Origin: Pempheris klunzingeri | Taxonomy: Eukaryota; Chordata; Actinopteri; Acropomatiformes; Pempheridae | NCBI RefSeq assembly: GCF_042242105.1 | Contig: NW_027254956.1 | Location: 310,001-374,000, forward strand | DNA length: 64,000 nt | Direction: 5' to 3' | Shown here: positions 1-64,000 of the stretch, piece after piece | Position numbering within the stretch: position 1 is the first letter of the stretch | Layout: each line of letters opens with the position of its first letter | The notes under the pieces: generated by a model | What the model was told of the DNA's origin: nothing | Database searches by the model: none | The model's input: only the letters and a program-made list of their open reading frames with translations | Translations under genes and position numbers: made by a program

Positions 1-3000
1 TATGAGCCTGGCTGGCAGCCCAGTCAGTTTCAGATTCTCTGGGCTGTTCAGCTGGCTGGTCATCAAGGTGTTCTCAGTAGTCGAGCGCTGGAACTGCAAC
101 TTCAGCTTAGACAGGAAGGTCTCCCCTCTAGCCCGTGCTGCCTCCTGCTCAGGATTAGAGGGGGGTAAAATAAAAATAAAAAAAACAGTTTATGAAAAAC
201 TAACTAGATAAAGATATGAAACACTTGAAGTTTATGCTTTGCAAATGCTGACCTCAAGGTTTGGGTCTTTCAGCCAGGCATCTCCAAGAGCCAAACAGAA
301 CCTTAGTGACTGTGTCTTCTCGTAGCCTGTAGGGAGCAGGTAACACTTCAGTACAAACATACAATCAAGCAGTGTAAAGATAGTGTCTAATCTGCAGGTC
401 AGACCTGGTGGCAGCTCCTGGGTGATCTTGTGGGCTGTGGCAGCGGCCCACTCTGGGCTCTGGATGCAGTGGATGTACTTCATCATGGTCTTTGCCACCT
501 TGAAAGTTTCCTTATTGTAACCATGACCCTGACCCCTTTTCCTCTGCTCTAAGAGTAAAGGCTTCATCTTCTTCTCAAACACATGGTTTGCTGCCGACAT
601 GTACAACTTGTCAAGGCTCACCTGGAAAGAGACAGCAAAGTTTGAATAACTGCCAAACTTTATGGATGAATCTATATTTTTATGTTTATACAGAGTAAGG
701 TGACTTTTTATATTGGTGTGCTTTACCTTCATCAGTTTGCTAATCAAAAGAAGAGTAGGGAAGGTCTCCTCACTGAGCTCAGGAGCTAAAAACAGAAAAA
801 TATTTTAGTTTATTCAGTCTTAACACATTTCATTGACTATTTAAATCAATTTATTTAAATTATTTATAACAAAGAATACACATTTTGCCAACTGAAGCTT
901 TACAAAGAAGTCCTAGATGACAGTCTGTAAAGTCTATCACACACTTGAGGAACTCAATTTCAATCACCTGTGAGTCAGACTGCAGTTAACTGAAATGATA
1001 TTATAACCTCAAATGAGTTAAAAAATAATTCCCTCTTTTTAGATTAAACCAGATACCAACAGGTAACCAGTGCAGAGCAATTAAAATCAGAGTCAAGCTC
1101 ACAGATGATCTTCCAGTAATGTTTGGTCTGCATAAGAAGGTGGAAGGGCAGTCTGCTGTTGGACAGGGGGTTTGGCAGCAGGCTGTTTTCTAGAAGATAT
1201 GTGTTCTCCACATCTGAGGGAGGAGAGATTCGCTTGTAGGACTTCAGGTGCTGAAGGAGACCCATTGCCTGTGGATTAAAAGACACTGGTTGCCAGTCTG
1301 CACAAAACATTTGGAGGACAAGTGACTCTTTAATTTCAAGTGTGCCAGGGAGTTTTTTACCTGACTAACAGAGAAGCTTGTCACGTTCTCATCTGCAGCC
1401 TGTATGATCTTCAACACTACTTCGATCCTCTCATAGTTGTAAGGGCTGAGCTGCATGAGGAAGGCATTTTGCAAGACTGTAAAGACTAGTTGCGCTGCTG
1501 TCATTTAAAAGCTACACAATAAAACCGTGTATATAGCTTTTGATTTTTAAAGTACTGTTAATTAAGCACACTCCTATTGTACATTTTTATTGAATACGTT
1601 GTCTTTGATCAGCCTCTGGGTTAAACTGAAATATTCTCATTCCATCAGAAGTTATTAGAAATTTCACTCATGTAAAAGGGGCTGAAAAATCATTTACACT
1701 GAGCCCTGCTGTTAAAGAGAAACCACTTTAAATATTTCCCTCCTCTGGTTTGTCCCCCATGCACAAACCTTGAACATGGCAGCACAGAGACTGTCAGTGA
1801 GCTCGCTGGTGCTGTGTAACATCGGGATAATCTGCAGGACTCGCTCCAGTACATCTGCATGACACAGAGGCTGCATCTCTTCCTGGCATGAGCTTGAGTC
1901 ACCTGCACTTTCCTCGTCCCCTTGGAGCAACAGTAAGGTGGTGATGTACTGGTTGATCACACTGTCGTGGTCAAGACTGAAAGTACTGCAGGTAGACGCA
2001 AAGGGCAACTTATTGCACAGGCAGAACACTTTTTCAAAAATGGTATTTCATATTCTACATTATTATAAATTGAAGAGTTTGACACTGCAGAGTGAGCAGC
2101 TAACCTGCAGTACTGGAGGATAATGTCTGGGGTGATCCTCCTGTTTTTCACCAGATCAGGGATCAGACTGCTTTTCATCTCAGGCCGCTGACGGAACACT
2201 GGCTGGATGGATATCTGGGGAAGAGGAAGGTAGACATGGTTAACGTACAGTCACGTTAAATGTCAAGAAAAGAGAGGCAACTTATGATGTAAAATGTGAA
2301 TATAAACAGTGGTGAAGTGGTTTTCATCCACACCTCCAATTTGCTAAGCTTGATGCCCCACTCAGCATCAGTAATGACAGAGAGAAACTTCTCTCGCTCC
2401 TCTGCCTCATCGTACAAACAGCAGAGATTGGCCCCAATCCTTGCCACAGCCTGAAATAATCAAGAGGCAGTGGCTGATTAGATTTGCTGAAGATAACACA
2501 AACAGAAATGTGCAAATATACATGCATGTACTCCTATTTTTGCCAACAGCCACCACAGTTGGTGCTGCATTCACAGTTTAAAACATCTTTGTGTATTTGT
2601 ATAAAAATACTTCTAAAGAGCTCCAATTTCAGAGAGTTATTCAGCGGGGTGAGGAGAGTCAGTCCCTCAAACTTAATCTCAAAAGGTCTTGATGTCTTTA
2701 ATTTCCATTATTAAAAGAATAAAAAAATTTGACAATAGAGTACAGATGAAAAGTGATCATTGCCTACCAAGATTTTGTCATAGTTTTGCCAGGTGTTGTC
2801 AATAACCTTCCACAGTATTTTGAAGACTTCTGCTTTGGAGAGGAGCGTACAGAGTCCAATCGCCAAATCACAATCGACCACCCTCCAGTTGAACACCTGC
2901 AGCCCATAAAAAAATAGAGATAGTTATTCAGAAATGTAATAAAATGCAGTAAATCTACTATGACGCTCTTATGACATCAGACTCAGCAGACTCACCTTGT

Positions 3001-6000
3001 TCAAGAGAGCTACAGCAACAGCATTCAGAGACGAAGTAGTTCTCTTTCGAAGATCATTCAAGCATATATTATACTTCTTTAGCTCTTGGCTATCATAAAG
3101 CTGAAACAAGAGTTAACAGTGACGTTTTCATTAGTAACATTTTGAAATATTTTGACTTACTGGCAAGCAGCTAAACCTATAATTATGGTATAACTGATCC
3201 AGAAAAACACATATGACAGTGGCACTGATAGCACCAGTGGAGATGTTGCAGCCACACCTGTACACTCAGCTTTATGTCCATCACATTGGAGGTGACATGC
3301 TGCATGCAGCTGCCGTATGAGTTGACCATCACTCTGAGAGCCAGCTCCAGCTGACTGCACTCTTGTAACATCTGCAACATGTTGGTCAGGGGACCCAGGA
3401 GGGGCTGCAGGTAGTTTGAACCTGCGTATAGGCCGGGCAAGACAAAGGCAAACTTTCAAATGCATAACTTCAAGGAGAAATAGTGAAATATAAACTTAAG
3501 TACATACCGTCTTCAAATGAGCAGTGTGACAGACAGGAACAGTCCAGTGGGTACAGTTTGGTGTCTACAAGATTGTGAATAAATTGTGAATAAATTAGCA
3601 TAACAGTTTATAAAACCAGTTAGCTGTAGACTCAATTGAGGATCTCACCTCGAGAAATGGGCAGCAAGCAGTTGGTAATTTCATATTGGACTGGAAGCAC
3701 AGACACTGGGTCCAGAACAATGCAATCCTCGTTAAAAATATCCTGAAAACTCCACTGAGAATCTTTTTCTGCCTCCAGGGTCAAATCCTGTGATAATACA
3801 CAATTTGAATACAAAATGATATATTGATGCATCTGGTTAATTTCACTTCGTAAAAGGAAACATTGATTAGTTTCAACTTCCAGGCTGCTTTTCTTGTTTA
3901 TTTCTTAATTGGAAGAATTTGTGGCAATTTTTCAAATATTAATATAAAATAGGAAGTCTCCCACTTAAATATTTTTACCCATCCCTAACTAAACCGTTCA
4001 CTTGGTAGATTCACAGCTAAAAATATAAACGCAGACAAATATCAAACATATCAAGCACGAACACCAAAATAGAGTGAATAAAGTGTTATTCTATGGAAAA
4101 GGACAAGATAAGACACTGACCTTGGCTATGAAGCCATAGTTGTCTGATAACTGACACTGATGATAGACATCCATAGCTATCCGTGTGCACTTGCAAAGCT
4201 CCAGACAGTCCAGGAGAAGATCTGTAGCAATTAATATAATATTAACTTTGGGAAATAATACAGAGCACTCAGGCTAGCTCAGATTTCACACAAAGAAACT
4301 GTTTTCACTGTGTTGTCCTGAAGGCAGTCAGCATCTTCAACAAAGCCAGATATACTATTGCAAATACACTGATTAAGAAGAGGGATTTTTGCTTGTTCTA
4401 CAGTGCTGTTTACTTATCACGTGTGTTGTCACTAATACTTTTACTGGGTTTAAAATGAGACTGAAGACATATTTCTAATCTAATTTGCACAACAAAAGTA
4501 CATTCATTTTTTTACTGAAACATCTCCGCTCATTACCAAAGATCAAAAATGTGTAGTCTAATTAGTTGAGTTAAGAACCCAGCTATTTTCACCAGTATGT
4601 TTTTGATGTTTAAACGTGTTCTGTACCTGAGTGGCACACTGTGATAGCCTGGCAGGCCAGATCATGGATGACTGCTGGCAAATCCATGTCATCAGGAAGC
4701 ACCATGGGCACATCTGCCTCCAGCATCTGGCATAACGTTTTGGCAGCAGTGAACAAAACCTTCCCTGTGCTGGTGTTATAGTGGTGCTCATACAGCTCAC
4801 TGAAGGCATAAAGGAAAGAGGGGGAGGAACAATGGAGATTCTCCATACACCAAACTAGACTAGGGTTGGTAGTATTTTAGTCTTAACTGAAAGATATTTA
4901 GATAATTTATCTATAGTATTATTAAGAACTAATGGGCAGGAAAAACAAACAAACAGCAAGCCCCATCAGTTTCCCACCCCTGGATTCATACACACAGCAC
5001 AGCACCCATACATGCAAACCTGAGGATCTTGAGGGCTTTGTCCACCTTTCCTACTCTCAGAGAGCGCAGGGCCAGGTCAGACCAGAGCTCCTGTTCAGTG
5101 CGCTGCAGCTGCCGTCCTAGACGACGCAAGCCAGCCTCTGTGGATATAGTCTTCGTCTTGCCATCAGGATCATTAGCCACAACTGGAGTTGCCGTAGCCT
5201 TCCCCTTCAATGAACGGCGGCCACGTGTGTTTTCATAGGCTGTGATGTGATGCTCCTGGATCTGTTTTCTGATGTTTGGATCCTCATAGTTGGAGGGGGT
5301 GAAGAAAACATCAAAATCCTCCTGAAAAAGCAGGCAAAGAGACTACAGATTAAAACAGATTAAAGAACAACTGGAAAAACACTTAAAACATTCCTCAAAT
5401 GAGGCTCACCTGTAGGTGGGCGATCGCCTTGAACATGATAAGGTTATTTTCACACTCCATGGTTTTAAGGGCATCATCTGCAGAGGACATGGAATCTGGC
5501 ATCACTCTTAGATGTTCAGATGCATTTATAAAATATTTCTTTCCCTAACCTTTGACAATCAGTGTCTGGTGTTTAATATAATCTCAGGTGATAGGAATAT
5601 GAAAAGCACGAGTCAGAGCCTAGAGTCAGCAAAAGAACTGGAAGTATACATTGACTTATTCAAGAAAATGAAGCAGGGTGAATGATTGCTGACAGGAAAC
5701 GGAAACGGTGGTTTCTGAATAAGGGACACTTTACAGCATAGTAAGTACTTACGTTTTTGAATTATATGCAGATATTTCAGAGCTTCCACCATCACCTGAG
5801 CAACAACCATTTGGTGTTTCTTGTGCTATTGAAGACACGACAAGAGAGAGATGAGATATACAAAATGTCAGAATGCTATTCTGCTTTTCAGTTCAGATCT
5901 TAAGGTAACCAATTTAAAAGTATTGTCTACTTTGAGGCATGTTTGCAGTGTTTATAGCCGTGTAGGCATCAATTAAATATGTAATCACAGGAGCCCATGG

Positions 6001-9000
6001 AAAGGCATCCGGGCAGGTAAAATTCTGGTCTATCAGATCAAACGTCTGTAAGCAGCAGAAGAGATGCAATGTTAAAATTAGATCTAGTGCTCAGAAGGAG
6101 CAAGCTGAAATTCTTAAAACTATCTTAGCAACAGCATATGTCTTAAGTGGTCTTGAAATTGCATCCAATGTAAAATGCAAATTACCTTTTGTTTCAGACA
6201 AATGACATCTTCCCTCTCCTCACCTCATCAGATATGTGGTGTTTGTCCTCCAGCTGCAGCCTGGCCCAGGATGTGAGACGCTCGATCACACACTCTGCCT
6301 CTGCAGAGGACAGCCTCTTCAGGACAGTCATGCATTCCTCTGTCTGAAATCAGAATGAAAGACTTCCTATCAGTATTTAATGTATACATAAGAGAAATAA
6401 AACTTGAATTTGGTGATTTCATATTTATGTTTTGGGATGAGCATACCTTGCCCTTGCCAGTCAGCTCGACGAGATGCATGTAATTTATCTGCGAGGTTGG
6501 AAGTTTGTACGCCTGAGCTAATGTCAGGGAGTCTTCTAAAGACATTGGGAGGTCTTGCTTCAGGATGTATCTAATCAGTGTCTGGGGAAGACATACAATA
6601 TATGACAGAAAGTTTATGGGCAGGCACAGCAGGACTCATATGTAACATAATTAATCAAATCCAAAATACCATAATTTGAGTGCTGTTAGAGAGGTTGAAG
6701 TTGCGGATTCCATAACCCCTGAGAAGTTTCCTGATCTCCATCAGACGGTAGCTCTCCTTTAAAAGCTCTTGTCTGGGGAAAAGAGCAGTTAGAAAATTAT
6801 AGGAACTGCTAACATTGTCAAATTTTATAGTATATTAAAAAAAAAAAAAAAAAATCAGGGTGAGGAAAATGTAAACATACTTTGGTCCATCCATCTCTAG
6901 GTACTGCTGAACCAGTTTTTCTACCACATTACTCCAGGGCACTACAGCTTTCTGCATGATCTCCAGCACAGCATCAACCATCAGCTGGCAGGAAATACAA
7001 TAATGTGAGATTTTACAAATCCTTGTACAAACTTTATTGTTTTTCTATACATCTATCTTATTGACTATCTTCTCTGCTACCGTTGTGGCTGATGTTCACT
7101 AAGATAGTTCTGCTTACTCAAATATTTGTGCTCATAAACCTTCAGCATGTTGTGAACTATGTGTAAATGTAACCTCACATCAGTATCCGTCATGCAGCCT
7201 AGCACAGCCACTGCTTTGGCTTCCCATTCTGTGAAAAGTGTTGTGGTCTGGGAACTGCAGCGCTCCAGGAGATCCTAGTGAAGATCAAAATGAGATAACA
7301 CTTGCATGATGCATTTGGAAAATTAAATGTTTATTCCCCGTGGGCATGGCAATGGTGGGGTTTTACCTTGATATACTGTAGAAGCAGCTCATCAAATGGA
7401 ATCTCGTGCTCTTCAGCATAAGGCAAGATACTCCTCTCCACTGTAGCTGCAATCAGCTCTGGAGCCGGCACTTTGTCCAGCATGTAGGATGCAACGCTCC
7501 GTATGTTTCCCTTTCAAATTCACAAGGAAGATAAGTTACTGATATAGGAACATAGGTTTTGATCTATCTATCTATCTATCTATCAAAAACCGCATGGCTA
7601 TCTTACAATTTAATGAACTACACTACAATGCATTTAAAAGTAAAGTATTTTTTCACTTTGAAAATAAAAATAGCAATTTTTCATATTAGTTTCTGAAAGT
7701 TTTAGATTCCATAAAATACTTGTTTCCTGCTGCAGATACAGGAAGCTTGTTTGAAGCTCAGCGGTAAATAGAATATGTCACTTATACATACAAACCTTCT
7801 CAAAGACTGACAGCGAAAGTCTACAGTTGTATTTCTGGTGGAGGTCCAGGAGCTGACGGAGGTTGGACATCAGGGACCTGATGTTCTCCACCTCCTCTGC
7901 ACCATAATTATCATCCTTACAAGAAGATTCATATGCATTACATTACAAACTTGCACCCACAGGTAGATCATGACTGTGGAGGCACATAATGAAAAGAGAA
8001 AAATGTGGTTAACTTACAGATTTCATCCATGTCCACAGAGGGGGCAGGCCGAGCACCGCCATGTCCAGCCCATTCTGGGGCCAAGCACCCTGAGACATAC
8101 CATACGACATTTATCATCATTGGTTCAACGATTGTGACTGATACTTTTCATGTTTCAACATCAAGTTGAAAAAAGAATAAACAAACAATTTTAAAAGAAA
8201 TGAGCAGATGCACAATATTTATTCTACATTAGGGAACGATGCTCCGTGCTTTTCTCCACTGTCTAATATTGTGATTGCAATGTTTTTCTGAAATCATAAA
8301 AATTGCTCGGGACTTTAAATTAATAAATGCTTACCACCATTTTTTTTATCTCTGTTGCGTTGTACTGCATGATTGCAAAGCCTGGTTTTACTTAACTTAG
8401 GAGTTTCTGGTTGGTATTTTTTTCTCATTACCTTTTCTGTTAACTCCAGATTCCTTGCTCTCTGCTCCAGCCATCTCGCCAGGATTCTCTAAGGACACAT
8501 AAAGACAGAACTTTGACTACTGAAAACATAGCACACATACAAACATATTTTAGGCTTGATAGAGCATATCCTACCTGTCCTACTGGAAGCACTCTCCCCA
8601 CAAAAGGAACAAAAACTGTCCTAAACCAAGGACAGAGGTCCTGGGATGGCAGGTCCTCTGGGATGGCACTGAGCACTGCTTCAAGCTTGCTCTCATCAAA
8701 CTCTACTGCAATTTGTCCCTGTTACAAAACAGAGCAGTAGACAACATCACAACTGAGCCTGATCACCATGATATTTCACATAGAATTGTTTGTTTCATCA
8801 TTGTTAATGATCTGTGTTAAATGTGTTAAGTGCATTCCTACATTAGAACACAAGTTACTGAGATATGACAAATTCTGGTGGTTCTGGTGAGTGCATGAAG
8901 CTGATCTTTACCTCATATCTGAGCCACAGGAGTTGTGCACCCTTCAGATCTCCTTCTCTTAGGTGGGTCAGAAGGTCTCCTAAATTGTCAGTGCTGTTCA

Positions 9001-12000
9001 GAAACTCAATCCAGGCGATGCCACTATGGATGACAGAATTACATGTCAAAACCACATATTAGTGTACCTGATAAAGAATAGAGGAATCTTACTGTACAAC
9101 ACAGAAGACCACTAAGAATTTACTTAAAATGTTCTGGACTGTGCAGGCTGCAGAAAGTTGCCAGCCTGGCCAAGGCCTCTTGGATCTGTAAGGAGGAGTA
9201 TCGTGAGGCAGCGTGGTTTAGCATCTTTTCTGCTGTCTCAAAGGTTGGCCACGGAGCCTTGAGGCAATACTCCACCACATACTGCTCATCCTAGGCAACA
9301 CAGAAAATTAACCTCTATTAGTAAGAAGTAACAATCTTAATTGCTATTGCTATGACTAACTCAAGAAGTCCCATTTCATCAATATTTTAGAACTGTACAT
9401 TTAGATTTAGACAAAATAATCTGGAAAAACAGCATTGTTACACTGACCGTGATCTTCATCAGGTTGGTCTTGGCCTCCTCCACAAGTTCAGACCACACAT
9501 CCTGTCCATAGCCACCAACAGATGCAGAGGCCAGCTGCTCCAGCACAAAGTCAAGCTTCACCTTGTAAACAAGCTGAACAGAGATAGGATTGTTAACTGT
9601 ATATAGCCCCACTTAGGGTAGTAAATTACCAACAGCTGCATCTTCATTTTAAAGTAACAACATTAACTGTCAAGTCTCTTTCTATTTTAAAATCATCTTT
9701 TAAAAATCATTATCTGGTCAATTAGAAAACAATTGTTTTCCATTGACCACTGAGGCCAAGTCATCCAGACAGACACCTACCTCTAAATCCAGCTCAAATG
9801 TCATGGCAAACTTCTCAGCCTCTTCAAACATGTGTTTGTGAAGAAGTCTGCTAAGTCTAAGAATAAAGAAAAGTCAAGTAAGTCAAATTATACTATAAAC
9901 ATTATACGTACCATAGAATCCAGTTAAAATTAGATACCTGTTCTCAGGCAAAGCCTCTGTGAAGCATCTGACAACAACAGAGGATACAGGCTCTCCTCGA
10001 CTAATTGATGAAGAAGAAAGAAACATATACCACTTAATATTTAAAAAACATACACCACACATTCACTGGCCCAAGATTCAAGTATAATAAGTATATATAA
10101 AGCATATCCTACCTTTCTGGGTTTTCACAAATCCCCTCAACTAAATAAATCGTATCCTAAAGCCAGACGACAAACATTTTACTTCAATGTGGAGAAATAT
10201 TTACAACAAGAAATAGCACATGCAAAATCCATACAACAATTTAACAAGTGTGGATTATTTACCATGTTTACTTTTGTCTGGACGAGACGGGAGACTGAGG
10301 AGACATCCAGAGAGTAGCAAATATTCATGGTTGGCAGAAATCGTATTTGCAGTGAGTTGATCTAAAAAATTAAAAACCAGCAGATCAAGTTCAGACAGGA
10401 CTTTAGTAATCTATATTTATCTCAGTTTCTACATCTATATACACATATACAGAGTTGTACTGTTACCTGACTGTTGTCTTGCTTTGTCAGAGTGATCATC
10501 TTCATGCTGCCCTTATCTTGGCTGTCATATACACAGATTGATTTACATTTTTAACATTGTTTAATTGACGCACTTCTCTGTGCATATTTAGAGCTACAGT
10601 ATGTTATACAGCAATAATACTTACGCCACCATGGAGGCAGAGCCACCATCTGTGGTGAGTTCAAAGTCATGAATGGCAAGATTCGGCCAACAGTGAATCA
10701 TGACGAAGAAATGTAGATCCCAAAGACTCAGGACATCCTGAGAGTGAAAAAAACAGGGAGCAATCCATATGTATACCTCAAATATGTTTAATAAAACAGC
10801 TACAGGTGATACCACTGAACTCACCTCCGTGTCAAGAATGTACAAGAGATTTTCCACCACCACCATCTTCCTCACTCCTTTGAAGTAAGTATAAGGAGAA
10901 AATATATCATAACTCTCACACAATCCACTTAGAGGCATTTCAACTTTTTTTCTTGTTTTGTAATTGTTTTCACTTCGCGTTTCAATTTCTTATCGTCCTC
11001 TTTTTTTTTTCCAATACTTTGTGTCTGTATAACAATAAATATTCAACATCTTCCAAAAGGCACATCAGCAATGTGTAGCTATAAACTGTACATGAAGAAA
11101 GAGCTTACCTGGAATCAAGCTATTGTTGACAGAGTTAGCGAGGCACATCGTGGCCTGATGAGGGTCCATCGTCCAGTGAGTGAGAACATTTTCTTTATCC
11201 CCCTGTTGACATAATATTGTAACAAATTACATTAGGAAATACATGTATTCTTAATGCCTCATATAAGGAGTCACTACTGTTTCTAAAGAGGTTTATTTAC
11301 ACCAAAATATTTTAAGCAATAATTAAAGTTTACATTGATATAGAGACTGGTTTCAATTTTATTTAAAAAACATACTTAATTTCTAATAGCAAATCATAAC
11401 TTGCAAAAGTCTACTTGCAAGTGCCGTACATGAATGCTCAATTTAAAAAAAAAATTCAGTGAAAAATGCAATACAGAAAAATGATACATATAAATAGAAT
11501 GACAATTAATATATTTGAAGTAGTTAATTTTATGTTGTCCTTATTCACATGTTACTAATGAATCATACCTGTGGTATGTGGTAAATATATAAATAAAGCT
11601 TATTTCACAGACACTGACCGCGATCAATAGGTGGATTTCATGGCCCAGACTGAACATTAGTGCTGTACTGCAGCACTCGTCATGGTAATCTCTGGTGGAG
11701 CAGAAGTCTATCTTGATGAGAGACTGGAGCTGAGATGAAGAAAAGTGTGATTACGTCTGCTGCTCAGAGAAAATATTTTTGCTATTATTATATTTGTTAT
11801 TTTGCTACTAAAGTAGGTTGCCTTAACTTACCTCTTTCAAAGCTCCCACGTCCATTTTTTCTATGGCTGTGATGACAAAAGAGGAATGAATGTTTGTTTC
11901 ATTTGGTCAACAAAATGCCTCCAACAAAATTTTAAGTGTACCACACATGATGTTTTGATACCTGTCTCTGTCTTTGCCAACGCGAGGTTCGTAATGTGGA

Positions 12001-13493
12001 AAAACCCATCTTTTGTGAGAAGGAACATATGGTACATCCCTTTTCCCAAAAAATAAAAATAAAAACAAAACACCATTCAGAAAACAGATTCAGAATAACA
12101 TCCAGAGAATAAAATCCCTTCATTTTAACAGTGTACATCACAGGCCATCCTAACAGTGAGGGAGTTTACCTAAGGATGCCTGGTCCTCCTCTATGATGAG
12201 ATAGCGGTATGTTTTCTTATCTCCACTGGATGGTTTCTCTACCAAAGCCTACAAACACAGAAAATGACACAACATGTAAGAAATGATTATGGCTGGTGCC
12301 ATCTTCTATGTCATCCTAGGTGTTGCAGGTGAAATCAGACAGGTAACAGTACAACAATTCAAAACCAGACACAGAGTGGTCATATTTAATGTAATCCTAC
12401 AGTAGTAGGCCTTAAAAACATTAAAAGTCAATCAAACCCTAGTGAAAATGATCCTCTTGTGTGGAACATAGATCAAATGAAGGTTTCCATTTCTTTCACA
12501 GACCACCAAAAACTGTCCAGCCAGGCATACGTCAATGGCATCCACACCCGTTTCTGAAAAATACATCTTGGCGTTAGTGCACAGCAGTTACAGTTAAAGG
12601 CATTGGTAGGAGAAGCATGACGACATGTGGCTGAACCTTAACAGTATCTTCAAACTGATTTTGTAAGGACTAGACAGTCAGCCTTAACGTAACAACATAA
12701 GCCATCTCAAAAGGACACAAAGTGAAATCTCTGACAGCAAACAGCACGAAGATGAAAGAAGGAACGATGCAGTCACATACCAAAGTGAAGAAGCAGCAGG
12801 ACGGTCTGATAGCTCTGGTCAAACAGGATAACCGTCTTGTCAGCAACAACAATGCTCCAGTTTGAACCACTGGAGGAGGAAAGACTGGGATCTGCCTCCA
12901 CCTGCAAGAACCAGCATTTCCATCCAATCAATGACCAGTGCTGTCACTAGAACAAGCTTCCTGAACACCTAAGGTCTGCCAAAACATTCAGATCAGGCCT
13001 CAAGACATTACTGTTTACTGTGACTTTCCAATAATAGAGCTACATAAATTATTTTAATCTGTAACTATTTATACACATGTTTTTCTTGTATTTTAATGCA
13101 TCTTCGCTTAAGCTTTAACTATTTATTTATTGTGCTTCTATTATCTTTTACATGCAATGCAATGCTTCTGTGTCTTGTTCTTATTGTGTTTTATGTCCCA
13201 GTAAAGCACTGTGAATCACCTTGTGTCTGAAAGGTGCTGTACAAATACAGACTTTAAGGGAGCGGCAGAGGCCTTTCGTTTCGTCCCTCGATGTGAGTGT
13301 TCAGGATACAAGAGCATGTTCGAGTTCATGTACTCTACCTGTTGACATTCATTACCTCATTGGCGGTGGAGATTTTGACCAGTGTGTCCACCTGATACAA
13401 GCCGCTGCCATTTTCCTCTTTTGACACACTGCCGAGACGGACAGTGTTTGTGTCCTCGTTAGTCAGAAGTTCAACGTCGGTCCACATCGCCAT
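1..13493 (-). CDS. kntc1: KNTC1 / ROD kinetochore protein, 3' end beyond the left edge
   Basis: Largest subunit of the ROD-Zwilch-ZW10 complex, which builds the outer kinetochore corona and recruits Spindly/dynein and MAD1-MAD2 for the spindle checkpoint. Exons read right to left. The first coding exon is 13356-13493 and begins MAMWTDVELLTNED, against human MWNDIELLTNDD. The second is 12782-12901 (WSIVVADKTVILFDQ). Later landmarks are GFFHITNLALAK near 11980, VLSLWDLHFF near 10710, WIEFLNSTDNLGDL near 8990, LRGYGIRNFNLSN near 6710, NYDKILV near 2780 and HVFEKKMKP near 570. The N-terminus forms the beta-propeller and the rest the long alpha-solenoid. The exon at 253-621 matches roughly human residues 1500-1620. 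The leftmost exon (1 to about 150) is open at the edge, so about 500 C-terminal residues are missing. I saw no frame break. Two in-frame ATGs lie at 13493 and 13487; the first has the better Kozak context, the second aligns with the human start. Confidence 0.96.
7564..7584. repeat. (CTAT)n microsatellite in a KNTC1 intron
   Basis: About five perfect tetranucleotide copies in an intron between two KNTC1 exons. It is likely length-polymorphic. Confidence 0.85.
12955..13250. repeat. Probable retroelement 3'-tail fragment in KNTC1 intron 1
   Basis: The stretch ends with AAGCACTGTGAATCACCTTG followed by GGTGCTGTACAAATA. This closely resembles the terminal sequence of common fish LINE/SINE families, in which a 'gcactttgtga ... 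aggtgctatacaaata' tail is typical. It lies between coding exons 1 and 2 of KNTC1. The left boundary is uncertain, and the family call rests on memory of the tail motif. Confidence 0.4.
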
Positions 13494-14577
13494 TTCTTGG
13501 CGCTAAAGGAAGAAATGCTTCCGCACGAGTTGTTTACTTGCTTACAGCTGATAGTAGTAACTCACCGCTCTACTGAAATATTGAGACAGCTACAACACAC
13601 GGGTCCGACATAACGCAACAGTTTTTTTTTTTTTTTATAATTTGGCGGGTTGCTGCAGGATAACAGAATTAACTGTGTATGCTACTCCCTGAGTTTTGCC
13701 TTTCAGATACAACTTCATTCTCGGCCTGAGTAAAAATCGTACGTACTTCTTTAAGATTGGCAGAATAAAACCCCAAACACAGCCTGTTTTTTAAAGTTAG
13801 CCATCTGTAATCTAAGCCTAGCCAGATATTTGACAATGCTTTTTTGGTTGTGCACAGCTCAACAGGAAGTGTTGCCTGACAGACAGTATTCAGGATAGAA
13901 GATCTAGCCTGGTGTCCTGGCGGGGCGGGGCATTGCAGAAGAGTCCAGAGAGCCTTGTCGCGTTGCCATGTTTTCGGTTTGTACGTGATCCACTGCTACA
14001 CTGACGGCTTTACGGCAATTTAGGCGCTTTCGCTTGCATTCAGTCTTCCAGAAATATATCTTAATCAATTGAAGTAATCAGTTTGACAGAGAACGTATAC
14101 AAAAAAACACAAAAAAAGCACGCCAGCGCCATTCCACGTATTTCAGCTTGTCAAACTTGCGAATCTCTGCAATCACCGTGGTAAATATTAATATCTTGTA
14201 CTACTTATAATTATCATATAACTACATATCAGTTAAATTGCGTCGTTAAAATGTATGTTTTTGACCCTGATCGTTGTTTCGTCAGTCCGATTTGGGTTCA
14301 TCAACTCTGTTCGGAATTTGTTTGAATGTAGGGGATTCAAGAGGTGAAACCTGGCAACCCAGATCAAATTAGCTGAGCTCGACGACGGCTGTTCAGCAGC
14401 TAACTACCTCTCCTTGTCCGTTTGCACAGTCAACAAAACAGCTGCGTTACATTTACGGTATGCTTCAGGATTATGTCGGTGGGTACCATAACATAACGAC
14501 GATCAGGACATACATGAACGATGTAACATCTAAGTAGCGCGTTTAAGATTCTATTTAGAAATCATTTTTTCTTAAAG
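13494..14577. promoter_or_regulatory. Shared upstream region between KNTC1 and RSRC2
   Basis: KNTC1 (minus) and RSRC2 (plus) start back to back about 1.1 kb apart. A double GC box (GGCGGGGCGGGGC) lies at 13919-13931. An E2F-like TTTGGCGGG lies at 13641-13649, about 150 bp upstream of the KNTC1 start, as expected for a mitotic gene. No clear TATA box is seen. The region must contain both transcription starts and the 5' UTRs, but their positions cannot be fixed from sequence alone. The motif calls are by eye. Confidence 0.5.
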
Positions 14578-17500
14578 ATGGCGGTTAGCTTCAGTTAGCT
14601 TAGCGACTTAGCTAGCTCTATTGTGGAGGTATGAATGACGAAGGTAGCCAGTGGGATTTGGCGAATGTAGATAGTATACGGGCTAGCTGGCTTGTTCTTT
14701 TAGTTGTCTGCCGTTTTCTGAACGATCTGGGCACACAATTTTGATCGAAAAAGTAACAAAATCAACTGTCGTATTCCGAATTGGCTAAGAAGGTGATGAA
14801 CATCAGCAACAGCCAGCGATATTTAACATTGTGATGACCTGTGGGACTGACTTATTTCTAATTAGTGGACGAAGGAAGTGGTATTAGTGTTGTTTTTAAT
14901 CTCCCTGATGGTAATGACTGGCTTATTAACTAAAGTAAACGAAATTATTGTACGTCTTGAATTTATTAATTTCCAAAGTAATACATTTATGCTATAACTG
15001 CTAAATAATTCTAATTAAATGATGAATTAGTAGTTTAGGCTCAGTTAGACACATGCGCTAGTAATTGGTATATATGTTACAAAGGATCTACTTTTGTATT
15101 TAAAAACCCAGTTGGGATGTGGTGACATTATGGAAATGCTCGGTATTTGATATGGTGTTTCCTTGTTCATATGTGTGTCTCATCTAAAGATGTTAGAGTA
15201 TAATTTTAATTCATTCAGTGACGTAAAATGCACTTCCTGCATCAGCCTGTGCAACAAAATGTATTATGTTAATCATGTCATACATTATTATTTCAATATC
15301 ATTCTAAATCTTACTTAAGATTTTCTCATGCGTAGTAGGGTGATGTTTAGATATAATTCCCACCACCTTTGTGTAGTGTATAAAACTAGAACCACACTGA
15401 TTTGCTGCTGATGTCCTTTTTCCCCCTCATCTTTTATTTCTTTCAGGCAAGTGACAACGACTCTGTTGACTTGACCAGAACAGGCTCATTAGTTCATCAC
15501 AGAAAAAAACACAGCATGGAGTCATCCAGGTCTCCCAGAAGTTCCAAACACCACCATTCACGGTCAAGGTCACGCTCCAGGGACCGAAAACGTTAGTATT
15601 CAGCAACAGTGCTGAATAAGCCAGAAAATTGAGGGCCATGATATGAAATTTGTTTTGGTGTATACATTTATGAGATGTATAATATGTTTGAAGAAAACAG
15701 CCACAAAAATAAATTGGTGATATTTGTATGGCAACAAAGGTTACTTCGCTAATGTGCAGTCACTCAAGTATGTGACAGTATGATAAGGTATAACTGCAAT
15801 TACTGGACGAAGTCTGCAATTTTAAGTTCTTCTCAAAAGTGTTTATATAGCAAGAGTCAGTCCCCCAACAGGAACGGCTCTACAATCTCTTCTTCTAACT
15901 TTTTTCTTTTTTGCAAGCTTGCTGAAAAGGTAATTTTTAAATGTACATTTGTCAGCACTATGCTTTCTGCTCTTTTCAGGTGACAGAAAATATAGACGGA
16001 GTTGCAGCAGGAGCAAAGAGGTAATTAATACATTAATTTCTATGGCACATAGAAACACATTTATGTCTTAAGTTGTACTCCTTGTTAGTTTTAGGTTGAG
16101 GTGAGTATATTTTATTAGGTATAATAAGTTACAATAATAAAAGTTAAGAGTAAAACACATAGATGGAGATCGGTTTACTGACATGGAAAGGGTCATTTTT
16201 TTTAAAAACCCTCCCTATGTTGACATGTCACAAAGGAAGCTTTCATCCTTGGATATCTGTCATTATTTGTAACCATATTAAATGGTGAAAAGTAGATTTT
16301 TTTTCCTTTATTTTTTTTTTTTTGTTAAATCCTGTGTGTAGATCACATGATAACATTTCTACAATAAATCATACTCAGCGTGCTAATGCACGAAGAGACT
16401 GAACAGAAGACCCTGCTGACATAGCAAAATAATATGTCTACTACTGGGACAGGTAACTATCTGCCAACTCTATTTGTCTCACACTATTAGTAGAAAAATG
16501 CAATTAACCCTTGCATCTCTTTCAGTTAGGGATGGGCATAATTAAACTGAATCGGGGTGTTTTTGATGTAATTATGCAGGTTTGCCAGCCATTTCACATG
16601 AGATAAAGATGGTGTGAAAAATCACACAAGATGTTGCACTGAACCTATCAAAAATATTGGAGAAATGCATAATTAAAGTTTGTGTTTTTCATGTTAATTT
16701 ATCATTGTGTGTTGTATGATTTGGATGCCGTAAGTTGAGAAGCTGTAAAAAGTAAGTTGGATGCCCATCCCTACTTCCACCTTTCAGTGGGTTTCAAATT
16801 ACTGAGGTAACATTAAATTGTTGTTGCTGAACTGAAAAACCATGTTGAATTTTATTTATTTTTTTCCTGAGAATCGGGTCTTACGGTTTGCATGCACACT
16901 ATTTGAAATATTTAAGAGGATCCAGACGTGCTGGTTTGATTGCTGCCTACATTTATATAGAAATTAATAATATGAAATAAGTTTTTATCATAGAAATATC
17001 CCCACTTCATCATGTTCACAGAATGACATTCTATAGATGTTATGAAAGTGAATTTTTTTTTTTTTTTTTCCAGCTTGTCTAAAATTATTACATACCGTCT
17101 GCTGTAAGCCATGGTACTAACTCTTTTTGTTGCACTATTTTCCTGAAAGAGACAACTTCTTCTTAAAACAGGCACGAAAGAGGGACTCTGAGAAGCCATC
17201 AAAATCACACAGAAAAACAGATGAGCATCAAGAGCCAGAGAGACTTTCAGCAGAGAATGGAGAGGAGCGATCCAGACGCAAAGACAGAAGGTCCTCCAAG
17301 GGCCGGAGCTTTTCCAGGTCACACTCGCGAGAGAGGTTAGCCTGGTCAATAAATTGCATAAAGAAATATTGTTGGGAACAGTCTGTAGTAGTCTCTGGAT
17401 AAATTGCTGACTTGGCCTTCATATTGCTTGTTGTATCTTTATTGTAGAAGTTGTGGTCGCATTAAATGTCATTCAGTATTTTTGATATACGGTAGATCAT

Positions 17501-19661
17501 CTATTCTAAACATTTATCATAAATGAAATTGTCAGTAGTGTTCTTTTAATGCATGTCGCTTGATCTTTTTCTAGGCGGCATCACAGCAGAAGTAGAGACA
17601 AACGGCGATCACGATCTCGCAGCCGGGACAGGAAGAAGAAGGCCAGGTCTCGCTCAGGATCAAGGACCAAACACCGTCACCATAGCAGAAGTCGCAGTAA
17701 AAGCAGGTGTGTTTAATTGAAATGTCAGCATTTCTGCTGGGAATTAAGGATATTTGAACTCTTGTCCTGCATGTTTGCCATTCTATGTGTTGGTAACATT
17801 ATGCTCATTTACTTGGTTGTTCCAACAGGGAGCGAAAGAAAAGGAGTGAGAAAGTGCGCAGAAAGAGTCGAAGCAGGTCTGTTAATCCACCTGCCTTCCG
17901 GGGCCGAAACACAGCTATGGATGCACAAGAGGCCCTGGCCAGAAGGCAAGGAAACAGCTTACAGGGCATTTACAATATAGATGGTTGGTCTCGGTTCTGG
18001 CCCATTCTGGGGGCTTACCAGTGGAGCTTAGAACATCTGCACAATTGCTGCAACCAAAGCTTTTTTTCCTAATTTTCCCAGTATTGTCAACTTTTACTAC
18101 TCTTTTAATGCCTGACATTTTAAGAAGATGACATGGCTAGCAGGCAACACAGATTAGTTAGGGTTAATGAAATCAAACATAAATTTAAACCTAACCATCA
18201 CTCCCTGTTACTAAGACCCGTGTTCCTGAAGTTGTTCAGGTGAAAGCTGTAGACTGTTGGGTTTGGCTGCAGTCATCCATGTTGCAATTGCCAGAGAGCA
18301 TGGTTGGTCATAAAAGGAAATCACATTGGTAGGAAAATGAGAAAACATAAAATTCTGATAGATCAGGTGTACTGGTGGTGTAAGCGTCTAAGACACTGAC
18401 CATGTAATTTCAGCTTTTATATTTTAAGTCTGGCCGGGGACCTTTGTTGCATGTTGCCCCTCTCTACCCTCATTTCCTTTCAAATCTTAACTGTCGACTG
18501 TTAATCAAAGGCAAGAGTGCTCAAAAATACTGGCTGATGTCCAAGCTATGCTTACAGGTCATATCACTTGTAGGTACACAGCACAGTATGCTTTTAACCC
18601 TAACGAACAACATGATCGTCACTGTTTTTCTTTCCAGGCTGGAGAGAGCCAAGAAACTACAGGAGCAGAAGGAGAAGGAAATGTTGGAGAAACAGCAGCA
18701 GCAACAGCAGGAGATAGCTGCAGGTGAGAAGCGCTTATTATGTCCACTTTTAAAACCTTGATCATAGGAGTCATTCAGTTGCCTACACCTGTCTATGTAT
18801 TTTGTTTCCAGTGGCTGCCCCTATCGCAGCAGTTGCTGCTGCAGCAGCGGCCGCCTCCAACCCTGGCCTCAATGTGGCAGCCCTCCTGGCCTCTGGTACG
18901 CAGGTCACGCCTCAGATTGCTATGGCAGCACAGATGGCAGCCCTTCAAGCAAAAACGCTGGCAGAGACTGGTATTGCTGTGCCCAGCTACTATAACCCAT
19001 CCTCTGTAAACCCCATGAAGTTCGCAGAGCAGGAGAAAAAGAGGAAAATGCTATGGCAGGGGAAAAAGGAAGGGGTAAGATTGGATTTTCTTGGCTAGTC
19101 GATTTCTATTTATCCACCAGTTTTAAGGATGCCCAATTTTCCCTCCTCAGATTTTCCAAACAGACTGTAAAGAATATGTACATGAGAAAAGGATGTTGTG
19201 ATGTACAATGTCTATATATATTTATCACTACACGATGCTTATCATTTCTGTTTCTAATTTTTAAGGACAAGTCCCAGACAGCTGAGCTGTGGGAGAAGCT
19301 AAACTTTGGAAACAAGGACCAAAATGTTAAATTTCGTAAACTGATGGGTATTAAAGTAAGTTTAACAATGTTGTTTTACTTAACCAATAGGCATTGGATG
19401 CTTCAGTTAAATCTTCAGTCCACCAATGTGAGCTTTCTAACCTCCCAGATTTAATTTGATTGGCTGTCTTTACAGGGAGAGGATGACGCCGAAGTTTCCA
19501 AACCACTTAATGATGAAGGCTTGAAGACTCTTCAAAAGCAGGAGGAGATGTTTAGGAACCTAGACGTTCAGTATGAGATGGCTCGGTCTCAGACACACAC
19601 CCAGAGGGGAATGGGGCTCGGCTTCTCCTCCTCGTTCTCACGTGGAATGGATTCTATCTAG
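14578..19661 (+). CDS. rsrc2: RSRC2, arginine/serine-rich coiled-coil protein 2
   Basis: A nuclear SR-like protein, probably linked to splicing; its exact role is poorly known. My model has ten coding exons: 14578-14583, 15447-15591, 15980-16020, 17172-17335, 17575-17706, 17829-17945, 18638-18723, 18812-19074, 19266-19355 and 19476-19661, closing at 409 aa (human 434). Exon 1 encodes only Met-Ala; joined to exon 2 it gives MAASDNDS, against human MAASDTER. An RS-rich half (SRSRSRSRDRKR and similar) is followed by FRGRNTAMDAQEALARR, a short coiled coil LERAKKLQEQKEKEM, an Ala-rich stretch, ASGTQVTPQIAMAAQMAALQ, and the conserved tail ending QTHTQRGMGLGF. The intron after 17945 has a GC donor, and three donors read GTTAG. 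If exon 1 is wrong, translation could start at the internal ATG at 15516. A poly(A) signal AATAAA lies at 20190-20195. Confidence 0.95.
14584..14621. repeat. TTAGC-rich cluster next to RSRC2 exon 1
   Basis: Several GTTAGC, TTAGC and TTAGCTAGC units occur in under 40 bp, starting exactly at the predicted donor (ATGGCG followed by GTTAGC). Similar clusters occur in ZCCHC8 intron 1 (24556-24596) and the CLIP1 5' region (32390-32416). Confidence 0.6.
16527..16773. mobile_element. 247-bp MITE-like element in RSRC2 intron 3
   Basis: A perfect 13-bp inverted repeat, TAGGGATGGGCAT, bounds a 247-bp segment with no coding capacity. The left copy is at 16527-16539 and the complementary copy at 16761-16773. 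The 8-bp flanks (CTTTCAGT and CTTCCACC) agree at five positions, compatible with a decayed 8-bp target duplication of hAT type. The superfamily assignment is tentative. Confidence 0.6.
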
Positions 19662-20610
19662 TGCCAAACACTGGCTGTCTTTGCCGCTCATCTGATCGTA
19701 TAGGACCACCACCAGTTCATCGCTAGCCCTCAAGCTTGCATGGATGTTACTCTGAATCTGTAATTTATTTGTAGACAAACATCTCACATATTGAAACATT
19801 GTAATGTAAATAGGCAGATGCTGAGTTTGTCTCAGTGTTTATTAATATGTACATCTCTGCAAAAGGATGCATCAGTTTGGCTGGTTGATGCTGGTTAAAA
19901 TTAGACATTTGTTCAAATAATGTGGTAGCTTTTTTTTAACTGAAATATATATATATTGATATGTGATTGTTTGAACATAAACTGAATATAATGTGGTTCA
20001 AGTGAACACTGTTTACATCCATTTAGTGAAAGGCATCTGAAGTCAACGTAGCATTTTCAAAATCCCCCAGTTTCATTTCTCCAGATTAGGGAAAAAGAAA
20101 ACGGTGGGTTGTAATACATATTGTCTTCAGGATTGCCATGGATAAAGATGTGCTTGGGAGGAGTAATCACATATTTCATATGTTCCTGAAATAAATTAGT
20201 TTTGTGTTGAATAAGATTTTTCATGCATTACATCACTTAATTTATATCTTAAGGGATATTTGAGTAAGTTATTACATTTTGGCTCAAGATTTTCCCATAT
20301 AAATTTACGGCCTAATTTAACAGGCACACATCATTCCAAATCAAATTGATGTAGAATAAAATTAACTGCTTAACTTATGTGTTACATCAGAAAATGTTCA
20401 AGTTTAAGTGTCACTTCGGTATTTTAAACACAATTTGCTTATGTCATATGACTGCATCATTCTACTGAAAGTCGACAAACATTCGACAATAGCAAAAAAC
20501 AGACTGTTGAAAGGGAGGAACGACACCCTCGCATACAAAAATACAGATTTATTAGAATACTGTACGTTCAGTTAAATTACATGACTGTTGATGCCAACAT
20601 GGAAAAACAC
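19662..20610. other. RSRC2 3' UTR and convergent gene ends
   Basis: No ORF is supported here. It holds the RSRC2 3' UTR with AATAAA at 20190-20195. From the other strand it holds the 3' UTR of the unknown gene, with an antisense AATAAA (TTTATT at 20548-20553). The two genes are tail-to-tail. Confidence 0.7.
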
Positions 20611-23494
20611 TCATTTACAGATAAGACTGGAATACAGCACATGAGCCACACCAGTGATGAGGTTGTGATTGGCAAACTCAAGAATAAGGAGAAGGATTGG
20701 GTACTCGCTGTGTCTCTTCTCCAGGGTGGACTCCTCACTTAAGCCCATCCAGTGAAGTAGCAGTGTTTGCATGGCTTCTGGGAATAGCTCTGTGACTAGT
20801 TCTTCAGCAGGTGGCAAGTCACTAATTCGCTCAATATGATGTACTTTGAAGCCCTCCACCTTCTGGCTGATGTTGCTGTTGGCTGCATGAAACTGCTGGC
20901 CAAGCCAACGTCCTATACAACTATGCAGGGAACTTGAATACACGCAGCCCCAGTCTTTGGCCTTCAGCAAAGCTAACACAGTTTCTGTCACTTTACTTTC
21001 TTCCAGAGTCCCATTCATATACCGATCAATGTTCTCCAAAAGCAGCAAGATAGTCTCAAGCTGTTCTGTGCAGCTTTGAGTCAGAGAGGAGAGTTTCTCA
21101 TCCAAGCTGTGCAACTTCTGTCTCACTGTGGATACGACAAGTTGGCTTTGCTCAGTTTGCAAACCCTGCTTGGGGAAAGAGCAATAATCGTGATCTGCTG
21201 ATGTATCACCTGTGTCACTGTCATTAACGCCCACCGATTTCCTGCCAACCTGGAAATGCTGGAGTTGTGACGTCCTCAATTCAGTATCATGGATGCTGCT
21301 GGATAGTGCAAAGTCAAGCTGTACACTGAGGCTGTAACTCATTTTCAGAGGACTGTCATTTATCTGCGATTTCCAAACATCCTACAAAGGAAAGTCAATA
21401 ATACAATAATATATCAAAAGATAGATACATTTGGATACACACACACACACATATATATATATATGTATACACTTTACTTTTACATTAGACTGAAAACATT
21501 TGGGTTTGGCTTCAAAAGATGAATATGAGACAAGAGATCAACATTTCAGCTTTTATTTCCAGGTATTTACTTCTGGATCTGATACACAACTTAGAAGTTA
21601 GCACCTTTTGTTTGAACCCACCCATTTTTCATGTGAGCAAAATTATTGGAACATGTGACTGACAGGTGTGTTTTGTTGCCCTGCTGTGTCCTATTACATT
21701 GATTATTCAAACAATAAATAGCGCTGAATGTCTACGTTCAGTTTCAGATTTGGGTTTTGCCTGTGCAGACTGCATTTATAGTTAGAGGCGTAACCAACAT
21801 GAAAACCAGACAGTTGTCTATGTGTGAAAAACAAGAAATCGTGAAGCTGAGAGAAGATGGAAAATCAATCAGAGCCATTGCACAAACATTGGCCATAGCC
21901 AGTACAACCATTTGGAATGTCCTGAAGAAGAAAGAAACCACTGGTGTACTAAGTAACAGACGTCGAACGGGTAGACCAAGGAAAACAGCAGCAGTTGATT
22001 ACAGAGACATTGTGAGAGCTGTAAAGAAAGACCCTAAAACAACTGTTGACATCAGCATCAACCTCCAGAGAGCAGGAGAGAAGGTGTCACAGTCTACTGT
22101 TCGCAGAAGACTTCAGGAACAAAAGTACAGAGGCCACACCAGAAGATGCAAACCACTCATTAGCAAGAAGAATAGGAAGGCCAGGCTGGAATTTGCCAAA
22201 AAGTCCAGAGACAAGCCTAAAAATTCTGGGACAAAGTTTTATGGACTGGTGAGACAAAGGTGAACCTTTACCAAAGTGATGGAAAGGCTAAAGTTTGGAG
22301 AAAGAGAGGATCTGCTCTGGATCCCAAACATACAAGCTCATCTGTGAAACACAGTGGAGGTAATGTCATGGCTTGGGCTTGCATGGCTTCTTCTGGGATG
22401 GGCTCATTCATCTTCATTGATGATGTAACACATGATGGCAGCAGCAAGATGAACTCAGAAGTCTACAGAAACATTTTGTCTGCCAATTTAAAGAAAGATG
22501 CAACTAAACTGATTGGGAGATCCTTCATGGTGCAGCAAGATAATGATTCAAAACACACTGCCAAAACAACAAAGGAATTCATCAGGGGTAAGAAGTGGAA
22601 GGTTTTAGACTGGCCAAGTCAGTCTCCAGACTTCAACCCTATAGAGCATACATTTTACCTGCTAAAGAGCAGACTGAAGGGAGAAACCCCCCAAAACAAA
22701 CCACAACTGAAAGAGGCTGCGGTGAAAGCCTGGAAAAGCATCACAAAAGCAGAATGCAAAAGTTTGGTGATGTCAATGGGTCACAGGCTTGATGCAGTTA
22801 TTTAAGGATTTGCAACTAAATATTAAGTCTTTTCATGTTAATGTATTTTAAGTCTATCTGTTCCAATACTTTTGCTCGCCTAAAAATTTGGTGTTCCGTT
22901 ACAAATAATGCTATCTTCTAAGTTGTGTATCAGATCCAGATGTAAATACCTGGAAATAAAAGCTGAAATGTTGATCTCTTGTCTCATATTCATCTTTTGA
23001 TGTCAAACCCAAATGTTTTCAGTCTACAGCAAAAATAAAGGAACTGGCCTCACTGTTCCAATACTTTTGGAGGGGAGTGTATAGTGAACAAACAAATTCT
23101 AAACAAATCCTGGTTTGTTAAACACTTTATTGTTAACCACATAATTCCATATGTGTACCTTCATAGTTTAGATATCTTCCATATGAATCTACAATATAGA
23201 AAATTATAAAAAATAAAGAAAAACCATTGAATGACAAAGTGTGTCCAAACTTTTGGCTGGCACCGTATATGTACATACACAAAATGTATACATCATTTAC
23301 ACACATGCACAATGTGAACTGTATCATACCTGGAAGTTCTCTAGTACAGCAAGCTGCTCTTGCTTACTGTACATTTCAAAGGCGACTCGAAACAGTCCTT
23401 GAACGCTGTAGAACCAGAGGCTGCTGTTTGCAGAAGGCACCTTCAACCCATGCAACCTGAATGCTGCAGCAGGAAGACAACATTGTCAAGTGTT

Positions 23495-23539
<45 letters not shown>

Positions 23540-23995
23540 ATTTTCTCTTCCGCATTTTACCTGAGGAAAAGTTTATTTTTGTTGCCAATCCTTTCTTGGC
23601 AAACTTGGCGTGGTGTCTGGGATGGTTCTCCGTGCGGATGTCCGTGTTGGAGAAGAGATCAGCTCCTAAATAGAGAGGAACCACTGGACTCTGAAGGAGA
23701 TACAGAGATGATGCAAATGTTTTCACCAAATGATGGAGTTGTGTTGATGATGAATATGTAGGCGGATACAGCACCCTCCTCCTCCTCTAGCTGGTTTCAC
23801 GCATTGCATGAAATGTGATTATAAAAAACAACAGCAAAAGACATCTTTGAGTCTGCGGTGACACTGAACACTCACCTTGTTGGGGCACTCAGTCAGCCTG
23901 AACGATGTCAGACCCACCATGTAAATAAATCGAATTTTCCGTGAGCCCCCGTCCCACTGTGGCAAATTTAAGTAGATAGTTGAGCAGCTTGACAT
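20611..23995 (-). CDS. Unrecognised four-exon protein gene between RSRC2 and ZCCHC8
   Basis: Four exons (minus order 23995-23876, 23690-23561, 23463-23330, 21381-20611) join with clean donors and acceptors and matching phases to a 384-aa ORF starting MSSCSTIYLNLPQWDGG. I do not recognise the family and assign no function. Residues 1 to about 130 look beta-rich (KIRFIYMVGLTSFRLTE, PVVPLYLGADLFSN, SLWFYSVQGLFRVAFEMYS). Residues about 165-215 are Ser/Asp-rich and probably disordered. The C-terminal 170 residues look helical (EQLETILLLLENIDRYMNG, ELFPEAMQTLLLHWMGL, YPILLLILEFANHNLI). There is no signal peptide, evident membrane segment or Cys/His cluster. It shares a short head-to-head promoter with ZCCHC8. 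Intron 3 holds a Tc1-like transposon on the opposite strand. A poly(A) signal is at 20548-20553 (antisense). The model is firm; the identity is open. Confidence 0.8.
21438..21470. repeat. (CA)n(TA)n microsatellite beside the Tc1-like insertion
   Basis: A compound dinucleotide tract abuts the left end of the Tc1-like element. TA-rich microsatellites are natural targets for TA-inserting transposons. Confidence 0.8.
21472..23079 (+). mobile_element. Degenerate Tc1/mariner-type transposon
   Basis: Long inverted repeats bound the element: left 21472-21596, right 22915-23079, with the inner roughly 120 bp near identical. The ends read CACT next to TA, the Tc1/mariner target. The right arm has the complete outer end; the left arm has lost about 40 bp just inside CACT. 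The interior encodes a broken Tc1 transposase. The element lies in intron 3 of the unknown minus-strand gene and is oriented against it. Nonautonomous mobility is doubtful given the damaged left arm. Confidence 0.93.
21799..22805 (+). pseudogene. Tc1-like transposase, frameshifted and missing a catalytic Asp
   Basis: The first part (from 21799) carries the paired-type helix-turn-helix DNA-binding region: MCEKQEIVKLREDGKSIRAI, then a GRPRK hook and the second HTH. A single-base shift in the A-run near 22220 moves the reading into another frame, which continues to the stop at 22805 with the DDE domain. There, the expected WTDET motif reads WTGET, so the first catalytic Asp is lost. The second Asp (QQDNDSKHTAK) and the Glu (SPDFNPIEH) remain. 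The product would be inactive even if the frame were restored. Confidence 0.9.
23105..23275. mobile_element. Terminal fragment of a second Tc1-like element
   Basis: The segment reads like the end of another fish Tc1 family: an AT-rich stretch, then TTGAATGACAAAGTGTGTCC and AAACTTTTGGCTGGCACCGTA. The 'gtgtgtccaaacttttg' end is typical of fish Tc1 termini. No transposase and no partner repeat are seen nearby, so it is a solo end beside the larger insertion. Confidence 0.55.
23497..23536. repeat. (GT)20 microsatellite
   Basis: Twenty perfect GT units lie in the intron between exons 2 and 3 of the unknown minus-strand gene, about 25 bp from the exon 2 donor. Length variation could affect splicing of that short intron. 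Confidence 0.95.
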
Positions 23996-24351
23996 TGCTG
24001 GAGGCCAGGTGAGCAGGATTTTAAGCCCTCAACAGTCTTACAGTCCTGCAGACCAAAGAGTCTTTTCAGTGAATAAAAGTGGCCCCTCAGAAAGAACACA
24101 AACAAGAGGACACCTGCTATACCGCGAAGTTTAAAGAGACATCTTAAACGTTATCTCTAGAAGCAGCCAAGTGTTTTCTTCTTGAGGTTTATGTGCCCTG
24201 TAATACAAAATTGAGGGCTAGCAAAGTTCGGTATCTTCTTCTCTGCCGTGCTAACGTCAGCGCGTCACGTGACATACGGAGAACCAATGAAAACGAAGAG
24301 CAGCGGCTGTGACCTCTGAACTCGCGTCCTGCGTCTCTGAGCTGGGTAAAA
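23996..24351. promoter_or_regulatory. Bidirectional promoter of the unknown gene and ZCCHC8
   Basis: Start codons at 23995 (minus) and 24352 (plus) lie about 356 bp apart. Within 40 bp are a CRE half-site (TAACGTCA, 24252-24259), a perfect palindromic E-box GTCACGTGAC (24264-24273) matching the CLEAR/USF consensus, and a CCAAT box (24284-24288). CpGs are locally enriched and no TATA box is evident. The arrangement suits a housekeeping divergent promoter; the binding factors are inferred. Confidence 0.65.
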
Positions 24352-27300
24352 ATGGCTGAAGTTGATTTTGGGGATAGGGAGCTCTTTCAGCAGCTTGATG
24401 ACTCCGCGCCGGAGCTCCCGACGCACATTAGCTTCACAGATGACGGGGAAGAGCAGGATGAGACGAGCCAGCTGCGGAACAGGCTGGAGGAGTATGATAA
24501 CTACATCCAGAGACTCAATGAGGAGAATATCCTTTTGTCGGGCTGCGCTCACTGTGAGCTAGCACTAGCTAACGCCTGCTAGCACAGTTAGCCTCTTCTC
24601 TGTGATCAAAACAGAAAACGAAAACCCGAATATGTCTTCTAGCGGCTCTTTTTGCAAGCTTCCTTTTGGTTTGTTTCCTTAACTTGTAGATCACATAAAG
24701 CGTTGAGAAGAAAAATGAATATCCTGACCAGACCAAGGTAATTGAGTGACACCAGTCAGTGCGCACTACATATTAAACGAAAGTGATCGTTCAGTAACCA
24801 ACGTTAATTTTCCCGACTTTATAGCGCCATCACAATTGAAGATGTCAACATGGACGGGCCAGTTCTCCAAATCCTTTATGCAAACAACATTATTTCAAAG
24901 TAAGCAATTTCTTCTCGTCAACTACATGAGTATACTTGCCCAGTTGTGGTTTGCATAGGAAGTCTTGTCATGCCTGTCTTGGTTGGCATGAATGTCATAT
25001 TAATTATTTTGCTTTACAATAATAAAAATGTCTCCCCTTTAGGCAGTGTCGACAAGAAATTGAAGACTTCGTCTGCAGTGTGATTTTGAAACATCAGAAA
25101 CTGGGCAATGAAAGGAAAAAAAACATCTTTCAAATGAAACCTCAGGTATATATTAAGAATGTATTTCATTGCGATTAATATTAAAACAGCCATGACTTTG
25201 CTAATGTTTGTGTAACTCTCTGTGAAGAATTCAGCTTTTGCTATGGAAGAAGACCCACAGAAGGCGTCTTCCAGTAGTGTAAGAACAACAACAGAAGCCT
25301 TTAAAGTGAGTGTTTACAATTTCTTGCCACAGTGAAAACAAATCTGGATGTTGTTAAATGGTCGACAAGCAATATTAACATATCGTAAACTATTTTCTTG
25401 TTTTTCTGTCATAGGTGGTTGGAAGTGTCTTGTATTTCACTACTTTTAGTCTTGATAAACTTGGACAGCCTCTGGTGAATGAAAACCCCCAGCTAACAGA
25501 TGGATGGGACGTTCCAACGTATCTTTACGATGGAGAAATTTACACATCGTCAAAAATGGACAGCCTAGTCTGTCAGATCATTTGAGTTGAGCATACGTTG
25601 CATATATAGAGAGAACTGTTGCGACAAGGGATAAGAATTTTCTTTTTCAAGTATAGGTGTCCTATTAAGGCAATGAAATAGACTACATAACAATTTTGTT
25701 GATTTGTTTTGTACAAACATGATAGAATTTCCTGAATTGTTGCAAAGCTATCATCAGGTCTTCAACCAAGTCATTGGCACAGATGGACAGGAAATAGAAA
25801 TGAGAGACAAAAGGTGTGTCTGGTTTTATTAACAAAGCTTTATTTAGTCTCCATCTTCTGTTAATGACTTGCTTTGGTTTGTTTTGTTTTGCGGTGTGGC
25901 ATTTAACTCAATATTGATTTAATTACTGATATGTTCATTGTAGATCCAAATCTATGTGTTTCAACTGTGGTGCGAGCACTCATCAGCTGAGAGACTGTCC
26001 CAAGGTAAGAACAAGTCAGCAATATTATCATGAGTTAAAGAAACGAGTCAGAACATGATTTACAATGTGTATACATCATTACCTTCATAGCCTAAAGACA
26101 TGGCTGCAATTAATGAGCGAAGAAAGGAGTTTAATCAGAACAACAACCAGGCCATGCAGAGTAATCAGCGATACCATGCTGATGAAGTGGAGGAGCGGTT
26201 TGCCAAATACAAGCCTGGAGTCATGAGGCAAGATTGCTGTTGGTGTACAATGAACACACACAAAAAAAAATCACTGAATCACATTCAGAATCTATCGTAA
26301 CAAGTAAAAGTAAATCTTGATCAAAGATGTTTTACACTTTGTTTAACAGCGAGGAGCTGTTGTCTGCGCTGGGAATTGATGGCAACACCCTCCCTCCTCT
26401 GATTTATCGCATGAGACAACTGGGCTATCCACCAGGCTGGCTCAAAGAAGCAGAGATGGAAAACTCTGGCTTAACACTGTATGATGGAAATGGTATGTTT
26501 TAAATTGAAAGTTGTGGTTCCACTGATTTTCCGTTTATAAGAATGTTTTGAAATTAACAGAGGTTGAGCTGAATCTATGTTTTTCTTCTGTTTTCTAGTT
26601 TCAAATGATGGTAATATAACAGACAATTCGCAAAACATCTCTTATGATGTTTCCAAACTGGTAGATTTCCCAGGCTTCAATGTACCTGCACCACACAAAA
26701 TGAAAGATGTGAGTCCTACAATGTAATCTTTTCAAATCTTTTGCTTGAATATATCATCATGTGAGTCCAGGTATGTGAGTTATATTAATATTTTAGTTGC
26801 TTAAATACCTAAAATTGAATCAAAGAATTGCAAATTTTTTGTCACATAATCAAGACAATTGATTTATGCAAATACTGATGTATGAAGTCACTCTGAGGTG
26901 TGTATAAAAGTTTTTGTTGCAAGGAGTCAACATCATAATGACAATGCACTCTTTCAAGTCAGAAATTGTATTGCTTTTTGGTGGTAGGGCATCTTTACAA
27001 CAGTAGTCCTTCTCACACTTATACTTTTTTTCTGATCTTCAGGAGTTCATGCAGAATGGTTCCATTCCAATGCAAAGCAGCCACTTGAAGCAAAACTATG
27101 CAGCCTATCTGTCCAACAACTTCCCGATGGTAATTACCATGACGTCCCTCAAGTGTTTGGGTTTTTCCTCTCAAAACATAGTCCACGCCTGCTTCCTGTA
27201 ACAGCTTCCTATCTAATAGTCTTGCATCACTTAAATCAAACTATCTGGATATTGGATGTCAAATTTTAGGCAAACACCTCAGGGTACTGTTTTTCACATC

Positions 27301-29115
27301 TGCATTCATTCTCCAAAATACCACTGTGGTTTGAAGTCAAAGACACGGGTGTGTGTGTATAAATATTCACAAACGGTTGTGGTTTCTGTCCCTTTCCATC
27401 ATAAATTCTGACCTTCTCAGTCTTGGTGATACTTGAACCTGCAAGTAGAGCATAATTGAAGGTATGAATTGCTTTAAGGGGTAACCAAATAATGAAAAGA
27501 AACACTATTAAGTCAGACCACTTTTCTCACACCCACTTCAATGATCAAGGTTATTCATTTATGAAATTATGTAAATTTCAGTTGGCATTCTTCAACAGAA
27601 GACATGGAATTGAAAAAAACCTGTTGGATAAAGAGATAAAGAGAGGGTGTGTAATGCATTTTGGGCTGAGCCCTTAAACACTTTCATTCCACATGTCATT
27701 GTTCCTCCCCAACAGCCTGGCGCCACCTGCAACAAGAGAAGGCATGAATCTGACTCATCTCCGCAGCAGAGGAAGAAGACAAGGTCCAGTCCTGATCGTA
27801 ACTCTGACAGAAGCTCGGATATGGATATTGAATCAGGTAATTGTTCATCTTTGTCACTTTTCATCATGCATCTTAAATGTCAAGCTAATAGTCGAAAACT
27901 GCAACAATAATCTGTAAATGTCTGGATCTTAATGCAGATATCCACTGTTTTGTTCTTATAACTCGATACATAAAATACTTCTGTTTTTATTCATGGCTGA
28001 AATGCAGAGTAATTCAGTTATACTTGCATCAGATGTGTGTTTATTTCACTTTCGAATCTTTCTGTGACTTTATTCATGTTTTCCCCTCAGATCCAGGAAC
28101 ACCTTATCATACTGGCGCTGGTGACTTCCAGTTCCAACCTCCACTGCCCCCTGGCTCCCCTTGCTTCAGCTCACCACCCCCTTTGCCACGGGGCACTCCT
28201 CCTGCGACACCCACTCCCCCACCTCTCCCTAAAGGTACACCTCCTTCCACACCCACTAATGGCTCTCCAGCTCTGAGAGGACGTAACTGGGTAGTAGCTG
28301 ATGAGACTGTAGAGGGAACAGAGGATGAACTGACACTGGAGGAGCTGGAGGAGCAACAGAGGCTGATTTGGGCAGCTCTAGAAAATGCTGACACTGCCAC
28401 TAATAGTGACTCTGACACACCTGCAATGGGAACACCTGTCCCCAGTTCACCAAGTGTGTCCACACCTGTGCATGTAGACACAGAAACGGAAGAGGCTGAA
28501 GAGGAGATGGACACAACAAGACCTGCAAAAACTAGCAGTGAAAATCAAAGGGAACCAGGGGTTCAAGATATTTATTCTCAGAGCCCTGGACCAATCAAAG
28601 TTGAGGATGACAGTCCTCAGAGCCCTGAACCAGTCAAAGTCGAGGATGACAGTCCTCAGAGCCCTGGACCAGTCAAAGTCCAAGGTGACAGTCCTCAGAG
28701 CCCTGGACCAGTCAAAGTCCAAGGTGACAGTCTTCAGAGCCCTGGACCAGTTAAAGTTGAGGATGACAGTCCTCAGAGCCCTGGACCAGTCAAAGTCCAA
28801 GATGACAACCCACACAGTCCTGGTCCAGTCAGATCCCATGATGACAACCCGCAGAGCCCTGATCCACTCAAATACCAAGAAGACAACCCACAGAGCCCTA
28901 ATCCAGATTTTTCTAAAGGGGGGGCTGGAGATTGTGCTTCTCCTAAGGATGTTGTGAAGATTACAGCGGTTCCTCATCGGAGCAACTTTGCGGCTGGCAT
29001 CGTTCCATTTGAAGATACACCAGAGTTCACTGAAGTTGCTGAAGCCACGGGGACATACCTCAAGATCAGAGACTTGCTTAAAAGTTCCCCTCGAAGTCTG
29101 GCGAAGAAAAAATAA
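24352..29115 (+). CDS. zcchc8: ZCCHC8, zinc-knuckle subunit of the NEXT complex
   Basis: Scaffold of the nuclear exosome targeting complex with MTR4 and RBM7, directing decay of promoter upstream and other short nuclear RNAs. Fourteen coding exons give 775 aa (human 707): 24352-24526, 24695-24737, 24825-24899, 25043-25145, 25228-25305, 25415-25518, 25748-25813, 25944-26004, 26091-26227, 26350-26492, 26599-26708, 27043-27129, 27716-27836, 28091-29115. Features in order: start MAEVDFGDRELF, coiled coil, KMNILTRPS, GSVLYFTTFSLDKLGQPL, a CCHC knuckle CFNCGASTHQLRDC, the PSP domain (LPPLIYRMRQLGYPPGWLKE), a Pro-rich PPLPRGTPP region, EELEEQQRLIWAALE, and the C-terminal MTR4-activating region (AGIVPFEDTPEF ... 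LKIRDLLKSSPR). Intron 1 is AT-AC U12 type, intron 6 may be minor-class, and intron 9 has a GC donor. The last exon holds a 13-residue repeat array absent from the human protein as I recall it. A poly(A) signal is at 29823-29828. Confidence 0.96.
24527..24694 (+). other. U12-type AT-AC intron (ZCCHC8 intron 1)
   Basis: The donor ATATCCTTTT follows GAGGAGA. A perfect branch site TTCCTTAAC (24675-24683) lies 11 nt before the terminal AC. Splicing A to AT gives EENKALRRKMNILTRPS, aligning with human ENQELKRKLNILTRPS. The nearby AG acceptor would run into a stop within four codons. Confidence 0.93.
25519..25747 (+). other. Possible second U12-type intron (ZCCHC8 intron 6)
   Basis: The donor GTATCTTT differs from the U12 consensus GTATCCTT by one base and is a poor U2 donor. 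TTCCTGAAT lies 10 nt before the AG, resembling the U12 branch site with one mismatch. The acceptor lacks a polypyrimidine tract. The join PTYHQVF matches human PKYHQVF, so the boundaries are firm; the spliceosome class is inferred. Confidence 0.6.
28574..28910 (+). repeat. 39-bp coding tandem repeat in ZCCHC8
   Basis: About eight 39-bp units encode 13-residue copies of the form SPQSPGPVKVEDD. The early copies are nearly identical; the later ones drift (NPHSPGPVRSHDD, NPQSPDPLKYQED). Each copy carries one or two Ser-Pro sites, and three carry a complete psi-K-x-E-x-x-S-P motif. Confidence 0.95.
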
Positions 29116-29994
29116 GAATTTACTATCTTCATTTGGTACACAAGGATAGACGGATATTTTTTAAGCAAAAATATATATTTTCATTTTCATGACCATCCTT
29201 CCAGGCATGTTTTTTTTTAGCTGTTTATTAAATTTTGTACCTAGTTGAATGTCTATGCTGTATATACATTTGACTGTAAACATACATTGAGGGAGGGGCG
29301 ATTGAGGGATGCTGCAACGGCAATGGTTTGTAGGTTTTGACTAATTAGTCTCAGTAACAATAATGTTACTCATGTTCATTTTATTGTAAAACTTGTAAAG
29401 TTTGAAATTTCCTGACCTATTATCATGGTGTTTCAATGTTTTTTTTCTATTTTTGTCGTCTTTGAATTGCTCTAAAATCATTAGTAAACATGCATCTATT
29501 TACTTTATTGTGTTGATTTATCTGACAGACAGTGCTAGATGTGGGTTTGATTTCATCTTTCTCTAGAAGTGCAGCACATTTGGCCAAATAGCTTAACAAT
29601 ATACAGCTGCTTCTTGGCTGTCTTTGGCAGAGCTTAGTGAATATGTTAACCCTCTGTTGCTATAATCCACACACTGATTTTAATGCACATCACAAATGAT
29701 GTTGCATATAATTGACACTCTGAACTACAACAATTTGCATTTTGTTCCTACGGCATTAGAAAGCTTGGTCTACATTTTTTCTTCATTATATCATTCATCA
29801 AATCAATTCATATCACAGCTGAAATAAACTTAATTCTCTACTTTCATACTGATCTGCTGAGCTGCCAGTCATGATACAGCTTTTAATAAAATGATTGTCT
29901 GGTGGGTCTTTTGACAGTAAAAAGACATCTTATAGTACTGAGAGGGGAACTTTAAAATATGGCAGGAAAATTTAAATCTTTCAAATCATTTTAC
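29116..29994 (+). other. ZCCHC8 3' UTR and flank
   Basis: AT-rich with no supported ORF. AATAAA at 29823-29828 is the most plausible poly(A) signal. The composite repeat begins just beyond. Confidence 0.6.
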
Positions 29995-31188
29995 AGATGC
30001 AATTGAAATTAAAGCTGCAAGCAGCGTTGGAGGGCCCTCGCACCTCCGTGCGCGTCGGGGCGTGCGGAGGCTTCGTCCCGTTGCTGGACTCCGACCCTTC
30101 CCTGCGCTTTCAGAACGTTCATGTAGTTTGGACAGCGCGTGAAGGACTTACATGTCACTTCCTGTGTCCCCTATGTGGCGCTAGAGAACAGTCACTAATC
30201 ACATCCTGTATTCCAGTATATGAAGTGTTGACTACACTGTGAAAATTTCGTGCAAATCAAATGATCATTGCCATAGACGTGTTACTTCCTGTTTCCACCA
30301 GGTGGCGCAATGACTGTGGTCACTAATTGGCATCTAGATGTCTTCAGGCCGGGACTCTTATTAAGCGTGACAAGTTTGAAAGAGATTGGATAATGTACAC
30401 TGAAGTTACAGCAATTTCCTGTTCCATGGCGAACAGCGTTGCCATGGTGATAGCGTCTGACGAAACGTCACGAACTTCATAAATTTGCATCATCCACGTC
30501 TTGGGAATGTTTGGATGAAATTTGAGGTGTCTGTGATCAACCTGCTGAGAGAGAAACGTCCGAGAATAAAACATGCACTTGCTCTTGCCACTAGGTGGCG
30601 TTATGACTTTGAATGAATATTGACATGTAGATGTCTTCAGGGCGGGACTCTCATCAGACATGTGAAGTGTGGTGCATATTGGATCACGTAAAGTCAAGTT
30701 ATTAACAACTTCCTGTTTGACGGTGAGGGACTGAATTTTGACAGCTCGCCACGCCCAAACCGTTAAAGTTTTGTAGAAACCTTTGATAACTTTTCATCCT
30801 TGATATTGTTTCTACCAGCTGACCAAGTTTGAACTCAATCGCTTCAACCCCCTCGGACTAGTTCGTTCATTTACAACCCCTATTTTTCACAAATTTTTGA
30901 CACGCAATTCAAAATGGCCAACTTCCTGTTTGGCTTAGGGCAACGCTCCAAGAGACTTTTTTGTAGATCTCATCGTCCTGCATATATGTACCAAATTCTG
31001 TACATGTAGGTGAAACGCAGTCCCGGGGCTAGTCCGCTGAAATTTGCAGGGGGCGCTGTAGAGCCATTTTGCCACACCCATTTATGAGACCCATAAAATA
31101 CGAAATTTTTCGCCAGGCCTGATGCGTGTGCAAATTTTCCTGCCTCTGCGTACATGTTAAGGCCCCCAAATTTACTTTTGTTTACGGA

Positions 31189-31258
<70 letters not shown>

Positions 31259-31460
31259 TCCTTCAGTTTCAACTATGTTTTGGGCCCCCTGGTCACCTGG
31301 TTTTTTTCATTCCACGTATTTTTCCGAGGCCTACCTGCTCGGGGCCTGTGAGATCCGTACACCTCTTGGTTCTTGGGTTCTCGCCCGTTTCCCTCCCTTG
31401 CTCGTTTTTCACCCTCAGGTTTCAATAGGGTCCTCGCACCGCTTGGTGCTCGGGCCCTAA
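29995..31460. repeat. Composite interspersed repeat with terminal hairpins
   Basis: The block starts AAAGCTGCAAGCAGCG, then GGAGGGCCCTCGCACC, and ends GGTGCTCGGGCCCTAA. Small stem-loops sit near both ends (CGCACCTCCGTGCG; GCACCGCTTGGTGC). Internally, a 'cttcctgt ... aggtggcg ... agatgtcttcag(g/c)c(c/g)gggactct' module occurs near 30290-30420 and again near 30590-30715, with a weaker copy near 30160. An (AAT)n tract lies near the right end. GC content is well above the flanks. It matches a repeat I know to be common in percomorph genomes, but I cannot name its class. ORFs inside it are repeat artefacts. Confidence 0.75.
31191..31258. repeat. (ATA)n microsatellite, about 22 copies
   Basis: A perfect trinucleotide tract inside the composite repeat. 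It produces spurious poly-Asn and poly-Leu ORFs. Confidence 0.97.
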
Positions 31461-34400
31461 ATATTTATTGTATTATAGCAGAAACATTGCATACTGTGTC
31501 AAAGTTAAGAGAATTTCCCAACTGAATGTAAATGACTTGCACATTATTACATACTGAATACACACACACACACCTACAAACAGTACATACTTATGCAAAT
31601 ATGTTTGCACACACAAGCTGATTGTGTCTGGATGTGATGAATTTATGAGAAGGAGAAAAATATTCAACCCCTTGCAAAGGCATGTGATAGTAACGGTGTC
31701 ATAGGCTTAAGATTTATAATCAGAAATGTAAGACCAAATTCTGGCATAATCTTGGAATTTAATACTTGTTTTTCATCTCAGATAGAATTTTCTAAAAATA
31801 AATTTTACTTGCACAATTCAAACCAACATGCTGGTACTATGATCATAATCTGGATTCTCATCTCAAAAGCCTGAGATTAATAAAGCATATTTTCACTTCG
31901 CCAAACCCGAAAAATAAACTGTTGTTCGGGGTTCATATTTAATTACAGAAAGTCTGCGAATCTGTAGAGAGTACGAGCCAGCGCAGTAAAATAAAAGCCA
32001 GCTTTCACGTCTGGAAATTGTTTAGCACTCTCAGAGGTGAGGGAGCGAATCATCCCACTGAACATATCGTCTTCGGTCGACACCTACCGTTGACGTTCCT
32101 CTCGGCCGTTGGACGCACGGCTCGTACGCTGGGCTGTGCCTGCCTGCCTGCCCGACTCCCATCCGAGCTGTAGTCGTCGCCGTGGTTCTCCACTTAGCCT
32201 GCTAGCTGTGTAATTTTTTCCTCAGAAGACGTAGGCTGGACAGACACAAATCAGGTCAGTAATCGCTAGCTCACGCCGAGGGTCGTGTATTTCCGTAAAC
32301 TTGCTTGTCCGTTTGCTGCTGATAAACCAAGTGACCAAACGTCAGGTGAAAGTTGTTCAGGTAACAAGTGTAGAGACGTTACTTGAGGTGTTAGTTTAGC
32401 TAGCTAAGTTAGCTAACCAGCCCTTCTCTTAGTCCTGATCACCGGTTCGCCGTATCGCTCGGGCCTCCCTGCTAGCGTTGACTACTTAGCAACTAATCAC
32501 GTCTATTCTTATCGTGATAACAGACTGGGATTCATGTAAGCCGGGGAGGTGACAGTATCGCCAACCAACTGCTGATCACTACAACAGTATACGGCAGGCG
32601 ATTTTTTTTCTGTAGATCTGATGTATAACAATTTATGCTGACTCCCAAGTTGTAGCAGCAGTGTGCCCTACTGGAGCCTCGGTGACATTGCGGAGACTTT
32701 TGGACTTGTGGCTTTTGCTCCAGTCTCTATGCTTAACGACAGCGGTCGGTCAGTGCGTTATGAGGATGTTTGAACACGTAGCTAACGATGGTCAGATGTT
32801 CTCACCAGTGTAACTTATCACAAACGCCGCATCGTCTCTCCAGAGACGTAAAATTGGACGGTAAGGTAAGTCATCTTAGCTGATATGGTATTTTTTTACA
32901 GGCTTCACTCCTACCAGATGTGCCACCTCACCGACAGTCAATCCGTTAGCTATCGTTAGAGAAAGAGGAACGAAGACATGGTACCATACCAAGCCAGTTC
33001 GTTCACCACACCTCAAGGTAACTTAACTATACAGACACACCGTGTAATATGTCAGTGAAGCAGCGGTGTCACAGGGCAGTCTTCGCATGAGACAGTTTTG
33101 TGCTTTTAAGGTGGGACCTGTGTATTTATGATGAAGCCTTTAGGGCAGTTTAACTTGTTTGGACTGACTGACATGACTACAGCTTTGATGGGTGGCAATC
33201 TAAGGAATTGAAAACACAATACCACTTGAATCTGTGACAGTCAAGTAGTTGTATTTCTTTTATTTTCTGAACCTCTCAGTATGAAATTTAAGCTCAAGAG
33301 AGTATGTGTAGGAGTGGCTTACATTTGTTGGAAAGCCAGATAATTTTATAACCTGGTCACTGAACTGATATTATCTTTTTTTTTTTTTTTGCACATGCAT
33401 GGTATTAGTTGATTTCAGCCCACAGGAGTGAAAACCGTTATGTATGAATTTACAGTAACTATGAAATAGCCTGAAACAGCCTAACTGTTGTAGTTGAAGA
33501 GGTTGTATTAGGTCTGGATTTCACATTGGGGCTGCAGTGGAAACTTAGACAACCCATACCATCTATTTTATTTTTGCGGGTTTCAGTCTCGTCACAGTTG
33601 TAATTGCCAGAAACTGTGTATGACATAGATGGTTGAGCGTTGTAAATGTTAAACCAGGTGATGCTGTATTCGCAGACACTGAGGATGCAGGACATTTCCG
33701 ACTCTTATTCTGTCCTATTTATGTCCTGTTAATGCTTTTCTACACCTTCCTCTGTCAGTGCGAGCAGGGGCCTACATAACACAGATGTTTCCTCAAAAAG
33801 AAATAACCAGAGCTCGCCTTGGTCTGGTGATGTTAAAAACAAGATGAGTGTAGGAGTCAGTGAAAACATAAAGGTGTCCTTTTTATGTTGTAAACTACTT
33901 GTGAGTTTACTGCATCAGGATTATGAATCTCACTAAAATGTCTTTCTTGCTCCCTTTTATCCAATCAGTCATTGCTGGACTTGCTGTTAAAACGCTGCAA
34001 TGAAACCTGTTTGTCCTTGGTTCAATATTCTTGATGTCAATGGCTAATATTAGCATACTGAAAAACAATGTGGAAGGAAAGCCTACTGGCTTGTGTAACC
34101 AGTGACACCCTCCTCATCTGTTAACAGATACTTGAGAGGCTGAAATGGACGGAGAGTTATTACTGTTATTAGAAAACATGCAAGCTCATTCAGCTAACAT
34201 CTGTATCATAAGTGGTTTTGTGCTCCTGTAGTCAGCAAGATATACTAGTCTGCCATTACAAAAATGGAAGTTGATTGTGTCTATTCTGTCATTTTAAGAA
34301 GTAGAGTACATCTCAGTTCTGTTTTACAGACTGCCGTCTACCCATTCGTATTTGTGTATTTACATCAGATAAAAATGAAACCAGGCAACATGGGATTTGG

Positions 34401-35121
34401 GTATTGCTAAGTTGTGAATAGGTTTAATCTATTTAAGGATTTTACTTTTCAATACATCAGTAAATTAATTCCTTTCAACTTTTGCAAAACATTGGTATTT
34501 GGCTTCCCCTCAAGCTTCAGATTAGAGTGAGAGTCATTGGCAAAAGATTAACGTGACTGTAGTGGGAAATTCTCCAGACTAAGTGGATCATTTTCAACTG
34601 ACTGCTTTAGCTCACCAATCAGAGCTGAAACATCCTCTGGTAATGCTCACAAGGCAGCCTTAAAGTAAAGCCTGGTGGTGTTCTGTGGAGACATCATAAT
34701 GCATTTGATTTTTATATTCATATTCCACATGCCACATTGGTCAACCAGACTAGGTATTTATAAGATATTTTTTCTAAAAAGTTTCCCTACTGATTTATAA
34801 GTTAAATTAATTACTAAATATTTGGACGGTCCATAATGGCTCTTTTTTTGTTGTTTTAATTTCCACCATGTCGTCTTCAGCCATTGACGTGCTTACTTTC
34901 TCTGGCCTCTTCTTGACCTGAGGGCACCAATCAGTATTATTCAAAAGCACAGTGGGAGGAAACTGGAACACTGCGTTGAACTAGGTCGCTGCCTTCTGAT
35001 GGCCACCCTTTATTCTCTACTGAGAAATATCTAGGAGGGTGTGTGACGGCATGTCTTCTCAGTTGATTTGCTGAGCTTACAGGCTGTAGCTCTTAGGACC
35101 TTTCAAGAATGAAAGGTATGT

Positions 35122-35154
35122 TTGTGTGACACTGTTAAACACAGTGTCACACAA
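35122..35154. repeat. Perfect 14-bp inverted repeat, 5-nt loop
   Basis: TTGTGTGACACTGT, loop TAAAC, then ACAGTGTCACACAA. It lies in the CLIP1 5' intron. The stem is too short for a typical pre-miRNA. Confidence 0.9.
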
Positions 35155-35475
35155 CACTACACACTACATTAAATTTCTACCCCAAGTGTCTTAACTGACT
35201 GATGGCTGACTCAAAACAGTTTGACTTCACAGTAGAAGTGAGAAGGTTGATTTGATGTTTTATAGTTTTATTTCACTTGAAGTCACACAGGAACATTTAA
35301 AGTATTTAGGAATCAACCCAACTTACAAACAAGCACCCGCTCAGAGCATTCAAAACACTTTTGTTACTTTGCCCCAGGATACTGCAAGCATTTGCTGTCA
35401 ATGGCAAGCCATTTTATATTTTGTACGTGGTCTGTAGTTATACTCATTATAAGCAGAAGCACTGTTTTGATTGAC

Positions 35476-35518
35476 TCAATCATTTCCGGGTACACGCTGC
35501 ATACCCGAAAATGATTGA
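35476..35518. repeat. 17-bp inverted repeat, one mismatch, 9-nt loop
   Basis: TCAATCATTTCCGGGTA, loop CACGCTGCA, then TACCCGAAAATGATTGA. It lies in the CLIP1 5' intron about 320 bp from the previous hairpin. Confidence 0.9.
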
Positions 35519-37028
35519 TTAAACAATTATAGTCACACACCCTGATGATAATTTTCAAAGAAAGCTCTCAATTCTCACATATAAGGGGTTATGCAAATTC
35601 CAAGTACAGAATCCTAAACTTTAAATCCATACAAAGGAGATACTTTTCTCTAACAGGCAAGCAAACAGCACACAGGAGCCACTTAACAATATTCAGTAAT
35701 ATTGAAAATCCTCTCCTCAAAAGTACGCATTTTGTCTTAACATGATTTATTTCTTTGCTGATCGCATACATTTCACCAAATGTGAGGTTGTATGGCTTCA
35801 TGATAGAGGCATGTTTGGACACAGACATTTTTCCAGTTGTTGTTGGGTCATGTTGTTGACAATGTAGCTCATCCTTGCTTCAGGTTGCTTGTGTGTATTT
35901 CGCTTTTACTGACTCTGGTCACACAGTCAAACATCAGACTTGGTATCCTTGACTTTCTGTGCACCTGTTGTGCCGAGATCATGTTGGTGTGATGCTACCC
36001 TCCACTGAAACAGGCTGAGATGCTGCAGATCTCACAGTAGACCATGAACTGAAACTCAACGCTTGTCATTAATTTGGTAGTAGTTTTGCTTTTGTTTGAT
36101 TTAATTAATCAAGCCAATTGGTGAATAAAAAGATTTAACACTTACTAATGTCAAACTAATAACAGCGGGGGCTGTATTTAAATGTGCATTCAGCCAATCT
36201 TTTTCTGTGGTGAGGTAATCTGACAAACAGGATAATCTGCTGCTGCTGGTGTTCTTGTTCTACAGTAATCCTGTTTTAGAAAAAGATGCCAACCAGATTT
36301 ACACAATTTTATATGCCAGAATAACAGATTGAGTGAGAGACTGTGTTTTTGGTAATGTGTGTGTTATGGTCAAGGTCACAGATGATGAGCTATTCAGAAG
36401 TTCATGGTAGCAGTAACATAGACTGCATATCGGCTGCCCTTTGACAGGCTATTTTTAAGTCCAACTGTGACGTGTTGTGTGCTGAGGAGCTTGTTGTCAT
36501 AACAGAAACAAAATGCCTCCATTAACAGAGCACCAAAAACAAAGTCAATGAACTTGCCTTTAAGGCATATCTGTACTTACTACCAATTAATTAGTTCTCA
36601 CTAAGTTGAATTATTACTTTGAGTGCCACCCACTGCTGATTCAGAGGCAGGAAATATCAGTGAATATTTGATTTGTCTAAATGATTAAATAGTTTGATTA
36701 AATAAATCAATTACTTGTGTAATTAGCCAACACTGGCACTTTGAGTGCTTAGTAAAGTAACGTACAATTAAGTCAAGTAATGCTTCTTTTTTTCTCTTCA
36801 AACAGGGTCCTTTTCGTGAGCACCACTTTTCCCTCCCTCCTCCCTTTTCCTGGTTTTTCTTTTTTTTTGAACATTTTTTGTTTATTTTTATTTTTAGTTT
36901 AATTGATTTTGGTGAGAGAACAACTTCGCCATCCCTGAGCTGCAACCTGTAGTTTTGATGATCTGGGGTCAGTCTCTCCCCACTGACGGACACAAGCCTT
37001 GTGGGTTTGACAGATCACAGAAGGAAAC

Positions 37029-40000
37029 ATGAGCACAGCCAAGCCCAGTGGGATCAAAGTACCCACCAAGATAACTAAGCCAGCTGGGACAGCAGCCCCT
37101 AAAACTAACCCCAGTGCAGGTAAGAATCCTCCCATATGCAGGCTCTTCAAGTTTGAGTGGACATATGACAGTGCAGTGTCATCCTCTGTTGTTGTTTCTG
37201 TGTAATTATTGTGTACATAATGTTTCTGTGTATATAGGTTTTCCTCTGTATTATGTTTATTTAATTTTCTATTTCTTTAACTGTGTGTTTTTGTCTGTCC
37301 CCTTGAGCTGCTGTAACAGCAAACTTTCCCCACTGAGGGATCAATAAACAATATCTATCTATCTATCTATCTATCTAAAGAACCATTCAGTCACAACTGC
37401 TGTGAGAGTATAGTAAAGATTCTACTAAACAGTGATGTTGGGAACCTCTTGTTTTCTTTGTGTTGAGCTAAACATGTAACTGCTAAGAGAACAAGAAGTC
37501 GTGGAGAGAATAAACTTGCATAGTATAATCTGGATGTTAAATCACATGATATTACAATGTTTTGCACAGTATTTGTGGCATTTGTCTTCCTCACAACAGT
37601 CATTAACCGAAGGGATTTAAAAAAAAAAAAAAACAACAAAGAAAAACCTGTTCCCTCCTTATTTTTCGGCAGGAGCTAAAGTTGCTGCAGACAAATCAGC
37701 TGCAAGTGCCGGTGCAGATGGCCAGAGTTCTGGGGAGAGCTTCCAGACTGGAGAGCGAGTATGGGTGAATGGAAATAAGCCAGGCTACATACAATTTTTG
37801 GGAGAGACACAGTTTGCCCCAGGACAGTGGGCAGGGATTGTTCTTGATGAGCCAATTGGGAAGAATGACGGGTCGGTGGCAGGGGTGCGCTACTTCCAGT
37901 GTGAAGCCTTGCGAGGAATATTTACCCGCCCATCCAAGTTGTCTCGCACCGAAGGGGAGGCTAATGGTACTCAGACAGCACCACCCTCCCGCGCTGCATC
38001 ACCCACTCCTTCAGTTGGTAGCGTTGCCTCGCATACACCTGCCACCAAGTCGGCATTACCCTCAACTACCACAGCAGCAAAGAAGGCCTCATCCGCTACA
38101 CCAGCTACAGCGGCTACACCGGCTACACCATCTTCCAACCTTGCACGAACAAACAGTGAATCTGTCTCCAACCTCTCAGAGACTGGATCAGTCAAGAAGG
38201 GGGAAAGGGAACTGAAGATGGGTGACCGTGTATTGGTAAAGTGTTTTATATTATATTATATAATAGAACAAAAGTCTCCTGGGTATTTCGCAAAGTAATA
38301 GAACTCTAAAATTATACCTTTGTGTCCTAACATTAGTATTAGCATGAACAGTGCTTGTTCAGAGTCACATGGCCCTCCTCTTCTTCAACATAGTAATCTC
38401 AGAGAAATAAACATGGTCTCTATTTCATGTCACCAAACCTCCATCTCTGTCAGTTGAGGTGCTGGAACTAATGTGGTGGAGTGCAGTTACCATCTGTGTG
38501 CGGTCCTGGTGGATTTTATCTTGCTGAGCACCTTCTTTCCTCCCTACGCCAGCCACATGCTACTTTCAACGGACTCCAAAAACACTTATGTGTTTATGAA
38601 TATTAGAAGAACATAAAAGCACATGTGCTGTACAATGGTGACAAACAGCCATTACAAATGTTTTATGTATGTAGTGTGGAAATGTGTTGCAGATCAATAG
38701 CAACTATCGTACGGACATGATCTTGTACACATAAATTGCTGCAGACAGTACGCACACACCCGCAGAAGAGATCATGCGTGGTTCACTGCATGGAGCATGC
38801 TCAAACTCTTATAGATTATTCCCCATTTTCTCCCCTTCCTCAGCCAGGAAGCTGCGCAGCACGTTAAGTTAAGAAACATTCACACCACTTCCATATTTAA
38901 TATCATGTAAACCTTGCAGATCTGCATGAAAATAATTGAAAGGAAAAACATAGGTTTGTAGATGTTGACAGTTTGACCTCTTTCTGTTCAAAGATGGTAC
39001 ACGCTTGTTTCTGTTGCTTTGATGGAATTATCTCATTCAAGTGTTTATTACCAGGCAAAGCTGATTACTCTGTATGCCTCTTTTATCTGTTTAGGAGATT
39101 AAATGTTGGCTAATGCGTAGTGTTTTCTTCTCAGGTTGGTGGTACAAAGGCAGGAGTTGTACGTTTCCTTGGAGAAACAGATTTTGCCAAAGGCGAGTGG
39201 TGTGGTGTGGAATTGGATGAGCCCTTAGGAAAGAATGACGGGGCTGTGGCAGGCACAAGGTACAAATGCAACTGGATCTGTAATAAGTAAAGTTTTAATT
39301 CTTTTTAACCACATGTGTGCCACTACCTCCAATATCATGATTGTACTCAATTATCTGTCCCCAGATATTTTCAGTGCCAACCCAAGTATGGCTTATTTGC
39401 TCCAGTGCACAAAGTCACACGCATTGGCTTCCCTTCCACCACCCCAGCTAAAGCAAAAACAACAGTTCGGAAGGTAGTGGCCACACCATCAGGGCTAAAG
39501 CGAAGCCCTAGTGCTTCCTCTATCAGTACCATGAGCTCTGTGGCTTCGTCTGTCAGCGCCAAGCCCAGCCGTACAGGCCTGGTGAGATATGGACACACAC
39601 AGTTTCAACTGTGTTAAAAAATGGTACTCATCCATTTTTTTTAATGCTTACTCATCAGCCTGACCATGCTTGCATTTGGTCTCTCTCCATAGCTAACAGA
39701 GACATCGTCGCGGTATAGTCGTAAGATTTCAGGCACCACAGCCCTGCAGGAGGCGCTGAAGGAGAAGCAGCAGCATATTGAGCAGCTGATGGCTGAAAGA
39801 GACATGGAGAGAGCTGAGGTCGCCAAGGCCACTGGCCATGTTGGAGAGATGGAGCAAGAAATTAGCCTGCTCAGGGATGATCAGGAGCAGGTCAGTATAT
39901 CCAGTAGTTTAGTAATAACAATCTGCATGAACCTCCTATTCATCTTAAATTACGCTTAGAGTCTCTCTTAATTATCTTGTCATCTGTATTGATTTTTTTT

Positions 40001-43000
40001 TTGTTCAATGTCAACCTTTCTCTCAAAGATGGAGGCTAAGATGGACCAGTTACGTGCCTTGGTCGAAGCTGCAGACAAAGACAAAGTCGAGCTGTTGAAT
40101 CAGCTGGAGGAGGAGCGTAGGTAAGGATCCCCAGAGGTGGGACCAGTCAAAGACACCTTTTTAATTTAATGGGTTCAGTTTATTGAGGCAGTTTATTATT
40201 GGGCTTAACCTTGCTCTTGATCATTGCAATTAAAGTTATTAGTTACTCAGTTATGTAGACAACAACCACAACAAAAAAAAAGCTCCAGTAAGATTGTTTT
40301 TTTGTTGTTGTTTTGAACAGGAAGGTGGAGGACCTTCAGTTCCGAGTAGAGGAAGCTTGCATTACCAAAGGAGATCTGGAGGTAAATGCACCACGCAGAT
40401 CCACACTATTGCGACTAACATATTTTATTGAAGGTATGTTGGAAAAACAAAACATCAATCAGTGTAATAATATTCATATATCAGACTGCAAATTAGACAT
40501 TTCTATTTTTATTAAATAGTGAATTGACTAGTATATTTAACTCATTTGTCCTAATGATTTGAAATCAATATTTTGATATAAACTTAGAAGCAGTATGTGC
40601 TCCATTCACCCTGCATCCTGGTTCTATTTCAGGATTCCAGTTAACATTAACCTCTATCTATATCCATGACAAAGTCATTTACATTTTTTATTTACATCAG
40701 TGTCCTTGGGTGCAGGTCTAATGCAATTTAAGATTGCATGGGATTAACTGGTACATGTTACCCTTGTTACAGAGCTGCAGTTGAGTCCAGTCAATTGCAT
40801 TATCTCTAGTTTGTGTTAGCAGTAGGAACTACCCATTCTGCAGTCTCATGCATGGACAGTTTGATACTGGCTTCATCTTGCATTAAATGATGTGCTGTCA
40901 AATGCATCTAGTAGTGCAGGAAGGCTCTGGCTTTGATGACGAGGCCAGGCCATTCTCAAACCAGAAATAAATGCATACGCAGACCTGATATCCATGAGGT
41001 CACCAAGCATGTTTTTATTGTTGTTAGCATAATGAAAGCCCTGATGTAAAGAGATTGATTATATGTCTAAGAACCTCATTACCAGAATGCAATATTAATA
41101 ATGTTTGCCTACTATGGAGAAAGAAAACATTTTATTGTCGTCGTTGATTATCAAAGCTAGGGCAATTGTTAACGAAAGAACCTGCTCTCTACTTTTTCCT
41201 TCACATGATATCATGATATATTACTCATCATCTTTTTCTCAAGTGAGTCATGTTCTCATCCTAAGTTATGATAGGTAGAGTATTGGGGCCCAGTAGTATC
41301 TGTGTTCATATCTGATCAAAGGATTTGTTATTTATTTCACAGTGCTATACAGGGGACCATCTCAATTATCCTGAAGGCATCCGAACGCAAAATAGATGTT
41401 AGAATACAGGGTTAGAATACCCCTTTATCTTCTTTTTACACGTGTATACTAACAGTCTATTACTTACTCACAACTGTGGATATATTAAAAACTTGCATGC
41501 AGCTTGAAATACACCAACAAACACTTAAGAATAGGCCAAACTCAAAAATGCTTTGTTGACTTCAAGCTGTTGAAGGTGTGCTAATGTTGTGCTATAACCC
41601 TCAGTGCCTCCCTGTTCAGTGATGTGATGTTATTGCTTCTTCTTCCTTCTCGTCCTCGTCTTTCATGTTGGTCCAGTGCTCAGCATGGAACCACTGGAGA
41701 TGCTCCCTTGTCATTCCACTGCCCAGTCACAGACCTCAGTTTGTCCACGGGAACTAAAGGGGGATAACACTCTCAGCTAAAAAATTCAAATGTAATTTTT
41801 GTACCAAGTTAGTTATAGTTTATACCTACTCCACTGGCACTTTCGTGTTGCATACAGTGTCTAAGTAGACTTTTACATTCAAAGTACCCAGAAAATTTAC
41901 GCTGAACCCAAAAGAGCATTTGCTATAGTTTCATAATCACATCCTTCTTGCCCCATTCATTACCTTTTGGATGTGATATAAAAGTAAGCTAGACATGAGG
42001 GTTAATTTTGTCAGATTGTGTCCATGGAAAACCTAATGTTGTATGACCTGAAAATAGTCATTGGGCCCAGCATTTAAAATTAGTGCTATTCCCCTCAAAA
42101 TGAAACTTTGGGTAACATATAAGACGTGAAGCACAAAATTCTGCCAGGAAATGCGTCCTGAAACCCTTATTCATAGCACACAATGCCAAGAAGTCAAATG
42201 GGAATTCTTTCTGTTTCTTGAGACATGCTTCTGCGTTACTGATTGATTTCTGTTAAGTTGGTCACGAATCTTGCACATGGTGGTCTGATAAATGGTGGTT
42301 TCTTATATAATACTTAATTTATGCAGTGTGGACAATGACCTTATAACCAAAGAGAGAAAGCAGTGTGGATATCAATAATGCTACAGCCTTTATTACTTTA
42401 CTAGTATAGTAAGTAAGTCATCATGTGGATTCAGCTGAAAATACAAAAAAGCTGAAAAATGTCTTTATAGTGACTTTCTATTGTTAAATCAATATAACAA
42501 TTCTACAACACTGATATAATCTGTATGATAAAATGCACTTATGTTACACAATGTAGCATGAGGTAAAGGAGTCAGGAAACATCCATCACTGCTTTCTCTC
42601 CATGATGTGGTGAAGTCTTTTTTACTTAATTTATTTGCTGGCTTGACACACATTATCAAAAATATGTATGTACCATAACAATCAATGTGCTTTGTCCACC
42701 AGGTGTCAATTTTGCATGGTTACTTCTAAACTGCCTCCATCAACATACTCATCCTGCACATCCATAACAGATGCCCCCCACCTCTTTTGCTGCTTGTCTT
42801 GTATTTCCCACCATTCTTTCACAAAAATCCCTGTGTGCAGCAATTTATGGCACAGCCTGAATGTTCTGCATGGGGTGTCATCCCTTTTCCACTCATCCAC
42901 CAATCCTCCAAATTCTCATACACAAACACACACTTACTGTACACATACTCCATCACCACTATCTTTGTCCAAACCCCTCCATCCTCTCTCTTGTCTCCCT

Positions 43001-46000
43001 CCCTCTCTGTCTGCGTTGGGCTGGCATGTGATGGTGGCACTGGTGTGTTCTCTTCCTCTCCCCCTTGTTTACTAACAGACGCAGACCAGACTGGAGCATG
43101 CCCACATTAAGGAGCTTGAACAGAGCCTGCTCTTTGAAAAGACCAAAGCTGAGAAACTCCAAAGAGAGTTAGAAGACACTAGGGTAATGAATTCTGCTCT
43201 GCAGTGTACTGCGTTGGAAAAGAGGGCCTGGGCCAGGAATAATGGCCAAAAACTTTGCGAGGTGTTGAGCAGTAAATGACGCTTTGCTTTGTATGGGTTT
43301 ATGGTGAATGAACCTGAACCCCACAAATGTATTTCAAACCACAAAAAATTATACTGATACATATATTGATTTTATTTAAATGCACAAATTAGTCCATCCT
43401 GCCATAAGTTAGACTAATAGATGCAGCATCAAACCTTTAGGCATTAGTCACAGATTTTATTTAGAAAAGTATATATTTCTGTTCTAAATGTAAAAAAATA
43501 ACCAATTGCGTCTTTCTGCTGTCTTAAGTGACGGCTCTTTTACTTGTACTATTTTCCAAAGCGCTCCTCAACCTGAACTCACTCTTGCTTTACTGGTATC
43601 ACTGCTTAACCAGACAGACAAACTTATCCCTTGTCCCAGCTAATCATTTTCTTGGTTATCCTATGTTCTACCTCCCAGTCCTTCCCAGCATCCATTTGTC
43701 CTGCTTATTTGGTGTCCCTGCATTCTGTTAGACTAAAATCTGCTCCACCTCCCAGGCTATGCATCCTTATGTTCCCCTAGAATATTATAGACATAATGGG
43801 TAGCAGGAAAAATGCAGTTCTATAGTTTCATGAGAAAAGGATGATTATTTTGTCCAAATGTTGATTTTGATTAAATGATTCCCCTGCCTTAATCAAGCTA
43901 TTAAGTTGAACCAGTGAAAAGAAAAACACATGTGAAAACATTAAATAACAGATTTGGAACATAGCTGTTCTAACATAAATCATGAGATCAATAGTAGCAT
44001 TAATTCACTGATGAAAAGTTTTAGTGAAATAGATGGTGGGAAATGTTTTACACACTGCTATAGCTCCATACATGCTTTCAGTGTTCACATCCATTGTTTG
44101 GACCACACCCTTTATAGCCACAAGAGGTCAGTGTAACACCTTGTTTTGGGGATCAATGTTTTATGCCCTCCTCATCAAACAAGCAAATTGACCATTTTCT
44201 TTGTTAGAAAATATTGAGTTTTACTATTACCAAGCGATTTTATCTGTAATTACAGTTAATAATCATTCTTTACTGTTATTGGACAAATGAAAACGGATAT
44301 AACTACGTTTTTAACACACATTTTTGTGCACAGTGGTTCATTGCGTCAGATTGGGACACTTTTTTGAATGTAAGCATTTGTGCTTTTAAAGGTTGCTACT
44401 GTGTCGGAAAGATCCCGTATTATGGAGCTTGAGAGGGACCTTTCTCTGCGAAAAAGAGAGGTAGCTGACCTGCAGCTGCGTCTTGGAACCCAGCAGGGCA
44501 CTGAGGACTCAAACTCTACTCTTTCCCCCCTTCTGGAAGAGATAAACTCTCTGAGAGACCAGTTGGCTTCCCAAGAAGCGAATCAGCAAGAAGAGCTGGC
44601 AAGATACAAGGAGAAGGTAGAAGCTCAAGATAAGACCCACACTGAGGCAGTTGCCCAGCTTCAGGCTACATCAGTAAGGCTCTCTGGTGACAATGAGCAG
44701 TTGCAGATGCGCTTAAGCCAGGCTGAGAAGGAGAATGCTGACGTTATTGAACTGTGGCGTTCCAAGTTGGAGTCTGCCATTACCTCTCATCAGCAAGCCA
44801 TGGAGGAGCTGAAGGTGTCCTTCAGCAAAGGTGCAGGTGCGCAGGCAGAAGAACTTATAGAAACCAAAAGTGCACTAGAGAGTCTGAAGTTGGAGCACAA
44901 TTTGGCTCTAGAGGAGGCAGGAGCCAAACAAAAAGCTGAAGCTGCTGCTTGGACTCAGGAGACACAGTCACTGAAGGCACAGCTGTTGTCTTTGACTGAG
45001 GACAAGGAGCAACTGGAGGAGGCATTACGGTCCAGTGTTGAAAAAGCAGAGGAGCAGCACCTTGTGGAGATGGAGGATATTCTCGGAAAGCTTCATGCTG
45101 CGGAACTTAGGGTAAAGGAGCTCGAGGAGAAAGAAGCAATGTGGACACATCAGGCCCAAGACATGGACAGAGAAACCAAAGAGCAGATGGCAGAAATGGT
45201 GGCTCTGCGAAGCCAAGTAGCACAAAGTAACCAGGCGCTTGTGACCCTGAAGAGTCAATTAGAGATGGTTCAGAGTCGCGGAAACAACCAGGATGCCAAG
45301 GTGGGTTCTTGTTCACCTCCTCAGCGTGTCTTCTGTTAGGTCAGTAAGGCATTTTGTGACAATGATTGTCAGCCATTGTTTTGTTAGCGATTTGTTTTGA
45401 TGTGCATGTTTCTTCGCTGATTGCCTTTGTCCATTTTGGTGACGTGCTATTAGGTGAGTGAATTGAGCTCTCAATTGGAGAGCCGACAGCAGGAAGTCCT
45501 CTCTTCACAGCAGAGTCTGGCCATTGTACAGAAGGAGAAGGACAACCTGGAACAGGAGTTTGACAGCCTGGTAAGACTTATGGCTTAATTATGGGTGTGG
45601 GTACGGTATTTCTTTTGGTCACTGGTCTCTTTCATGTTCAGTGCCCTTTGATGAACAAACTATTTAATTCCATCACTGTTTCTAAACTACCTCAGTCATG
45701 TCTGTTGCATTTCTCTACTGCTTTTTCTTGTTAGTTACTTGCTGACATGTCAGATACCGATATATCGATAATGAGCTGGCATCAGTCAGTATATCTGCTT
45801 GTTCAATGTGTTATTTGGTGTTGTGACAGAACATAACTGAAATGCTGTACAAACCACAACAATCTTGAAAAACGCTCCTGTCCTGCAAATTTGTCTATTG
45901 CAGAAAAATCATGTACGAAAATGTGACGCAAAAAAGTATTTTTCCCAACAGAAGCAAAAGCTGGCTGAAAGCACACAGGAGCAGACAAAATCAGCAAAAA

Positions 46001-49000
46001 CTATGCAAGGTAAATGATAGAACCAATTGGTCCTTGTTCACTTAGTCAAATGTTTTTCCTCCCATCTTTTTTGCAAATCGAAAAATTTTACATTTTTATA
46101 TTTACAGAAACACTCGAGAAGCTCGGTAAGAAGGAAGAGCAGTGCTCATCCCTGTCCACAGAATCAGAATCTCTAAGAAGTCAACTTGCCGGTGAGAACA
46201 TTTGAATTGCATTCTTTAATGTAAAATGTTTTGTAAGAAGTTTGAATTGTTGCTATTGGAGACTTGAAACTCATCTTGTCTTTACTTAGGGCTGGAGAGG
46301 AAGCTGAAGGCCGCAGATGAAAAGCTTGAGCAGCTTTCAAAGGACAAAAGCAAACTGGAAAATGATATTTCAGAAATGATGAAGGCATCCGGTGATAGTT
46401 CAGTACAGCTGACCAAAATGAATGAAGACCTCATACAGAAAGAAAGGTACCACATTTTATTCCATGTTGTGGTCACTTTATGCTTTAGTTATCTAACCTG
46501 ACACTGAACATCATGAACGCCCCTTTTTTCTTGTCACCACTCAGGAGGCTTGAGGAGTTACAGAGTCAGCTGGCAGAGGAGAAGGAGAAGGTGGCCCACT
46601 TGAATGAACAAGTCCAGCAGGAACAGTGCCACAAAGAGCAGGAGCTGAAAAAGACCAGAGATGCACTTGAGTCTCAAATAAGTGGCCTTCAGGAGAAGAT
46701 TACTAACTTGGTTAGCATTATGAGGCAGCCAAAAAATTTGTTTGTGCTTGAGAATTGTATGTCACTTACTTCAAGACTTAAAAAATTGTTTTATAGACAT
46801 TAAAATTGTAATACTTCAGTTACCATGCTTTGGAAAATCTTGCACTTTGGCTGTTTCGAAACCAGTAAATAAATGCTTTAATGTGGTTAGTTATTTCGTT
46901 TCTCATTCCCTGTTTTCTAGGAGAAGAATGTTAAACAAGGTGAGAGCCTGGTTGAAGAGCTGAAGGCCTCCAAAGAGAAATCCCTCTCTCAGGCCTCAGA
47001 ACTCCATGTCAAGGAACTTGAGGGGCTGCAGAGTCAAATTGACAAGCTGACGCAGGAACTCACTTCCTCAAAGGACAAAACCCAGGAACTGGAGAAGTTG
47101 GTATCTGAGCTGCAGCCATACAAGGAACAGGCTCAGGTAAAAACAAACCCTCAAAGAAACACATTAATTAAGTCAAAATGTTTTGAATTTTCTGTATCAT
47201 ATTTAAATGTGTAAGATTCTTTTGTACTTCTTAAACATTAGTGATTAATGAACAGTATAAACAGCATTATCGCTCCTAATTACTGTTCTGCAAATTATTA
47301 GATAAGTTGGTCATTTCCCCCGATATTAAGGCTAATAACCTCTTGTGTCATATTCATCTTAGCTGTATATTGGATTGTGCTATGGGCTATATGCTTGCAG
47401 GGGTACACCTGACAAAATGCCTTTAATGTATTTTAAGACAATTATTTGATTATTGGGTAAGACATTGATTGTAGTAAAAATTAAACTAACATTAAGAACA
47501 ACTACTTACATATTTTACATTTAGCTATTACTTTAAGTTTCTTTCAAATTACATTACATGATTATCACTTTTGCTATGTACCCCTGTTAGCATTCTTTAT
47601 TACCTTGATATTTCATTTAAGTAGAACATTTTCACTTTCTAACAACTTGGTTTCGTGAGTATTTCTACACCATTGGAGGCATTCATTAACAGCACTGGCT
47701 TATGCTGCATACTTTTCCCATTCATCTTACAATACATATTTCAAGGCATATTAAAAGTGCTTTTGCAATGTGGATCCCATTATATTTGAATTAATTGCCA
47801 TACAAGATGCTGCAAGGTAGTCATTCACTATAATGGTCAGATTTGTTGCATCAATGCAATTAATACATTAATTTAAAGTAAGGGCTCAAGTGAAAATGTT
47901 CCACCTTTTTATATTTTTGAAAATCATTGTGGTGTAAGCTGTGGTGTGATCTTTTGCCATTTTTGAGCTTTTTTTTCCCGCAGCTTAACCTATCAGCTGC
48001 ATATTACTTATGTCCATATTTGCTTGGTTTATTTTTGGACTCATCTTACTTTTCCCTGTGTATATATATTCCCCTCCTTTTTTCTATCAACTTTATTTTC
48101 CCAGTGTCTTTCTGCTGAGCTTGACTCCTACAAGCATGATGTTGAACATTTGTCCAAAAAACTGGAAAAGCAAAGTCTAGATCTGGAAAGTATGTGTAAG
48201 GAAAGTGAGGATGTTAAAGCTGAGAAAGGTAAACTGGAGAAACGGCTTTCAGATATGCAGACCAAGCTCTCTGCCCTTGAGGTTAGCAACCAGGAGCTTT
48301 CAGTCCAGAGTGATGAACTGCTAACAACCAGAGATAAGCTTTCAAAAAATCAAGAGGAATTACTAGCCAACAACAAACGCTCAGATGAAGAAAGGATTAC
48401 ATTGAACAAAGAGTTGGTGAAGCTGAAAGATCTTCTTCAGAAAGTACAGATTGAAAACAAAAAACAGAAGCATGCTGAAAGTGAACACCAGGCCCAAATT
48501 GAAGAGCTTCAAAGACAAAATGCAGAGAAGAATGACTTGCTCCTTAAGCATCAACAGGACAGCCAGCAAATTGAGGCTAAAAAGAAGCAACTACTCGAGG
48601 ATTATGAAAATGTCTGCAAGGAGAGGAACCAGCTTGAAGACAACCTCAATGAAAGCAGGTCAAAGCTCACATGTGAGAAGGACAATCTAATTTTAGAGAG
48701 AGATACTGCTAGAAATGCCAAAAAATCTCTTGATGCTAAGAATTCTGAGTTGCAAGCAAAACTTAAATCTTTGAACTTAGAAAAAGAAGATCTTACAATG
48801 AAGAATACCCAGCTGCAGGCCCTCACAGAAACACTGACTAAAGAGAAGGAGGAGATGTCCACTGAAATCAGTGCTGCTGTGTTGGATAAAAAGAGCCTTG
48901 AGACAGTGAAGGAGGAGCTCCAGATTAAGCTCAGTGTTACAAAGAAAGACTTGGAGAGCTCCGTCCGTGAATGTGAAGAACTTAAAGCCTCAAAAATGAG

Positions 49001-52000
49001 TCTGGCCCAAATGCTGGAAGAGTTCAAGACAAGCAGTCAGGTGACTGATTCTGAGAGGCTCCACCTTTGCCAGGAGAAAGAAGACTTAATTGCGGTTCAA
49101 AGAAAAATCTGTAATGAGAAGGAAGAGCTCCTCAGAGAGATGGAAGAATTAAAGGAGAAGCTTCAGATCGTAACAGAACAACTGTCTCAGTCCAATGAGA
49201 AACTTAAAGAAGCATTATCGTCTTTTGAGCAAGAGAGGCAAGCATTTCGCCTTCAGAATTCAGAAATTGAGATGGCTCTACATGGTATACGAAAAGAAAA
49301 GATGAGCCTGGATTCAGCACTAGAACAGCAGAAAATGGATTATGAGTGTCTGGCAGTGGAGAAGGGAGAGGTAGAAGAGAAGCTCACAAAAGCTATATCT
49401 GAAAAAAGTGCTCTTTCTCTTGAGCGTGATAAGCTAGCTACTGATATCCGAACAGCAAAGGACCAATTGGATAGTCACTCCAGAGAAAATGCTGTCAATA
49501 TCCAAGATAAGTCTCATCTAACAACGCTACTGGAGGAAACCAAATGCCAGAAAGACAAGGTTGAAGCAGAGATGACTTCTTTGAAACAAGAAAAGGCTGA
49601 CCTGCAAAATGAACTGCAGAAACATGAATGTGATATTGAAGTTCTTAAAAAGGACAAAACCGAACTTGTCAAAGAGCATAGTAAACTAAAAATTGATTTT
49701 GAAAAGACTAATTTAGAATTGGTTCAACAGGTTGAAAGCCTTAAAAACGATTGCCAGCATCTGCAATCGTTGCAGACTGAAGCTGACAAAAAAGTGCAGT
49801 CGTTGCAGAAAGAGAACCAGGGGCTGGTTCAGGAGATCCAGGAGTTAAAATGTCAGACTACATCAATGTCAGAGGCCAAGCACCTTCTTGAGAACCAGCT
49901 GGAGGATGTATCTCGTGAACGGACTAAAGTGATAGTTGACAAGGATGGCCTTTCCAAACAAACTGAGGAGCTGCAGAAGACGTTATCCAAAATTACACAA
50001 GAAAATAAAGAGATGTCTTCTGACCTTAAGAATGCTGATGAGCAAAAGAAGTCTTTTATGGTGGATATTCAGACTTTGAAAATGAAATTAAAGCAGCAAG
50101 AGCAAGAAACCAGTGAGTTGACACGAGGTAAAGAGCAGCTATTATCTAAGCTTGAGGAGATGGGCAAACAGATGACCTTCCTGACCACAGAGAAGGAAAA
50201 CCTTTTAGCTGGACAGTGTAAATTGGAGCAGGACATTTCTTCTCTTCACACAAGCCAAGAACAGTCAGTCACGGAACAGTCAAGACTCCTTGGAGAGTTA
50301 GACAAGTTGCATGCAAGCCAGAAACAACTAGAGGCTGATGTCAATGGCCTACAAGCTGATAAAGAACTTTTGGAAAAGCAATATAAAAATGCTGTTGCGG
50401 AGGCATCAGCCTCTGTTGTTTCGAAAGAAGAGATTTCCTCAAGCATCTCAAATCTCAACGCACAGAAGGATGCTCTGCAGGTGGAGAGAGATGAAGCCAC
50501 CCAGCAAATCAGGAAGCTGGAGTCCCAACTAAAACTTGCCATTTCTAAGCAGCTTGAGGTATTCCTCCTCCAGTAGTAATCACTGACACACATACCTTAG
50601 AGTGGCTGGGTCTATGTCACCTACTTACTGCATGCTTGCTGGTTTGTCTGCCTTTCCCCTCCTTTTATTTTCGTGCCTAACTTTCATCTTCCATCTACTA
50701 ACTGCTGTTAGTTACCCTTAACTCCCAGCCTGTTCCTGTGGGCTTATAACGTGATATAACATAAGGCGAAATTCTTCTGGGTTACATGATTATGTAGGTG
50801 TAAGGTGATCTTTATCACACTCACCATCTGATGGTGTTTCATATTTCATTTGAATTTATAATTGATCTTAATAGACTCAACTCAAAAAGGTCGATGTGAG
50901 GATTTCTCAGCACACTGTCATCACACTCACACTCATCACAAATATTAATGCAATGGGAAAGATTGTAGCCTCAATAATCTGCTTTAGTGTCATTCAGGTT
51001 TTGGGCTTGCAAAATCTCTCTGAGCAGACTGTTACAATTACACTTACTGATCATATACATATAGACAGAAATGATTAAATATCTCGATACAAGGCAGCTC
51101 TTGGTGGTAACCAGTGGTTTCTACCATCATTCAGGATTTGAGGAAGTCCTACACAGAATGCCTGTAAAGAAATACCACTATTTTTTTTTTTCTTATGTGA
51201 TTCATTGCTTAAGTTAATGGGTTGCCAGTATCCGTTCTGAGGCCACAGGTTGTAGAGTATTTAAAGTATTTCCTAATTGTTTTTGTTGATTAGTGTAATA
51301 TTTATGTTGTTAATTCTCAACCAGAATGTACTTAGAAATGTAAATTTGCAATGAACTGATATTTGGATTTGGAGATTTGGAATTGATGCTAAATCAGTAA
51401 TTAGACAAACATTAAACATTAAGCATGCGATTAATTAAATTCTTTTAAAACAAGGTAATTGCTTGTAGTCAAACGATGCATTATAAATAGCTTAATCAAA
51501 TGACCTTCACAATACGTATTCTGGTTGGTTGAGGTCATTAGGTATTGATGTCAACCAACCATTTGCTTCTCTTGATATGAAACCGTTCTTATCAAATATC
51601 CTGCTCATGCACCATTTAGGCTACAGAGGCCTCTGGTAAGACTGCTGAGGCTCTTGAACAACTGGCAAAAGAGAAGGCCAGTTTGATGCAGGAGAAGAAC
51701 GAAGCCCAATCTTTGCTTGAAGTGCTCCGAAACTCTAAGCAGGAGATGGAGACCAAGGTAAGAGATGGAAAGATGGGTCTTTGCAGAAAAAGTGCTAATA
51801 TAAACTTTCAGAGGTGAAGCAACTCTTTCCATCAAGCAATATATGTGAAAGAAAAGGAAATGAGTAAAATCTTGGGTATATGTGTTTTGTAGTTGTAGCT
51901 TATAATATATTTATTGTTTTAGCTAAAAACTTTGAAGAAAGAGAATTCCAAGTACCAAGAAGACCTGAATGTATCTAAAGAGCAGCTTTGCACAGAAACT

Positions 52001-55000
52001 CAGAGGACTAAGAGTTTGTGCCATGAAATGTGAGTATGTCTTTAATTTTGGAAAAATATAAATATATCAAATTTAAATTTGAATAATATGATAATATGAT
52101 GTATTTAATGGGTTACAGTAAATCAAGAGACATGGCAGGAAGTGTTCCTACAAACCAATATGATTTCTGCACGAGTTGTCAGAATTTCTTGGATGATTTT
52201 AATATTTGTGTTTTTTCAGTGAGGAGCTTAAAGAAGCAGCTTCTGTGAAGACGGAGTCCCTGCAGACGATGCAAGATGAAAACAACAAGCTGACTCTGGA
52301 GCTCGAAAACAGTCACAAAGGCCAGAGTGATCTTGTGAAGGTGCAACACATAATCATAATCTTTATTGTATTATTTTTATTGAATTCTTAAATCTCATAA
52401 AACTACGGCCATCAGAACATTTTGTCTTTCAGCTTTTGATGAGCAGACCATGACTGGGACATTTTTTTCTCTTCCCTCTAGTTTAAGGATGAGCACTCAA
52501 AACTCAAAAAACAGTTGAAAGAGTTGAAGCAAAGGTATGAAGACATGATCATTTTATGAATCAGTCCATTTCTCAGATCTCTACAAATTCACCAGTATTT
52601 TGAAGCCTGTTGACTAAATGAACACAAATGCTTTCACTTGCTAATATGCTGTGCATTTTATTATGAAGCAAATGGTATATCATGCTGTTCTTTTTCTGCA
52701 AAGCCTGCCAAATAATGCCTTCAGGTAACTCACATTTTAATGTAATTTGATATTGGTCATCATCCTGTAATAGTGCAAACATTAACCATTACACCAAAAA
52801 ATATATTAACATGCAAACCCGTTCCACCTGATTAGCAGTTTGATAGTGTTTTTACACTACTGGTGGTGTTTTTTGTTTGTTTTTATTAGTTTGTTTATGT
52901 CAGCCATTGTGCTCTCCTTCCCTTACCTTATTTCCACACTGAATGTGATGACTGCACAGAGTATCAAATATTTTGATTGAAAGCAATGCTAGAGGAAAAA
53001 ATGGCTCTTAATTTTCTGCATGTCTCCTTGAGTTTCTGCAATGTGTGTTGTGGCCCTGAAGTCTGAGGTAATTCCAAAGATAGAAATCTGCTGAGAAACA
53101 ATTTGGTTAATTGGTTCCAGTTTTTCTCTGCCTGGAGTGATTGTGTACTGTACCTCAAATATTTAGTTGCTATTGTGTATTTGATAGTGAGAGCACCTTG
53201 ATGGAGCAGTTTGACAAGGAGAAGGCCGCCCTCCAACAGTCCATCCATAAAAACAGTGCCTTAATTTCAGAAAAGGACCAGCAGGTGGAAAACTTAAGGA
53301 GCGAGGTGAGAATCTGATGCATGACGGTACTCTCTTATCGTCAGTAGATATGGCAGCTTATTGACAGAACAGCACAAAATGAATTCAAGTGAATCATCTG
53401 TTGTGACAGATTCTGAGCAATAAAAAGATAAGAGCCTTTTATAACAGTCTTTAACAGTGAACCTTGCAGGAACATTGCTGAGTCTAATACGATGTTACTT
53501 CCTATTTGAGGCTGCATGCAAAGATTCTACCACTTTATGAACCTGAAAGTACAAGTTTAAAAGATTGTGAGCAAGAAGGCAGTGACACACATTTTCATCC
53601 TCTTAAAACCTGTTTTGAACTCAAACACACTGAGGAGTATGTACTCTCAGATCTTGACTTGCAGACTGAATAAATACTCAAATTGAATTTGTGCTTGTGA
53701 TGCTGTTAGATTGTCACTGAGTGACAAAGTGATAAAATTATGTTTTAGAGCAAATAGTAATATTTTGGAACACAACATTCCTCCAATATTGAAAAGCATT
53801 TGTTGCCTTCTTCACAGCTGGCTGTATTACGTGGGGAAAGTGCCTCAGTTAAGACACTCCAGGATACAATTCAGGCCTTGGAGCAGGACAAAGCTAATCT
53901 ACAGGAACGTGTTCAGAGACTAGAGAAGGCCCTGGCCGCAGGATCTGACACCATCAACCAGTCCTCAGGTAAGAATGAGCTTAACACATGAACACAGCCA
54001 ATATTTTTGGTTGCACTTTAGGTCAGTTTTCTGTGAGTTTTAACGAAAACAAGATTACAAAGTTTGCTCCTACATGTCATTTAACCTTTTACCTGACGTT
54101 TCCAGGTGATGCAGTTGTGGACCAACTAAGGGAGGATAAGGAGACTGCAGAAAGTCAGGTGTGTATAACCTTCTCCTCATCCTGAATAATATCATAATCA
54201 TAGGCCTGGATAGGTTGAGGGATTTTGCCATTCATACATTCAGTGTAAAGATGCTTCCCTACCTTGGCTCACAGAATATTCTGGTCTGACAACAACTTGG
54301 TCTAATTTACATTCTGGTCATTACTCGTTTGGGGCTGTTGTACGGGAACCGTCTGGCTGAATGCTGCGTGAAATGCGTGCTGCTTACTCAGACATTTACT
54401 AACAAATACTACTTCTGATGTAGCAGTAGACTCTGCATTTTACTGTTTACTGATGACGCATGTAGCTGTTACAGTATAATGTTTTACAGAGGTGAGATGG
54501 ATCTAAATTGATTTTACCTTTGAATGGAAGCATATTGAGCTTCTCGCATCATTTCAGTTCATACAGCTGTATAGAGCTTTTCACCCACAGTGGTGGGATG
54601 ATGGTGCGTGTCCTCAGTCTCAGAACCTTCTTACTTCTCACCTCCAGCCTCTGTTTATTATAAAATGTTATACTGTATTATCTGTGTCAGTGATGACTTG
54701 AGTGTTTTGTCTGGCAGTAGGTGGGTCCTAATTTGAGTCTTTTTTTTTTTTTTTTTTTCTATCTTCTCCCTCTCCTTCTCTTTCTTAAATCCCAACTCCT
54801 CTGCTCTGCCCTGTCTCTGATGTTGGCAATGCTACACCACCATCAGGCAGCGGTTTGTTAATGTTTTTCATCAGCTTCACCTTTGCATGTTTGTCTGTCA
54901 CTGTCAGTGTTTTTTCCAGTGGATCACATTGAAGTTGATGTCCAAACTACAAACTGTCCTCTTAAGACGAATGAAGCCTATTTTCTCAATACCTCTGTCT

Positions 55001-55824
55001 TTAGGGGACATCAGATCTACTAAGTAGTGCTTTTACTTAGGAAGACACTCAGTCAGTATTTTACCTAGTGACTCATTCCAAGCTTAGATTTTTCTTTGGA
55101 GGACAACTCACAGTGGCGATTTGGCATTGTAGTCACAATTGGGTTACTTATGTAGCGGATATGGTAAGGTATAGTCACTATTATCTATCTATAGTCCTTG
55201 TCATAGTATTGAGGCAAATTTTTGCACATAATACAATGAATAAAGTCCACAGGTAGACCCTATATCAATGTTTAAAATTTTGTGCAAGAAAATGTGTAGG
55301 ATAATAGGTGATCATTTGCTGGCAGCAGCACTGATGCCACTGTTGCATCTCCTTTTAAAGATTGAGTTCCTGAATTCAGTCATCGTTGACCTCCAGAGGA
55401 AGAATGAGGAACTCAAGGACAAATTGGAGAAAATGGCTGCTGCTGCTCTCAATGGGAATAATCCAAGTGAGCTGGATAACTATGATAGGTAAGTCCTATT
55501 CATATCTGACCTTCTCAGACTTCCTCTAAAATAATGCCAGCTGTGTATCGCTGGACAGTTAGTTACATACGGACCTGCTTTCTTTTTCTCTGCAGTCATG
55601 ACAAAGAACCTGTGAAGAAGAAGCCTCCCCCAAGGCTGTTCTGTGACATCTGTGACTGCTTTGACCTCCACGATACTGAGGACTGCCCCACACAAATGCA
55701 GATGCCCGACTCCCCTCCACACACCACCTACCATGGCAGTAAGGGCGAAGAACGGCCCTACTGCGACATCTGTGAGGTCTTTGGCCACTGGACCGAATCC
55801 TGTAATGACGACCAGACCTTTTAA
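37029..55824 (+). CDS. clip1: CLIP1 (CLIP-170), microtubule plus-end tracking protein
   Basis: Tracks growing microtubule ends with EB1 and links them to dynactin, IQGAP1 and membranes. Twenty-five coding exons sum to 6711 nt (2236 aa plus stop). The first is 37029-37119; 37673-38235 holds CAP-Gly 1 (GKNDGSVAG); 39135-39259 and 39365-39581 hold CAP-Gly 2 (GKNDGAVAG) and the Ser-rich [16 protein letters not shown] segment. A coiled coil runs from 39693 to 55488. It includes a 35-aa cassette (43079-43183), 44392-45300 and the very large 48105-50558. The terminal exon 55596-55824 has two zinc knuckles ([31 protein letters not shown]) and ends DDQTF. Without the 2454-nt exon the protein is 1418 aa, close to human 1438. 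The remaining exons are 39693-39890, 40029-40120, 40321-40381, 45454-45570, 45952-46009, 46108-46191, 46290-46446, 46545-46710, 46921-47136, 51620-51757, 51923-52029, 52220-52340, 52482-52534, 53188-53305, 53818-53968, 54106-54158 and 55361-55488. Confidence 0.96.
37285..37376. repeat. Retroelement 3' tail with (ATCT)n in CLIP1 intron 1
   Basis: GCTGCTGTAACAGCAAACTT, then CCCCACTGAGGGATCAATAAA, ends in six ATCT units. This 'ccccactgagggatcaataaa' plus tetranucleotide tail is typical of 3' ends of fish non-LTR retroelements. The family is not determined. Confidence 0.6.
40382..43078 (+). other. Long CLIP1 intron before the 35-aa cassette exon
   Basis: 2.7 kb with no supported coding sequence or clear repeat. 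Its last 350 bp are strongly C/T-rich. In mammals an 11-aa alternative exon lies beside the 35-aa one; I searched by eye for a 33-nt equivalent and did not find one. Confidence 0.5.
43079..43183 (+). other. clip1: CLIP1 35-aa cassette exon
   Basis: This 105-nt phase-0 exon encodes [20 protein letters not shown] and the rest of a segment matching the alternatively spliced 35-residue insert of mammalian CLIP-170/restin. Large flanking introns (2.7 and 1.2 kb) suit regulated inclusion. Confidence 0.85.
48105..50558 (+). other. clip1: Giant 2454-nt coiled-coil exon of CLIP1
   Basis: One uninterrupted exon, with acceptor TTTTCCCAG at 48104 and donor GAG/GTATTC at 50559, encodes 818 residues of Glu/Lys/Leu/Gln-rich heptad sequence. 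Examples are [20 protein letters not shown] near the start and [20 protein letters not shown] near the end. Both boundaries are phase 0, so it can be skipped without changing frame. Confidence 0.88.
50559..51619 (+). other. CLIP1 intron after the giant exon
   Basis: AT-rich, 1.06 kb. Nothing beyond the splice sites is supported. Confidence 0.6.
54159..55360 (+). other. CLIP1 intron before the penultimate coding exon
   Basis: 1.2 kb, with a long T-run followed by a C/T-rich stretch near 54740-54830. No supported exon inside. Confidence 0.55.
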
Positions 55825-56981
55825 AGCCTTTTTCACCCTCGTTCGCACAATCACCATATTTGCACATCATGTTAGATAATGCTGTGCTTTTGGGGTTTTG
55901 GTTTGTATGTGTGCATTTTGTGTGCTTGTTTTTGTCAAGCGTCTTTATTGTCCACGCCAGCCCTTAAGCGCTCTTACAGGAGAATGGTCTCCTCTTTCCA
56001 AAAAATCAGTCATCCAGATATACAACAGTTGACAATTTGTATTTGTGATAACATATGTTGTTGGAGGAAAGGCAGTTGGTATCCTGGGTGTGTGATTAAG
56101 AAGATACTGTAGGTGGATGTATTGTGGGAAAAGTGATGGTCTTCATATCATTTAATTTATCAATATCCTGACATTGTTTGCACAGCTTGTTGGGGGTTAC
56201 AAAGATAATATAGTACCATAAAAGGTGTTTATTTGAAACTGTAAATTACTTGATTGCAAAACAAATGTCAGTTTGCGCAAAAATTGGTGAGCTATAGTTT
56301 ATTTTTTTATGCCTGGAGATACTACATACTCTTTAAAGGTTTGATAGTATGTGTGTAATTTTGTGTAGGGTAATCACGGGGGAAAGATATGCTCGCTCTT
56401 GCCTGGAGTGGAGCAGTGAAACCCAGTGCTGTTTTGGCTTTAATGGGAACTTTTTTATGGTCTTCATTAAGCGACTGCTGAATGATTGGTAAGAAAAAAA
56501 CAGTGAAACTTAAATGCACTTCACACTCACAACCTGAGGGGTTACACCCTCTGTTCCAGTGAAAGGGCCTTTCCAAAGTTTCTGTAATCAAAAGATCATT
56601 TCTGTGTGAAACAATGAAATACCTAGGCATTTCTTTAAAAATGTTTTGAATATCTGTACAAAAATAAATGAAATTTATGTATAAATAAATCTCTAGTGAT
56701 TGTTTAGTTGAAAGCACTATGTACTAAGCACAGTCTTAATGACAGTCTTATGTTCTAAGTTTTAGGAGGGAAAACAAATGCAGCCCATTTCAAGTTGTAA
56801 ATAATTTAATATGCAATGAATCTCTACAGTATGTTCAAGTCAGCAGTGATGAGGGAAAGCAGGGAGGAACTTAAGGGTAGTTTGTAACACGGGTTAATCC
56901 AGAGATGAAGCTTGGCCTGAAAACGTGTGAAGGATGATAGTGTTGCGCTAAGATAAAACAGGACGGTTTGCTACAGGGGTT
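55825..56981. other. CLIP1 3' UTR and convergent LRRC43 3' UTR
   Basis: No supported ORF. Plus-strand poly(A) signals AATAAA lie at 56663-56668 and 56684-56689. A minus-strand ATTAAA (TTTAAT at 56805-56810) probably serves LRRC43. The two transcripts end about 120-150 bp apart. Confidence 0.65.
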
Positions 56982-59900
56982 TTAGTGTGGGAACAGAAGC
57001 TGGTGAGCTTCAGACACAGACTGCCATTTCTCCAGCTCCACGCTCAACTCCACAGTCACTGGTTCCAGCTGAACGGACACAGAGTTGTATCTGTGGCCAT
57101 CCATCTCACAATCCTTGCTTCCCTTTTCCTTGCCTACAAAGGACAACAACAAACATAATTCATAATTCTTTAAGCAGGCAAAAATGAAAGACTTGACTGA
57201 CTGAAAAATCAAAGCACAACCCTTTACAATTTTAGATATTTTAAGTTGGAAAAGATATCTGACGATTGATTAACCTTTTGATGCTGCTGTGTTCTTCTTT
57301 TGAGTACCACTGCCTCCCCTCTGCTGTGATTCCTTGTTCTCCTTCTTCTTGTCTTCTTTGATTTTCTTTCTCAGGTCCTAAAAATTAGTGAAAAATATAT
57401 CCCACACGAAATAAATCAGATTGGCAATTTATAACCCTATTGGCTGTCCCAAACGTTGCTAGTTTTTTCTCAATTTGAATTTTAATCCAAGCTGTTTTTT
57501 GATAATCCCAGTGAAATGGATCAGATAATGACATGTAATACTAGAGATTATACTATTTAAGCAAAGCACAGGCTGTGTTTCATGTAAACTTGCCTTCTCA
57601 AGCGTTTGTGTGGCTTCCACCTCAGACTCTGTGTACAGAACACCAAAGTCACAGAGGACATCAACCTTCTGACCTCTTTTGACCAGGCTTTGCAGGGGGA
57701 CATGGGCAGACCCAAGGACTCTTCTGATGGGGGCATCCTGGACCAGCTCTGCTACAGATTTCTTCTTTTTGTCTTTAGACTTGTCTTTAGTGGAAGCAGA
57801 TTTTATTGGAGACTGGGGAAGATATCATAGACAAGAAAATCAGATGCAGTCTAACATTATCTGCCTAAACAGACTTCAAACACCTACCGACAGAAATGTT
57901 GTCCTCTGGAAAATGCACCCTAACAAACCATTCACAAGTTTGTTTGTGATGTAATTGTTACATACTGTATATTACAGAGTTCTGCTGCTATAGATTTATT
58001 GAACCACAATACACTCTAACATGTGGCCATAGTATAATGAGATGAAGAACAGCAGAGCTGAGTGAGTTGGAGCAAAAACATTATCCTGGAACCAGAGGTA
58101 AAAATCCAAATACTATAGCTATGTAGCCAGGTTAATTTTAGCACATGGTTTGTCATAATAATAGACAGATGGTCAGCAATCAGTATTCCAGTAGGAATGA
58201 ACAATCCAGGACTTCCCTGAACATCCAGTCAACAGATCTGTTGACACATGGCTGGACCACCAGCTGACTAATGCAAGGTGTGACCACAGTTCCTGGTTCT
58301 TTAGGAATTAAATGATAAGCTCACTTCTTTCCCTTTCCCGCCCTTCTTTTCCTTTACAGTTCGGGTGGGTTTGGCCACCGACACGTCCTCAGAAGCTGCA
58401 GGCCATGACAGGACCTAAAATGTCAAATGCCAGAATATAAATCCTAACATACTTAGCGTCTAATTTTTTACCCCATCAAACCATCTTTTTGGTACCTTTT
58501 CCTCCTCTATTCTCAGATAAAGTCCTCGATTGAGAAATCTCTTCAAGCCTCCCAGATCACGAACAACATGACTTTGTGAGTCAGTGAAGTCCATGCACTC
58601 TGACCATGTCAGCTTTTTAGTGGTGTGTCTTGACACTGTAGAAAAGGAAATCAGAAAGTGAGTGTCTGGCATACAGAGGGTATTGCAAAACCACAGAAAC
58701 AAGCCAGGCTTCTGACGAGCCATAGACACATAGTTGAGAAGAATACATACAAACAAACCACAGATAACATGGTGACATGATAATGCTTGATAAATGATCA
58801 GTATAATAATCTGTCATCTGTTTCAATGTGCGCAACTCTCCACTGGTTGTTCTGACTGTTCATTTCTCTGAGGAAAGCTGTTTCTACAGAAACTGATAAG
58901 AAAAAGTTCATCCCAGTTACACAGGATACATTACTAAGTTGAATAAATCCATCATACTGACAGTATTTCCAATCTCTCTTACACGATTGCATTGAAACGT
59001 CATACAATATTTAATCTTTCCGTATAAGCAACTTCCTCAGCTCTATCAGTTTGTGATTGTTGTACAGCGTTCTCCTGTAGGGCTGAAACCAGTGCACATC
59101 AAATGAGGTATGAGGTGCTATTACCATGTGCAGTATCATCAACATTTTTGCTTGCTTGTAGTTTCGCATTAAAGGAGTCGTCTGCTGTCACATGTGCCAT
59201 GGCTGCTGCGACAACTTTAGACTCACTGTAGAATTCCTGTGAACAGCACCATAAAAAAGAGAGAAGTGCTGAGCTACAAAATGGTGAAAATATGTTTATT
59301 TATATTTAATCTAATCTTTCTGAAAAGTGTGGGAAGGATACATCACCATGTTAACAAGTGTTTGATGATTAAGGAAGTCATATGTGATAAAATAGCTGTA
59401 GGTGACAACAGGGAAGTCAGGAGCATTATCTAAACTCATCAGTGGGTCTGGGATTCCCCTCATCCTGCCAACACTGACTGTGGCCGATGCATGGTGCACT
59501 ATCAGACCTGTAGAAAAGAAAACGATCTTGGTATTATTAACTGTAGCTACGCTCTTGATAAAGATGAAATGACACAGCTGCTTACTTGGGAAATTAAAAA
59601 GAAGCGTACTAATTGATAGCACAGTCTCACCATTCATCTTGGTCAAGTCCCTGAAACAATGTCTTTCCTCAGGGGAGATCCATGAGGCGTCCAGGCAAGA
59701 CAACTGTGGGAGACTGTCCACAGTGAAGCCCGGGTAGCAGGACGCAAGAGTGAAGGGGTTTCCCTCCAGCACCAGCGTCCTGAGGCAGGGGAGTGTGCTC
59801 AAGGCGTTCAGCAGGGCCCGCTGGTCCTGAAACTCACAGTCACTCAGGTCCAGACACACCAGCTGTGGCCTGAGGTCAGAGACAGTCAGTGTTTGTACAG

Positions 59901-62564
59901 AGCAGTGTGTTTCACTGCAAGACTGACAATTTAGATTTAGTTTTACTCTTCCATAAAGTTGGGGGACTTTGAGATGGCCAAAAGCTACAGAGACCAATAT
60001 ATCCTGACTTTTAGTCCCCTAGTATGGATCAAGCTCCAAAAATGATGGATCCTACATTACCCATAATCCATCTTTTATTAAACCCCTGCTTTGTAAATGC
60101 CCACTTCTCTCTGATTGTGACATATTTTACAAATAAGTTGCAACTCTAAGCTGAAAAATCAAGCCTGCAACACACAAACTTTGCATATTCAGTCCCAACA
60201 CATGACAACAGATGTATAGAAAGCTGAGCTTGTGAGGTCAAGTGACCCCATCACTCCTAAATATCTGTAAAAGTTTCTATAATTTGGATATTTTCCTATG
60301 TTTAATTCATTCAACTGGTCATATTGTTTTGTTTTAAAAATTTTTAAAAAGTTGTATGTCCCACAGTCACTGTACATGATAATCTAAAAGCTGTTGTCTA
60401 AGGGTCTTTTCTACTCCACCAGGAATAAATTCTGACATTATACAGCTATTGTCACAATCAAGTACTCTTTGTGATGAATAAACTGAATGTCATAGGTAAA
60501 ACCCGTGGAGTTTTTCTTAGTTATTTACAATTCTGTTTGATGATGAATAAGGACGCCTAAGAAGAGGATTTCCATATGATAACCATTTTAGATGTAGTAA
60601 GCTGATCTTCAAAGTATTTGCTTCCTGTAATTCATCAGGAAATACAAGTATTTTTTATATAATATAGTTTTTATATAAACCCATTATATTTTACTTTGTT
60701 ATCTGCTGACAAAATGGGAGAAATGGCGTCATTTTGTTACAGTGTGAACTCCCACTGAAACCACATTTAGTAGATCTGCAAAGATTTTCTACCTAACAGG
60801 GTAAGCTGCAGTCATCACTGTGTCAGCATCAGCTGACTATTTTGGCAGGAAAACATATTTCCTCAGTAGGTGTCATCACTCAAAAGCTGTCACAAAAATG
60901 ATGTAATGGCAATATCTTACCTTACAAACTATACAAAATCTTTTTCGTTTGACCTAGTTTTGGCTTATCTCTTTAGAAATCAGCTGTGTGTACACAGTGT
61001 GTGTGTGTGTGCGTGTCTAACTAACCAGTGTCTTCCTGTAAGATGAGAGACGTCTTCATGTGAACCCAGGATGTTTGAGCCAAGGCCAAGGTAGTGTAAG
61101 TGAGGAAGCCCATGGCTGGTCAAACTGCTTAGAGAAGACAACCAGTTGGCACGTAGCTCCAAAATCTTTTGAAAGAAACATTTACAGTCAAACAGCTGCT
61201 AGTCTTTGACCCATGAGTTAAAATTGTCACGTATGTTGCAGTGCTGGACACACCTTAACCAGTGATGTCACAAGTTGTTTTACTTTAGACATGATGGAGA
61301 AGCAAATTAAATCTCCCTTGGTCTGACTAGCTGCAGAGGAAGCAGCCACAGGACTGACTGACCTTCAAAGTGCTGGGGAGGTTTTCTGGAGGGATTTCTG
61401 AAATTTTGTTGGCACTCAGCACCAATTCCTCCAGCTTTGAGAACTTCAACAGGCCGGCGTCGATGACAGATACCTGAACACAACACAGACCAAACATCAA
61501 GTACATTTTTTCACAAGCATCAAACTGTAACTGACATCAATGGTTATTCAAAGTCTCTTAGCTACCAGAGAATCAACAAATTGAAAATGTTTATATAGTA
61601 GTAGTTTATAGTATAGTAATAGTTTATTTTATAGTACCCAAGTGTCGGTACGCCTGACTGCTCACCGCTGTGGGCCTGCATGACTCCCATTGCTACAATA
61701 ACCATTATTTTAGTAATTATCCATGATTATCATGTTATTCATTGTTGCCATGTTCCTCCGATTATCATCAATAAAGTTACTATTGTTATTATGGTTGTAG
61801 TTGCACAGCACAGCAAGCAACCACCAAACTAAATTGTTGGGTCTCTCTTAATGAAAGACTTTGGTGAAGAATTGCTCTTTTTGAAAAGTGTCTTGACATA
61901 ATATTTGTAATGAACTGGCACTGTATAAATGAAGATTGATTTATTGATTTATTGATAATCTTACCATAACCTTTGAGGATGCTATAAAAATGTCAAGGCT
62001 TGTATATTAAAGTAAAAGACTAAGAAGCTTGTGCTGTGGTTATGTGAGAATGGGTGAATTGCTTTCATCACATTAAAAGTACAACCTTTGGGTGTAGGAA
62101 AAAAATTCAGTCCACTCACGCCCTTGTCCACAATGCAAAGTGTTGTAAAGTAATTGTGAATGAAGTCAGTGTGCAGGGGTTCAGGTGTGAGCACAGCCAG
62201 CTGTCTCAGGGCTGGAGCTTGGGGGCTCCATGATTCATCATGCCACCATGGAGAGTGAGGGCAGCTCAGCAGATCCAGAAGGGCGTCTGTCTCCTCTCTC
62301 TCTGCTCCCTTTGCATTTTCTTTGGTCTTCCTCTGAGGACATTATCACATTATATCATACACAAAAAGAAAGCTACTATGTGCAGTGATGAGAGTGCCAT
62401 AAACCACTAAATAGACTTATATATTTTTATCTAGAAAACACACAACACAAGCAATTTATAGCTGAAAAAAAGCTCACCCAGCTGCCATATCCACAAGGAA
62501 AGTCATTCAGACACAGGCGGTGAATCTGCTTCTCTAACACAGCAGAAAGTGTGTTTGAGCTCAT
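56982..62564 (-). CDS. lrrc43: LRRC43, leucine-rich repeat protein 43
   Basis: An LRR protein expressed in tissues with motile cilia; its molecular role is unclear. Twelve exons (minus order 62564-62478, 62332-62120, 61473-61363, 61165-61026, 59869-59631, 59507-59347, 59236-59125, 58635-58496, 58414-58325, 57812-57594, 57377-57275, 57133-56982) close at 588 aa (human 656). The start is MSSNTLSAVLEKQIHRLCLN. LRR units follow: DAGLLKFSKLEELVLSANKI, LPHLHYLGLGSNIL, QLVCLDLSDCEF, LPCLRTLVLEGNPF and LPQLSCLD. Then come VVTYSYFITYDFL (human FITYNYYVTYDF), RFLNRGLYLRIEEEKVLSWP, a Lys-rich linker, APIRRVLGSAHVPLQSLV and a C-terminal NSVSVQLEPVTVELSVELEK strand region. The intron after the exon ending at 57594 uses a GC donor (AAG/GCAAGT). 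Synteny with human 12q24.31 supports the name. Confidence 0.93.
61845..61950. repeat. Probable retroelement 3' tail in LRRC43 intron 2
   Basis: TTGTAATGAACTGGCACTGT is followed by ATAAATGAAGATTGATTTAT and short TTGATTTA repeats. The 'ggcactgtataaatgaa' plus simple-repeat tail resembles fish LINE/SINE 3' ends. The left limit is unclear. Confidence 0.4.
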
Positions 62565-62677
62565 TCCTGCTAAAGGTAGTAACTCTGTGACATGTGTAAC
62601 CTCGAAGAGAGACTCAGTAGCTGCCGCATATAGTATAATGTGTGGTCACTTTGTCTTTTCGGGGAAGAGGCCCTTGG

Positions 62678-62713
62678 TGTTTATTTACAAGCGGTTGTCG
62701 GTTGCCTAGCAAC
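62678..62713 (-). promoter_or_regulatory. Forkhead motif plus RFX X-box upstream of LRRC43
   Basis: TGTTTATTTACA (62678-62689) fits a forkhead site, and GTTGCCTAGCAAC (62701-62713) is a near-perfect X-box palindrome. They lie 114-149 bp upstream of the LRRC43 start codon. FOXJ1 and RFX factors together drive motile-cilium genes, which suits LRRC43. Motif calls are by eye. Confidence 0.7.
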
Positions 62714-62989
62714 AGCTGGGACTCACTCCAGGAACACTGACAGGACTTCAGGACGTCTGTGCGTTCAAACGTGTTTCAGCTCAGCCTGTTTAGCTATGGC
62801 AAAGTAAATACCTGCTGAGAAAAATCTAAATCTATTCATCAAACTGGACATCATCTAATGCAAACACACAGAGGACGTCCCAACAAATCCTCCTGCTGTG
62901 GGGGATTGTTTGTAAACCTACTGAGAAACAAGACAAGTTGAGTTTATAGCTGTGATAGCAGCTCTGTGAAGATGGATTTACTAACATCA

Positions 62990-63425
62990 ACATGGTAAAG
63001 CACTCACAATGACAATGCTACCATGCTAATATTTAGCAGGAATAATATTTACCATCTACTATCAACTATCTTAGTTAGGATGTTAACATTTGCTAATTAA
63101 CACAAAACACACAGTACAGCGGAAACTGATGAGTAGTTTTACAGGTATTTGGTACTAAATGAAATGTGAGGAGATAATCTAAGGCCCAAATTCCATGTCA
63201 GTGTTATAATATTTAATATTTGTTGAGACATTTCAGCAAAACATTTCACAAATATTCAGCTGATGGTAGCACTAGAAGGAAAAAGTTGGGGTCGCCAAAC
63301 CCAGAAAGACTTATCCTCTGGGGACCATGGATGTCTGTAGAAAATGTCATGGCAACCCATCTAATAGTTGTTGAAATATTTCAGTCTGGACCAAAGTGGC
63401 CAACAAACCAACATGCCAGGCCTGG
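62990..63425. repeat. Interspersed repeat common in percomorph fish
   Basis: The segment contains 'catgctaatatttagcagg', 'acatttgctaattaacac', 'tcctctggggaccatggatg' and 'atatttcagtctggaccaaa', a run of motifs I associate with a widespread teleost repeat. A short ORF at 63220-63429 lies inside and is not a gene. The class and exact ends are not determined. Confidence 0.55.
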
Positions 63426-63905
63426 CTAAAGACATATTGTTAAAGTCATAAATAAATGGAAAGAGCCTCCTTGTTCTTAGATTCAGACTCCAAATAAAGC
63501 TTTAAATAAAAAGGGCTGTGAATACCAGTGCTACGTTGTGAGTAGGGAGTAGATTTTTCTTGTGAAATCATCAGGGCTGAGTAATGGTCAGCATTTTTTT
63601 AACCAACAAACCACAGGTAAAACAGTTTCCCTGTTGTCCACAATAAAAGTATCTCAGAAATAGGACTCTTGTTTCTAGGGAAATCATTATCAAATGCAGT
63701 ATATTTTGAACTTCTACGTCATGGTAAAGGCACCAATCACATCAATATGACTCAACAGGTCATATTTGCACATCAGAGGTGTTGGCACAGGTCCATGGAA
63801 ACAGGACTCATTGCAGATAAAAAGCAGGAAATAGGTAAAACCAGTGTTTTAATCCAGAAATAATATTGTTGGATTAGGGCAGGCTCCAGCTATACACTAT
63901 CTACC

Positions 63906-64000
63906 AGTGGTGGGCCGTCAGGGCCAGCAAGGCCTTTGTCGCGTGTTCGTTTTTTTCGATGAAGGACAGGCAACTTCTCTCATTTAAGGTGTTTTATTTT
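63906..64000. mobile_element. Possible DNA-transposon end cut by the window edge
   Basis: CAGTGGTGGGCCGTCAGGGC begins a GC-rich segment after AT-rich DNA. The CAG(T/G)GGTGG start is like hAT-type termini, and I recall similar sequence as a fish repeat. The other end is outside the window. Confidence 0.3.

Follow-up and report, generated by a model that had tools for sequence, protein, structure and literature searches.

The window, meaning the whole stretch of 64,000 nucleotides that was analysed, lies on contig C27 (412 kb) of the Pempheris klunzingeri genome, which was searched as 646 Mb in 439 contigs. A coding region at 37029..55824 on the forward strand contained 25 coding exons and encoded two CAP-Gly domains, a rod, and a C-terminal zinc-knuckle region, the same arrangement of two CAP-Gly domains, rod and zinc-knuckle tail as in ordinary CLIP-170/CLIP1. 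The CAP_GLY domain matches were located near the N terminus at 37750-37941 and 39132-39263 (C27:347750-347941 and 349132-349263), while the zinc-knuckle C terminus at 55594-55821 showed 74% identity to the C terminus of human CLIP1. By this sequence evidence, the gene is identified as CLIP1 (clip1a) of a ray-finned fish. The coding model was anchored on the human CLIP1 sequence, and splice sites were picked to hold the frame.

Around CLIP1, the window contained KNTC1 exons on the minus strand (232-801 and 6231-6635, with Pfam Rod_C and KNTC1 ARM matches), a SMAP domain which together with its open frame was read as RSRC2, and an open frame at 27892-29112 which was read as ZCCHC8 and produced no Pfam match. 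In mammals, KNTC1, RSRC2, and ZCCHC8 are neighbours of CLIP1. Remains of a Tc1/mariner-type transposase were found at 21718-22802 on the forward strand, as two overlapping open frames with HTH_Tnp_Tc3_2 and DDE_3 Pfam matches, and the window produced no match on Rfam.

Human CLIP1 aligned along the gene, most clearly in exons 9, 13, and 18, in those encoding the CAP-Gly domains, and at the zinc-knuckle/C terminus. Exon 13 corresponded to human residues 894-945 (62%) and exon 18 to residues 1112-1147 (44%, E 0.02). The best gap-free match of exon 15 was to residues 1001-1072, a weak match (24%, E 0.006) with other placements nearly equal; the position of exon 17 was assigned from exon order and size. 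Exons 14, 15, and 17 encode 56, 72, and 46 amino acids (174 in all), while the human protein has 166 residues from the end of the exon 13 match to the start of the exon 18 match, and since these three exons already fill that interval, the standard human CLIP1, a form that we take to be without the segment described below, has no room for 818 further residues. The human rod also aligned to that segment with strong E-values, which were taken as coiled-coil background.

Exon 16 of the model, hereafter the giant exon, occupies 48105..50558 on the forward strand and measures 2454 nt (3 x 818), encoding an 818-residue coiled coil with phase 0 at both ends. Its borders read tttcccag/TGT and GAG/gtattc, with AG before and GT after. 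It follows exon 15 (46921..47136, ending in phase 0) and intron 15 (47137..48104, 968 nt), and precedes intron 16 (50559..51619, 1061 nt, donor GAG/GTATTC) and exon 17 (51620..51757, starting in phase 0), all on the forward strand. No stop occurs in the reading frame used, while 40 and 94 stops occur in the other two forward frames; the surrounding open frame spans 47967-50576, so that its limits nearly coincide with those of the exon, and its first ATG does not come before codon 30. By gene model and splice sites, 48105-50558 is a genuine giant exon of the fish CLIP1 gene.

Because both flanking exons join the giant exon in phase 0, its skipping is frame-neutral, and the frame is kept in a product of 2236 amino acids with the exon and 1418 without it. 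Coordinates, splice sites, frames, and both products of the 25-exon model were re-derived and agreed with the original prediction, which had described a 2454-nt exon, a multiple of three with phase 0 on both sides, giving 2236 or 1418 residues. Symmetric 0-0 exons made up 7 of the 25 in the model, and symmetry alone is therefore nothing unusual. The length stands out: the next longest exon of the same model has 909 nt, and 2454 nt is above the criterion of >1 kb for giant coding cassette exons. The prediction had also put the added coiled coil at roughly 120 nm from about 0.15 nm per residue; the arithmetic agrees, and inclusion of the exon would nearly double the length of the CLIP1 rod. Its proposal of a skippable CLIP1 exon held as regards coding, an intact frame in either form, and a long coiled coil, but not as regards novelty relative to mammals. 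That the exon is actually skipped in fish RNA is proposed from the frame and by analogy.

Across its 818 residues, the peptide encoded by the giant exon lacked both proline and tryptophan. Its hydrophobic residues followed a sharp period of 3.5 residues, and heptad occupancy was on average 12 SD above that of 200 shuffles. A simple register model with parameters chosen by the author placed three phase shifts within the exon, and two to three across five penalties. A single-sequence AlphaFold2 model was nearly all helix (seven helices, mean pLDDT 68, pTM 0.21); the model supports a predicted helix and no particular shape. The register broke at residue 1035 when the exon was included and at residues 1053-1054 when it was left out, and since there is one break near proline 1047 in either form, the register favours neither. 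When the peptide was compared with itself at lags of 21 and 256 residues, identity exceeded all 500 heptad-block shuffles, and the faint three-heptad repeat makes growth by internal duplication probable.

Aligned to the rod of its own CLIP1, the giant exon scored 420. Reversal of the rod lowered the score to 375, and 60 heptad-block shuffles averaged 333 (maximum 376), none of them reaching 420. Derivation from the CLIP1 rod is not claimed, since one coiled coil readily aligns to another and such scores are suggestive at most. Relatives of the 818-residue segment were sought in IMG/VR (4 pattern matches, 0 confirmed), GTDB genomes (26 pattern matches, 0 confirmed), and PDB sequences (no relative), collections without vertebrate genomes, so that these negatives say little; Pfam gave three matches, all below the cut-offs.

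The giant exon occurred twice in the genome, on C27 and on C7 (29 Mb), with the next match at E 0.02 among 55 of 194 candidates scored. Comparison of the window with 30 kb of C7 gave six alignment blocks longer than 400 bases that were 96.5-98.4% identical, and from this identity the C7 copy looks like the other haplotype and not a gene duplicate. The splice sites of the giant exon were identical in the two copies. Over 11649 aligned bases in all 24 introns, 146 substitutions and 32 indels were counted, and at these intron rates 6.7 indels and 30.8 substitutions would be expected in the giant exon, where 0 indels (P 0.0012) and 18 substitutions (P 0.009) were observed. The 18 changes comprised 6 silent and 12 replacement changes, a proportion that by itself is compatible with neutrality (P 0.13). 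It did not differ significantly from that in the remaining exons, of which 23 out of 24 were counted and gave 10 silent and 9 replacement changes (Fisher P 0.32). Exon 2 was left out of this count because its copies differ by 18 bases; this length difference lies between 37673-38235 of the window and C7:5401911-5402491.

The donor of the giant exon, that of intron 16, scored lowest of the 24 in the gene under an approximate matrix, with five other donors at most 0.7 bits away, and its acceptor was mid-range among 24. The weakest-scoring donor fits optional use of the exon. GARGAR occurred at 6.9 per kb in the giant exon and 0.4 in introns; the figure was 6.8 for the remaining exons of CLIP1, and 7.6 for synonymous recodings that followed the codon usage of the remaining CLIP1. 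The observed density was reached by 449 of 500 recodings for GARGAR, 318 of 500 for GAAGAA, and 322 of 500 for the m6A-type motif DRACH; thus neither GAAGAA nor GARGAR is denser in the giant exon than in the remaining CLIP1 coding sequence or the recodings. GAAGAAGA was absent from the giant exon.

A CAP-Gly domain search of the genome produced 27 matches. One CAP-Gly gene, on C14, we take to be CLIP2. A second CLIP1 gene was found on C19, with 51-95% identity by exon over exons 2 to 9 and 83% in the C-terminal exon; two CLIP1 genes would accord with a teleost. On tblastn, counterparts were found there for part of exon 9 and for exons 18 and 21-25, and weak ones for exons 10, 11, and 17 (E 3, 7.5, and 0.09, respectively; exon 17 at 15363 of the joined C19 stretch), while exons 12-15, 19, and 20 had no tblastn counterpart in the stretch examined. 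Exon 9 of this gene is shorter than in clip1a. The giant exon gave no tblastn match better than E 0.5 in the C19 gene, and positions 9000 to 31000 of the joined stretch held no open frame longer than 146 codons, which rules out an intact giant exon there; since other rod exons were missed as well, a diverged remnant may be present.

PMC10901741 (Nature 2024) describes, for CLIP1 of human and Clip1 of mouse, a giant cassette exon that codes for protein; according to this paper the giant form is spermatid-specific, is expressed in spermiogenesis and is repressed by SAFB proteins, and giant protein-coding cassette exons in general are bound and repressed by SAFB proteins, contain >33% adenosine, and are enriched in purine-rich ESE motifs. 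The work reported there includes human, mouse, and fly cells, and the word "zebrafish" is absent from its main text. The original prediction knew of no such form among the standard mammalian isoforms, and the view that mammals lack one is contradicted by this report. The prediction itself had said that it would lose its novelty if the exon proved to be a normal part of mammalian CLIP1, and the finding is thus for the most part no longer new, provided that the two exons are orthologous. A literature search whose coverage excluded most subscription papers returned PMC10901741 as the one paper on a CLIP1 giant exon, and no description of such an exon in fish CLIP1. What is new here is that the giant exon is intact in a fish and that the second CLIP1 gene has no intact copy.

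The fish exon resembles the published description of the human and mouse exon in lying in the same gene, in being a giant coding exon with more than 33% adenosine, and in permitting optional in-frame inclusion. Adenosine made up 37.3% of the giant exon, over the 33% given in PMC10901741, and exceeded all 500 synonymous recodings, whose mean of 35.3% indicates that the amino acids account for most of the adenosine richness. The exon thus has the adenosine trait of the SAFB-type class as outlined there, and its purine motifs are not distinctive. Cassette exons of ANK3, ANK2, MAP2, MAP4, MAPT, NIN, MPRIP, and NASP in the same source likewise consist of a single very long coding exon and enlarge the protein in a particular tissue; the proteins with such exons are mostly cytoskeletal in that account, and the fish CLIP1 exon differs in being coiled coil throughout.

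The preferred reading, to which we assign a probability of roughly 0.7, is that the giant exon corresponds in fish to the giant cassette exon of mammalian CLIP1, that its use is optional, and that spermatids probably include it; its orthology and like regulation would follow by analogy with the mammalian case. Most cells would then skip the exon and produce the ordinary CLIP-170 of about 1418 residues. Where repression is lifted, as in mammalian spermatids, the exon would be spliced in to give the 2236-residue form, in which the microtubule-binding heads and the zinc-knuckle tail would be retained while the distance between them grew by up to about 120 nm. This longer rod would perhaps bridge a gap from microtubules to other structures of the manchette. 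An extension of this reading, conceivable though doubtful, is that the exon goes back to the ancestor of ray-finned fishes and mammals, and after the fish genome duplication was kept in clip1a and lost from clip1b, the long and short rods being divided between the paralogues, so that long-rod CLIP-170 in fish may be the product of a dedicated gene and not a rare splice form.

The exon might alternatively be constitutive, so that clip1a makes the 2236-residue form and the second CLIP1 gene the short form, the paralogues having split the mammalian splice forms between them. The lack in the C19 gene of a match better than E 0.5 and of an open frame above 146 codons, together with the mid-range acceptor, is what such a division would be consistent with, but the donor is the lowest of 24, the frame survives skipping, and cassette use is published for human and mouse in PMC10901741, and we consider constitutive use unlikely. 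Quite unlikely is an independent origin in fish, by which the exon would resemble the mammalian one in kind only: this analysis contains no sequence link between the two, and the repeats at lags 21 and 256 point to a growth by duplication that could recur, but the same gene acquiring a giant coding exon with >33% adenosine twice, going by the published description, would be a coincidence.

A separate or decaying coding unit within a CLIP1 intron (a retrogene, a nested gene, or a pseudo-exon), outside the CLIP1 mRNA, is highly improbable. Nothing specific speaks in its favour, and against it stand an open frame bounded at both ends by phase-matched splice sites, the lack of an ATG before codon 30, the lack of any copy apart from the C7 counterpart (next match E 0.02 among the 55 of 194 candidates scored), and the 0 indels between the C27 and C7 copies.

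Should the giant exon of the fish prove to be the same as the mammalian cassette exon, a CLIP-170 with a nearly doubled rod would have persisted over several hundred million years. Such long retention, if true, would speak for a real function rather than leaky splicing. The fish testis would in that case be an easy system in which to study rod length in spermiogenesis, and fish could show whether the control of giant exons by SAFB predates mammals.
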